Part shown: piece by piece, positions 1 to 49,213 of the stretch
Position numbering within the stretch: position 1 is the stretch's first letter
Layout: every line of letters starts with the position of its first letter
Assembly: GCA_015488615.1 (NCBI GenBank)
Contig: WFNM01000121.1
Location: forward strand, 1-49,213
Reading direction: 5' to 3'
Source of the DNA: Sulfurimonas sp.
Lineage (GTDB): Bacteria; Campylobacterota; Campylobacteria; Campylobacterales; Sulfurimonadaceae
Length of the DNA stretch: 49,213 nucleotides
Notes under the pieces: model-generated
What the model was told of the DNA's origin: nothing
The model's input: only the letters and a program-made list of their open reading frames with translations
The model's database searches: none
Made by a program: the position numbers and the translations under genes

Positions 1-123
1 ATAATAAAATACAATTCAAGACGATTACACTCTGCTCTTGGAAATAAAACTCCTAATGAAGTTTATGATAGAGCTATGAGTCAGATAGAAGTTGAAAAAC
101 AAGAGTTACTTGAAGTGGCATAA
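1..123 (+). pseudogene. IS3-family transposase (OrfB), 3' end only, cut by window edge
   Basis: The first 40 codons form an open frame ending in TAA at 121-123 with no start inside the window. The motif YNSRRLHSALGNKTPNEVY is the usual C-terminal end of the DDE integrase core of IS3-family OrfB transposases (known family pattern: YN-x-x-R-x-H-x-x-L-x-x-x-TP). Whether the upstream part is intact cannot be seen, so it may be a whole gene truncated only by the window rather than a true pseudogene. It runs in the same direction as pyrH and sits about 250 bases upstream of it. Confidence 0.85.
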
Positions 124-171
124 TAGGTGAAATAAGAATGTTGGGTTAAGTAGTCTTGACAAGTGGAGACA
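124..171 (+). mobile_element. Candidate right end of the IS3-type element
   Basis: After the transposase stop the sequence runs 48 bases to AGTGGAGACA at 162-171. Read inward on the other strand this is TGTCTCCACT, a plausible IS3-type terminal repeat starting with the usual TG. The left end and target duplication lie outside the window, so the boundary is inferred. Confidence 0.4.
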
Positions 172-1084
<913 letters not shown>

Positions 1085-1097
1085 AAGGAAATAAAGA

Positions 1098-1319
1098 ATG
1101 AAAATAGAAGAATTAACAGCTAAAATATTAATAGATAATCCAAATATAGATCGTTACCAACTCGCAATAGCAGTATCTACAAGATGCGATGAGTTAGAAA
1201 ATGGTGCCCAGAGCAAACTAAGTGTAAATACTAGTATAATTAAGTCTGCTGATTTAGCACTTATGGAAATTGCAGAAGGCCTTGTTGTAATAAAAGGCTT
1301 TGCAGATATAGAGAAGTAA
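1098..1319 (+). CDS. rpoZ: DNA-directed RNA polymerase omega subunit
   Basis: Small subunit that helps fold and hold the beta' subunit of RNA polymerase. The 73 residues carry the omega core: the YQLAIAVSTRCDEL stretch near 20 corresponds to the conserved helix with the R-A-x-x-L pattern in longer homologues. It is short compared with the 91 residues of E. coli omega, but short forms are usual in Campylobacterota. It follows pyrH by 13 bases with AAAGGAAATAAAG before the ATG, and spoT begins about 5 bases after its stop. In many bacteria rpoZ and spoT are neighbours, which supports the call because the sequence alone is not very diagnostic. Confidence 0.9.
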   Translation: MKIEELTAKILIDNPNIDRYQLAIAVSTRCDELENGAQSKLSVNTSIIKSADLALMEIAEGLVVIKGFADIEK

Positions 1320-1324
1320 TTCTC

Positions 1325-3481
1325 TTGGGGTTGAGTAATGTCGAAATAGACAAAGTGAAACATATTCATGATGTTGATGCTTCCATACACTATCTATTTA
1401 CTCATATTAACTCCACCCCTCTTTTAGAAAAGGCACTTAGTTACTCTATTGAAGCACATAAGCTTCAGTTTCGTAAGTCTGGTGAGCCTTATATCATCCA
1501 TCCTATTCTTGTTGCTTCCATTGTCGCCTCTATTACCGCTGATGAATCTATGGCTATTGCTGCACTCCTTCATGACGTCGTAGAAGATACGCCGACAACA
1601 GTAGAAGAGATTGAGACTATTTTCGGAAAAGATGTAGCACACTTAGTAGATGGTCTTACAAAGATAGACACTATTCGCGATAGTGAGCTTATCTCTTCGC
1701 ACTCAAATGAGAAACTTGTTGCTTCTGCTCTTACCTTTAGAAAAATGCTTATTGCAAGTATTGAAGATGTACGTGTTTTAGTAGTTAAGCTTTGCGATAG
1801 ATTACACAACATGCTAACTCTTGATGCACTTGCGGAATATAAACAGCAACGTATTGCAGAAGAAACGCTTGTTGTATATGCACCGATTGCTCATAGACTC
1901 GGTATCTCTTTTTTAAAAAATATACTTGAAGATTTAAGCTTCTCGTATCTTTTCAAAGAAGAGAAACATCATATAGATAACTATCTTGATAAAAATTATC
2001 ATGCAATAGAACTCAAGCTCAACGACTTTAAAGTGGCTATCTCTAAACTTCTTATGCAGAATGGTTTTTGTGAAGATGATTTTGAAGTACTTTCACGTGT
2101 GAAACACCGCTACTCTATCTATCTCAAGATGCAAAGAAAAGGTGTAAGTATAGATGAAGTACTCGACCTTTTAGCTCTTCGTATTTTAACAACTGATCCT
2201 GTTAAGTGTTACAATATTTTAGGGCTTATTCACCTTCACTTTCGCCCACTTGCCTCGCGTTTTAAAGACTATATAGCAGTAGCAAAAGATAATGGCTATC
2301 AGACTATTCATACCAGTGTATTTTATAATACTGCTATTTTTGAAGTGCAAATTCGTACTTATGAGATGCATAAAACTGCGGAATTAGGTGTCGCTGCTCA
2401 CTGGAAGTATAAGAGCGGTAGCGACACGATCAAACTTGACTGGTTAGATAATCTACAGTACCAAGATGAGTCTGTAGAAGATTTTTATGCACTTATAAAA
2501 AATGATCTTTATAGTGAAGATATAAGTGTGTTTTCTCCAATAGGAGATGCTTTTACTCTCCCTCGTGGAGCAGTTTTACTTGACTATGCATATGCTGTAC
2601 ATACAGAAGTGGGAAATAAAGCACTTTTGGGACTTGTAAACAAAACTAAGTCCTCTTTACTTACTGAACTCAACAATGGTGATATAGTCAAGGTGATAAC
2701 AGGTGAAGAGATGATTACTCGCTGTTCGTGGATAGATGCAGTGAAAACTTCAAAAGCTCAGACAAATATGAAGCTCAACTGTAATGCGAGAATTCGTGAG
2801 ATAAATATAAAGGCTGCGGTCAATATAGTAGCGACATCAATGAGCTTAAGTGCACATAGAGTCAAGGAATGGTTTAAAGAAAACAATTGCGAGAGCATAG
2901 CAAACATTGCTTCTGACTTAGAGAGTTTTAAAAATGTTATGCATAGATATGTAGCAGACATTAATAAAAATAGCCGTTTTAGAAGCTTCCTTGCAAGGCA
3001 CCGGTTTAAGCTTAAAACGACTAATATCGCTGGTTTAGATATTTACTCGACTTCGAGTGTTGGGGATGTAGTGTTTGACTACTGTTGCCACCCAAAATCT
3101 GGGGATGAAGTGCTAGGGTTTTTAAATAAAAATAGAGTAAATGTACATCATAAACTCTGTAGTGTAGCTGCAAAAAAACTTGAAGAAGAGACTCCTATGG
3201 TCTTTTTAAAGTGGACACATGAGAAACATTACAACTATAAACTTATAGCCTCACTGCATAATGAAAAAGGTGCACTTGCTGAGTTCTTGGCATATCTTGC
3301 TAAACTCAACATTGACATTAGTACTATTGAACTTGGTAAAGAGAGTGAAGATTACACGAAATTTTGTGAGTTAGAATTTGAAGCTAAAGAGTCAGATATT
3401 AATGTATTACGTGGTAAAATAGAGACAAAAATAAAAGTCATAGATCTTATACGCACTGATGATGCATATAAAACGAATTAA
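1325..3481 (+). CDS. spoT: Bifunctional (p)ppGpp synthetase/hydrolase (RelA/SpoT family)
   Basis: Makes and degrades the stringent-response alarmone (p)ppGpp. The 718 residues show the full long-RSH layout. The HD hydrolase domain (about 40-190) has an intact HDVVEDT motif. The synthetase domain (about 240-360) contains RVKHRYSIYLKM, RFKDYIAVAKDNGYQTIHT and FEVQIRTYEMH...AAHWKYK. These are followed by a TGS domain (about 405-465) and a C-terminal ACT domain (about 650-710). Hydrolase and synthetase motifs both look complete, as expected for a lone RSH enzyme. The start is uncertain: the frame offers TTG at 1325 and TTG at 1331 but no ATG nearby, and GAGAAG at 1312-1317 gives a usable spacing for 1325. 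It is likely translationally coupled to rpoZ. Confidence 0.94.
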   Translation: MGLSNVEIDKVKHIHDVDASIHYLFTHINSTPLLEKALSYSIEAHKLQFRKSGEPYIIHPILVASIVASITADESMAIAALLHDVVEDTPTTVEEIETIFGKDVAHLVDGLTKIDTIRDSELISSHSNEKLVASALTFRKMLIASIEDVRVLVVKLCDRLHNMLTLDALAEYKQQRIAEETLVVYAPIAHRLGISFLKNILEDLSFSYLFKEEKHHIDNYLDKNYHAIELKLNDFKVAISKLLMQNGFCEDDFEVLSRVKHRYSIYLKMQRKGVSIDEVLDLLALRILTTDPVKCYNILGLIHLHFRPLASRFKDYIAVAKDNGYQTIHTSVFYNTAIFEVQIRTYEMHKTAELGVAAHWKYKSGSDTIKLDWLDNLQYQDESVEDFYALIKNDLYSEDISVFSPIGDAFTLPRGAVLLDYAYAVHTEVGNKALLGLVNKTKSSLLTELNNGDIVKVITGEEMITRCSWIDAVKTSKAQTNMKLNCNARIREINIKAAVNIVATSMSLSAHRVKEWFKENNCESIANIASDLESFKNVMHRYVADINKNSRFRSFLARHRFKLKTTNIAGLDIYSTSSVGDVVFDYCCHPKSGDEVLGFLNKNRVNVHHKLCSVAAKKLEEETPMVFLKWTHEKHYNYKLIASLHNEKGALAEFLAYLAKLNIDISTIELGKESEDYTKFCELEFEAKESDINVLRGKIETKIKVIDLIRTDDAYKTN

Positions 3482-3502
3482 TTTACGGAGAATAGAAAAA
3501 TA

Positions 3503-4705
3503 ATGATACAAGAAGCACTAAGAGAGATCCAAAGAGGAACTGCTGAGATAATAGACATAGAGAGAATAGAGAAGCTCTTAAAAGCATACTTTGATGAGGG
3601 AAAAACATACACTGTAAAAGCTGGTTTTGACCCTACTGCTCCAGATCTTCACTTAGGGCATACAGTACTTCTGCAAAAACTTGCTGTTTTTCAAAAGTAT
3701 GGTGCTCGTGTACAGTTTCTTATAGGTTCTTTTACAGCGATGATTGGTGATCCTACTGGGAAAAATGCCACGAGAAAAGTGCTTACAAAAGAGGACATCG
3801 TTAAAAATATTAAGTCTTATACAACGCAGGCATTTAAAATTCTTGATACTGAGAAAACAGACATAGTTTACAACAATGAATGGCTAGATGAGCTAGGTGC
3901 AGCAGGGATGTTACAACTCGCTTCAAACCTTACTGTTGCTCGTATGCTTGAGCGTGATGACTTCTCTAAACGCTATGCTTCACAAACGCCAATCGCTGTA
4001 AGTGAGTTTATGTACCCACTTTTACAAGGCTATGACTCTGTGCATTTAGCTTCAGACATAGAGATAGGTGGAACTGACCAGAAGTTTAACCTCTTAATGG
4101 GTCGTCAGCTTCAAAAGGCTTATGAGATTAAAAAACAACAAGCAGTTCTCATGATGCCTATTTTAGAAGGTCTCGATGGTGTTCAGAAGATGAGTAAGTC
4201 TCTTGGTAACTACATCGGTGTTACTGATGCAGCCAATGATATGTTCGGAAAAGTGCTTAGTATCTCAGATGAGCTGATGTGGCGTTTTTATGAGCTACTT
4301 AGTACAAAAACTCTTGATGAAATTGCAGAGTTGAAATCAGGGGTAAGTGAGGGTTCTTTACATCCTAAAAAAGTAAAAGAAGCATTAGCTATAGAAATAA
4401 CTGCTCGTTTTCACTCAGGTGCAGAAGCAAATGCAGCTAAAGAGGAGTTTGATAAAGTACACGCAAAAAGTCAAATCCCAACAGATATAGTCGAATTTGA
4501 ATGTGATGGGGAAGTTTGGATAGCAAAAGCACTGCTAGATTGTAACATTGAGCCCTCAACTTCTCAAGCTAGAAGAGATATTAAGCAAGGTGGCGTTAAA
4601 ATAGACCAAGAAAAAGTAACTGATGATAAGTTAGTACTTACAGCTGGAGAGTACCTTCTCCAAGTTGGAAAAAGAAAATTTGCAAAACTAAAGGTAAACT
4701 CATGA
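3503..4705 (+). CDS. tyrS: Tyrosyl-tRNA synthetase
   Basis: Class I aminoacyl-tRNA synthetase that charges tRNA-Tyr with tyrosine. The 400 residues contain the signature HLGH (HIGH variant, within FDPTAPDLHLGH, about 43-54), a tyrosine-pocket region, and KMSKSLGNYIG near 230. A C-terminal S4 RNA-binding domain (about 340-397) includes STSQARRDIKQGGVKI. Length and C-terminal layout resemble the TyrZ-like branch common in Campylobacterota. The ATG is 21 bases after spoT with GGAGAATAG upstream. The last codons overlap the next gene by four bases (ATGA), indicating translational coupling. Confidence 0.97.
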   Translation: MIQEALREIQRGTAEIIDIERIEKLLKAYFDEGKTYTVKAGFDPTAPDLHLGHTVLLQKLAVFQKYGARVQFLIGSFTAMIGDPTGKNATRKVLTKEDIVKNIKSYTTQAFKILDTEKTDIVYNNEWLDELGAAGMLQLASNLTVARMLERDDFSKRYASQTPIAVSEFMYPLLQGYDSVHLASDIEIGGTDQKFNLLMGRQLQKAYEIKKQQAVLMMPILEGLDGVQKMSKSLGNYIGVTDAANDMFGKVLSISDELMWRFYELLSTKTLDEIAELKSGVSEGSLHPKKVKEALAIEITARFHSGAEANAAKEEFDKVHAKSQIPTDIVEFECDGEVWIAKALLDCNIEPSTSQARRDIKQGGVKIDQEKVTDDKLVLTAGEYLLQVGKRKFAKLKVNS

Positions 4706-5793
4706 GCTTCAACTCTTTAAAAATCGGAAAATACACTATAGAAAAACCTATCGTTCAAGGTGGAATGGGTGTTGGAATTAGCTGGGATCAACTTGCTGGT
4801 AATGTTTCACTTCAAGGTGGACTTGGTGTTATATCTTCTGTTGGAACAGGCTACTTTAAAAATAAAGAGTACACTAAAAAACTTGTGTCTAATCGCCCTT
4901 TAAGTGAAACAAACTTCTATTCTAAAGAAGGGTTCAACGCTATCATCGAGAGTGCTCGTAGTATCTGTGGTGATAAACCTTTAGCTGCAAATATTCTTTA
5001 TGCTATCAACGACTATGGCCGTGTTGTTCGTGATGCTTGTGAATCTGGTATCGACATCATTATCACGGGTGCTGGACTCCCTACAAATATGCCTGAGTTT
5101 ACTGAGGGCTATCCTGATGTTGCTCTTGTTCCTATCGTATCCTCTGCTAAAGCACTTAAGATTATCTGTAAACGTTGGCAAAAACGCTATAACAGACTTC
5201 CTGATGCAGTTATTGTAGAAGGGCCTAAGTCTGGTGGTCATCAAGGTTTTACTTATGAGCAGTGTAAGATGGAAGAGTATCAGTTAGAAAATATCGTTGC
5301 TCCTGTAGTAGAAGAAGCAGCGAAGTGGGGCGATATGCCAATTATCGCTGCCGGTGGTGTTTGGGATAAGTCTGATATAGAAGAGATGATGCGTCTTGGT
5401 GCTAGTGGTGTGCAGATGGGAACACGTTTCATCGGTACTTATGAGTGTGATGCTCATGCTAACTTCAAAAAAGTTTTACTAGATGCTAAAGAAGAAGACA
5501 TACAACTTATGGGCTCTCCTGTTGGTTATCCAGCACAAGGTGTGGTAACTAAGCTTACACATATGGTAGAAAAACGCGAGGGTCCTGCTATCAAGTGTAT
5601 CTCAAATTGTGTTGCTCCCTGTAACCGTGGTGAAGAGGCAAAGGTAGTTGGTTTTTGTATAGCGGATAGACTCTCTGATGCCTACGAGGGTAACCTTGAA
5701 ACTGGACTTTTCTTCTCAGGAACAAATGGTTACAGACTTAATGAAATTATTACAGTAGAAGAACTTATAAACAAACTTATGCAAGGCGAATAG
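4702..5793 (+). CDS. Nitronate monooxygenase (2-nitropropane dioxygenase) family flavoprotein
   Basis: Predicted FMN-dependent TIM-barrel enzyme of the NMO/2-nitropropane dioxygenase family, which also includes the enoyl-ACP reductase FabK. Visible family motifs are IVQGGMGVGISW at the N-terminus, ILYAINDYGR, GAGLPTNMPEF, VEGPKSGGHQGF (substrate/FMN region), PIIAAGGVWD and GASGVQMGTRFIGT (phosphate binding). The 363 residues fit the family. The phylum-typical position next to tyrS suggests a housekeeping role, but the real substrate is unknown: nitronate detoxification and an enoyl-reductase activity are both possible. A conserved Cys group near the C-terminus (CISNCVAPCN) is notable and not explained by the core fold. 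Confidence 0.85.
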   Translation: MSFNSLKIGKYTIEKPIVQGGMGVGISWDQLAGNVSLQGGLGVISSVGTGYFKNKEYTKKLVSNRPLSETNFYSKEGFNAIIESARSICGDKPLAANILYAINDYGRVVRDACESGIDIIITGAGLPTNMPEFTEGYPDVALVPIVSSAKALKIICKRWQKRYNRLPDAVIVEGPKSGGHQGFTYEQCKMEEYQLENIVAPVVEEAAKWGDMPIIAAGGVWDKSDIEEMMRLGASGVQMGTRFIGTYECDAHANFKKVLLDAKEEDIQLMGSPVGYPAQGVVTKLTHMVEKREGPAIKCISNCVAPCNRGEEAKVVGFCIADRLSDAYEGNLETGLFFSGTNGYRLNEIITVEELINKLMQGE

Positions 5794-5800
5794 TCCTTTA

Positions 5801-7195
5801 ATGTTGCGTTTACTCTCTTTACTCCTTATCTTCGCACTCTCTTTGAGTGCACTGAGTGATAAAGAGACTCTTAAACGTGCAAAATCTTTTGCTAACTCCT
5901 CCAACAAAAGCAAGCAGTTCCGTGCCTATAATGACTTCAAAAATCTTTATCTTCGTTCTTTGATGCATGAAAACAGTTCTTTAAAATATAGTGCTCTTGC
6001 CGGGATAGTTCAAAGTGGAAAGAAACTTCATATAGATATTTCACAATATGAAGAGGAACTTAAGTTCACAAAACCTAAAACTACTTACAAAAAACCAGTA
6101 TCTAAAAAAAATATCAAAAAAAAAATAAAGAAACAATTTAAGATAAAATCTTCTCATAGACTCAAATCAGTACATTGGAAAAATGGGCGTTTAGTGCTTA
6201 CTTTTGATAAAAAACTTCGTGCTAATCAAATAAATTATTTTACTCTATATGATTCAAAAACAAAAAAATATAAGTATATCTTTGATATTCATGCTTCTAT
6301 GCTGACACAATCTCAGAATCTTAGAAAATGGGGTGTAGAGAGAATAAAAATAGTACAGTATAACTCAAATACTCTTCGTTTAGTGATAGAAAATAATTAT
6401 AAGCTTAAAATACACTTTAGGAAAGAGAGTAGAGCACTTATCATCAGTATATTTAATGTCAAAAAATCTAGCTATGTTAAACCAAAGCACGCAGCTATCA
6501 GATCTAAAAGAATTGATAGAAATAAAAGAATAGTTATTGATGCAGGGCATGGTGGAAAAGACCCTGGAGCGATAGGATATAGGCATTATAGAGAAAAAAT
6601 AATTGTTTTGCAGATCGCTCAAAAACTTAAGAAGATTCTCAAGAGTCGTGGATACAAAGTTTATATGACAAGAGACTCAGATAAGTTTATAAAACTTAGA
6701 AGTCGTACACGTTTTGCAAATAAAAAAAAAGCAGACCTTTTTATAAGTATTCATGCAAATGCAGTGGGCAAAAAATCGGCAAAAAAAGTTCATGGAGTAG
6801 AGTGCTACTTTCTAGATAAGTCGCGTTCTTCTCGTGCAAAACGGGTCTCTGCCAGTGAAAATAAGGGTGGCTTAAAAGATATGAACTTTTATGGAAAAGA
6901 GAGTTTTTTAAATACTCTCAATACTCATAATATCGTAGCTGCAAATAAACTTGCGATAGATTTACAAAGAGAGGCATTAAATTCCCTCCACAAAAGCTTT
7001 AAAAATGTTAAAGATGCTGGAGTTCGTCCTGGTCCATTTTGGGTGCTTGTTGGGGCTCAGATGCCAGCAGTTCTTGTAGAAGTTGGCTTTATTACAAATC
7101 CTACTGAAGCGAGACGCTTAGTAAACTCTAAGTACCAACAAGCAATAGCACTTGGTCTTGCAAATGGTGTAGAACGTTACTTTTTAAATAACTAA
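5801..7195 (+). CDS. amiC: Periplasmic N-acetylmuramoyl-L-alanine amidase (AMIN + Amidase_3)
   Basis: Zinc amidase that cleaves the amide bond between MurNAc and the stem peptide, needed for daughter-cell separation. The N-terminus (MLRLLSLLLIFALSLSALS) is a signal peptide. A lysine-rich linker near 85-120 leads into an AMIN-like localisation domain (about 125-220). The catalytic Amidase_3 domain (about 240-464) begins RIVIDAGHGGKDPGA with the first zinc His and continues with RDSDKFIKLRSRTRFAN, ISIHANA (second zinc His) and VLVEVGFITNPTEA (catalytic Glu). Length 464 suits the family. It starts 8 bases after the NMO gene, and the operon ends at the hairpin 7213-7236. The symbol amiC versus amiA is convention; the function is clear. 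Confidence 0.92.
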   Translation: MLRLLSLLLIFALSLSALSDKETLKRAKSFANSSNKSKQFRAYNDFKNLYLRSLMHENSSLKYSALAGIVQSGKKLHIDISQYEEELKFTKPKTTYKKPVSKKNIKKKIKKQFKIKSSHRLKSVHWKNGRLVLTFDKKLRANQINYFTLYDSKTKKYKYIFDIHASMLTQSQNLRKWGVERIKIVQYNSNTLRLVIENNYKLKIHFRKESRALIISIFNVKKSSYVKPKHAAIRSKRIDRNKRIVIDAGHGGKDPGAIGYRHYREKIIVLQIAQKLKKILKSRGYKVYMTRDSDKFIKLRSRTRFANKKKADLFISIHANAVGKKSAKKVHGVECYFLDKSRSSRAKRVSASENKGGLKDMNFYGKESFLNTLNTHNIVAANKLAIDLQREALNSLHKSFKNVKDAGVRPGPFWVLVGAQMPAVLVEVGFITNPTEARRLVNSKYQQAIALGLANGVERYFLNN

Positions 7196-7212
7196 AGAAG
7201 GAAAATATAAAA

Positions 7213-7236
7213 GGAGAGGAGCTAGTCCTCTTTTTT
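7213..7236. terminator. Bidirectional intrinsic terminator between convergent operons
   Basis: AGAGGA (7215-7220), a five-base loop and TCCTCT (7226-7231) form a stem followed by a T run to 7236 on the plus strand. An A-rich flank gives a T-rich tail on the minus strand. It would end both the pyrH-amidase operon and the convergent Rrf2-flhA-DHH operon. The stop codon of the DHH gene (7222-7224) lies in the loop. Confidence 0.75.
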
Positions 7237-8301
7237 CCATTCTAAATCACCATGCATTGCTTCTTTGTCATTGATGACATTTTCTATTTGCTGTTTTACT
7301 TTCTCGTAGCTATACTGCTCTTTAAAGTATGGGATTCTTCCACCAGCTGCATTAGGATGTCCTCCTCCATTCGCCCACTCTTTAGAGATTTGAGCAACAC
7401 TTACTTTATAGTCAGCTCTTAGGCTCATAGCACCTTTAAAACTTATATCTACGATGAAGTCATACTCTGGATAAGCTACTAAGAAACCATTTCCTACTAT
7501 GGAAGTGTTCCCAACTGCATAAGAGAGATACCCTTTGTAGCCTTTGTAATAAATAGTATTTGTCTTTCTCTGAGAACCTAAAAGTGCTACAACGAAATTT
7601 GTTGCAAGATTATCTAGTGTGTCGTTTTTGTCGCGTTTAAAGAAAGTTTTTTTTATGAAATGAATCTGCTCATCTAAAACTATAGGTGCATCCTCTTTGT
7701 TAATAAATTTCATAGCTTCTTCTAAAAGTGTAAGCTTGTAGTCATTATCTTGGTTAGCAAACATTATACGGTTAAGCTCACGTGTTTCGTTGACTAAACG
7801 CATACATACTTTACCATACTCAAAGTTATCATGCTCCTCTTTTTTCCAGAGGTCAACTGCATTTACTATGTCTACATACTTTTGCATCCATGATGGCTCA
7901 TCAAACTCAAAGTGTTCTTTTACATAGTCATAGATTATTTTAGTAGCACAGCGTTCTGTGTCAAGGTAATACCATTCGTGTTTTTTTGCACTTTGTGCAC
8001 CACTTCCATGGTGGTCAAGTAGAGTAAGTCTTACATCTATCTTGCTAGAGTTACATTTGTCTACCTCGCGTTTAAGCCAGTCTGACTCATCTGCTGTGAG
8101 GTTAAGGTCACTGATGAGTATAAGTGCTGCAGACTTTTCTTTACGAATCGCTTCAAGGATAAGAGAGAGTTTTGCTTTTACTTCTGGTCCGTAGTTGGCA
8201 TTAAAGTTTACTTTTGTGTAGGGTGTATACTTCATTACTAGTTGGCAGCTATAGCCATCGAGGTCTATGTGTGAGAGATGATAAATTGTTCTGTTATTCA
8301 A
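7222..8301 (-). CDS. DHH/DHHA1 family phosphoesterase
   Basis: Predicted metal-dependent phosphoesterase of the DHH superfamily (RecJ, NrnA, GdpP relatives). The 359 residues show the DHH ligand set: HIDLDGYS at 11-18 (H11, D13, D15), SDLNLT with D65, and the LLDHHGSG triad at 94-101. The DHHA1 motif GGHPNAAGG lies near 316. The length matches the NrnA/nano-RNase group better than RecJ, so hydrolysis of short oligonucleotides or cyclic dinucleotides is possible but unproven. Translation appears to start at TTG 8301 with AAAAGG about 11 bases upstream; no ATG is available. It is last in the minus-strand operon behind flhA, 22 bases away. Confidence 0.85.
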   Translation of the reverse strand: MNNRTIYHLSHIDLDGYSCQLVMKYTPYTKVNFNANYGPEVKAKLSLILEAIRKEKSAALILISDLNLTADESDWLKREVDKCNSSKIDVRLTLLDHHGSGAQSAKKHEWYYLDTERCATKIIYDYVKEHFEFDEPSWMQKYVDIVNAVDLWKKEEHDNFEYGKVCMRLVNETRELNRIMFANQDNDYKLTLLEEAMKFINKEDAPIVLDEQIHFIKKTFFKRDKNDTLDNLATNFVVALLGSQRKTNTIYYKGYKGYLSYAVGNTSIVGNGFLVAYPEYDFIVDISFKGAMSLRADYKVSVAQISKEWANGGGHPNAAGGRIPYFKEQYSYEKVKQQIENVINDKEAMHGDLEWKKED

Positions 8302-8323
8302 AATTTGTGTTTCCTTTTAAGTT

Positions 8324-10498
8324 TTAAGTTGTTTGCATAGCGATAGATCCAAGCACTTCAAATGTTGCACTAGAATCTATCTCAGCATGAGAGAGCACGA
8401 TAACATCGAGTGAGAAGCGCTCAAAAATCTCAGCAATACTACGACGAAGCTGAGGATCTACGATAATGATAACAGGAGAGATGCCTTTTTGAAGTATCTC
8501 AGAAGCTTTTGCACTTGTGGCTTGGATGAGTTCGTTTATCTCACTGACATTGAGCATAAGGCTACGAACACCATCTTGCTCTTGAGACTTTTGTAGGAGT
8601 ATCTGCTCTGTATCTGTGTCAAAGGTAAGGAGTCTGATAACTCCATCTTCACTTGAGTACATTTGTGTGATAACACGAGAGAGTTTTGCACGAACCTGTT
8701 CTGTAATGAGCTCAACATTCTTCGTAAATTCTGCGATATCCGCGATTGTTTCTAAAATTGTAAGCATATCTTTAAGTGGAATTTTCTCATGAAGAAGTGC
8801 TTTAAGTACACGCTGAATAAGACCGATTGAAGCGACTTTGAGAACATCATCGACGATAACAGGAAAACTCTCCTTTATCTTGTCCATGAGCTCTTGAACC
8901 TCTTGTCGAGTAAGAAGCTCTTCGGCATTGCGTTTGATAAGTTCACTCATATGAGTAGATATAACAGTAGAAGGATCAACAACAGTATAACCATTGATGA
9001 TGGCATCCTCTTTTTCATCTGGATAAATCCAAAGTGCATCAAGACCAAATGCAGGCTCTTTTGTAGGATCACCTTTTATCTCTCCTGTAGCCATCCCGCT
9101 ATCCATAGCAAGAAATTTGTCTGGTTGGATAGTACCTTCACCTATACTGATACCTTTGAGGAGTATTTGGTACTGTTGCGGTTGGAGGTGTAAGTTGTCG
9201 CGAATACGCACTTGTGGCATTAAAAAACCAAAATCACTGGCGATTTTACGACGCATAGAACGGATACGTTCAAGCAGGTCTCCGCCTTGGTTAGTATCTG
9301 CAAGTTTTATGAGCTGATAACCGAGAGTTAGCTCTAGCATCTCCACTTTAAGGATATCTTCAAGAGCAGCTTCCTCCTCCTGTGCTAACTCTGCATTAGT
9401 TTTTTTAGGTTTGATCTTTTCTTGTTCTTTTTTGAGTTGTGCTTTTGATTTTGACCCTACAATATTGTCAACATCCAAGATAGAGAGTTCCCCTCTATCA
9501 AACTTATAGATAGCCCAGCCAAGAGAGGCAAAAAGAATACCAACAAATCCCATAGAAGCAGTAGGTAATCCTGGAACAAGTGCAAAAAGAATCATAATAA
9601 ATCCAACAATCATCATGATTTTAGAATTCCCAACCATCTGGTTAATAGTTCCCTCAGCAAAATTCCCTCCATCGCTGGAACTTCTCGTAATCATTATACC
9701 TGTTGCAGTAGAGATAATAAGTGCTGGAATCTGTCCAACAAGCCCATCACCTATAGTAAGAAGTGTAAAAGTAGATGCAGCATCACTAACACTCATATCG
9801 TGCTGAAAAACACCTATAAGGAATCCACCGATGATATTGATAAGGGTGATAATGATACCGGCAACTGCATCTCCTTTAACAAATTTACTCGAACCATCCA
9901 TAGCTCCATAAAAGTTAGCATCCTGAAGAATCTCTGCACGGCGTTTTTTTGCTTGGGCATCATCTATAAGTCCTGCATTTAAGTCCGCATCCACTGCCAT
10001 CTGTTTACCTGGCATAGAGTCGAGTACGAAACGTGCTGCAACCTCTGCAACTCTAGTAGAACCTTTGGTAATAACCATAAAATTGATAAGCACTAGGATA
10101 GAAAATACGATGATACCTATGACAAAATTTCCTCCAACAACAAAGTTACCAAAGGAGGTAATGATGTCACTCATGGCGGCAGGTCCCTCACTACCATGAC
10201 TTAAAATCATTCTTGTCGTAGCAATATTTAGAGAGAGTCTAAAAAGTGTAAGAATCAAAATGAGTGTTGGAAATGTTGTTAAATCCGTAGGCTTAGGAAT
10301 ATAGAGCGAAATAAGTAAAATAAGAACAGCCATGGCCATAGAAACGGTCAGTAAAACATCTAAAACAGGAGATGGAAGAGGTACAATGATAATGGCAAGA
10401 ATCGCCATTACAAAAATAACGACACTAAGATCTTTTTGTCCAAGTAAGAAGTTAAGGGTAATACTGATTTGCTGTTTAAATGTAAGTTTTCTTGCCAA
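8324..10498 (-). CDS. flhA: Flagellar type III export protein FlhA
   Basis: Integral-membrane export-gate component of the flagellar type III secretion apparatus; its cytoplasmic domain forms the nonameric docking ring for chaperone-substrate complexes. The 724 residues hold about eight hydrophobic segments in the first 330. The FHIPEP-family cytoplasmic loop follows with its hallmark [17 protein letters not shown] near 155, and after it a long soluble C-terminal domain. The linker around 350-370 is Lys/Glu rich. The start is TTG at 10498 with GAGAA upstream; no ATG fits. It lies 12 bases downstream of the Rrf2 regulator. In some Campylobacterota FlhA also feeds back on flagellar gene control through FlgSR (family knowledge). 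Confidence 0.97.
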
Positions 10499-10510
10499 GT
10501 TTTTTCTCTA

Positions 10511-10912
10511 CTATTCTATAATATCGGCAAGTGTAAGTTCACCGAGAAAAGAGTCTATTTTCCCTTGAAGTTTATGAAGAAATGGCCAGATTGAACAGAT
10601 GTTTGCTTTTTTTGAAGGACAGTTCTCTTCTGATGGTGCACACTCAAAAACTGCTGGTGCTTTTCCTTCAACAGTTGTCATAACTGATAGCATGCTTATT
10701 TCATTAGGCATTTTATCAAGAGAAAACCCACCTTTTGCACCTTTGTAAGATTTGAGAATGCCTTTTTTTGCCAGTGATTGGAGTATCTTTGCTAAAAAAC
10801 TTTTTGGAATATTCAGCTCACGAGAGAGTGTTTCACTATCCATAGGGTCTTTAGAAGAGCTAAGAAGTATTAAAGAGAGTATTGCATATTCACTAGCACG
10901 GGTTATTAACAT
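10511..10912 (-). CDS. Rrf2-family transcriptional regulator with Fe-S-type cysteines
   Basis: The 133 residues form an N-terminal winged helix (YAILSLILLSSS..., then a recognition region ending in KGAKGGFSL, the Rrf2 hallmark wing) and a C-terminal dimer helix. Cysteines at 91, 98 and 106 sit where IscR, NsrR and RsrR bind an iron-sulfur cluster (C-x6-C-x7-C here). A redox, iron or NO-responsive regulator is therefore likely; the ligand cannot be decided from sequence. It is the first gene of a minus-strand operon with flhA and a DHH gene, and divergent from rpsO. It may regulate its own promoter in the 155-base divergent region. Confidence 0.9.
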   Translation of the reverse strand: MLITRASEYAILSLILLSSSKDPMDSETLSRELNIPKSFLAKILQSLAKKGILKSYKGAKGGFSLDKMPNEISMLSVMTTVEGKAPAVFECAPSEENCPSKKANICSIWPFLHKLQGKIDSFLGELTLADIIE

Positions 10913-10942
10913 ATTTTTTCTTTATTATAATTTGTAACTTTT

Positions 10943-10948
10943 ATTATA
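10943..10948 (-). promoter_or_regulatory. -10 element of the Rrf2-flhA-DHH operon promoter
   Basis: TATAAT on the minus strand (plus-strand ATTATA), 31 bases upstream of the Rrf2 start. A second TATAAT on the minus strand at 10924-10929 would leave an almost leaderless message, so the first is preferred. An operator for autoregulation could overlap it, but I see no convincing palindrome. Confidence 0.5.
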
Positions 10949-10998
10949 GCTAAAAAACCTAAAACTACTATGTACTATAAATTAAAGAATAATTTCGC

Positions 10999-11004
10999 TA
11001 TAAT
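10999..11004 (+). promoter_or_regulatory. -10 element of the rpsO promoter
   Basis: GCTATAAT ends at 11004, 63 bases before the rpsO ATG, giving a leader of about 57 bases with a strong AGGAGG at 11057-11062. S15 represses its own translation in several bacteria through leader RNA structure. The leader length would allow this, but I cannot identify the fold. Confidence 0.6.
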
Positions 11005-11067
11005 TCCAATTCAACTTTACATATTAGTGTGTGAATGTTAGATTAATATACCCATCAGGAGGCTATT

Positions 11068-11343
11068 ATGGCTTTAGATTCGGCTAAAATACAAGAAATT
11101 GTTACAAAATACGGACGTAATGAAAACGACACTGGTTCAAGTGAAGTTCAAATTGCATTATTAACTACAAGAATTGCAGAGTTAACTGAGCACTTAAAAG
11201 TGTTCAAAAAAGATCATGCATCACGTTTAGGACTTCTTAAACTTGTTGGTCAACGTCGTCGTTTAATGAGATATTTCAAACGTAAAGACAAAGACGCTTA
11301 CATGAAACTTGTTGATGCTCTTGAAATCCGTGATAACATCTAG
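11068..11343 (+). CDS. rpsO: 30S ribosomal protein S15
   Basis: Primary 16S rRNA-binding protein of the small-subunit platform. The 91 residues are full length for S15 (88-91) and carry the conserved [21 protein letters not shown] helix region (about 22-42), the [20 protein letters not shown] stretch near 50-69, and the ending K-x-x-Y-x-x-L. AGGAGG precedes the ATG. It is transcribed alone from its own promoter, divergent from the Rrf2 operon, and closed by a clear terminator. Confidence 0.98.
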
Positions 11344-11361
11344 TTAGCACACTTTTTCTTT

Positions 11362-11401
11362 CAGTCTAAGAATTTTTTCTTAGATTGAACCTCTTTTTTT
11401 C
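11362..11401 (+). terminator. Rho-independent terminator of rpsO
   Basis: An 11-pair stem (CAGTCTAAGAA at 11362-11372 with TTCTTAGATTG at 11377-11387, one G-T pair) with a TTTT loop, followed shortly by a run of T at 11393-11401. It separates rpsO from the chemosensory operon. Confidence 0.8.
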
Positions 11402-11595
11402 TATTAATTAAATCATAAAAACTTATAATTTATAAAAATATAAATGCTATATGACATTGCTCTGTCCCTACTATTCAACTATTCTCTAAATATCCTCATT
11501 TAATATATATTTATCCATTTTTTTTTGTAAATTCAATTCTCTTTTAGTGTTGAAGTAGTAAGATTTGTGCAATTTAATTTTATTGGAGATTTATT
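11402..11595. promoter_or_regulatory. AT-rich leader region of the chemosensory operon
   Basis: Nearly 200 bases without a gene, very AT-rich, with T runs around 11519-11526. The operon promoter must lie here because rpsO ends in a terminator. A possible -10 is TAAGAT at 11559-11564, but no matching -35 and no good sigma-54 or sigma-28 signature is visible, so the promoter class is undecided. The ribosome site TTGGAGAT at 11583-11590 serves the first gene. Confidence 0.45.
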
Positions 11596-12027
11596 GTGTC
11601 GAAAAATAATAATAATGATATAAGTGTAGAAGGTTTAACTTTTTTGGATGATGGTGAAGTTCTCTTTAATGATCTCTATCTTCTTTCTGAAACCGATGAA
11701 AAAGGAATCCTAACTTATGCAAGTGACTCATTTTTTAAAGTAGCAAATATGACAGAAGAAGACTTAATTGGGCAACCGCATAATATAGTTAGACATCCAG
11801 ACATGCCTAGAACAGCATTTAAATCTCTTTGGAATGATGTTCAGTCTAAAGGGTTTTGGACAGGTTATGTAAAGAACTCTCGTAAAGGTGGCGGATACTA
11901 TTGGGTATATGCAACAGTACTTCGTTCTATAGATAAAAGCGGCAATACTAAATATGTATCAATTAGAGTAAAACCTTCACGCGAAGACATTCAAAAAGCA
12001 ATTGAGCTTTACGCAACATTAGATTAA
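11596..12027 (+). CDS. Stand-alone PAS sensor protein, Aer/CetB type
   Basis: Soluble 143-residue protein made almost entirely of one PAS domain (about 25-130). [11 protein letters not shown] at 61-71 and the following FWTGYVKN...[10 protein letters not shown] are typical of the FAD-binding PAS of Aer and CetB, which report cellular redox or electron-transport state. There is no membrane or output domain, so it must act in trans, most simply on the receptor encoded 16 bases downstream, as CetB does on CetA in Campylobacter. Start is GTG at 11596, 5 bases after TTGGAGAT. Flavin binding is inferred from motif similarity; a haem PAS is less likely. Confidence 0.85.
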
Positions 12028-12043
12028 GAGTAAGGAAAATATA

Positions 12044-13933
12044 ATGGCATTAATGAAAAAAGGAAGTTCGTCTTCATCTCACAGTGTAGTCTCTTCAAGT
12101 GGCACAGATAAACGCAAGCAGAGAACATTAGCAAAGCAGCAACAGATAAGTGAAAGTATTGCAGGTGTCTCTATGAGTATCTTAGATAATGCACAAGAGA
12201 GTGTAAGTGCTATAGAACAGCTCAAATCTTCTATGGAACAGATTGCTACTGCAGCAGAAGAAAATAGCGGTGCAAGTGAGCAAGCCCTTTCAAATGTAAA
12301 GAACATTAGCTCAAATATAAATAAAATGACCACAACAATTAATGCAGTAACAGTTTCAACTCTCTCTGCTGGTGATAACATTATGGGTGCAGTTAGTAAA
12401 ATTAATGTAAGTGTTGAACGCATGGGTAATGCAGTAACCGTAGCTAAAGAGTCTTCAACAAAAAGTGAAGAGCTTAAAGAGTCTTCACAAAACATTGGAA
12501 ATGCAGTTGGCTTTATTGCGAAGATTGCAGATCAAACAAATCTTCTTGCCCTAAACGCAGCTATCGAAGCGAGTCGTGCTAAAGAGCATGGAAAAGGTTT
12601 TGCGGTTGTCGCTGATGAGACACGTGCCTTAGCTGGTGAGAGTGAAAAAAATGCAGAGTTTATCTCTGAGCTTGTAAATAAGATTCAGGGAAGTATCGAT
12701 AGCATTATTAAAAGTATTGGTGCTACTACAAATACTATTTCTGGTAATGGAGTAAAAGGTAATGAACTTGCATTAAAGATGGAAGAGCTTACAAAAATAG
12801 CTGTTTATTCTGTAGAAGCTGCAAGAAGTATAGGTTCTTACACTAGTCAACTTGGTGATTTTATAGAAAAAATCAATGATGGTTCTGTAGATATAGCACA
12901 GGCATCTAGCGAGATAGCACTTTCAGTGGAACGCACTCTTAACTCTATAGAAGTCCAGTCAGATGCATTAGCACAAACGGAAGATGATATAAAAGAGTTG
13001 TCAAATCAAGCAGAAGAATTAAAGTACTCTACAGACACAATGAAGTCGGCAGAAGATATCGCTATGAGTGCAGATACTATAGGCGCATCTATGGATGAGA
13101 TTCAAAATGCACTAGAAGAAGTGACAAGTTCCCTTAATCAGATGGAAGACTCTTCACAAAGTACAAATCAGAGTGCTTTAAACAATAAAGAACTTGTTGA
13201 AGCAGGTTTAGGTACAGCAAAAGATATTGATAAGCTTATTGAGATAGCAAGAAGAAACTTTGATCTTTTAAAAATTTCTTTTAATGAAGTAAAATCTTCA
13301 GTTGTTGAAATTAAAACTTCTTTTTCGGATTCTATTTCACAGGGTAATAGTGCAGCAACAGAATTAAATGTTATTGTAAAAGAGACAAAGAGTGTAGATA
13401 AGACAGTTGGGAACATCTCTAACTCAATAGTACAACTTAATATGCTTGCTATTAGTGGAAGTATTGAAGCTGCTCGTGCTGGAGACTTTGGAAAAGGTTT
13501 TGCAGTTGTAAGTGCAGATATTAGAAACTTAGCAAAAGATTCTGAGAGTAATACAGAAAAGATCAATGACATTGTCGAGTCAATGAACTCTGAGATTGAC
13601 ACAGTTAAGGGTGACTGGAATGATCTATTATACTCTCAAGGGATAGAAGAAGCTAGTGTAAATTCTTTAGTAAATGACATTATTGTAATCACAGAGCTTT
13701 TAGTTGATTTACTTGATAAGTATACAGGGCTTAAAGCTACTAATGATCAAAATCTTGAAGGTATGAATCAGGTTATGATTGGTATTAATGAAATTCAAAA
13801 AGCAGTAGAGCTTAGTGCAAGAAACGCAAGTGAATCTCGTAAAGCAAGTGAACTTATTATTGATACTGTAACACATATTAGTGAAGGTGTTGAAGAGTTA
13901 GCAGTTATGGCAGATGAACTACAACAAGGGTAA
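12044..13933 (+). CDS. Cytoplasmic methyl-accepting chemotaxis protein with two signalling tips (DosM-like)
   Basis: A 629-residue, nearly all-helical receptor with no hydrophobic segment, hence soluble. The first 33 residues are a disordered-looking Ser-rich, Lys/Arg-rich tail. Two separate hairpin-tip motifs of the MCP signalling domain follow: residues 153-199 ([19 protein letters not shown], then [15 protein letters not shown]) and 457-498 ([18 protein letters not shown], then [15 protein letters not shown]), about 304 residues apart. Each is flanked by roughly 110 residues of heptad-like helix on each side. V. cholerae DosM is the known precedent for a double-MCP soluble receptor, which stabilises two-layer cytoplasmic arrays. 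The second tip lacks the usual N in LNAA, so the tips may differ in partner choice. No C-terminal CheR-tethering pentapeptide is present. Confidence 0.92.
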
Positions 13934-13948
13934 AAGTAGGTGAAGACT

Positions 13949-15322
13949 ATGCAAGTTGATGAGGTTTTGATTGTAAAAAATGCTCATGAAAATTATGGTA
14001 TATCTACTGAAGATATTAACCAGATTTCAAGAGTTCCAGATTTGATGCTTCTTCCCTTATGTCCATTTGGGGTAAGAGGTTTATGCTCTGTTGGAGGTAG
14101 TGTCGTTTCTATGGTAGATATGAATCTACTTCTTGGGATGTCAGAGGTAAATTTAGCTGATTCTAAGGCAAGAATAATTAGTCTCAATGAAGATATTACT
14201 TCAAATGCACTACTTGTAAGTGATGTGTATAATACTATAGAAATCGACCAAAAAAATATTGAATATATAGAAACTGAAGATGACCCTGTTATAGCTATCT
14301 ATAAGTATGATGATATTTTAGTGCAAGTACTTTCTTTAGAAAAAATGTTTAGTAAAATGAGTAAAGTTGCTATAGAGTCAAAAGAGATAGTAGCAGGGAA
14401 GATAAAAGATAATATAGTAAAAGAAGAAAAGTATAAACGATTTTTAATCTTTGCAATGGAAAACGAAAAATATGCCTTAGATATTGATTTTCTTCAAGAA
14501 ATTATTTTAGCAGATACAAAATATACAAATATTTCTGGAACTTCTGATGAAGTTTTAGGTCTTATTACTCTTAGAGAAGAGTTGCTGGTGGTCATTGATC
14601 TTCGAGTCTATTATGATTTTAAGTCTACAAAGAGTGAATCAAATCGAATTTTAGTTGTTTCTTATAATAATAAAAAAATAGGTCTTCTTATAAATAGTAT
14701 CATAGATATTAAAAATATAGCACTTAAAAACATTGAATATATGAGTGAAGCATTTGAAGGCAATAAAATAGCAGGTGTCATTCATAATGAAGATACATTA
14801 ATATCTTTTTTTGATGATAAACTTATAACAGAAATTTTTATGAAAAATGAGACTTTTATAGATGCAAATATAGATGTTCTAGAGCAAAATGAAAGTACTA
14901 AAGAATATGAAAAAGAAGTTATAATCTTCAAGCTTGCACAAAAAGAGTATGCCTTTGATGTAGATTATGTAGATGAGATCATAGATATGGTGTCTTCGAC
15001 AAAAGTTGCATTTACACAAGAGTATATTGATGGAATAATTAATATTAGAGGTCAGATAGTAGCAACACTTTCTTTTTTTGAGAAATTGAATATTCCAACT
15101 GTAATTACTGAAGAAGCTAAGATTATTATCTGTAATATCGAGAATAACCGTATAGGCTTTATTGTGGATAGTGTTAGTGATATTATGAGTATTGAAAAGG
15201 AGGATATCATAGAAGAGAGTGAAGGTTATTTTAATAATATTCTTCATCTTGATAATGGCAAACGACTTATTCTCTCCATGGATATAAAAAAAATAGTGAG
15301 TTCGGAGCATATAAATGGCTAA
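13949..15322 (+). CDS. Triple CheW-domain coupling protein
   Basis: About 457 residues composed of three consecutive CheW-like domains. Numbered from the GTG at 13940, they span roughly 5-138, 165-302 and 324-455. Each has the pattern of a sheet strand with a hydrophobic core, then [G/R]-x-x-x-[L/I]-[R/G] turns: FGVRGLCSVGGSVVSMVDM; VLGLITLREELLVVIDLR; YIDGIINIRGQIVATLSF. CheW couples receptors to CheA, so a three-domain version could act as a scaffold between receptor tips and kinase. Start choice: the longer GTG at 13940 has a poor ribosome site, while the ATG at 13949 sits 8 bases after AGG, so I prefer ATG. The 3' end overlaps cheB by 8 bases. Confidence 0.85.
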   Translation: MQVDEVLIVKNAHENYGISTEDINQISRVPDLMLLPLCPFGVRGLCSVGGSVVSMVDMNLLLGMSEVNLADSKARIISLNEDITSNALLVSDVYNTIEIDQKNIEYIETEDDPVIAIYKYDDILVQVLSLEKMFSKMSKVAIESKEIVAGKIKDNIVKEEKYKRFLIFAMENEKYALDIDFLQEIILADTKYTNISGTSDEVLGLITLREELLVVIDLRVYYDFKSTKSESNRILVVSYNNKKIGLLINSIIDIKNIALKNIEYMSEAFEGNKIAGVIHNEDTLISFFDDKLITEIFMKNETFIDANIDVLEQNESTKEYEKEVIIFKLAQKEYAFDVDYVDEIIDMVSSTKVAFTQEYIDGIINIRGQIVATLSFFEKLNIPTVITEEAKIIICNIENNRIGFIVDSVSDIMSIEKEDIIEESEGYFNNILHLDNGKRLILSMDIKKIVSSEHING

Positions 15323-16385
15323 AAAAGTACTAATAGTAGATGATTCAGCACTTGTTCGAAAACAGCTAACACAGATGATAGAGACTCTTGGCTTCGAGAT
15401 AGAGACTGCAAGAAATGGTCAAGAAGCAGTAGCTAAGGCAACTAATCAGCAGTACGATGTTATTACAATGGATATTAATATGCCTATTATGGATGGCATT
15501 GAAGCTGTTCGTCAAATAATGCAATCTCAACCAACTGCTATACTTATGGTAAGCTCTTTGACAACTGCAGATGCAAGTATAACTATGGATGCACTTGATT
15601 TGGGTGCAGTTGATTTCATAGCTAAACCTGGAACTATGAATGTTGGAGAAAATGAGAACCGTGAAGAAATTTTAGCAAAAGTAAAATCACTGAGTCGTAT
15701 CTCTCCAAGACGTCTTAAACGAAAGCTTGCACAGCCTTCTCTACGCGAAAGACATCGTGCCACTTCTGAGCGAAGAGAGCGGGCAGTTGTTCATCCATGC
15801 AGCTCTAAAGATATTGAAAAAGTAATTCTTATAGGCTCTTCAACAGGTGGACCAGGCTTGATTGAGCAGATATGCTCTGCTTTTCCTGCAGACTTTAAAC
15901 ATACTGTTTGTATTGTTCAGCATATGCCAGAACAGTTCACTGCTGCATTTGCACAGAGACTAGACCGTGCTGCAAGCCTTAGTGTTCAAGAAACAAAGCA
16001 AAATATGGAACTTCTTCCAGGTCATATTTATGTTGCTAAGGGTGGAGTACATCTTAACTTTGCTAAAAAAGTCTCTGGTAAAATAGTACTTCGTGAAGAC
16101 AGTAAAAAAGGTGATAATTTCTTTCAACCAAGTGTGAACGAAATGATGAAAAGTGCTTTAGAAATTTTTAAGGGTAAAGACTTAGTAGGCGTTATTTTAA
16201 CTGGTATCGGTGATGATGGTGCTGATGCTATGGTGGCTTTAAAAAAAGCTGGTGCATATACTTTAGGTGAAAGTGAAGAGAGTGCTACTGTCTATGGTAT
16301 GCCTAAAGAAGCTTATGATAGAGGCGGAGTTTTAGAACAACTTGCTTTTCCTGCTATCTTAAGAAAAATAGTAGCACTTAGATAG
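15315..16385 (+). CDS. cheB: CheB: receiver plus protein-glutamate methylesterase/deamidase
   Basis: Removes methyl groups from receptor glutamates and deamidates glutamines, giving adaptation. The 356 residues contain an N-terminal receiver domain (D9/D10, phospho-acceptor D53 in TMDINMP, K104 in FIAKPG) and a linker rich in Arg. The C-terminal esterase domain has catalytic Ser in GSSTGGP, His in QHMPEQF and Asp in TGIGDDGADAM. This is the full-length, phosphorylation-controlled form; C. jejuni CheB is known to lack the receiver. Overlap with the upstream CheW gene by 8 bases suggests coupled translation. Confidence 0.96.
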   Translation: MAKKVLIVDDSALVRKQLTQMIETLGFEIETARNGQEAVAKATNQQYDVITMDINMPIMDGIEAVRQIMQSQPTAILMVSSLTTADASITMDALDLGAVDFIAKPGTMNVGENENREEILAKVKSLSRISPRRLKRKLAQPSLRERHRATSERRERAVVHPCSSKDIEKVILIGSSTGGPGLIEQICSAFPADFKHTVCIVQHMPEQFTAAFAQRLDRAASLSVQETKQNMELLPGHIYVAKGGVHLNFAKKVSGKIVLREDSKKGDNFFQPSVNEMMKSALEIFKGKDLVGVILTGIGDDGADAMVALKKAGAYTLGESEESATVYGMPKEAYDRGGVLEQLAFPAILRKIVALR

Positions 16386-16401
16386 AGAAGGGGTGATATA
16401 A

Positions 16402-17025
16402 ATGGCATTAGTAAAAAATCATGAAAAACAGAATATTGTTGAGTTGGAGAGTTATGTTACTTTAGATGAAGCGATAGAAGCATTTGAAAATGCTGATGAA
16501 GATGCAGACAAAGACTATATTATAGAAGAGATTGTAAACTTTCATAATGGTGGAGATTTTCTTATTGAGTATATTTATCAAGAAGACATACACAAAAATA
16601 TTGCTACAAAGATAGCTTCTACTATCTCTTCTATGGATCCAGATGAAGCACCTATTGAAAAGATTATGGAGTTACTTAAACTTGAAAATGCTTATATCCG
16701 TAACCTTGGTATATCAATGCTTCGTAATTTTGGAGCAGCTATTAAGTACTACATTGTGAAATTTTTAATTGGTGAAGACAGAGACTTAAGAATCTTTGCT
16801 ATTAATGTTCTTGGTGATGTTGATTTCTCAGAGTCGCGTGATATGCTAGTTGAGTTACTTCAGACAGAAGAAGATATAAATGTTGCGATGACAGCGGTTG
16901 ATTATATGGGAGAGATAGGAGAAGTGGATGATATACCGCTCCTTGAATCTCTTAAAGAACGTTTTTCTGGTGAGTTCTATGTTGAGTTTGCTGTTGATGG
17001 TGCTATTGCACTCATAAAAGGGTAA
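16402..17025 (+). CDS. HEAT-repeat-like helical protein of the chemosensory operon
   Basis: A 207-residue acidic protein with repeated amphipathic helix pairs of HEAT/PBS-lyase type. The clearest units are around residues 95-120 (NAYIRNLGISMLRNFG), 125-150 (DRDLRIFAINVLGDVD) and 155-185 (DINVAMTAVDYMGEIG). Such repeats are protein-protein interaction scaffolds. There is no catalytic motif, signal peptide or membrane segment. It lies 17 bases after cheB and 5 before cheR, so a role with the adaptation enzymes or array assembly is the contextual guess. I do not recognise a named family. Confidence 0.75.
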   Translation: MALVKNHEKQNIVELESYVTLDEAIEAFENADEDADKDYIIEEIVNFHNGGDFLIEYIYQEDIHKNIATKIASTISSMDPDEAPIEKIMELLKLENAYIRNLGISMLRNFGAAIKYYIVKFLIGEDRDLRIFAINVLGDVDFSESRDMLVELLQTEEDINVAMTAVDYMGEIGEVDDIPLLESLKERFSGEFYVEFAVDGAIALIKG

Positions 17026-17029
17026 GCTC

Positions 17030-17860
17030 ATGGCTCATCTATTATCTAAAGAAAACTTTGCAAAGATCGGAGAATTTATCTATAGAAAGAGTGGAATCAG
17101 TTTAGAAGTTGATAAGCACTTTGATAAGATTGCAAAGTATATAGATAAGCGCTCTGCTGAATTAGGATTGGACAATTTTCGTAAGTACTTTTTTAAACTT
17201 CGTTTTGAAGATAAAGATGGGTTAGAGTTTCAAGAGCTTATGAATGCGGTTACTGTAAATGAGACATATTTTTTTAGAGAAAAAGATCAGTTTGAAGTCT
17301 TGGTAAACTCTATACTTCCTGAACTGCATAAAAAAATGCCAGCTTCAAAAACACTGCGCATACTCTCATCTCCTTGTTCAACTGGTGAAGAGCCATACTC
17401 TATGATACTTCATATCGTAGAAGAGGGTACAGTTGTCGAAGAGAGAGATATTGAAGTAGTAGGTATTGATATTGATTCTACTGTTATTAAAAAAGCTGAA
17501 ATTGCGAAGTATAGTGATCGTTCTGTGCATGCTATACCAAAACCAATTTTAAATAAATGGTTTGTGAAGAAACCATTAGGCTATGAGCTTGGTGATGACC
17601 TTAAAGGAAGTGTGGATTTTCAAGTAGCTAACATTTTTGATAAAGCACAGATGAGAAAGCTTGGAAAGTTTGATGTTATATTTTCAAGAAATATGCTTAT
17701 CTATTTTGATGATGCCTCAAGAAAAGAGGTTGCCATGACTTTTTATGATATGTTAAACCCTGGTGGTTATGTTCTTTTAGGACATGCTGAATATATGAGT
17801 CGAATAGTTTCCGTATTTAATGCGAAGAAAGTTGACAATACTTTGATATACCAAAAGTAA
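17030..17860 (+). CDS. cheR: CheR: SAM-dependent chemoreceptor glutamate methyltransferase
   Basis: Methylates receptor glutamates using S-adenosylmethionine, opposing CheB. The 276 residues show the small N-terminal helical domain followed by the methyltransferase domain. Hallmarks are VNETYFFREKDQFEVL near 79, LSSPCSTGEEPYSM near 112 (SAM-binding loop), FDVIFSRNMLIYFD near 220 and PGGYVLLGHAEYM near 247. Length is typical. It sits 5 bases after the HEAT-repeat gene. The receptor in this operon lacks a pentapeptide tether, so CheR should dock directly on the methylation helices. Confidence 0.96.
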   Translation: MAHLLSKENFAKIGEFIYRKSGISLEVDKHFDKIAKYIDKRSAELGLDNFRKYFFKLRFEDKDGLEFQELMNAVTVNETYFFREKDQFEVLVNSILPELHKKMPASKTLRILSSPCSTGEEPYSMILHIVEEGTVVEERDIEVVGIDIDSTVIKKAEIAKYSDRSVHAIPKPILNKWFVKKPLGYELGDDLKGSVDFQVANIFDKAQMRKLGKFDVIFSRNMLIYFDDASRKEVAMTFYDMLNPGGYVLLGHAEYMSRIVSVFNAKKVDNTLIYQK

Positions 17861-17880
17861 ATAAAAATTAAGGAATATAT

Positions 17881-18255
17881 ATGCCATTAGTAATATTTGT
17901 AGATGATAGTGAGACAGCATTAGCTTCAACGAGAATGGTTACAAACTCAATGCCAATAGAAGTAAAACAGTATACAGAGGCACAGGTTGCCCTAGCAGAA
18001 ATAAAAGCTGGATTAACACCAGACTTAATCATTACAGACCTTAATATGCCTGTAATGAATGGATTTGAGTTTTTAAAAGGGCTACGTGAGGTCCCTGCCA
18101 CGAAACGTACACCAACTCTGATGCTTACAACAGAAACAAAGCCTGAACTTAAGCAACAAGGAAAGGCACTTGGACTAACAGGATGGATAGTTAAACCATT
18201 TAATCCAGCACAACTTAAATCAGCGATAACTAGAGTGCTGCGTTTACCTGCATAA
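17881..18255 (+). CDS. CheY-like response regulator (first of two)
   Basis: Single receiver domain, 124 residues. Acidic pocket D8/D9, phospho-acceptor D53 within IITDLNMPVMNG, Thr in LMLTTE near 83 and Lys in WIVKPF at 105 are all present, so it should be phosphorylated by CheA. The aromatic position equivalent to CheY Tyr106 is Trp (GWIVKP), unlike classic flagellar-motor CheY. It may therefore serve as a phosphate sink or signal to something other than the motor. It is 21 bases after cheR and 10 before the CheZ-like gene. Confidence 0.92.
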   Translation: MPLVIFVDDSETALASTRMVTNSMPIEVKQYTEAQVALAEIKAGLTPDLIITDLNMPVMNGFEFLKGLREVPATKRTPTLMLTTETKPELKQQGKALGLTGWIVKPFNPAQLKSAITRVLRLPA

Positions 18256-18264
18256 GGACTAAAA

Positions 18265-18657
18265 ATGATAATGCTTGATTCGATAGATGAACTACTTACA
18301 CATATTAAAGAGGTACAGCTTGATGTTATAGAACTGTCAAATGAATCTTTAATGAAAATGAGTAGTTTCATGGAAAAAAATGGTCTTGAAATTGATGAAG
18401 ATATTTCAACTGCTTTGCAGTATCAAGATATTATTACACAACAACTTACTGCGACTATAGATGCGATTGAAAGTGCGAAAACAAGTTTAGATATTTTTTC
18501 GCATGCTTACAAGAGTGATGAGGGTTTAGCTAACGAAAGTATTTCTAAACTCAAAGAAAAACTCAACTTAACTTTGCAAGAAGCTAAAGATAAGAAGAGT
18601 CGGTTTTCTGGAAAATCTGCAGAGAGTTCTGTAGATGATGAAATAGAATTTTTTTAG
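18265..18657 (+). CDS. Small helical protein with CheZ-like D-x-x-x-Q motif (putative CheY phosphatase)
   Basis: A 130-residue, predicted mostly helical protein between two CheY genes. In its central helix QYQDIITQQL supplies D55 and Q59, matching the D-x-x-x-Q spacing of the CheZ active site (D143 and Q147 in E. coli, within QDLTGQ). The end is a Ser/Lys-rich linker followed by an acidic-aromatic tail, DDEIEFF (124-130), resembling the CheY-binding C-terminal peptide of CheZ. It is shorter than E. coli CheZ (214 residues) and overall similarity is low, so the call rests on motif spacing, tail and location. A non-enzymatic CheY-binding adaptor is the alternative. ATG at 18265 fits AAGGA better than the ATG at 18271. 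Confidence 0.6.
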   Translation: MIMLDSIDELLTHIKEVQLDVIELSNESLMKMSSFMEKNGLEIDEDISTALQYQDIITQQLTATIDAIESAKTSLDIFSHAYKSDEGLANESISKLKEKLNLTLQEAKDKKSRFSGKSAESSVDDEIEFF

Positions 18658-18666
18658 GAGAATATT

Positions 18667-19032
18667 ATGCCAACAATAATGGTCGTAGATGATTCAAAAA
18701 CAGTCCGAAACTATCATAGTGCTATACTTAAAAGTATGGGTATGGATATAGTCGAAGCTGAAAATGGAATGGAAGCATTAGAAAAAAGTTTGGGTGCGAG
18801 TATTGATCTCTATTTAGTAGATGTAAATATGCCCATTATGGATGGTTACTCTTTTATAAAAGATCTTCGTAAGCAGGAGAATAATAAAGTTGTACCAGTG
18901 ATTATGGTAACCACTCAAGCAAAAGATATAGATAAAGAAAATGCTTATAAAATTGGTGCGAACCTTTTTGAGACAAAACCTATTAAACCTGATCAGTTAC
19001 AAGCATATATAGATATTTTAGTGAAGAATTAA
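18667..19032 (+). CDS. CheY-like response regulator (second of two)
   Basis: Single receiver domain of 121 residues with D8/D9, phospho-acceptor D52 in LVDVNMPIMDG, Thr82/83 in VTTQAK and Lys104 in FETKPI. It begins 10 bases after the CheZ-like gene, preceded by AGGAG, and ends 11 before cheA. Its position directly before cheA is common for the main output CheY of a chemotaxis operon. The aromatic switch position near 102 is not Tyr (FETKP has Glu), so motor binding cannot be assumed. Confidence 0.93.
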   Translation: MPTIMVVDDSKTVRNYHSAILKSMGMDIVEAENGMEALEKSLGASIDLYLVDVNMPIMDGYSFIKDLRKQENNKVVPVIMVTTQAKDIDKENAYKIGANLFETKPIKPDQLQAYIDILVKN

Positions 19033-19042
19033 GGAAAATATT

Positions 19043-21793
19043 ATGGATCAATTATTAGAACAATTTTTAAGTGAGGCAAGAGAAAACCTTGCTTTCATAG
19101 ATCAAAATATTGGCGAAATCGGTGGAGACGATCCAGAGTTACTTAACTCTGTTTTTCGTGCTGCACATACACTCAAGGGTGGAAGTGGCATTGTAGGTTT
19201 TGAAGCTGTCAAAAATATTACTCACCATGCAGAAGATCTCTTAGATATGCTACGTTCAAACCAGATAGAGTTTAAAAATTCTATGGTAGATGTTCTTTAT
19301 GATGCCTTTGATGAAGTTGTAAATCTCATAGAAGCTGCTGAGGAGACAGGTGATATTGTCGATGCTGATGAAGCTACTGTTGAGACGATTATTGCTAACC
19401 TTAGTGAGCAGATGGGTAAAGAAGTCGAGGGTGAGGAGGAGTGGAGTTTACCATTTACTCTAGCAGATAAAGAGTCTGTTTTAAATCTTCCTCTTAACAC
19501 TCTTCGTAGTGTAAATGATATTAAAATACCTTTTTGCAATGAGACAATAGATGAAGGCTTTACTCAAGAGGCTAATCTCTATGCTATAACATTTGATGTA
19601 GATGATTCTTGTATGGTCTATGGAAATGATCCTATCTATACACTCAGTCTTTTAGAAGAGAAGGTTAAAGGTGTTTTCTCTTGTATGAGTGATGAAAATG
19701 CTAAGGGTGTGCTTAGTGGTACAGAAGATGAAGAGGGACTTCTTTTGAAGTGTTCTCTTACAGCGTTTATCTATGCAACATATGAAGAGATAGAAGATTC
19801 ACTTTTTAACTTTATAGATGAGTTAGAATTTTTACCACTAGATATAAGTTCTCTACTCTCTATATCAAGAGGTGACAGCGGATTACAGATAGACTCACTT
19901 AAAGAGCTCTCTAGTGTGGCAGAAGATTTTGACCTTGCAACTATAAAAAGTGAAGTTGAAAGCTCTATGGAACTTGTTGGCAAAGAGACACTACAGTATG
20001 CAAAACTAGAACGATTTTTAGATATAGTTGGTTTGATTAAAGAGGAAGATACAATAAAGCTCGATGGTTTTTTTCAAACACTTTTCCAAGGAGAAGTATA
20101 CTCTAATGAACATAGTACAAATGAGGAAGTAGCTGGAGTAGAAAATACTGCTCCAATAAGTTCTGAAATAAGAGAGAATTCAGTAGAAGAAGAGAGCAGT
20201 GCACCTGAGCTTACTGAGATTATTCATAAAACTATAAAAAATATTTTTGAACAGCAAGATAAGGCTTTTGCATTTTTAGAGACAGATGAAGATCTCCTAC
20301 GGATGGTAGTTACACTTGAAAAAGCAAGAAAGTTTCTTCCTGATATGCCAGAGATTACATCTAAAGATGACGTTCGTGCCTTTTTAGATGAAAAACTTGG
20401 TCGTGAAGCAGCTCCGCTGCAAGCAAAAGAAGAAGCTGTAATTGAGACAAAAACTGAACTTCTTCCAGAGAAAGAGACTCCTGTAGTTGAAGAGAAGGCA
20501 GTTACACCTGAAGTGACAGCATCAATAGCCCCAGCAGCAGCAAAAGCGAAAGTCGTAAAAGCTGAACCTAAAGAAGAAAAGCACAAAGCGGTAGTTGGTA
20601 AAACAGTAAAAGTAGAACAAGAGTCTATTGATTCTTTAATGAATGTAGTAGGAGAACTTCTTGTAGCAAAGAACTCACTTCCATATTTAGCTGATAATGT
20701 GGTGAGTATGTCTCATGATCAAATAAAACGCGAGATAATGGATAAGTATATTTTTATTAACCGTTTAAGTGAGCAACTTCAAGATCTCATCATGGGCATG
20801 CGCATGCTCCCTATCTCTTATGTGTTTGATAGATATCCTAAACTTGTAAGAGATATAGCAAAAACTCTTAATAAAAAAGTAAAACTAGAGATGTCTGGTG
20901 GTGATACAAAACTTGATAAAAATATGATAGAAATGTTGGCTGATCCTATGATTCATATCATGAGAAATTCACTAGATCATGGTATAGAGATGCCAGATGT
21001 TCGTGAGCAAAAAGGTAAAAATCCTATTGGGTCAGTTACCCTTAAAGCATATGCACAATCTGATAGAATTATAATCGAGATTATTGATGATGGTGCCGGT
21101 ATTAATGTGGAAAGAGTTGCTGGAAAAGTTCTTGAAAAAGGGCTTATGACTCCAGAGCAGATAGATGCACTAAGTGAAAAAGAGATGGCAGAATTAGTTC
21201 TTCTTCCTGGTCTCTCAACGGCAGAGACAATTACGGAGTTTAGTGGTCGTGGTGTAGGTATGGATGTTGTGAAAAAATCTATAGAGAGTTTTGGTGGTAG
21301 TATAGGTATCACTACAAAAGCAAATGAGGGAACAATAATTACACTTGCTATTCCTATGTCTTTAGCTGTGACTTCGTTACTACATATTGAGATGAACTCT
21401 ATTCACTATGGTATTCCGATGGATAGTGTAAGTGAAACAGTAAAGATTGAACGCAGTGAGATAGAATATTTACATAATGAACCATTTGTTTATATTCGTG
21501 GTGATGTCATTCCTTTACTTTTTATAAAAAGTATGTTAAATGAAGGAGAAACTGAAGATCAGCCACTTTCTATAGTAGTGCTCAATATAAAAAATAATCT
21601 TCTTGCTGTCGTTGTTAATAAATTCTTAGGACAGCTTGATGTTGTACAGAAGCCTCTTGTTGGTATTATGGAAGGGCATCCACTTTTTAGTGGAACAGCA
21701 CTTTTAGGGAATGGTCAGATTATCATGGCGATGGATCCTCTTGGACTTTTAAGTATTTGCCAGAAGCTCAAAGAAGATATCAAAGTAGCATAA
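19043..21793 (+). CDS. cheA: Chemotaxis histidine kinase CheA (long form)
   Basis: Autophosphorylating kinase that passes phosphate to the CheY proteins and CheB. Order in the 916 residues: P1 HPt domain 1-120 with the phospho-His H42 in AAHTLKGGSG; an acidic region of unclear fold, about 130-350; a short helical block 390-453; an Ala/Glu/Pro/Lys-rich linker 455-520; P3 dimerisation 523-590; P4 ATPase 595-770 with N-box HIMRNSLDHGIE, IIDDGAGIN and SGRGVGMDVV; P5 CheW-like 772-912. There is no C-terminal receiver, unlike the CheA-Y proteins of Helicobacter and Campylobacter. The 130-453 region is larger than a normal P2 and may contain a localisation segment. Confidence 0.96.
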   Translation: MDQLLEQFLSEARENLAFIDQNIGEIGGDDPELLNSVFRAAHTLKGGSGIVGFEAVKNITHHAEDLLDMLRSNQIEFKNSMVDVLYDAFDEVVNLIEAAEETGDIVDADEATVETIIANLSEQMGKEVEGEEEWSLPFTLADKESVLNLPLNTLRSVNDIKIPFCNETIDEGFTQEANLYAITFDVDDSCMVYGNDPIYTLSLLEEKVKGVFSCMSDENAKGVLSGTEDEEGLLLKCSLTAFIYATYEEIEDSLFNFIDELEFLPLDISSLLSISRGDSGLQIDSLKELSSVAEDFDLATIKSEVESSMELVGKETLQYAKLERFLDIVGLIKEEDTIKLDGFFQTLFQGEVYSNEHSTNEEVAGVENTAPISSEIRENSVEEESSAPELTEIIHKTIKNIFEQQDKAFAFLETDEDLLRMVVTLEKARKFLPDMPEITSKDDVRAFLDEKLGREAAPLQAKEEAVIETKTELLPEKETPVVEEKAVTPEVTASIAPAAAKAKVVKAEPKEEKHKAVVGKTVKVEQESIDSLMNVVGELLVAKNSLPYLADNVVSMSHDQIKREIMDKYIFINRLSEQLQDLIMGMRMLPISYVFDRYPKLVRDIAKTLNKKVKLEMSGGDTKLDKNMIEMLADPMIHIMRNSLDHGIEMPDVREQKGKNPIGSVTLKAYAQSDRIIIEIIDDGAGINVERVAGKVLEKGLMTPEQIDALSEKEMAELVLLPGLSTAETITEFSGRGVGMDVVKKSIESFGGSIGITTKANEGTIITLAIPMSLAVTSLLHIEMNSIHYGIPMDSVSETVKIERSEIEYLHNEPFVYIRGDVIPLLFIKSMLNEGETEDQPLSIVVLNIKNNLLAVVVNKFLGQLDVVQKPLVGIMEGHPLFSGTALLGNGQIIMAMDPLGLLSICQKLKEDIKVA

Positions 21794-21803
21794 GGAGTAT
21801 GAT

Positions 21804-22568
21804 ATGGTAGATTTAATAGTGTTTAGTGTTGGAGAGAATAAATATGCACTGAATATAGAAAATATTCAGCGCATTATTCAGTCAGATACATTGACAAATA
21901 TTCCTAATTCTCATGAGTATATAGATGGTATGATGTCTTATGAAGAGAAAGTTATAAAGGTTATGAACTTTCGTAAATTAATCAATATGCATACCTATGA
22001 GAGCGAACTTAAAACTCTTTTTGAACGTTTAAAGCAAGGGCATAGTGACTGGGTTAATGCTCTGAAAATTTCTGTAGAGACAGGGAAAAATTTTACAAAA
22101 ACACTTAATCCTCATGCTTGTGGTTTAGGAAAGTGGATAGACTCATTTACCGCCTATGATGATCATGTTGTAAAAATTTTAAATGAACTTGTTGAATATC
22201 ATAAGATGCTACACTTAACAGGAGGAGCTGTTCTTGATATGCAAGAGAGAGATCAAGAAAAAGCCATGAAAATGTTTAATGTAGATATTCAAAATATTTA
22301 TGAGCATACAATGGGTGCTTTAGATACATTTGTCGATGAGTTGGACATTGTAGGGAATTCTCTTCAAAAATTGATTATTTATGATAATGCAGAAGGCATT
22401 TTTGCAGTAAAAGTTGATGCAATAGAAGATATAGCTCATATTGAAGAGGATAATATAGCAGATGCTGGATCTAATCATGATATGAATAATTTTTTAGAGT
22501 TAGATGGGGTTTTAGATATGGATGGTGTTTTAATTAATGTCATCAAAACAGTTACATTAGCAAAGTAA
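21804..22568 (+). CDS. CheW protein with an inserted zinc-binding CZB domain
   Basis: The 254-residue protein begins as CheW (1-62: LIVFSVGENKYALNIENIQR...) and ends as CheW (about 186-254: LQKLIIYDNAEGIFAVKVDAI...). The middle (about 66-180) is a four-helix CZB domain: H80 in GHSDWV, C106 in HACGLGKW, and H133/H137 in EYHKMLH. This is the 3-His/1-Cys zinc set of CZB proteins; C106-H133-H137 spacing equals the C52-H79-H83 spacing I recall for E. coli DgcZ. CZB domains sense zinc or hypochlorous acid through the Cys thiolate. The sensor is here placed in the coupling protein rather than the receptor. It lies 11 bases after cheA. Confidence 0.88.
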   Translation: MVDLIVFSVGENKYALNIENIQRIIQSDTLTNIPNSHEYIDGMMSYEEKVIKVMNFRKLINMHTYESELKTLFERLKQGHSDWVNALKISVETGKNFTKTLNPHACGLGKWIDSFTAYDDHVVKILNELVEYHKMLHLTGGAVLDMQERDQEKAMKMFNVDIQNIYEHTMGALDTFVDELDIVGNSLQKLIIYDNAEGIFAVKVDAIEDIAHIEEDNIADAGSNHDMNNFLELDGVLDMDGVLINVIKTVTLAK

Positions 22569-22580
22569 AGGGAAACTACA

Positions 22581-22850
22581 ATGGCAATAACATATGAAAA
22601 CAATGAAGCAAGTTTCACTTCAGTAATTTATGAAGATGAGGTAGTCTCTTTTCGAGATTTTTTACAAGAGAAAGCAGGAGAAGTTCTACAATTTAACTTT
22701 AGCGAGTGCGAAGATATTCACTTAGCTGTACTCCAGCTTATCATGGCATACAAAAAGAACTACGAATGTACTTATGCATTTTGTGACAAAAAAAGTCTTT
22801 ATCAGGCTGTTTTAGAAGGATTTAACACTAGTGAAAACTATTGTAATTAG
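22581..22850 (+). CDS. STAS-like small protein
   Basis: An 89-residue protein with the alternating strand-helix pattern of STAS/anti-sigma-antagonist domains: VVSFRDFLQEKAG helix, VLQFNFSEC strand, DIHLAVLQLIMAY helix, CTYAFCD strand, SLYQAVLEGF helix. The usual phosphorylatable Ser/Thr after the second strand appears replaced (EDIHLAV), so a structural or phospho-independent role is likely. STAS proteins occur in several other chemosensory operons (family knowledge). It starts 13 bases after the CheW-CZB gene, and its 3' end overlaps the parA-like gene by 20 bases. Similarity is structural and modest. Confidence 0.6.
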   Translation: MAITYENNEASFTSVIYEDEVVSFRDFLQEKAGEVLQFNFSECEDIHLAVLQLIMAYKKNYECTYAFCDKKSLYQAVLEGFNTSENYCN

Positions 22851-23571
22851 TAACCGTAAAGGTGGTTCTGCAAAAACTACTACTGCAGTAAACATAGCAA
22901 GTGGACTTGCAAAACATGGTTCGGTATTACTTTTAGATTTAGATACTCAGGGACATGCTTCTATTGGTGTGGGTTGCGAGCCAGATGAAAAACTTGGAGT
23001 GCATTCTATTTTTGAGGGTTCTACACTGAGTGAAACTTTTATTCCTACTGTACATAAAAATCTCACACTCTCTCCTGCACTCGCTCACTTTGATGTGTAT
23101 GAGTATGCAGATCTTCGAGGTATACTTAAAAACCGCTTTAAACGCGAGAAAATAGCAGATTTTTTTGATTACTGTGTTATAGATACTCCTCCAACATTTG
23201 ATGCTCTATTGAAGAACTCTCTTGAAGTTGCTGATAGTGTTGTTATCCCTTTTGTACCACACTACTTAGGTGTTGTAGCTGTAGGACAGATGCTGAGAGC
23301 ACTCTATAAAAGTGCTAAGGCACAAGAGCGAGATATAGCAGATGTAAGTATTTTACCTGTGATGTATAATCCTCATATAAATGAGCACAAAGAGTCTGTC
23401 GAAAAAGTAAAAACTTCTTTTGGTGAGGAAAAACTTCTTTCACCTATAGGTATAGATATTAAACTTGCACAACAATTTGAGTCTGGTGAACCTATCGTTT
23501 TAGATCTTAAACGTTCTAAGGGTATGAAAGATTACAAACGGTGTGTAGAGGAAATTTTACAAAAAATCTAA
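22831..23571 (+). CDS. Orphan ParA-family ATPase (ParC/PpfA-like array-positioning protein)
   Basis: A 246-residue ParA/MinD-type ATPase. The deviant Walker A is RKGGSAKTTT near residue 9, where the usual KGGVGKTT has S-A at the variable positions but both catalytic lysines remain. The LLLDLDTQGHAS motif (Walker A') and YCVIDTPPTFD (Walker B) follow. No parB or parS accompanies it; it is separate from the chromosomal parAB at 35522-37146. Related orphan ParAs in chemotaxis operons position arrays: PpfA for cytoplasmic clusters in Rhodobacter sphaeroides, ParC for polar arrays in Vibrio. Start is GTG at 22831, 10 bases after GAAGGA, inside the STAS-like gene. Confidence 0.85.
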   Translation: MKTIVISNRKGGSAKTTTAVNIASGLAKHGSVLLLDLDTQGHASIGVGCEPDEKLGVHSIFEGSTLSETFIPTVHKNLTLSPALAHFDVYEYADLRGILKNRFKREKIADFFDYCVIDTPPTFDALLKNSLEVADSVVIPFVPHYLGVVAVGQMLRALYKSAKAQERDIADVSILPVMYNPHINEHKESVEKVKTSFGEEKLLSPIGIDIKLAQQFESGEPIVLDLKRSKGMKDYKRCVEEILQKI

Positions 23572-23578
23572 GCTTTAT

Positions 23579-24916
23579 ATGCTAGACTTTGGTATGAATA
23601 TACTAATAGTTGATGATAACATGACAAATAGAATAGTTGTAAAAGCTTTGCTAGAGAACTATGAAGAACAAAATAGTGTAAGATTCGCACTTGAAGAAGC
23701 TACAGATGGTCTCGAAGCAGTAGAAATATGTGCTAAGAAAGAGTTCGATATCGTTCTTATGGATATAAATATGCCAAATATGAATGGCATTGAGGCGAGT
23801 AAAATAATTCGCCAAAATCATCCTAAGCTTATGATTATTGCTATTTCTACAAACGATGATGATGAACAGCGACGTGCAATTTTAAATAATGGTGCAGAGG
23901 ATTATATCTCTAAACCTATAGATCCAGATATATTTAAGCGAAGAATGAAAAACTATCTTGCACTTGTTGAGTCTCGAAAAAGTAAAGTCATAGAAACATC
24001 TCGTTTTGTTAACCTCTTTTCAAATGAAATTTACAATCGTCATACATGTTTCATTTTAGATTCTGAGGATGCTCTTGCAGAATTTTGGGAATTTTTTCTC
24101 TTAAAAGCAAGGGCAAAGTCAAACTATCTTAGTGATGTGATTCGTGTAATAGTTGCATTAGTTGAAAAGCAGATGCAACTCTCTGCAATAAATAAGCTTT
24201 ATATCGAAGAGTCTGAAGATATACAGTACTTTACTTTAACAGGCATAGATGTACTGCCTATAAAAGTAGTAGAGCTAATCTTGAAAAAAAATGAGATGAA
24301 AGAGGGTTTTAAGTTAAGTGCTTCAAAGATCTCTTTTGAGCTTATAAAAGCAAAACAGTATGAAGATGAAACAGTATATAAACCTATAAAGCCTGCTAAA
24401 GCAAAGCAGGTTGAAATCATCAAAACTGTACAAGTTGAACCGCTAACTATGAAAGCTTCAGCTCCATTAGTAGTGTTTGACTACTTAGATAGTGATGATA
24501 TGATCGACTTAGAAGAGTATGCTGGAAAGTTAAACTCACTTATGCTGCTAGTTGGAAGTGACTTAAATGAAGAAGAAGTTGTTGAGATTTACTCCTTTGT
24601 AGATAGGCTTGCTAGCATACTTCATACTTATGCAGAAGCTGTAGATATTTCTGAAGCATTAGCATCCCTCTCGAGAGATATGAGAGATCATATGGCTGTC
24701 TTTCTGGAAAATGCCAACTCTTTTGCCCCTATGTGTTCTGCATTTAGCAAAGATATGTCAAACTGGGTGGAGCAGACTTTTTATACGGGTGCTCCAAGTG
24801 TAGACTTTATGAATGCTACTATTGTCGTAAATTGCCAAACTATTAGCGGTATGCTCACTATGAATGATACTCCAGCAGATGGGGAAGATGACTTTGATGA
24901 TATATTTGATTTTTAA
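23579..24916 (+). CDS. Response regulator with large helical C-terminal region and acidic tail
   Basis: The 445 residues begin with a complete receiver domain (1-125: D12/D13, phospho-acceptor D62 in LMDINMPNMNG, Lys112 in YISKPI). The rest is a novel-looking region with no DNA-binding, GGDEF, EAL or kinase motif: about 140-265 mixed, a Lys-rich linker near 270-285, then a predicted helical block 293-415. It ends in an acidic-aromatic tail with DDFDDIFDF. The start could be ATG 23579 or ATG 23594 (residue 6); neither has a strong ribosome site. As the penultimate gene it may be an operon-specific output or scaffold protein phosphorylated by CheA. Confidence 0.8.
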   Translation: MLDFGMNILIVDDNMTNRIVVKALLENYEEQNSVRFALEEATDGLEAVEICAKKEFDIVLMDINMPNMNGIEASKIIRQNHPKLMIIAISTNDDDEQRRAILNNGAEDYISKPIDPDIFKRRMKNYLALVESRKSKVIETSRFVNLFSNEIYNRHTCFILDSEDALAEFWEFFLLKARAKSNYLSDVIRVIVALVEKQMQLSAINKLYIEESEDIQYFTLTGIDVLPIKVVELILKKNEMKEGFKLSASKISFELIKAKQYEDETVYKPIKPAKAKQVEIIKTVQVEPLTMKASAPLVVFDYLDSDDMIDLEEYAGKLNSLMLLVGSDLNEEEVVEIYSFVDRLASILHTYAEAVDISEALASLSRDMRDHMAVFLENANSFAPMCSAFSKDMSNWVEQTFYTGAPSVDFMNATIVVNCQTISGMLTMNDTPADGEDDFDDIFDF

Positions 24917-24924
24917 GGAGAGTA

Positions 24925-25134
24925 ATGATGTATAAGGTAAAGGTAACAAGCCCATGTAGTTGTTTTGTGAAAAATGGTCTGAATGATTTTCAAGATTTTT
25001 CTACAAAAGAGGAAGCTAAAAAAGAGGCACAATCTCTACTTCACACTATGCAAACTACTTTTTGTGCAAAGCATGAGTTTAGTATGTTAGAGCAGTTTGG
25101 CTCTTTTACTATAATGACTAAATCAAGAAGATAA
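24925..25134 (+). CDS. Small hypothetical protein, last gene of the chemosensory operon
   Basis: A 69-residue frame with a good ribosome site (AAGGAG at 24915-24920). The second ATG at 24928 has the better spacing. It contains three cysteines (C11, C13 within PCSCF, and FCAKH) and a helical middle rich in Lys/Glu/Ala. There is no signal peptide or known domain. Tight spacing (8 bases) to the preceding gene and a sensible codon pattern argue that it is real. Function unknown; a metal or redox role for the Cys/His pairs would be speculation. Confidence 0.65.
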   Translation: MMYKVKVTSPCSCFVKNGLNDFQDFSTKEEAKKEAQSLLHTMQTTFCAKHEFSMLEQFGSFTIMTKSRR

Positions 25135-25149
25135 AAACACTACAAAAGC

Positions 25150-25866
25150 TTAGAGAAATATCTCTACAGCTCTCTCTAAATCCTCTATCGTGTCGATACC
25201 AAATCCAGTTGAAGCAACTTTTACCATAGTGATTTTTTTACCATGATAAATAGCACGAAGTTGCTCTAGTTTTTCTATATCTTCTATGGGTGCATCTTTA
25301 AGAGAACAGAACTCCTTTAAACTCTTTTTTGAAAATCCATAAATTCCGATGTGCCCAAAATACTTCGCTCCTCCACCTTGGTTGTAGGGAATGGCTGAAC
25401 GAGAGAAGTAGATAGCATTATCAGTTTCATCGAGTACTACTTTTACAAGATTAGGATCAATGGCTGCATCTGCATTTATAGCATTGTAGCAACTTCCCAT
25501 AATAAATGAAGCATTGTTTTTTTGCAAGTATTGGAGTTTTTTCATGAGTGCCTCTACAACATCAGGTTCTATAAAAGGCTCATCTGCTTGAACATTGACG
25601 ATAAGTTCATCATCATCCAATTCTAAGATAGTAGCACACTCATGAATGCGGTCTGTACCACTCTTATGTGTTGTAGAAGTAAGCATCGCCTCGATTCCAT
25701 ACTCTTTACAAATTTCAATGATTTTCTCATCATCAGCAGCAACTACGACTCGATCAAGATGTGCTACTCTTTTTGCAGTACGGACAACCATCGGAAGGCC
25801 ACCTATATCTGCAAGTACTTTTTGAGGGAAACGCGAAGATGCTAAACGTGCTGGAATAATAATCAT
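25150..25866 (-). CDS. kdsB: 3-deoxy-manno-octulosonate cytidylyltransferase
   Basis: Activates Kdo as CMP-Kdo for lipid A-core assembly in Gram-negative outer membranes. The 238 residues show MIIIPARLASSRFPQKVLADIGGLPM condensed to its motifs: the nucleotide-binding PARLASSR-x-P-x-K start, then VVVAADDE, THKSGTDRIHE (the conserved Ser-Gly-Thr-[DE]-R) and VNVQADEPFI, with YFSRSAIPY and GHIGIYGF further on. Full length for the family (about 240-250). It stands alone on the minus strand, convergent with the chemosensory operon and divergent from the methyltransferase gene. Confidence 0.96.
   Translation of the reverse strand: MIIIPARLASSRFPQKVLADIGGLPMVVRTAKRVAHLDRVVVAADDEKIIEICKEYGIEAMLTSTTHKSGTDRIHECATILELDDDELIVNVQADEPFIEPDVVEALMKKLQYLQKNNASFIMGSCYNAINADAAIDPNLVKVVLDETDNAIYFSRSAIPYNQGGGAKYFGHIGIYGFSKKSLKEFCSLKDAPIEDIEKLEQLRAIYHGKKITMVKVASTGFGIDTIEDLERAVEIFL
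25151..25166 (-). terminator. Weak hairpin at the kdsB 3' end
   Basis: TAGAGA (25151-25156), AATA loop and TCTCTA (25161-25166) form a six-pair stem over the last codons of kdsB. On the minus strand a T-rich stretch follows about 12 bases later. This is weak as an intrinsic terminator, yet it is the only candidate between the two convergent genes. Confidence 0.3.
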
Positions 25867-25881
25867 TTAATGCCTTTAAGT

Positions 25882-25899
25882 TATAATTAGGAAATTATA
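25882..25899. promoter_or_regulatory. Divergent -10 elements for kdsB and the methyltransferase operon
   Basis: TATAAT at 25882-25887 on the plus strand, and TATAAT on the minus strand at 25894-25899 (plus ATTATA), within the 55-base divergent spacer. They lie at reasonable distances from ATG 25922 (+) and ATG 25866 (-). Transcription from the two would compete because the elements nearly touch. Confidence 0.5.
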
Positions 25900-25921
25900 T
25901 CTAAAAGGCTCTTTTTTTCCT

Positions 25922-26617
25922 ATGACACTCTATCAACCAGAATCAGGTTACTGTTATAACTCTGACTCTCTTTTTCTTTATGACTTTATAGATAGTTTTA
26001 ATCCTCGCGGCCGAGTTCTTGATGTCGGAGCAGGATGCGGGATAGTAGGCTTATTAGTAGCAAGGGATAATAAAAAAGTAAGCTTAGAAGCAGTGGAAAA
26101 ATATGCTCCTTTTGTACCTTATGCTAGAAAAAATGCGAATGAAAATGAGATAGAGTACAAACTTCATGAAGAGAATTTTTTAGAGCTAAAAGTTCAAGAG
26201 AAGTACGACTATATTATCTCAAATCCTCCTTTTTATCCGAAGGGTACAAGAAAGAGTGAAGATGCGATGCTTCGCAGTGCAAGATACAATACAAACCTAC
26301 CTTTAGAAGCATTCTTTAAGCAGGTCTCGCGTTTACTCAAACCACATTCGCATTTTATCTTCTGCTATGACCCCACAGTGTTTGCAGAGATTTGTGTAGC
26401 CTTAGAGAAAGTGAAAATGCGAGTGGTTGATGTACAGTTTGTACACCCTAATGAGAATAAAAGTGCTTCTTTAGTGCTTATTCATGCACGTAATGGCTCT
26501 AATTCAATGATGCAAACATATCCACCATTAATTGTTATGCAGGGTATCGAGACATCAGAGCAAGCAAAAAAAGTCTATAAAAAATCTAATACACAGAGTA
26601 TAAAATGTCAATTATAA
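25922..26617 (+). CDS. TrmN6-like SAM-dependent N6-adenine methyltransferase (YfiC family)
   Basis: The 231-residue class I methyltransferase carries the SAM loop VLDVGAGCGIVGLL near 34 and the NPPF catalytic motif in YIISNPPFYPKG near 100, typical of N6-adenine or N5-glutamine methyltransferases. The N-terminal YQPESGYCYNSDSLFLYDF resembles YfiC/TrmN6, which modifies A37 of tRNA1-Val in E. coli. The target here is inferred. It is the first gene of an operon running to ridA; the next gene overlaps its 3' end by 13 bases. Confidence 0.85.
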   Translation: MTLYQPESGYCYNSDSLFLYDFIDSFNPRGRVLDVGAGCGIVGLLVARDNKKVSLEAVEKYAPFVPYARKNANENEIEYKLHEENFLELKVQEKYDYIISNPPFYPKGTRKSEDAMLRSARYNTNLPLEAFFKQVSRLLKPHSHFIFCYDPTVFAEICVALEKVKMRVVDVQFVHPNENKSASLVLIHARNGSNSMMQTYPPLIVMQGIETSEQAKKVYKKSNTQSIKCQL

Positions 26618-26985
26618 TAAAAAAAGAGGGTTATCCTTATGCTTTTAATCAAGATGCTTGTGCGACTTGTGAGGGGAGATGCTGTACGGGAGAGAGTGGT
26701 TATATTTATGTGAGTAAGGAAGAAATCTTTAAAATTGCAGCACTTTTAAATCTAAGTGTTAATGATTTTGGAGTAGAGTATCTCTTTAAAAATGGCTATA
26801 AATACTCTATAAAAGAACAAGTTCATGAGGGGTCTTATGAATGTATTTTTTATGATAGAGAATCAAATGGCTGTAAAATATATGAACAAAGGCCATCGCA
26901 GTGTATAACTTTTCCTTTTTGGGATTACTTTAAAACACGGGTAGATGAGTTAAAAGAAGAGTGTCCAGGAATAATAGATGATTAA
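26605..26985 (+). CDS. YkgJ-family cysteine-cluster protein
   Basis: A 126-residue cytoplasmic protein with the YkgJ pattern: CATCEGRCC at about 18-26, a Cys in YECIFYDRESNGCKIYEQRPSQC (spread over 73-95), FPFWDY, and a late Cys. The eight or so cysteines are the family's presumed zinc or Fe-S ligands. The biochemical role of the family is not settled. Start ATG at 26605 overlaps the methyltransferase gene by 13 bases, and its own end overlaps the TPR lipoprotein gene by 8 bases, so these are co-translated. Confidence 0.88.
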   Translation: MSIIIKKEGYPYAFNQDACATCEGRCCTGESGYIYVSKEEIFKIAALLNLSVNDFGVEYLFKNGYKYSIKEQVHEGSYECIFYDRESNGCKIYEQRPSQCITFPFWDYFKTRVDELKEECPGIIDD

Positions 26986-28264
26986 AATAGTTACTTTTGT
27001 GCTACTTATACTTACGTTTAGCTCTTGTAGTATAAATAAGCCATCGGTTGTAAAAGCAAATCAAAAATCTTTTGCACAAGAGGATACCTATATTCTTTTT
27101 GCACTTCGTGCTGAGCAGATAAAAGACAATAGATCAGCATCAAAGCTTTTTAAAACTTTATATGAAAAATCAAAGAAAAAAGAGTATCTTTATCGTTCTG
27201 TTGAGAATGATCTTATTGCTAAGCAATATGATAAAGTTATTAAGAGAGTGAATGCCTTGAGTCAAGATGCAGTGTTTGATGCACCATTAACTAGACTAAA
27301 AGTAATTGCCCTTTTTGAACAAAATAGACTAGACGAAGCTATATCACTCTCTACAAAGTTAGCTGCAAAAACAAAAATGCCTAATGATTATCTTCTAACA
27401 TCAGATATCTACTCTAAACGTCAACAGTTTGATCTTGCCGTTCGTTATTTGGAAAGTGCTTATGCCAAAGAGCATAATGAAAAGATACTTGATAAAATGT
27501 CTATTATTCTTTATGTTAATTTAGGAAAGAAAAAAGAAGCGATAGCACATTTAGAAACACACTCCAGAATGTTGGGGTGTTCAGAAGTAGTTTGCCATCG
27601 TTTAGCTGCTTTTTATAGTAATGACAATAACCTTGAAGGTTTACTTTCTGTATATCTAAGACTTTATGAGTACAAAAAAAGTGATGATGTAGCTAAAAAG
27701 ATTATTCAGATATATACTTATAAACATGACTATATGCATCTAACAGAGTTTTTAGAAAAGTCTAATGCTGATGATGCTCTTTTACTTCAGCTTTATATGT
27801 CTTCAAAAAAGTATAAAAAAGCATATCACTTAGCTGATACACTTTATGAGCAGACAGGTGATATAAACTATCTTGGTCAAAGTGCTATTTATGAATATGA
27901 AGGAAGTGGAGCAAAAGTTAGCAAAGAGACTCTTTCTAGTGTTATACACAAACTTGAAGATGTTATTAAACATGAGAAAAATGCAACATATATTAACTAC
28001 TTAGGCTATATTCTTATAGACCATGAGATTGATGTGAAAAAAGGTATGAAGTACATAGATGAGGTTTTAGAGCTAAAGCCCAATTCTGCTTACTATCTTG
28101 ATTCTCGTGCTTGGGGATACTATAAACTTGGCCAGTGTAAAAAAGCGCAAAAGGTAATAAATAAAGTATTAATGCTCGAAGGCGGAGATGATCCAGAAGT
28201 ATTAGTGCATAAAAAAGCGATAGAAAGATGTATAAAAACTCAAAAAGGTAAAAAAAGAAAATGA
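26978..28264 (+). CDS. TPR-repeat lipoprotein
   Basis: The 428 residues start with a lipoprotein signal peptide whose lipobox is LTFSSC with the lipidated Cys at 17. The mature part is all helical with tetratricopeptide-like repeats, clearest at about 75-110, 145-170 and near the C-terminus ([37 protein letters not shown]). TPR lipoproteins usually scaffold outer-membrane or periplasmic assemblies; no specific partner is visible. It overlaps ykgJ by 8 bases and trpC by four (ATGA). Confidence 0.85.
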
Positions 28265-29052
28265 TTTTAGATGATATTATTAAAAAAACAAAAGAGGACT
28301 TAATCAAGCGTGAAAAAGAGTTTTCTCTTGACTGGTTAGGTCGATCACTGGCATTTAATGCAAGACAACCTCGTGATGTTTATCCATTTCTTCAAGCGAC
28401 AGAGGAAGATCCGTATAGAATAATCTCTGAGGTAAAAAAAGCCTCCCCATCTAAGGGTGTGATTCGTGAGGATTTTGATCCTCTGTCGATTGCTCAGGCT
28501 TATGAGCGTGGTGGTGCTAGTGCTATTTCTGTTTTAACAGAGCCTCACTTCTTTCAAGGAAATCTTGATTACCTTGGAGGTATTCGCCGTTATGTTGGTG
28601 TACCACTTCTACGTAAAGATTTTATAGTTTCTAAGTATCAGGTTTTAGAATCGATGGTACATGGTGCTGATATTATTTTGCTTATTGCAGCGGCACTCCC
28701 TAAAAAAGAGCTTAAAGATTTACATAACTATGCAAGACACTTAGGGCTTGAAGTACTTGTTGAGGTACATGACAAAGCAGACTTAGTCAAAGCTATTTAT
28801 GCAGGTGCAGACATTATAGGTATTAACCATAGAAATCTTCAAACTTTTGAGATGAATATGAACCTATGTTACGATCTTATTCCACTTATTCCAAATGGGA
28901 AGATTATCGTGGCTGAGAGTGGTATCTATGAGCATGGACAGTTAGAAGATCTTAGTAAGGTAGGAGTAGATGCATTCTTAGTAGGTGAGTCACTTATGCG
29001 AACAGATGATGAAGAGTCTGCTCTTAGACTTCTTAAAACAGGAAAGAAATAG
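28261..29052 (+). CDS. trpC: Indole-3-glycerol-phosphate synthase
   Basis: Tryptophan biosynthesis: converts 1-(2-carboxyphenylamino)-1-deoxyribulose 5-phosphate to indole-3-glycerol phosphate. The 263-residue TIM barrel shows [14 protein letters not shown] (catalytic Lys region, about 55-68), [20 protein letters not shown] (catalytic Lys), [26 protein letters not shown] and VAESGI. All barrel-end motifs are intact. It is monofunctional (no TrpF fusion) and not in a trp operon, as often seen in Campylobacterota. It overlaps the TPR lipoprotein gene by four bases. Confidence 0.97.
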
Positions 29053-29053
29053 T

Positions 29054-29410
29054 ATGAAAACAAGAAAAAAACTTATTACACTTATAGCAGTAACTATAGC
29101 ACTTCTTTTTAGTGCATGTACACAAGAGACACAGAATAAAATAGGTCGTAGTATCCAAAACTGGACAGGAACTGATGGTGTTTTAGACATCTATATGGGT
29201 GGAAAATTAGTACAACGCTATCTCAAGATAGACAAGCTTACTACTGCTGAAGCAACAGATGGAAGTGGAAAGTCGAGAAACTATAGATATGGTTATGGTT
29301 ACTTAGATCTCAATCATAATTATAAAGTTGATAAGGGTGAGAAAAAGCTTTACTTTGAAATCAGTAACTTCTCTACTCCATATATCTTTTATGATAATCC
29401 AGAAGATTAA
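29054..29410 (+). CDS. Small lipoprotein with an EF-hand-like loop
   Basis: A 118-residue lipoprotein. The signal peptide has lipobox LLFSAC with Cys22. The ATG at 29054, directly after the trpC stop, is chosen over an upstream in-frame start inside trpC because it begins the signal peptide properly. Near the C-terminus DLNHNYKVDKGE (85-96) has D, N, N, D and E at positions 1, 3, 5, 9 and 12 of an EF-hand calcium loop. The flanks have aromatic strands rather than clear EF helices, so calcium binding is plausible but not shown. No known family is recognised. Confidence 0.8.
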   Translation: MKTRKKLITLIAVTIALLFSACTQETQNKIGRSIQNWTGTDGVLDIYMGGKLVQRYLKIDKLTTAEATDGSGKSRNYRYGYGYLDLNHNYKVDKGEKKLYFEISNFSTPYIFYDNPED

Positions 29411-29413
29411 AAT

Positions 29414-30511
29414 ATGGATACTATAGAACTCTTCAAACGCTTTGTAAGTACGAAAAGTGAAACACCAGATGATGGCGGACTGTTAGACTTTATAGAGAAA
29501 TACTTAGAGGATTTTGATGCAATTCGTGTGGATGTCAAAGATGTAAAAAACCTCTTTATCTACAAGAAATTTTCTGAGGGAGAACATCTCTGTTTTGCTG
29601 GTCATGTGGATGTTGTTCCTGCTGGAAATAATTGGGATACAAATCCTTATGAAGCGGTGGAAAAAGAGGGCTATATATATGGTCGAGGGACACAAGATAT
29701 GAAGTCTGGTGTAGCTGCATTTACACAAGCTCTTAAAGAAACAAAAGAGTTTAAGGGTACACTTTCTCTACTCTTAACATCAGATGAGGAGGGTGAAGCG
29801 ATAAATGGTACGGTCAAACTTTTAGAGTTTTTAGAAAATAATGATATGCTTCCAGATGCTTGTGTAGTAGCTGAGCCAACTTGTGAAAAAGAGTTTGGTG
29901 ATGCCATAAAAGTCGGGCGCCGTGGTTCTATAAATGGCTATCTCACACTTAATGGTAAGCAAGGACATGCCGCTTACCCTGAAAAAGCAATCAACCCTAT
30001 TCATCAGATTGCCCAAGTTCTTGGTAATATGGCTGGAGTTGACTTAGATAATGGTGATGAGTTTTTTGCACCGAGTAAGTTTGTCGTCACTGATATTCGT
30101 TCTGGTATGCAGGTGACAAATGTAACACCAAATGATTTGCAGATGATGTTTAACGTTCGTAACAATACAAAAACAGCACAAAAAGATATTATCGCGTTTG
30201 TAGCAGAGCACTTTGAAGGGCTTGATTATGAGCTGCGTTTAACACAAGGTTCGTACCCTTTTAACACAAACACAGACACGAAGATAGTGAAGCAGATTGA
30301 TAAAGCCATCTCTACAGTCACGGGCATAAATCCTAAACACTCAACTGCCGGAGGGACAAGCGATGCTCGTTTTATCTCTCCAATGGGTGTGGATGTCATA
30401 GAATTTGGTGTACGAAATAACTCTATTCACTCAGTTAATGAGTGTACAACACGCAAGGAAGTTGAAGATCTCTACTATGTTTTTAAAACACTTATTACAA
30501 ATTGGGAGTAA
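29414..30511 (+). CDS. dapE: Succinyl-diaminopimelate desuccinylase
   Basis: M20 zinc peptidase that converts N-succinyl-L,L-diaminopimelate to L,L-diaminopimelate and succinate for lysine and peptidoglycan. The 365 residues contain FAGHVDVVPAG (metal His, Asp), YGRGTQDMKSG (bridging Asp), TSDEEGEAINGT (catalytic Glu pair), VAEPT, GRRGSINGYLTLNGKQGHAAYP (spanning the dimerisation-lid start), STAGGTSDARF and NNSIHSVNE (last metal His). All metal ligands of the two-zinc site are present. It is 4 bases after the lipoprotein gene. Confidence 0.96.
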   Translation: MDTIELFKRFVSTKSETPDDGGLLDFIEKYLEDFDAIRVDVKDVKNLFIYKKFSEGEHLCFAGHVDVVPAGNNWDTNPYEAVEKEGYIYGRGTQDMKSGVAAFTQALKETKEFKGTLSLLLTSDEEGEAINGTVKLLEFLENNDMLPDACVVAEPTCEKEFGDAIKVGRRGSINGYLTLNGKQGHAAYPEKAINPIHQIAQVLGNMAGVDLDNGDEFFAPSKFVVTDIRSGMQVTNVTPNDLQMMFNVRNNTKTAQKDIIAFVAEHFEGLDYELRLTQGSYPFNTNTDTKIVKQIDKAISTVTGINPKHSTAGGTSDARFISPMGVDVIEFGVRNNSIHSVNECTTRKEVEDLYYVFKTLITNWE

Positions 30512-30514
30512 GAG

Positions 30515-30916
30515 ATGAAACTGTTTGTAATAATACTGTTTTTAGTAATTGGACTCTTTGGTTCGGAGCTTGGATGGAGTAGTAATTATAAACAGGCACT
30601 AAAAAATGCACACAAAGAGCATAAACTTGTCTATGTATTTATAACATCAGATAGTTGTCAGTGGTGTAGAAAATTTGAAAATACAACACTTAAAGATAAA
30701 AATATCCTCAAAAAACTTTATACGGAGTTTGAAGTAATACACCTTTCAAGGGATCACCATGAAATTCCTAAGAAATTTAAGATGACGCCTATTCCTAGGC
30801 ATTATTTTGTAGATAGTAATGGAAAGGTTCTTTACTCATCTTTAGGATATCGAGGAATAGCTTGTTTTGATGCTTTTATGGATAATGCAAAAAATAAAGT
30901 TAAAGTAAGTAAATAA
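30515..30916 (+). CDS. Periplasmic thioredoxin-like protein (Thioredoxin_7 type)
   Basis: The 133 residues begin with a signal peptide (MKLFVIILFLVIGLFGS), followed by a thioredoxin fold of the DUF255/Thioredoxin_7 type. The pattern W-x-x-x-Y-x-x-A-x-x-x-A precedes VFITSDSCQWCRKFE with a CxxC active site (CQWC). PIPRHYFVD supplies the cis-Pro region. It is likely an extracytoplasmic disulfide or thiol exchange protein; the substrate is unknown. It lies between dapE and ridA with tight spacing. Confidence 0.85.
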   Translation: MKLFVIILFLVIGLFGSELGWSSNYKQALKNAHKEHKLVYVFITSDSCQWCRKFENTTLKDKNILKKLYTEFEVIHLSRDHHEIPKKFKMTPIPRHYFVDSNGKVLYSSLGYRGIACFDAFMDNAKNKVKVSK

Positions 30917-30936
30917 ATTTAAGGAGATAGAATAAG

Positions 30937-31317
30937 ATGAAATTTGTACAAACGACAAAAGCACCCTCAGCGATAGGCCCATACTCACAAGCAGTAGTGG
31001 TAAATGGTATGGTTTACACTTCAGGTCAAATAGCACTTCTTCCTGATGGTAGTGACACTGTCTTAGGCGAGGATGTAGTGGCTCAAGCTAAGCAAGTAAT
31101 GCAAAACCTTGAAGCAGTTTTAGATGAAGCAGGAAGTAGCCTAGGAAGTGTTATAAAGACTACAATCTTTTTAGCAGACATGAATGACTTCGCAGTTGTA
31201 AATGAAATATATGCTGATGCTTTTGGCTCACACAAGCCAGTTCGCTCAACAGTTGCAGTAAAAACTTTACCAAAAAATGCACTCGTTGAGATAGATGCTC
31301 TCGCTTTAGTAGAGTAA
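30937..31317 (+). CDS. ridA: RidA family enamine/imine deaminase
   Basis: Hydrolyses reactive enamine/imine intermediates such as 2-aminoacrylate to ketoacids and ammonia. The 126 residues are full length and contain AIGPYSQAV, VYTSGQIAL, and the active-site Arg in PVRSTVAVKTLPKNALVEID with the Glu that follows, the diagnostic set for active RidA. AAGGAGAT precedes the ATG by about 9 bases. It is last in the operon that starts at 25922. A new promoter follows for rplU. Confidence 0.95.
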   Translation: MKFVQTTKAPSAIGPYSQAVVVNGMVYTSGQIALLPDGSDTVLGEDVVAQAKQVMQNLEAVLDEAGSSLGSVIKTTIFLADMNDFAVVNEIYADAFGSHKPVRSTVAVKTLPKNALVEIDALALVE

Positions 31318-31344
31318 TTAAATAAAACTTAAAGCTTAATTGGA

Positions 31345-31350
31345 TATAAT
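31345..31350 (+). promoter_or_regulatory. -10 element of the rplU-rpmA promoter
   Basis: GGATATAAT ends 43 bases before the rplU ATG, in a 76-base spacer after ridA. A strong -10 with no obvious -35, as elsewhere in the window. Confidence 0.6.
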
Positions 31351-31393
31351 TCCGAACTTTTTGTAGAAATACATATATATTTAAGGACCGCAG

Positions 31394-31702
31394 ATGTACG
31401 CAATTATTAAAAATGGTGGTAAGCAGTATAAAGTGACAGAGGGTGATGAATTATCACTTGACAAGATGTCACTTGAAGCTGGTACTGTTATAGAGATTAA
31501 AGAAGTTTTAGCAGTTAACGCTGGTGAGCTTAAGATGGGAGCTCCTTTTGTTGAAGGTGCTATTGTAACTGCTAAAGTTATGAGAGAAGGACGTGAAAGA
31601 AAAGTTATTACTTTTAAGAAACGTCGTCGTAAAGACAGTAAAGTTAAACGTGGTTTCAGAAGAGACTTCACTCGTGTTGTAATCACGAAAATAGCTGCAT
31701 AA
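31394..31702 (+). CDS. rplU: 50S ribosomal protein L21
   Basis: Large-subunit protein that binds 23S rRNA near L20. The 102 residues match the family length and show [14 protein letters not shown] at the start, the EVLAV strand, and the C-terminal basic [20 protein letters not shown] region ending in T-x-V-x-I. AAGGACCGCAG precedes the ATG. It is followed after 26 bases by rpmA, the near-universal arrangement. Confidence 0.98.
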
Positions 31703-31728
31703 GCTTAAAATAACTCAAGGAGCATAGA

Positions 31729-31986
31729 ATGGCACATAAGAAAGGTCAAGGTAGTACACAGAATAATCGTGACTCAGCTGGTAGAAGACTTGGTGTAAAG
31801 AAATATGGTGGAGAATCAGTAATCGCTGGTAACATCATCATTCGTCAACGTGGAACTAAAGTTCACCCAGGTAATAATATGGGAATGGGTAAAGATCATA
31901 CTCTTTATGCATTAGTTGATGGCGTTGTTCGTTTCGAAAGAAAAGATAAAAAACGTCAACAAGTTTCAATTATACCTGCAGTATAA
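31729..31986 (+). CDS. rpmA: 50S ribosomal protein L27
   Basis: Large-subunit protein whose N-terminus reaches the peptidyl-transferase centre. The 85 residues include [45 protein letters not shown] and the [11 protein letters not shown] stretch. The first residue after Met is Ala, so no Firmicutes-type cleaved extension is present. AAGGAG lies upstream. Transcription probably ends partly at a weak hairpin at 32001-32030 before obgE. Confidence 0.98.
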
Positions 31987-32000
31987 ATTCTACAAATATT

Positions 32001-32030
32001 TGAGCCTTTGTGCTCATCTATTTTTCTTTC
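32001..32030 (+). terminator. Weak terminator after rpmA
   Basis: TGAGC (32001-32005), six-base loop, GCTCA (32012-32016), then a T-rich tail to 32030. Only five pairs, so partial read-through into obgE is likely. Confidence 0.45.
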
Positions 32031-32130
32031 ATTCGAAATTTTTACTAATTTCACAATAAACAAAAATATTTAACAATTCACTTTTTTATGGATAAGTCAA
32101 TTTTTAACTATTTAACCTCAAGGAAATAAA

Positions 32131-33231
32131 ATGTTCACAGATAGCGTCGAACTTACAGTAAGCTCAGGAAAAGGTGGACAAGGATGTGTAGCATTCCGTC
32201 GTGAAAAATTTGTACTCAATGGTGGTCCAAATGGTGGTGACGGTGGAAAAGGTGGTGATGTCTATTTTAAATGTGACAACAATACACATACACTTTCTCA
32301 CTTTCAGAGAAAAATGCACATCAAAGCAGATGGTGGAAAACCGGGTGAGGGTAGAAACTGTAGTGGAAAATCAGGTGATAAGAAAGTTATTATAGTACCA
32401 CCTGGAACACAGATAGTTGATACAGAAACTGGTGATATTCTTTTTGATATGACAACAGATGGCCAAGTTGAGAAGTTTATTCAAGGTGGAAAGGGTGGAC
32501 TAGGTAATACTCACTTTAAATCACCTACGAATCAAAGACCAACATATGCACAGCCTGGTGAAAAGGGTGAGACAAGAGCTATAAAACTAGACCTTAAGCT
32601 TATCGCTGATATCGGTTTAGTCGGTTTTCCAAATGTTGGTAAATCAACACTAATCTCAACAGTTTCAAATGCAACACCAGAGATAGCAAACTACGAGTTT
32701 ACAACACTTACTCCAAAGCTTGGTCAAGTAAATATTGGAGACTATGAATCATTTGTAATGGCAGATATTCCTGGTATTATCGGTGGAGCACATCAGGGGA
32801 AAGGACTTGGTATAAAGTTCTTACGTCATATTGAGCGTACTAAGATTCTTCTTTATATGGTAGACCTTGGAAACTATAGAGAACTTAAAGAGCAGATAGA
32901 AGTTCTTAAAGATGAAATTTCTTCATTTTCAGAGATATTAGGGGATAGCAAGTTTGCTATTGCTCTTACTCGTTCAGATGTTATTGCTCCAGATGAGTTA
33001 GCAGAGCAAGTTAAGGGCTTTATCGAGCTATTAGGTTTGAAGCCTACTTATGAAAATGAGTTTAACTTCGACAATGATGTTCCTTTTTATATCCAAGAGA
33101 ATGCTTCTGATGAGCTAGGGTTTGATAAAACTCTTCCATATCTTATAGCTTCTATCTCTTCAGCGACACATAAAAATATAGACCCACTGAAGCATGCACT
33201 TTTTAATCTAGTTCAAACAGATAGAACATAG
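32131..33231 (+). CDS. obgE: Obg GTPase
   Basis: Ribosome-associated GTPase linked to 50S maturation and stress control. The 366 residues have the glycine-rich Obg fold at 1-158 ([48 protein letters not shown]) and a G domain with [10 protein letters not shown] (G1), the switch region with TTLTPKLG, and [16 protein letters not shown] (G3), with TRSD as G4. AAGGAAAT precedes the ATG. The C-terminal extension is short. Order rplU-rpmA-obgE is widely conserved. Confidence 0.97.
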
Positions 33232-33238
33232 GCTGAGT

Positions 33239-34000
33239 ATGCGCATAGTTGTTAAAGTTGGTTCAGCTGTTTTAACTAAAAATGCAGAGGTTGCCTTAGA
33301 AAGAATGCAATCACTTGTAGAATTTTTAGTAGAACTTCAGAAAACTAACGAGGTTATTTTAGTCTCTTCTGGTGCTGTCTCTGCTGGTTATACAGAGCTT
33401 AAACTAGATAGAACAGTTTTAAAAAATAAACAAGCACTAGCCTCTCTCGGGCAACCTATTTTAATGAATAAATATGCAAAGAAATTTGCAGAGTATAATC
33501 TTTTATGTTCTCAAATTTTATTAACAGCTGCAAATTTACAAAAATCTAATCATATACAAAAAATTAAAAACACTGTGGAAATCTTGTTAGATAATAGTAT
33601 TGTTCCTATTGTAAACGAGAATGATGCAACTTCTACAAAAGAGCTTGAAGTAGGAGACAATGATCAACTCTCTGCTTTTGTAGCAAAGCACTTAAACGCA
33701 GACCTGTTAATTATTCTTTCAGATATTGATGCTTATTATGATTGTGACCCAAGAGCTAATGCAAATGCAAAAGTTTTAGCAGTGGTAAATGCCATAAGTC
33801 AAGAAGAGTTAGAGAGAGAAGCAACGCCAAATGATATTTTTGCAACAGGTGGAATCGTGACAAAGCTCAAAGCTGCTGCATATCTTTTAGATGCTGATAC
33901 AGATACATTTTTAGCAAGTGGTTTTGATTTGAGTGATGTAAAATCTTTTACTTTAGAGAATAAACATAAGGGTGGTACACTCTTTACAAAGGCAAAATAA
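33239..34000 (+). CDS. proB: Glutamate 5-kinase, short form without PUA domain
   Basis: First step of proline synthesis: phosphorylates L-glutamate to gamma-glutamyl phosphate. The 253-residue amino-acid-kinase domain has VVKVGSAVLTKN at the N-terminus, ILVSSGAVSAGY near 41, IVPIVNENDATST near 120, LSDIDAYYDCDPR near 160 and FATGGIVTKLKAA near 200. The C-terminal PUA domain of the E. coli enzyme (367 residues) is absent, as is usual in Campylobacterota. It abuts fmt with no gap. Confidence 0.95.
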   Translation: MRIVVKVGSAVLTKNAEVALERMQSLVEFLVELQKTNEVILVSSGAVSAGYTELKLDRTVLKNKQALASLGQPILMNKYAKKFAEYNLLCSQILLTAANLQKSNHIQKIKNTVEILLDNSIVPIVNENDATSTKELEVGDNDQLSAFVAKHLNADLLIILSDIDAYYDCDPRANANAKVLAVVNAISQEELEREATPNDIFATGGIVTKLKAAAYLLDADTDTFLASGFDLSDVKSFTLENKHKGGTLFTKAK

Positions 34001-34909
34001 ATGAACATTATTTTTATGGGTACACCTGATTATGCACAGAAGATTTTAGAGAGACTACTTGAAGAATCAAACATAAATGTAGTGGCAGTTTATACTCAGC
34101 CAGATAAACCAGTAGGGCGTAAAAAGATCATGACTGCTCCTGAGGTTAAAGTTTTGGCAGAGGAAAAAAATATTCCTGTTTATCAGCCAAATAGACTTCG
34201 TGATGAAGAGGTAGTAGTAGAGCTTCTTACTATAGAGTGTGACTATATAGTAGTGGCAGCTTATGGACAGATACTACCTCGTGCAATTTTAGATCATGCA
34301 CCCTGTATAAACCTTCATGCTTCTATACTTCCTCAGTACCGTGGAGCAAGCCCTATCCAGCAGACACTTCTCAATGATGATAAGCAGACAGGTGTAACCG
34401 CTATGCTTATGGAAGAGGGTTTAGATACAGGTGATATTTTAAAGATAGAGACTATTGATGTGCCTAAGAGCATGATGGTTGAAACTCTTTTTGATGAGCT
34501 GACTCTGCTGGCTACTAGACTTACTGTAGATGTACTTAATAACTTTGAGAGTTTTAGTGCAAAGAAACAAGATGAACATCAGGCTACTCACTGTAAAAAA
34601 ATTACAAAAAAAGATGGCAAAGTAGATTTCGAGAGTGCTTATGAGGTTTATAATAAATACCGTGCATTTACTCCGTGGCCAGGTATCTACTTAGGGAGTG
34701 GTATGAAGCTTAAAAAGATAGAACTAATGGATAAATGCTCTCTCTATGAAGCTGGAAAGATTTTAGAAATAAATAGTGATAATATTGTAGTTGCTTGTAC
34801 AAAGGGTGTGCTAAGAATCTTTACAGTACAGCCACAATCAAAAAAAGAGATGAGTGTTATCTCTTACATAAATGGAAAAAGGTTAGCACTTGAAGACACT
34901 TTTCTTTAA
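34001..34909 (+). CDS. fmt: Methionyl-tRNA formyltransferase
   Basis: Adds a formyl group from 10-formyl-THF to Met-tRNA-fMet. The 302 residues show IIFMGTPDYAQKIL at the start, VYTQPDKPVGR, and the formyl-transfer motif with NLHASILPQYRGASPIQQ (Asn, His). LDTGDIL follows, and after it the C-terminal OB-like domain (about 205-300) with FTPWPGIYL. The last 20 bases overlap the birA start. Confidence 0.97.
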   Translation: MNIIFMGTPDYAQKILERLLEESNINVVAVYTQPDKPVGRKKIMTAPEVKVLAEEKNIPVYQPNRLRDEEVVVELLTIECDYIVVAAYGQILPRAILDHAPCINLHASILPQYRGASPIQQTLLNDDKQTGVTAMLMEEGLDTGDILKIETIDVPKSMMVETLFDELTLLATRLTVDVLNNFESFSAKKQDEHQATHCKKITKKDGKVDFESAYEVYNKYRAFTPWPGIYLGSGMKLKKIELMDKCSLYEAGKILEINSDNIVVACTKGVLRIFTVQPQSKKEMSVISYINGKRLALEDTFL

Positions 34910-35525
34910 GTCTCTTCCCTCTACACAAACCTATCTCAAAGAATTACTCAAAAAAAATAAAGAGGAACTCCCACTAGCTATTGTTGCAGATATTCAAACA
35001 GCAGGTCTAGGAAGTCGTAACAATTCATGGAATTCAAAAGAGGGCAATCTGTTTTTATCTTTTGCACTTGACTTAGAGACTTTACCCGAAGACTTGAAAT
35101 TAGAGTCAGCATCTATTTACTACTCCTATCTCTTGAAAGAAACACTGAACTCTTTTGGCTCAGAGGTTTTTCTTAAATGGCCAAATGATTTATATATAGG
35201 TGAGAGTAAAGTAGGCGGAATGATTACAAATATTGTTGGAAAGAGTCTTGTTTGTGGTGTTGGAGTGAACTTAGAAAAAAAAGATGAAATATTTGTGGCA
35301 TTAGATATTCAAGTAGAGAAAAAAGAGCTCTTAGAAAGATATTTTAAAAATATAGAAAAAAGAGTTTTATGGAAGCAAGTTTTTAGCAAATTTAAGTTAG
35401 AATTTCAGACTAATCAAAAATTCTTCACACATATAAATGGCGAAAAAGTTTCACTAAGTGAAGCAGCGCTACAAGATGATGGAAGTTTACTAATAAATGG
35501 GCAAAAGGTGTACAGTCTAAGATGA
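34890..35525 (+). CDS. birA: Biotin--[acetyl-CoA-carboxylase] ligase (no DNA-binding domain)
   Basis: Attaches biotin to the biotin-carboxyl-carrier protein. The 211 residues contain only the catalytic and C-terminal regions: SLPSTQTYLKELL, ADIQTAGLGSRNNSW (biotin/ATP loop; the usual GRGR is here GLGSR), GNLFLSF, LKWPNDLYIGESKVGGMI (catalytic Lys) and VCGVGVNL. The N-terminal helix-turn-helix of regulatory BirA is absent, so this is a class I ligase with no repressor role. It overlaps fmt by 20 bases and parA by four. Confidence 0.93.
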   Translation: MKTLFFKSLPSTQTYLKELLKKNKEELPLAIVADIQTAGLGSRNNSWNSKEGNLFLSFALDLETLPEDLKLESASIYYSYLLKETLNSFGSEVFLKWPNDLYIGESKVGGMITNIVGKSLVCGVGVNLEKKDEIFVALDIQVEKKELLERYFKNIEKRVLWKQVFSKFKLEFQTNQKFFTHINGEKVSLSEAALQDDGSLLINGQKVYSLR

Positions 35526-36304
35526 GCGAAGTAATAGTAATTGCAAACCAAAAGGGTGGAGTAGGTAAGACTACTACTGCTGTAAACTTAGCAGCTTCAC
35601 TTGCTGTGGCTGAGAAAAAAGTACTGCTTATTGACTCAGATCCACAGGCAAATGCTACTACATCTTTAGGTTTTCATAGAAATGATTATGAGTTTAACAT
35701 CTATCATGTTCTTATTGGTACAAAAAAACTTAAGGATATTATTCTAAAGTCAGAGTTACCTACACTTCATCTAGCTCCATCAAATATTGGTTTAGTAGGA
35801 ATAGAAAAAGAGTATTATGATGCTGACAAAGCAAAAGGACGAGAATTAGTTCTTAAAAATGCTATTGCAAATATCAAAAAAGATTATGATTATATTATTA
35901 TAGACTCTCCACCAGCTCTTGGACCGATGACTATTAATGCACTATCAGCATCAAACTCAGTTATCATCCCTATTCAGTGTGAGTTCTTTGCACTTGAAGG
36001 TCTTGCACAGCTTTTAAATACTGTCAAGCTTGTAAGAAAATCTATTAACACAAAGCTTACGATTAAAGGCTTTCTACCTACAATGTTTAGTTCTCAAAAC
36101 AACCTTTCAAAGCAGGTTTTTGCAGATTTACAACAGCATTTTAGTGGAAAACTCTTTAAAGATGAAGAAGAAAAGTATATAGTAGTTCCTCGTAATGTAA
36201 AGTTAGCAGAGTCTCCATCTTTTGGAAAACCTGCCATTCTTTATGATGTGAAATCAAGTGGTTCAATCGCTTATCAAAATTTAGCACAGGCAATAATAAA
36301 ATAA
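35522..36304 (+). CDS. parA: Chromosome-partitioning ATPase ParA (Soj)
   Basis: Drives segregation of the chromosomal origin region together with ParB. The 260 residues have the deviant Walker A NQKGGVGKTTTAVNLA (10-25), LLIDSDPQANATTSLG (Walker A') and YIIIDSPPALG (Walker B). The canonical KGGVGKTT contrasts with the second ParA at 22831, which has KGGSAKTT. ATGA overlap with birA. parB follows with a one-base overlap (TAATG). Confidence 0.97.
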   Translation: MSEVIVIANQKGGVGKTTTAVNLAASLAVAEKKVLLIDSDPQANATTSLGFHRNDYEFNIYHVLIGTKKLKDIILKSELPTLHLAPSNIGLVGIEKEYYDADKAKGRELVLKNAIANIKKDYDYIIIDSPPALGPMTINALSASNSVIIPIQCEFFALEGLAQLLNTVKLVRKSINTKLTIKGFLPTMFSSQNNLSKQVFADLQQHFSGKLFKDEEEKYIVVPRNVKLAESPSFGKPAILYDVKSSGSIAYQNLAQAIIK

Positions 36305-37146
36305 TGAAATCAATGAAGTTAGGACGGGGACTTGATGCTCTTCTTGGAGAAATAGATGAGGCTTATGAGAATGAAGGTTCTCAAAGAGATGAGATTTTAG
36401 AGATATCACTTAAAGAAATACGCCCAAATCCATTTCAGCCAAGAAAGACATTTGACGATGTGGCACTTAATGAGCTTGCTGAGTCAATTAAAAATGATGG
36501 GCTTTTACAGCCTATCGTTGTTTCAGAAGATATAGATGGCTATGTGCTTATTGCTGGTGAGAGACGTTTTCGTGCAAGTAAATTAGCTAAACTTAAAGAT
36601 ATTCGTGCGATAGTTCTTAACTCTGATGAGCAAAAGATGCGGCAATTTGCACTTATTGAAAATATTCAACGTGAAGATTTAAATGCAATAGAACTAGCTA
36701 TTGCTTATGGCGAACTTCTTAAAATAAACGATGTGACACATGATGAATTAGCGATAATGATTCATAAAAGTAGAACCCATATTACGAATACTTTGCGTTT
36801 ACTGCAGCTTTCAGTAAAAACACAAAAAGCTCTCTTAGAAAAAAAGATAACAGCTGGTCATGCAAAAGTTTTAGTTGGGCTTAATGATAAGGAACAACAG
36901 ATAGTTGTTAACTCTATTATAGGACAAAAGCTGAGTGTACGTGAAGTTGAAACGATGATTAAATCGATGAAATCTACTCCCCAAATTACTCCTAAAAAAA
37001 TAGAAAATATTTTATATAATTTTGACTCAGTAAAAAATCGTTTTAATGCTTTAGGTCTTAAAGTTAAAACTAGCAAAAACTCTCTTACCATAGAGTTTTC
37101 ATCAGAAAAAGAAATAGAAGAGTTTATGTTACATCTTAGAGACTAA
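36304..37146 (+). CDS. parB: Chromosome-partitioning protein ParB (Spo0J)
   Basis: CTP-dependent clamp that loads at parS sites and stimulates ParA. The 280 residues begin MKSMKLGRGLDALLGE, the basic ParA-activating peptide. The CTPase/ParB core follows (EIRPNPFQPRKTFDD, ESIKNDGLLQPIVV, LIAGERRFRASKLA with the GERRxRA box), then FALIENIQREDLNAIE and the helix-turn-helix LAIMIHKSRTHITNTLRLLQL, and a C-terminal dimerisation region. No parS copy is evident nearby. Confidence 0.97.
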   Translation: MKSMKLGRGLDALLGEIDEAYENEGSQRDEILEISLKEIRPNPFQPRKTFDDVALNELAESIKNDGLLQPIVVSEDIDGYVLIAGERRFRASKLAKLKDIRAIVLNSDEQKMRQFALIENIQREDLNAIELAIAYGELLKINDVTHDELAIMIHKSRTHITNTLRLLQLSVKTQKALLEKKITAGHAKVLVGLNDKEQQIVVNSIIGQKLSVREVETMIKSMKSTPQITPKKIENILYNFDSVKNRFNALGLKVKTSKNSLTIEFSSEKEIEEFMLHLRD

Positions 37147-37202
37147 AACACAAAGTTTCAAATTTTTCACTACATTTAACTATCCTTTCAATTTAATCAT
37201 AG

Positions 37203-37208
37203 TATAAT
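37203..37208 (+). promoter_or_regulatory. -10 element of the ATP synthase operon promoter
   Basis: AGTATAAT ends 22 bases before the atpF' ATG in an 84-base spacer after parB. AGGAGGTG at 37221-37228 is a near-perfect ribosome site. No clear -35 is seen. It would drive the atp genes and possibly tolQRAB. Confidence 0.6.
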
Positions 37209-37230
37209 CTCGCAACTTTTAGGAGGTGCT

Positions 37231-37653
37231 ATGTTAGATATAAATCCAATACTACTCTTGGTTACATTTGTTGTATTTGTTTCGCTTATAGCCGTTCTAA
37301 ATAGTTGGCTTTATAATCCACTGTTTAGCTTTATGAATAAGCGTGACGAAGACATCAAGAAAGACCTCGACAAAGTCGGTTCTAATGATGATGAAATCGC
37401 TACACTTAATGCAAAAGCTGAATCAATAATTATGACTGCTAAACTAGAAGCTGCGGCCCTAAGAGAAAAAGTTATTGCGGATGCTAAGGAATTAGCTGAG
37501 AGTAAGTTAGAAGCAAAACGCGCTGAACTTGCTAATGAATATTTAGAGTTTGAGCAGTCACTAGCTTGTGCTCAAGATGAGTTGACTTCTGACTTAATGT
37601 CACAAGTTCCGGTATTTAAAGAAGCTGTTAAAGCTAAATTTAGTCAAATATAA
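37231..37653 (+). CDS. atpF': ATP synthase Fo subunit b'
   Basis: Peripheral-stalk subunit. The 140 residues have one N-terminal membrane helix (about 5-27) followed by a long charged helix rich in Ala, Lys and Glu (DDEIATLNAKAESIIMTAKL). Two different b-type subunits (b' here and b next) are typical of Campylobacterota and photosynthetic bacteria. AGGAGG precedes the ATG. Genes for subunits a and c are not in this window, in line with their separate location in the phylum. Confidence 0.92.
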   Translation: MLDINPILLLVTFVVFVSLIAVLNSWLYNPLFSFMNKRDEDIKKDLDKVGSNDDEIATLNAKAESIIMTAKLEAAALREKVIADAKELAESKLEAKRAELANEYLEFEQSLACAQDELTSDLMSQVPVFKEAVKAKFSQI

Positions 37654-37662
37654 GGGTGTGAT

Positions 37663-38175
37663 GTGAGTAGAATTTTAGTACTATTACTGATGATATCAAC
37701 TTATGCATTAGCATCTGAAACTGGCCATGGTGAAACTGATATTGTATATCGTACAGTAAACTTTTTACTATTTGCTGGAGTTGTTTGGTATCTAGTTGGG
37801 GAGCCTGCAAAGAATTACTTTGCATCAAGAAGTCAAGCAATCGCTGATGAATTGAAAAAGGTTCAAGAGAAACTTGATGAATCAATTGCTTTGAAAAAAG
37901 AGGCACTTGCTAAAATATCTGATGCAGAGAAGTTTGCAGAAGATTTAGTTATTTCATCAAAGAAAGAGAATAAAATAATCAATGATAATATTATGTCTCA
38001 GTGTGAGATTGATCTTGAGATATTGATAAAGCAAGAAGTTTCATCAAAAAACTTTGCACAAAGAAATATGGTTCAAGATGTTGTAAGCAATATTCTTAAA
38101 GAGACTCTTGCTCAAAGTTCAAATGACTTAGATAAAGAAGCTATGGCTAATATTATTTTGAAAAAGGTTGCTTAA
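37663..38175 (+). CDS. atpF: ATP synthase Fo subunit b
   Basis: Second peripheral-stalk subunit, 170 residues. The N-terminus (MSRILVLLLMISTYALAS) looks like a cleavable signal peptide, then a membrane helix (about 30-50, NFLLFAGVVWYLVG) precedes the coiled stalk. The extra N-terminal hydrophobic segment is unusual for b of E. coli but seen in this phylum. Start is GTG at 37663 with AAGGG upstream. The end overlaps the untranslated lead of atpH. Confidence 0.92.
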   Translation: MSRILVLLLMISTYALASETGHGETDIVYRTVNFLLFAGVVWYLVGEPAKNYFASRSQAIADELKKVQEKLDESIALKKEALAKISDAEKFAEDLVISSKKENKIINDNIMSQCEIDLEILIKQEVSSKNFAQRNMVQDVVSNILKETLAQSSNDLDKEAMANIILKKVA

Positions 38176-38176
38176 T

Positions 38177-38710
38177 ATGGAAGAACTTATTGCAAAAAAA
38201 TACATAAAAGCCTTGAATTCAGGTGCAGATATTGCATTTATGCAAAATGTCTCTGAGATATTTTCTGTATTAGCTGATTCATTTTCTGATAAAAAACTTG
38301 TTAGTATTCTTAGCAATCCGGATGTAAATTCGAGTGATAAGTCTAGTATCCTTTTGGATGCAGTGAAATCTGCCGGGTCTGATAAAATTAACAATTTAAT
38401 TAAACTCCTAGTTGAACATAAACGTATCAATATAATTCCTGCAATCGCAAAAGAATTAAAAAAAGATATTGCTAATGCAACTAAAACTTATACAGGACTT
38501 GTTTACAGCAATAGCGATATTGATGCAAATGTTATGACTGAATTAGGTAATGGTTTAAGCAAAAAATTCGATTCTACAATTACATTATCATCTATCAAAA
38601 ATGATTTTAATGGTATTAAAGTAGAAGTAGCAGGTCTTGGTGTAGAGATTAATCTTTCTAAAGACAGAATCGATAGTCAAATTATAGAACATATAATTAA
38701 AGCAATTTAA
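38177..38710 (+). CDS. atpH: ATP synthase F1 subunit delta
   Basis: Connects F1 to the peripheral stalk (OSCP equivalent). About 177 residues from ATG 38177, which sits 9 bases after AAGG; an in-frame TTG at 38168 inside atpF is less likely. The N-terminal six-helix domain begins ELIAKKYIKALNSG (a typical A-x-x-Y-A-x-A-L relation), and the C-terminal signature region contains LGVEINLSKDRIDSQI where homologues have G-G-x-x-I-x-x-x-D-x-x-x-D. Confidence 0.92.
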   Translation: MEELIAKKYIKALNSGADIAFMQNVSEIFSVLADSFSDKKLVSILSNPDVNSSDKSSILLDAVKSAGSDKINNLIKLLVEHKRINIIPAIAKELKKDIANATKTYTGLVYSNSDIDANVMTELGNGLSKKFDSTITLSSIKNDFNGIKVEVAGLGVEINLSKDRIDSQIIEHIIKAI

Positions 38711-38731
38711 CTTCATAAGAGGAGAACAATA

Positions 38732-40249
38732 GTGGTAACAAAAATTCAAGCTGATGAAATCAGCTCAATAATTAAAGAACGTATCGACAATTTTGAATTA
38801 AATGTTGATATTAATGAAACAGGTAAGATCGTTTCTTATGCTGATGGTGTTGCACAGGTTTACGGACTAAGCAATGTTATGGCTGGAGAAATGGTAGAGT
38901 TCGAAGACGGAACACAAGGTTTAGTAATGAACCTTGAAGAGAGTGCAGTAGGTGTTGTTATCCTTGGTGCTGGCACTGAACTTCGCGAAGGTATGAGTGT
39001 AAAGCGTCTTGGAAAACTTCTTAAAGTTCCAGTAGGTGATGCACTTCTTGGTCGTGTTGTAAATGCTCTTGGTGAGCCAATAGATGGTAAAGGCCCAATT
39101 GAAACTACTGAAACTCGTTTCGTAGAAGAAAAAGCACCTGGAATTATGGAAAGAAAATCTGTTCATGAGCCTCTTGCAACTGGTATTAAAGCAATTGATG
39201 CTTTGGTGCCAATTGGTCGTGGTCAACGTGAGCTTATCATTGGTGACCGTCAGACAGGTAAAACTACAGTTGCAATTGACGCAATCATTAACCAAAAGGG
39301 TAATGGTGTTTCTTGTGTATACGTAGCAATAGGTCAAAAAGAGTCAACAGTAGCACAAATTGTTCGTCGTTTAGAAGAGCATGGTGCTATGGAGTACACA
39401 ATTATTGTATCTGCAACAGCTGCTGAAGCTGCGGCACTTCAATTTTTAGCTCCATATACTGGTGTTACTATGGGAGAGTACTTCCGTGATAATGCAAGAC
39501 ATGGTCTTATCGTTTATGATGATCTTTCTAAGCATGCAGTTGCATACCGTGAAATGTCACTTATCCTTCGCCGTCCTCCGGGTCGTGAAGCTTATCCTGG
39601 TGATGTTTTCTATGTTCACTCTCGTTTACTTGAGCGTGCTGCAAAAATGTCTGATGAAGAGGGAGCTGGATCGCTTACTGCTCTTCCAATTATTGAAACT
39701 CAAGCTGGTGATGTTGCGGCATATATTCCAACAAATGTTATTTCAATTACTGATGGTCAAATCTTCTTAGAAACAGATCTATTCAACTCGGGTGTTCGTC
39801 CAGCAATTAATGTTGGTCTTTCAGTTTCTCGTGTTGGTGGTGCTGCTCAGATTAAAGCTACTAAGCAAGTTGCAGGTACTCTTCGTCTTGACCTTGCTCA
39901 GTATCGTGAACTTCAAGCGTTTGCTCAGTTCGCTTCTGATCTTGATGAAGTTTCTCGTAACCAACTTGAGCGTGGACAAAGAATGGTTGAAGTTCTTAAG
40001 CAAGGGCCTTTCTCTCCACTTTCTGCAGAGAAGCAAGTTGCAATTATCTTCGCTGGTAATGAAGGTTTCTTAGACGATATGGATGCATCTAATGTTGTTC
40101 GTTTCGAAGCTGAAATGTATCCATTCCTAGAAGCATCTTATCCTCAAATTTTTGAAAATATAAGAAGTGCATCTAAGGTTGATGATGATACTAAAGCACT
40201 TTTAATTAAAGCACTTGAAGAGTTCAAAGCTAGCTTTGTAGCTAACTAA
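38732..40249 (+). CDS. atpA: ATP synthase F1 subunit alpha
   Basis: Non-catalytic nucleotide-binding subunit of F1. The 505 residues include [13 protein letters not shown] (Walker A, about 169-181), [15 protein letters not shown] (Walker B region), the ATP synthase alpha/beta signature [17 protein letters not shown], and the Arg finger in SVSRVG. Start is GTG at 38732, preceded by AAGAGGAGAA; no ATG is available near the conserved beginning. Conservation is high and length is standard. Confidence 0.98.
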
Positions 40250-40260
40250 GGAATAACACA

Positions 40261-42577
<2,317 letters not shown>

Positions 42578-42588
42578 AAAGGACAATA

Positions 42589-42981
42589 ATGGAAACATTT
42601 ACACTTGAAATCCTTACTCCTAATGGTGAAATCTATAATGGTTCTGCTCTTAGTGTAGTTCTTCCTGGTGAAGAGGGAGAGTTCGGAGTACTAGCTCATC
42701 ACTCATCTTTAACAACACTTTTAACAAGTGGTGTGGTAGATGTTGAGAAAGAAGATAAATCAGTTGAGTCTATTGTAATTAACTGGGGTGTTGTGCAAGT
42801 AGATGAAGAAAAAGTAATTATTTTAGTAGAAGGTGCCGCTCCAATTCGTGGTGCTAACGAGTCTGAAATAGCGAAAGCTCTTGAAGCAGCGAAGATTCTA
42901 ATTAACGAAGTTGCAGACTCCAATTTTGCTATTGTAGCTGTTTCTGCAAAAATCGAATCTGCTGCACAGAAGTTAATATAG
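42589..42981 (+). CDS. atpC: ATP synthase F1 subunit epsilon
   Basis: Regulatory subunit of the central stalk. The 130 residues contain the N-terminal beta-sandwich with LEILTPNGEIYNG, LPGEEGEFGVLAHHSSLTTL (the family signature with G-x-x-G-x-x-x-x-H) and a short C-terminal helical part. AAGGACAATA precedes the ATG. It is the last ATP synthase gene here, followed 4 bases later by tolQ. Confidence 0.96.
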   Translation: METFTLEILTPNGEIYNGSALSVVLPGEEGEFGVLAHHSSLTTLLTSGVVDVEKEDKSVESIVINWGVVQVDEEKVIILVEGAAPIRGANESEIAKALEAAKILINEVADSNFAIVAVSAKIESAAQKLI

Positions 42982-42985
42982 TACT

Positions 42986-43552
42986 ATGTTAAACAACTTA
43001 ATAGACTTTTATCTTAAAAGTAATCCGGTGACTATTGGAGTTCTTGCTCTTTTGGCTGTATACTTTTTTATACTTAATTGGGTTTTCTTTTACAGATATT
43101 TTTCTATTAGTAGTTGGCTGCAAACTGAAAGTAATTCACTAGAATCTCTTTTGATGGGTGGTTCAACTGTTAATGAAAACTCTTTTTTAAATAATTTTAT
43201 CAAAACAAGTAATATTGTTTCAAAAGAAGTTTTGGCACTAGCGATGTTAGCAGCTACTAAAGAGGCTACAAAAGGTCTCTCAATTCTCTCTGTATTTGCA
43301 TCTACTACTCCATTTATTGGTCTTTTTGGTACAGTTATCTCTATACTTGATACTTTTACACATATTGGACAAACTACAGGAAGTATGTCAGTTATTGCTA
43401 GTGGTGTAAGTGATGCTCTTATCGCAACTGCAGGGGGTATTTTTGTAGCTATCTTTGCTTATACCTTCCATCAAATATTAAAAAGAAAGTCATTTGAACT
43501 TATCTCATTTCTACAAATGCAAAGTGACGCAATACTAGCTCGTAAGGCATAA
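42986..43552 (+). CDS. tolQ: TolQ/ExbB-type proton channel protein
   Basis: Inner-membrane motor protein of the Tol-Pal (or Ton) system, using proton flow with its TolR partner. The 188 residues have a first membrane helix (about 16-38), a cytoplasmic loop, and two later helices with the MotA/TolQ/ExbB signature TTPFIGLFGTVISILDTF and GVSDALIATAGGIFVAIFAY (Thr and Gly pattern). TolQ is preferred over ExbB because tolB and pal follow. Only 4 bases separate it from atpC and no good ribosome site is seen, suggesting coupling. Confidence 0.9.
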   Translation: MLNNLIDFYLKSNPVTIGVLALLAVYFFILNWVFFYRYFSISSWLQTESNSLESLLMGGSTVNENSFLNNFIKTSNIVSKEVLALAMLAATKEATKGLSILSVFASTTPFIGLFGTVISILDTFTHIGQTTGSMSVIASGVSDALIATAGGIFVAIFAYTFHQILKRKSFELISFLQMQSDAILARKA

Positions 43553-43555
43553 ATT

Positions 43556-43948
43556 ATGTTATATGATTGGGATGACAAACCAGAGTTGAATATTACTCCC
43601 TTAGTGGATGTTATGCTTGTTCTTTTGGCAATTTTAATGGTTATTGCACCAAATATTATATACGAAGAGAATATTAAACTTCCTCAGGGCTCTAGCTCGC
43701 ATCAACTCTCAAAAATTCCTCCAGTTCATATTAGTATTGATAAAAATAAGAATGTTAAGATAAATAAGGATACTTATCTACTGAATGCTTTTATGGATAA
43801 TTTTTTACTTTATTCTTCTAAACTTAATAAAAATGCTACAGTTTTAATTAGTGCTGATAAGAGTTTAGATTACGGTATAGTGATGTCTATACTAGCAGCC
43901 GTAAAACAAGCAGGATTCTCTGAGGTCTCACTAGCTACTAATGGATAA
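43556..43948 (+). CDS. tolR: TolR/ExbD-type protein
   Basis: Single-span inner-membrane partner of TolQ, 130 residues. ELNITPLVDVMLVLLAILMV contains the conserved proton-carrying Asp (LVDVML) of the ExbD/TolR family in its membrane helix. The periplasmic domain follows (LPQGSSSH..., LISADKSLDYGIVMSILAAVKQAGF). It starts 3 bases after tolQ, so the two are made together. Confidence 0.93.
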   Translation: MLYDWDDKPELNITPLVDVMLVLLAILMVIAPNIIYEENIKLPQGSSSHQLSKIPPVHISIDKNKNVKINKDTYLLNAFMDNFLLYSSKLNKNATVLISADKSLDYGIVMSILAAVKQAGFSEVSLATNG

Positions 43949-43953
43949 ACAGA

Positions 43954-44676
43954 ATGGATAATCAAGAAAATGCTAATTTTTACTTTAGTGGCCTTCTCTC
44001 TTTAGCTTTCTTTATACTTTGTCTATTTTTAGCTGCCACTATGCTTTTTAGCCCTTCAAAAAACAATAGTTTTGGGTTGAAAAAAGATACTTACATTTCT
44101 ATCTCATTAAATGCACCAGAAGTAAAATCTCATAAGCAAAAAAAAGTGAAAAAAACAGCAGCTATTCAAGAAATTTCTACACCTAAAAAAGATGTAGATA
44201 TAAATAATTTATTTTCAGATGTATGGACAAAAAATATTCTACATAAGAAAGAGAAACCAAAACTACAAAATAGTAAAAGACTTTTAGACATACAGAAGAA
44301 AATTCAAATAAAAAAAGAGAATGATGTAGAGTCTCTTTCTAAAAAAGTACATGATCTTGATAGTATAGATACAAAGAGTGAAGAAGATTCTAGTTCGACA
44401 GCAGAGCAGGTTAATGAATATTTAGCTAAAATTCAGGCAATTGTTTATCAGTATTTCAGGGTTCCTCCAAACTCGCAAGGGAGTAGTGTCAAAACTGTTA
44501 TTGAGTTGGATTCTCTTGGAAAAGTACTAGATTTTCGTGTACTTACTTATTCAAAGAATGATGCACTCAATAGAGAAGCTGATAAAATTAAAATGAGACT
44601 GATGCATGTGATTTTCCCTGAAAATCCTTTGCATCGCTCAAGTAAAACTATTATAATATTAATATCTAAGGAGTAA
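43954..44676 (+). CDS. tolA: TolA/TonB-like energy-transducing protein
   Basis: The 240 residues have an N-terminal membrane anchor (about 10-32), a long Lys-rich charged segment spanning the periplasm (45-150), and a C-terminal TonB/TolA fold (about 155-240: EYLAKIQAIVYQYFRVPP, TVIELDSLGKVLDFRVL). Order between tolR and tolB argues for TolA, which links the inner-membrane motor to Pal/TolB. The TonB C-terminal family assignment from sequence alone would be equally acceptable. Confidence 0.85.
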   Translation: MDNQENANFYFSGLLSLAFFILCLFLAATMLFSPSKNNSFGLKKDTYISISLNAPEVKSHKQKKVKKTAAIQEISTPKKDVDINNLFSDVWTKNILHKKEKPKLQNSKRLLDIQKKIQIKKENDVESLSKKVHDLDSIDTKSEEDSSSTAEQVNEYLAKIQAIVYQYFRVPPNSQGSSVKTVIELDSLGKVLDFRVLTYSKNDALNREADKIKMRLMHVIFPENPLHRSSKTIIILISKE

Positions 44677-44679
44677 GAT

Positions 44680-45930
44680 TTGAAAATACTATTTTCACTA
44701 CTATTTACATTTGCACTTTTATTTGCAGGAGATGCAACTATCGAGGTTATAAAAAAGGTTGATACACTTCCATCTATTACTATTGAAGATGCCTCGATAA
44801 ACTATAATGAAACTTTTAAGTTACAATTTTTCAAATCTCTTGTGGCAGACTTAAATGTTCTTAGTATTTTTAATGTTGACAGACACTATAGAATTTTAAA
44901 ATTTGATGCTAGTTCTGTTCTAGTTGAGAATAAAGATATGAATTATGTACTTCGTTATAAGATGTTTAAAGGGGATAATGACGGACTCAATGTAGAAATA
45001 AAACTAATTCATGACGATAAAAATGTTTTTTCAAAAAGTTATAAAGTAGGTCGTCAAGATGTTTATATGTTTATAAGTCATGCTATAGCCTATGATATAA
45101 ATGAGTTTATGGGTGAGCCTTCTGTTGCATGGATGAAACGCAAGGTGATTTTTTCTCGTATTGTTGGCCCTAAAAAGACTGAAATAATTATTTCTGATTA
45201 TTCTCTTGCTTATCAACATATAATAATAAAAGGCGGTTTTAATATTTTTCCTAAATGGGCAAACTATGAGCAAAATACTTTTTACTATACTACATTAGAT
45301 ACTATTAAACCTACACTTAAAAAGGTAGATATGAAAACATTAAAGGTCTCGAGTATTATTTCTTCAGATGGTATGATGATCTGCTCTGATGTAAGCGGTG
45401 ATGGTAAAACACTCCTTTTGACTATGGCAAAAGAAGGGCAACCAGATATATATACATATGATGTTAATACACATAAATATAAAAGAGAAACTAGTTACCG
45501 GGGTATAGATGTTGATGCACAATTTATGGGTAAGAACAAATTTATTTTCATATCTTCAAGGCTTGGTTATCCAAATGTTTTTTCTAAAAATTTAAAGACA
45601 AAAGAAATAGAACAAATGGTCTATTATGGTAGAAGTAACTCTGCATGTAGTTCAAATGGTGAATATATAGTTTATAAAGCTAGAGAGACATCTAATGCTT
45701 TTGAGAGAAATACTTTTAATCTTCACCTTATATCTATGAAAACAGATTTTATTCGTCGTCTTACTGCAACAGGTGTTAATGAGTTTCCTCGGTTTTCTAA
45801 AGATGGAGATGCTATTCTATTTATAAAAAATTATAAAAATCAAAGTAGTATAGGAATAATAAGGCTTAAGCATAATAAGAACTATCTTTTCCCTCTTAAG
45901 TATGGTAAAGTTCAATCAATGGATTGGTAA
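44680..45930 (+). CDS. tolB: Tol-Pal system protein TolB
   Basis: Periplasmic beta-propeller that cycles between Pal and TolA. The 416 residues start with a signal peptide (KILFSLLFTFALLFAG), then an N-terminal mixed domain (about 20-160) and a C-terminal WD40-like propeller with repeated strands such as DVSGDGKTLLLTMAKEGQ and FPRFSKDGDAILFIKN. Start is TTG at 44680, 6 bases after AAGGAG. The DPP/TolB propeller motif is recognisable. It is the last gene before the pal promoter. Confidence 0.93.
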   Translation: MKILFSLLFTFALLFAGDATIEVIKKVDTLPSITIEDASINYNETFKLQFFKSLVADLNVLSIFNVDRHYRILKFDASSVLVENKDMNYVLRYKMFKGDNDGLNVEIKLIHDDKNVFSKSYKVGRQDVYMFISHAIAYDINEFMGEPSVAWMKRKVIFSRIVGPKKTEIIISDYSLAYQHIIIKGGFNIFPKWANYEQNTFYYTTLDTIKPTLKKVDMKTLKVSSIISSDGMMICSDVSGDGKTLLLTMAKEGQPDIYTYDVNTHKYKRETSYRGIDVDAQFMGKNKFIFISSRLGYPNVFSKNLKTKEIEQMVYYGRSNSACSSNGEYIVYKARETSNAFERNTFNLHLISMKTDFIRRLTATGVNEFPRFSKDGDAILFIKNYKNQSSIGIIRLKHNKNYLFPLKYGKVQSMDW

Positions 45931-45967
45931 ACCTTCTGTTTTGTAGTCTTTATTTATTATTTTTAGA

Positions 45968-45973
45968 TATAAT
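45968..45973 (+). promoter_or_regulatory. -10 element of the pal promoter
   Basis: GATATAAT ends 31 bases before the pal ATG. Abundant lipoprotein Pal would thus have its own promoter in addition to read-through from tolB. AAGGAAAT precedes the ATG. Confidence 0.55.
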
Positions 45974-46004
45974 AATTTAATTTTTAAAATCAAGGAAATC
46001 AAAT

Positions 46005-46562
46005 ATGAAAAGTATAGTACTTTCGAGTGTTGTAGTAGCACTATTAGTTTTTAGTGGATGTAGTTCAAAAAAACCAACTGTAGATACAAAAGTGACAACT
46101 GAAACTCCAGCACCTCAAGAAGTAGAAGTAGTCGAAGTTGAGACTGTATCTCCAGAAGATAGCATGGTTGATTCATCATCAAATGCAAGTGATACATCAG
46201 GTCAAATGAGTATGTCTGATATTGAGTCAAAACTTCCAACTATATATTTTGCATTTGATAAATATAATTTAAATCCAGATATGCAAGTAAAAGTTTCTAA
46301 GGCTGCACAACTTGGTAAAACTACTGCTTCTGAGTATAATGTTAAACTAGAGGGAAATTGTGATGAGTGGGGAAGTGATGAGTATAACTTTGCACTTGGC
46401 CTTGAGCGTGCACAAACTGTAAAAAAAGCATTAGTTGCTGAAGGAATTGATGCTAATCGTATCTCTATGGTAAGTTATGGTAAGTCAAATCCAGTATGTA
46501 CTGCTCAAACTAAAGCATGTTATGCTAAAAATCGTCGTGTAAACTTTAAGCTTTTACCATAA
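46005..46562 (+). CDS. pal: Peptidoglycan-associated lipoprotein Pal
   Basis: Outer-membrane lipoprotein that binds peptidoglycan non-covalently. The 185 residues have a lipobox VFSGC (Cys19), a Glu/Val/Pro-rich spacer (25-70), and an OmpA C-terminal domain (about 80-185) with YFAFDKYNLNP, LEGNCDEWGSDEYNFALGLERA and SMVSYGKSNPVC. The diaminopimelate-contacting Asp/Arg set is in place (GNCDEWG...; NRRV). Homologue of C. jejuni Omp18. Confidence 0.96.
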   Translation: MKSIVLSSVVVALLVFSGCSSKKPTVDTKVTTETPAPQEVEVVEVETVSPEDSMVDSSSNASDTSGQMSMSDIESKLPTIYFAFDKYNLNPDMQVKVSKAAQLGKTTASEYNVKLEGNCDEWGSDEYNFALGLERAQTVKKALVAEGIDANRISMVSYGKSNPVCTAQTKACYAKNRRVNFKLLP

Positions 46563-46572
46563 GTTTAGATAT

Positions 46573-47490
46573 ATGATATTTAGTAAGAAGCTACTCCTCC
46601 TCTCTTGCTTACTTCCCGTTATTTCTCTAGCTGCTGAACCCTCTGCGTTTGGTGCTGGTGATCTCTCAAATTCACATCCTTATGGACTTACATCAAGTGA
46701 AAAAGTTCTTTTAGAAACAAAACAGAACCTTCACAAAGTTTCTGTGAAAAGTAATAATCAAGAGAACGAGCTTGACTCATTAAGAGAGAGAATTGATGGT
46801 CTACAAAGTATTATAGAAAGTCTAAGTAGAAAAGCACATAATAATAAAATAAATCTCAGAAAACAGAATGAACTAAATAATTTAAAATCACAAAACAGTA
46901 GTGAGTATGAGAAACGTTTAAATGATATGCTAATAACAAATACTCAGAGTATTGAGAAGCAAAAGGCAGTGATGCAAGAGATGTCACTACTTATTGACAC
47001 TATTAATAAAGAGTATGTTTCTAAAAGTGAATTTAATACACTCGTAAATGATGTTAATGCATTTAAAGTTTTAGTGGCAAAAGAACTTAAAAGTCGTTCC
47101 AAGCTGGTTAATAAATCGTCAAGCACTAAAAAAAGTTCAGCAGTACTTTACAATGCAGCATCCAATTATTATAAGAAGAAATATTATACTAAAGCTATTG
47201 CAAATTATAACGAGTTAATAAAACGTAAGTATAAACCTGCTTATGCACACTATATGATAGGAGAGATGAACTATAAACGTAAAAATTATTCTGATGCTAT
47301 TTCTTACTTCAAAAAGAGTTCTTCACTCTACGATAAGGCATCTTATATGCCAACTTTGATGCTCCACACTGCTGTGAGTATGAAAAAAACAGGAGACTTG
47401 ACTCATGCTGATACTTTCTTTAAAGCAATTGTAGCTAAGTATCCAAATTCTGCTGAAGCAAGAGATGCAAAAAGCTTTCTTCAGCAGTAA
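46573..47490 (+). CDS. CpoB/YbgF-like periplasmic coiled-coil and TPR protein
   Basis: The 305 residues have a signal peptide (1-20, cleaved near SLAAEP), a long coiled-coil region (about 50-180), a Ser/Lys linker, and a C-terminal TPR segment (about 192-303: YNAASNYYKKKYYTKAIANY, then YAHYMIGEMNYKRKNYSDAI). In E. coli CpoB coordinates Tol-Pal with cell-wall synthesis. Position directly after pal supports this call. The coiled-coil part is longer than in E. coli. Confidence 0.88.
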   Translation: MIFSKKLLLLSCLLPVISLAAEPSAFGAGDLSNSHPYGLTSSEKVLLETKQNLHKVSVKSNNQENELDSLRERIDGLQSIIESLSRKAHNNKINLRKQNELNNLKSQNSSEYEKRLNDMLITNTQSIEKQKAVMQEMSLLIDTINKEYVSKSEFNTLVNDVNAFKVLVAKELKSRSKLVNKSSSTKKSSAVLYNAASNYYKKKYYTKAIANYNELIKRKYKPAYAHYMIGEMNYKRKNYSDAISYFKKSSSLYDKASYMPTLMLHTAVSMKKTGDLTHADTFFKAIVAKYPNSAEARDAKSFLQQ

Positions 47491-47500
47491 TATATAAAAT

Positions 47501-47511
47501 TATGATAGAAT
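47501..47511 (+). promoter_or_regulatory. Candidate -10 region for slyD
   Basis: TATGAT at 47501-47506 and TAGAAT at 47506-47511 overlap in the 48-base spacer before slyD. Either could be the -10 element; the second gives a leader of about 20 bases. Confidence 0.4.
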
Positions 47512-47538
47512 CGCGATATTAAAAATATTAAGGAAATA

Positions 47539-48051
47539 ATGATGGCAATAGAAGCAAATCAAATCGTATCTTTAGAGTACGAAGTAAAAGATGGTGACAC
47601 AGTAGTAGATAGTAATGTTGGTGGAGCTCCACTAGTATTTATGTTTGGTAAAGGTCAAATTATTCCAGGTTTAGAAAATGGAATTACTAATATGGCTATT
47701 GGTGAAAAGGGTGATGTACTTGTAGAACCTGCTGATGCTTATGGTGAGTATAATGCAGAAGCTACTCAAGAAGTTCCTGCTGACCAATTCGCTGGGATTG
47801 ATTTAGAGTTAGGAATGACGCTTTATGGTCAAGCTGAAGATGGTGGGACTACACAAGTAACAGTTAAAGAAATTGGTGCAGAGACTGTTACTATAGATTT
47901 TAATCACCCATTAGCTGGGAAAACATTACTATTTACAGTAACTGTAAACAATGTAAGAGAAGCTACTGCTGAAGAAGCAATGACTGGTGTTCCAGCTGAG
48001 AACAAACCTGATGAGGGTGAAAGCTGTGGTACAGGCTGTGGATGTCACTAA
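47539..48051 (+). CDS. slyD: FKBP-type peptidyl-prolyl isomerase, SlyD type
   Basis: Prolyl isomerase and chaperone; SlyD also delivers nickel to hydrogenase in E. coli. The 170 residues show the FKBP domain with YEVKDGDTVVDSN, FMFGKGQIIPGLENGI (active-site region) and the insert-in-flap domain (about 78-130). The Cys/His tail GESCGTGCGCH is a shortened metal-binding tail. ATG at 47539 or 47542 (better spacing from AGGA) may be used. The 3' end overlaps the next gene. Confidence 0.94.
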   Translation: MMAIEANQIVSLEYEVKDGDTVVDSNVGGAPLVFMFGKGQIIPGLENGITNMAIGEKGDVLVEPADAYGEYNAEATQEVPADQFAGIDLELGMTLYGQAEDGGTTQVTVKEIGAETVTIDFNHPLAGKTLLFTVTVNNVREATAEEAMTGVPAENKPDEGESCGTGCGCH

Positions 48052-48790
48052 TTTTGTAACTGCTTCAGAGGCTTCTTACCAAGCCTTTAAAACAGCTACC
48101 CTTTTAAAAACACTCAGTGTCAATGCCCTTATTATGGGTGAGATAGGTGTTGGAAAAAAGTGTTTAGCATCTTTTATACTTCCAGATGCATCCATTGTTG
48201 ATGCATCTAACTTCGATGAGTTACTCCTGAGTTTAGAGAGCAGTAGTCAAATCATCATATCTAATATAGACAATTCACCAAATATTGAACGACTCATTGT
48301 AGCTATTAAAGAGAATAGTGTTCATGTTGTTGCAACTTCTAAACAATCTTTTTCAAATGAATTTATTGATGATCTTTTTAGCGTTAAGTTTGATATTCCA
48401 TCTCTTGTAGATAGAGATGAGGATGTGAATGAACTAATAGACTTATTCGAAGAAGAGGCATCAGAGCTTTTTGGTGGTAATCAGAAGTTAGACTTGAGCA
48501 ACTTTATACCAGACCTTTCTAAAAATTCTAACTCTCTGAAACGCCAGGTGATGGTAAACTATCTTTTACAGGATATTCAAGATACAGAGTTGATGCAGAT
48601 TATTGAGAATTATTTACATGATAAATTAGGTTCAAATAATGACTATAGAAATTATCTTTATCTTTATGAAGCACCACTTATTAAGGCTGGTCTTCATAGG
48701 TTTAAGTCACAGCTCCAACTCGCGGATAAGTTGGGGCTCAATAGAAATACATTGAGAAAAAAAATATCTGATAACAAACAATATTTATAG
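48038..48790 (+). CDS. Degenerate NtrC-like AAA+/Fis-type regulator
   Basis: A protein of about 250 residues with a P-loop-like GEIGVGKK near 30, a strand IIISNID at the Walker B position, and a C-terminal Fis-type helix-turn-helix (LQLADKLGLNRNTLRKKI). The GAFTGA loop that contacts sigma-54 and the Arg fingers are missing and the ATPase core is short, so it probably does not activate sigma-54; it may be a DNA-binding repressor or nucleotide sensor. The start is unsure: the frame is open from GTG 47987, with later starts at 48011 (ATG), 48026 and 48038 (GTG), all overlapping slyD. I give 48038 because the shared-looking sequence begins there. Confidence 0.6.
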   Translation: MDVTNFVTASEASYQAFKTATLLKTLSVNALIMGEIGVGKKCLASFILPDASIVDASNFDELLLSLESSSQIIISNIDNSPNIERLIVAIKENSVHVVATSKQSFSNEFIDDLFSVKFDIPSLVDRDEDVNELIDLFEEEASELFGGNQKLDLSNFIPDLSKNSNSLKRQVMVNYLLQDIQDTELMQIIENYLHDKLGSNNDYRNYLYLYEAPLIKAGLHRFKSQLQLADKLGLNRNTLRKKISDNKQYL

Positions 48791-48803
48791 TGGGAGAAAT
48801 AGT

Positions 48804-49213
48804 ATGAGTAAAATAGCGATGATATTTGCAGGACAGGGAAGTCAAGCAGTAGGAATGGGAAAAGATTTTTATGAGAACTCTGAAGTAGCTCGTGAAATGT
48901 TTGCAAAAGCTGGTGAGCGCATAGGTGTTGACTTTAGGGCATTAATCTTTGAAGAGAATGACAAACTAGGTCAAACTGCTTACACACAGCCCGCAATTCT
49001 TTTAGTCCAGATGGTGGCTTACAAGCTTTTTACTGATGCTTGCCCAGACCTAAAAGCTGAAATGTTCTTAGGACATTCACTTGGTGAATTTTCTGCACTA
49101 TGTGCCTCTGGTGCTATTGACTATGTTGATGCAGTTGAACTTGTGCATAAACGTGGTTCACTTATGCAAGGAGCTTGTGAGGGTGTAAACGCAGGTATGA
49201 TGGTTCTTGTTGG
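48804..49213 (+). CDS. fabD: Malonyl-CoA:ACP transacylase (N-terminal part, cut by window edge)
   Basis: Loads malonyl groups onto acyl-carrier protein for fatty-acid synthesis. The visible 136 residues contain FAGQGSQAVGMG (oxyanion region) and FLGHSLGEFSALCASG with the nucleophilic Ser of GHSLGE; the catalytic His lies beyond the window. GGGAGAA precedes the ATG by 5 bases. Order slyD-(regulator)-fabD matches other Campylobacterota apart from the inserted regulator gene. Confidence 0.95.
   Translation, partial: MSKIAMIFAGQGSQAVGMGKDFYENSEVAREMFAKAGERIGVDFRALIFEENDKLGQTAYTQPAILLVQMVAYKLFTDACPDLKAEMFLGHSLGEFSALCASGAIDYVDAVELVHKRGSLMQGACEGVNAGMMVLV

Follow-up and report, generated by a model that had tools for sequence, protein, structure and literature searches.

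Cytoplasmic arrays of class F9 are well-imaged chemoreceptor arrays that are free of the membrane, and we know of no function, input or positioning mechanism for them. The signatures of this class are the receptor DosM and the triple coupling protein CheW3 (PMC9321776, PMC7534058). The F9 array of Vibrio cholerae has no known phenotype (PMC7534058, PMC11940527), and a survey of F9 systems reported only partial sets, without cheA or cheY, from the Campylobacterota (PMC9321776). Here, we analyzed a window of 49,213 nucleotides from Sulfurimonas sp. (assembly GCA_015488615.1, contig WFNM01000121.1) and found in it an operon that, judged from its sequence, is best explained as a full chemosensory system of class F9 that comes with accessory genes; we put the probability of this reading at roughly three in four.

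The region 11596–25134 holds 15 co-directional genes on the plus strand, the strand of all features given below unless stated otherwise, with an intergenic spacing of −20 to +22 nt. GGAG- or AGGA-type sequences resembling ribosome-binding sites precede all 15 open reading frames at the implied positions. A terminator-like hairpin lies 3′ of rpsO (11360..11389; 13 pairs in the stem, then a T-rich tail), and the convergent kdsB (25150–25866) bounds the operon on its 3′ side. The closely packed run from terminator to convergent gene that had been predicted was thus confirmed in all its reading frames, spacing, stem and flanking gene. We searched upstream of the operon for sigma-54 and sigma-28 promoters and observed no convincing site. 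A promoter-like sequence, TTAGT-N9-GTAAGAT, is present 5′ of the first gene (11544..11564) and its pattern recurs upstream in relatives: T[TC]AGT-N7-12-GTANN[ACT]T matched 24 of 62 upstream regions, as against 1.1 expected in shuffles, and about half of the matches sit 30–34 nt from the called start.

The only receptor of the operon, DosM (12044..13933), is soluble and double-tipped: it has two MCPsignal stretches with tips at residues ∼166 and ∼466, and no membrane segment was predicted in it. It is followed by CheW3 (13940..15322), in which Pfam recognizes three concatenated PF01584 stretches. Pfam also assigned CheB, with receiver and methylesterase domains (15315..16385), CheR (17030..17860), the single-receiver proteins CheY1 (17881..18255) and CheY2 (18667..19032), and CheA, with Hpt, dimerisation, ATPase and CheW domains (19043..21793). 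Tandem signalling domains in one soluble receptor and a CheW3 hence occur in a cluster that also encodes CheA and CheY, and by sequence the core (DosM, CheW3, CheB, HEAT, CheR, CheY and CheA) is a full F9-class system. As DosM and CheW3 are published signatures of the cytoplasmic class (PMC9321776, PMC7534058), they support a self-contained array free of the membrane. In the relatives, DosM is full length and keeps the same soluble start, rather than carrying membrane segments.

The original prediction also held that no described system joins these parts. Because the core is F9, the combination is not unprecedented and we rejected that claim; what is additional here is the set of accessory genes, including ParA, which are co-conserved as a block. 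The description of the receptor as the only one, soluble and double-tipped, is right for the operon but not for the genome, which encodes nine further MCPs elsewhere; in three of these no membrane segment was predicted. Such soluble MCPs may also join the F9 array.

DosM was present in ∼80 of 228 genomes of the family, mostly at 70–98% identity, and the F9 block, ParA included, is retained across many Sulfurimonas and Sulfuricurvum species. All of the 54 well-covered loci encode the PAS protein, DosM, CheW3, CheB, the HEAT protein, CheR, CheY2, CheA and the STAS-like protein; ParA and the small CheW are each encoded in 52. The same genes recur in the same order in dozens of genomes, which indicates a grouping beyond chance, as a co-occurrence check of the prediction called for, and they are still grouped after rearrangement in two loci (L081 and L083). 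Absence is block-wise as well, since six of eight relatives lacking F9 have a clean empty site between rpsO and kdsB. The published view of the Campylobacterota as holders of only partial F9 sets therefore needs correcting: the Sulfurimonas lineage provides complete, compact F9 operons in free-living bacteria.

The first gene (11596..12027, GTG start) encodes a stand-alone Aer-type FAD-PAS protein resembling CetB. Besides a PAS_3 match, it matched the PAS domain of Escherichia coli Aer (8DIK) with E = 4.5e-28 and contains the motif QPHNxVRHPDMP. This match agrees with the predicted redox input; the protein most likely passes the cellular redox state to the array, by analogy with the way CetB serves CetA. 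Gene 11 (21804..22568) encodes a small CheW (residues 4–67) with an inserted CZB domain (residues 80–143; PF13682 above cut-off), a putative zinc-binding domain whose His and Cys residues were recognized by eye. Together with the three CheW stretches of CheW3, it bears out the expectation of multi-domain coupling proteins. Zinc or oxidant sensing as an integral input did not hold: in roughly one in four operons of the relatives the small CheW lacks CZB, and of 69 ParA-encoding loci 18 are without the domain. As CZB is optional, such sensing is not a core function, and it would be an input added only in some lineages.

Genes 8, 12 and 15 of the operon gave no Pfam match. Gene 8 (18265..18657) encodes a short putative phosphatase. 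Its claimed likeness to CheZ, for which a catalytic D-x3-Q and a CheY-binding peptide at the C-terminus would be expected, is supported by an invariant Q-x-Q-D-x-x-x-Q-Q (QYQDIxxQQ) and an IEFF-like C-terminal DEIEFF, both conserved in 23 orthologues; Pfam, on the other hand, detected no CheZ domain. The REC-x response regulator (23579..24916) combines a receiver, matched by Pfam, with an alpha/beta and a helical domain according to alignment and AlphaFold2 (mean pLDDT 72), and ends in an invariant DDIFDF in the alignment. Its fold comparison was dominated by the receiver domain; the alignment extended further for only a few chains, among them RssB and LvrC of Leptospira (9qih), and there the superposition was poor. 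The last gene (24925..25134) encodes a 69-residue protein of unassigned function, which occupies the same place in several relatives. It is likely that CheA donates phosphate to CheY1, CheY2 and REC-x, and that the CheZ-like protein takes it off again. With a tip at each end, the DosM rods would be expected to bridge two baseplates that run parallel to each other and are built from CheA, CheW3 and small CheW(-CZB); by analogy with V. cholerae, the result would be a flat cytoplasmic array of two layers, unattached to the membrane. As the latter has no known phenotype, the output of this operon is a guess.

The HEAT-repeat protein (16402..17025) was predicted correctly: it has a HEAT_2 match in Pfam, and AlphaFold2 models it as a 12-helix solenoid (mean pLDDT 88) with low confidence in residues 1–12. 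A fold search returned only generic alphaRep and armadillo solenoids. We observed that its disordered N-terminus, MALVKN, resembles that of DosM, MALMKK. A MALVKK-like N-terminal peptide was found in 86 of 96 DosM proteins, in 86 of 96 HEAT proteins and in 3 of 407 background reading frames, and in none of 12 other operon proteins. Within a locus, the DosM and HEAT peptides are more similar than when partners are shuffled, both over all distinct pairs (P = 5e-5) and in six gammaproteobacterial loci (P = 0.006), in a test that ignores the relatedness of the loci. DosM and an unrelated HEAT protein thus share and co-vary an N-terminal peptide. A pattern search of nine genomes for other proteins with this start yielded, among the matches inspected, which were a part of the total, only DosM and HEAT as clear starts; the remainder were frames that were short or seemed to be internal. 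Most likely, the HEAT protein resides at the mid-plane of the array, the expected place of the DosM N-terminus, and the common peptide would let it bind there whichever partner or groove DosM binds.

ParA (22831..23571) has a deviant Walker A motif, RKGGSAKTTT, belongs to the family AAA_31 and has ParA/Soj as its closest solved structures, and it is only ∼30% identical to a Soj-like gene within the same window. It is encoded beside its presumed cargo, without ParB, and its co-conservation with the F9 block agrees with the predicted dedicated, orphan ParA. Overlapping it is gene 12 (22581..22850), which encodes a small protein whose designation as STAS-like is supported by alignment and by STAS_2 matches among its orthologues (10 of 26, the best at E = 1.1e-4) but not by a profile match of the window protein itself. 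In Rhodobacter, PpfA positions TlpT clusters (PMC3964821), and from this precedent it is reasonable to infer that ParA may partition the array at division. By the same analogy, STAS and ParA together most likely distribute the array across the nucleoid or position it there, which would let daughter cells inherit it. Arrays do not need ParA, since it is absent from four otherwise full F9 loci: the deep Campylobacterota loci L135 and L136 and two gammaproteobacterial ones. The gammaproteobacterial F9 loci contain HEAT and STAS-like genes, and ParA in three of five.

ParA might instead anchor the array at the pole, like ParC/ParP for the Vibrio F6 array, with CheW-CZB as a ParP-like adaptor. The small CheW gene adjoins STAS–ParA in most loci, both are missing in L135 and L136, and in Halothiobacillus the partner of ParC, a ParA-type positioning protein, was taken to be a neighbouring CheW (PMC10241942). 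However, three gammaproteobacterial loci (L176, L180 and L182) and one of Campylobacterota (L139) have ParA with no adjoining small CheW, and we consider polar anchoring doubtful. Alternatively, DosM itself may bind DNA in the manner of FrzCD of Myxococcus (PMC5716589), placing the array on the nucleoid even in ParA-less species. Besides the N-terminal MALMKK peptide it has a basic 12-residue motif, and KR[RK]xRTLAKQQQ is nearly invariant whether or not ParA is encoded at the locus. The TLAKQQQ portion continues into the coiled coil, though, and the motif may merely begin a helix, which leaves DNA binding unlikely in our view. As the basic N-terminus also occurs at ParA-less loci, we rejected it as a mark of ParA-dependent systems and make no claim for it as a ParA-specific partner.

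The adaptation enzymes point to a link with the flagellar F3 array. The sole CheR and CheB of G085 and G097 are F9-derived: one relative possesses no CheR or CheB other than those of its F9 set, and in a second, which lost F9, these two alone remain at the site. This pattern suggests that the F9 enzymes can serve the F3 array: CheR and CheB would act on DosM and probably, at least in certain species, on F3 membrane receptors too. That the operon is just an ordinary second flagellar pathway with its cytoplasmic architecture unused is improbable, because although the genome has flagellar genes, with flhA in the window, and F9 systems are almost always accompanied by flagella (PMC9321776), it also has an F3-like system with its own CheV–CheA–CheW, and DosM lacks a membrane segment.

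Returning to the F9 system with accessory genes, we tentatively picture F9 arrays with STAS–ParA as self-partitioning cytoplasmic signalling bodies, in which a single docking site is contested or used jointly by DosM and HEAT via the common peptide, while CheR and CheB are shared with F3 and are maybe the evolutionary source of the F3 adaptation enzymes in Campylobacterota; this fuller picture is possible, with the odds somewhat against it. What the sequences show is gene content and order, conservation, motifs and the gain or loss of the genes as a block, and array geometry, ligands, positioning, the role of HEAT and cross-talk are deduced from these. The redox PAS, the array-linked ParA and the HEAT–DosM peptide offer specific predictions on input, inheritance and mid-plane architecture, and the genomic pattern of CheR and CheB hints that two classes of array may cross-talk.

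Among known systems, E. coli Aer and Campylobacter CetA–CetB share the Aer-type FAD-PAS, stand-alone in CetB, whereas the operon has no membrane receptor as partner. Described CheW-CZB proteins (PMC8262984) likewise bear CZB on a CheW fold; that of the operon is inserted within CheW and optional among orthologues. ParC/ParP of Vibrio F6 and ParC of Halothiobacillus also pair a ParA-family ATPase with an adjoining CheW-domain gene in a chemotaxis operon, but they serve polar membrane arrays, and no STAS partner is described in the literature consulted. CheOp3 of Rhodobacter sphaeroides (PpfA, TlpT) is similar in that its cluster is cytoplasmic and a dedicated ParA gene lies next to that of the soluble receptor; it differs in that TlpT has one ordinary signalling domain, the kinase is split into CheA3/CheA4, and DosM and CheW3 are lacking. 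The partial sets of Nitratiruptor and Nautilia have DosM, CheW3, CheB and CheR, but no CheA or CheY. Loci L061 and L062 resemble them, with a HEAT-like gene recognized by eye, no STAS or ParA seen, and a DosM without the basic motif. Cluster I of V. cholerae (F9) combines the two-domain DosM, triple CheW, CheA, CheB, CheR and CheYs in one cluster and is cytoplasmic by composition; compared by description, the literature consulted mentions no ParA, CZB or separate PAS protein in that cluster, and it has further MCP genes.

The 15 plus-strand ORFs at 11596-25134, for all of which ribosome-binding-like sequences are present, are separated by only -20 to +22 nt. They are preceded by rpsO and a terminator-like hairpin (11360-11389) and followed by the convergent kdsB, which confirmed the closely spaced gene set that had been predicted. 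Pfam assigned PAS, double MCPsignal, triple CheW, CheB and HEAT to genes 1-5; CheR, REC, none, REC and CheA to genes 6-10; and CheW split by CZB, none, ParA, REC plus an unknown part, and none to genes 11-15. Gene 8 gave no match to the CheZ profile; its orthologue alignment revealed a conserved QYQDIxxQQ and a C-terminal IEFF, resembling CheZ-type phosphatases. Gene 12 is STAS-like, judging from its orthologues. The REC-x protein (23579-24916) has an invariant DDIFDF end resembling the CheY-binding peptide at the C-terminus of CheZ, and its middle and helical domains gave no clear fold match. A terminator-like stem is found within cheA (19134-19151), such sites numbering 11 in the region against 5.2 expected.

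Next, we examined the conservation of the operon. The second half of DosM was present in 82 of 228 family genomes at 70-98% identity, except for two distant matches (30-34%), and a phylum-wide sample of 397 genomes yielded only four matches outside the family (27-35%). The gene order is kept among relatives: it was canonical in 65 of 71 loci (some genomes being entered twice), and in the other six STAS and CheW were swapped or the genes were permuted yet contiguous. Each of the 54 loci having enough flanking sequence contained PAS, DosM, CheW3, CheB, HEAT, CheR, CheY2, CheA and STAS; the counts for ParA and the small CheW were 52 each. As kdsB directly follows rpsO in six of eight F9-less genomes, we concluded that the operon is gained or lost as a block. 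L059 (genome G570) and L060 (G351), both distant DosM loci, are a reduced relative of F9, having CheA immediately 5' of DosM, one small CheW-like protein in place of CheW3, and no ParA.

Strong DosM matches were also observed in 9 of 369 genomes of Gammaproteobacteria, the class of a Sulfurivirga relative. These loci have the order DosM-CheW3-CheB-HEAT-CheR-CheY-CheA, with a STAS-like gene 3' of CheA. ParA comes next in L180 and L182, is absent from the STAS-bearing L178 and L181, and lies with a short STAS-like ORF 3' of CheR in the Sulfurivirga locus L176. This suggests that HEAT and STAS are core partners of F9 and that ParA is often added beside STAS. L176 also encodes a 325-residue protein of unknown family between CheA and DosM (4130-5107), and a similar-looking one 3' of ParA (12118-13116).

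The DosM and HEAT proteins are non-homologous, yet start alike in each locus: MALMKK/MALVKN in the window, MALVKK/MALVKK in L181 and L184, MAIVKK/MSIVKK in L178, MGFITK/MGFVTG in L176 and MALKKT/MGLKKK in L182 (an internal Met was taken as the start in some loci). The pattern M[AGSP][LFI][VIMK][KRNT] matched the starts of 86/96 DosM and 86/96 HEAT proteins. It matched only three among 407 background ORFs and did not occur on any of the twelve other operon proteins. DosM and HEAT starts from one locus resembled each other more than shuffled pairs did (P = 5e-5 over 63 distinct pairs; in six gammaproteobacterial loci, P = 0.006), in tests that ignore relatedness. AlphaFold2 folded the HEAT protein into a solenoid of 12 helices (mean pLDDT 88); its residues 1-12 were of low confidence, as would be expected of a free docking peptide. 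Two tips separated by ∼300 residues are expected to place the DosM N-terminus at the mid-plane of the array, where HEAT and DosM probably dock at one shared site. A second, nearly invariant DosM motif, KR[RK]xRTLAKQQQ, occurs in loci with and without ParA.

The operon ParA has a Walker A motif (RKGGSAKTTT), its nearest solved structures are ParA/Soj, and parA overlaps the STAS gene in most loci. No ParB gene was found beside it. It is ∼30% identical to a Soj-like ParA family gene at 35531-36298 (+), probably the chromosomal parA. PpfA spreads Rhodobacter clusters via the TlpT N-terminus (PMC3964821), and ParC positions clusters in Halothiobacillus (PMC10241942). By analogy, array positioning is the likeliest role.

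On the input side, gene 1 matched the PAS domain of E. coli Aer (8DIK; E = 4.5e-28) and has the QPHNxVRHPDMP motif; therefore, its protein likely binds FAD and senses redox. It is devoid of any receptor part and may pair with DosM in a CetB-like manner. A zinc/oxidant signal, also predicted as an integral input, did not hold, as 18 of 69 ParA-bearing loci have solely CZB-less CheW. CheW-CZB is a known architecture (PMC8262984). Several lineages carry duplicates of its small gene, arranged in tandem or flanking STAS (L049, L050, L103, L106, L113, L116 and L111, L114, L115, L123).

The source genome (1.84 Mb, 150 contigs, the window being C121) has as its nearest named records Sulfurimonas genomes, at ≤98% identity over the second half of DosM, and carries a second, CheV-CheA-CheW (F3-like) system on contig C143. 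In relative G085 (99% complete), there are two CheA but only one CheR and one CheB, both within the F9 operon. In G097, which lost F9, one CheA is left, and the rpsO-kdsB interval holds only CheR and a receiver-less CheB (L247, 2226-3656); no further copy of either was found elsewhere in the genome. Both match F9 versions far better than other types, and the CheR nests, on a long branch, in the Sulfurimonas F9 clade. Thus, F9 adaptation enzymes can apparently serve the F3 array. F3-type CheR (L266, L263, L267) was also placed among Campylobacterota F9 CheR; as this branch is long (1.46), a possible F9 origin of the F3 enzymes is only a lead.

The above results partly support the original prediction as a whole; the partitioning and sensing roles are ones that we infer. 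It had held that no described system joins these parts. This fails for the core, since by gene content the operon is a full F9 system. Mo et al. 2022 (PMC9321776) defined this class by DosM, with its tandem pair of signalling domains, and CheW3, and of 2781 species with complete genomes, 64 had the full set. The ParA/STAS/PAS/CZB extension appears undescribed within the searchable literature. The full set in Campylobacterota appears so too, only partial sets without cheA and cheY having been reported there (Mo et al. 2022, PMC9321776). The operon shares the F9 class with V. cholerae cluster I, which forms a two-baseplate cytoplasmic array (PMC7534058, PMC3964821).
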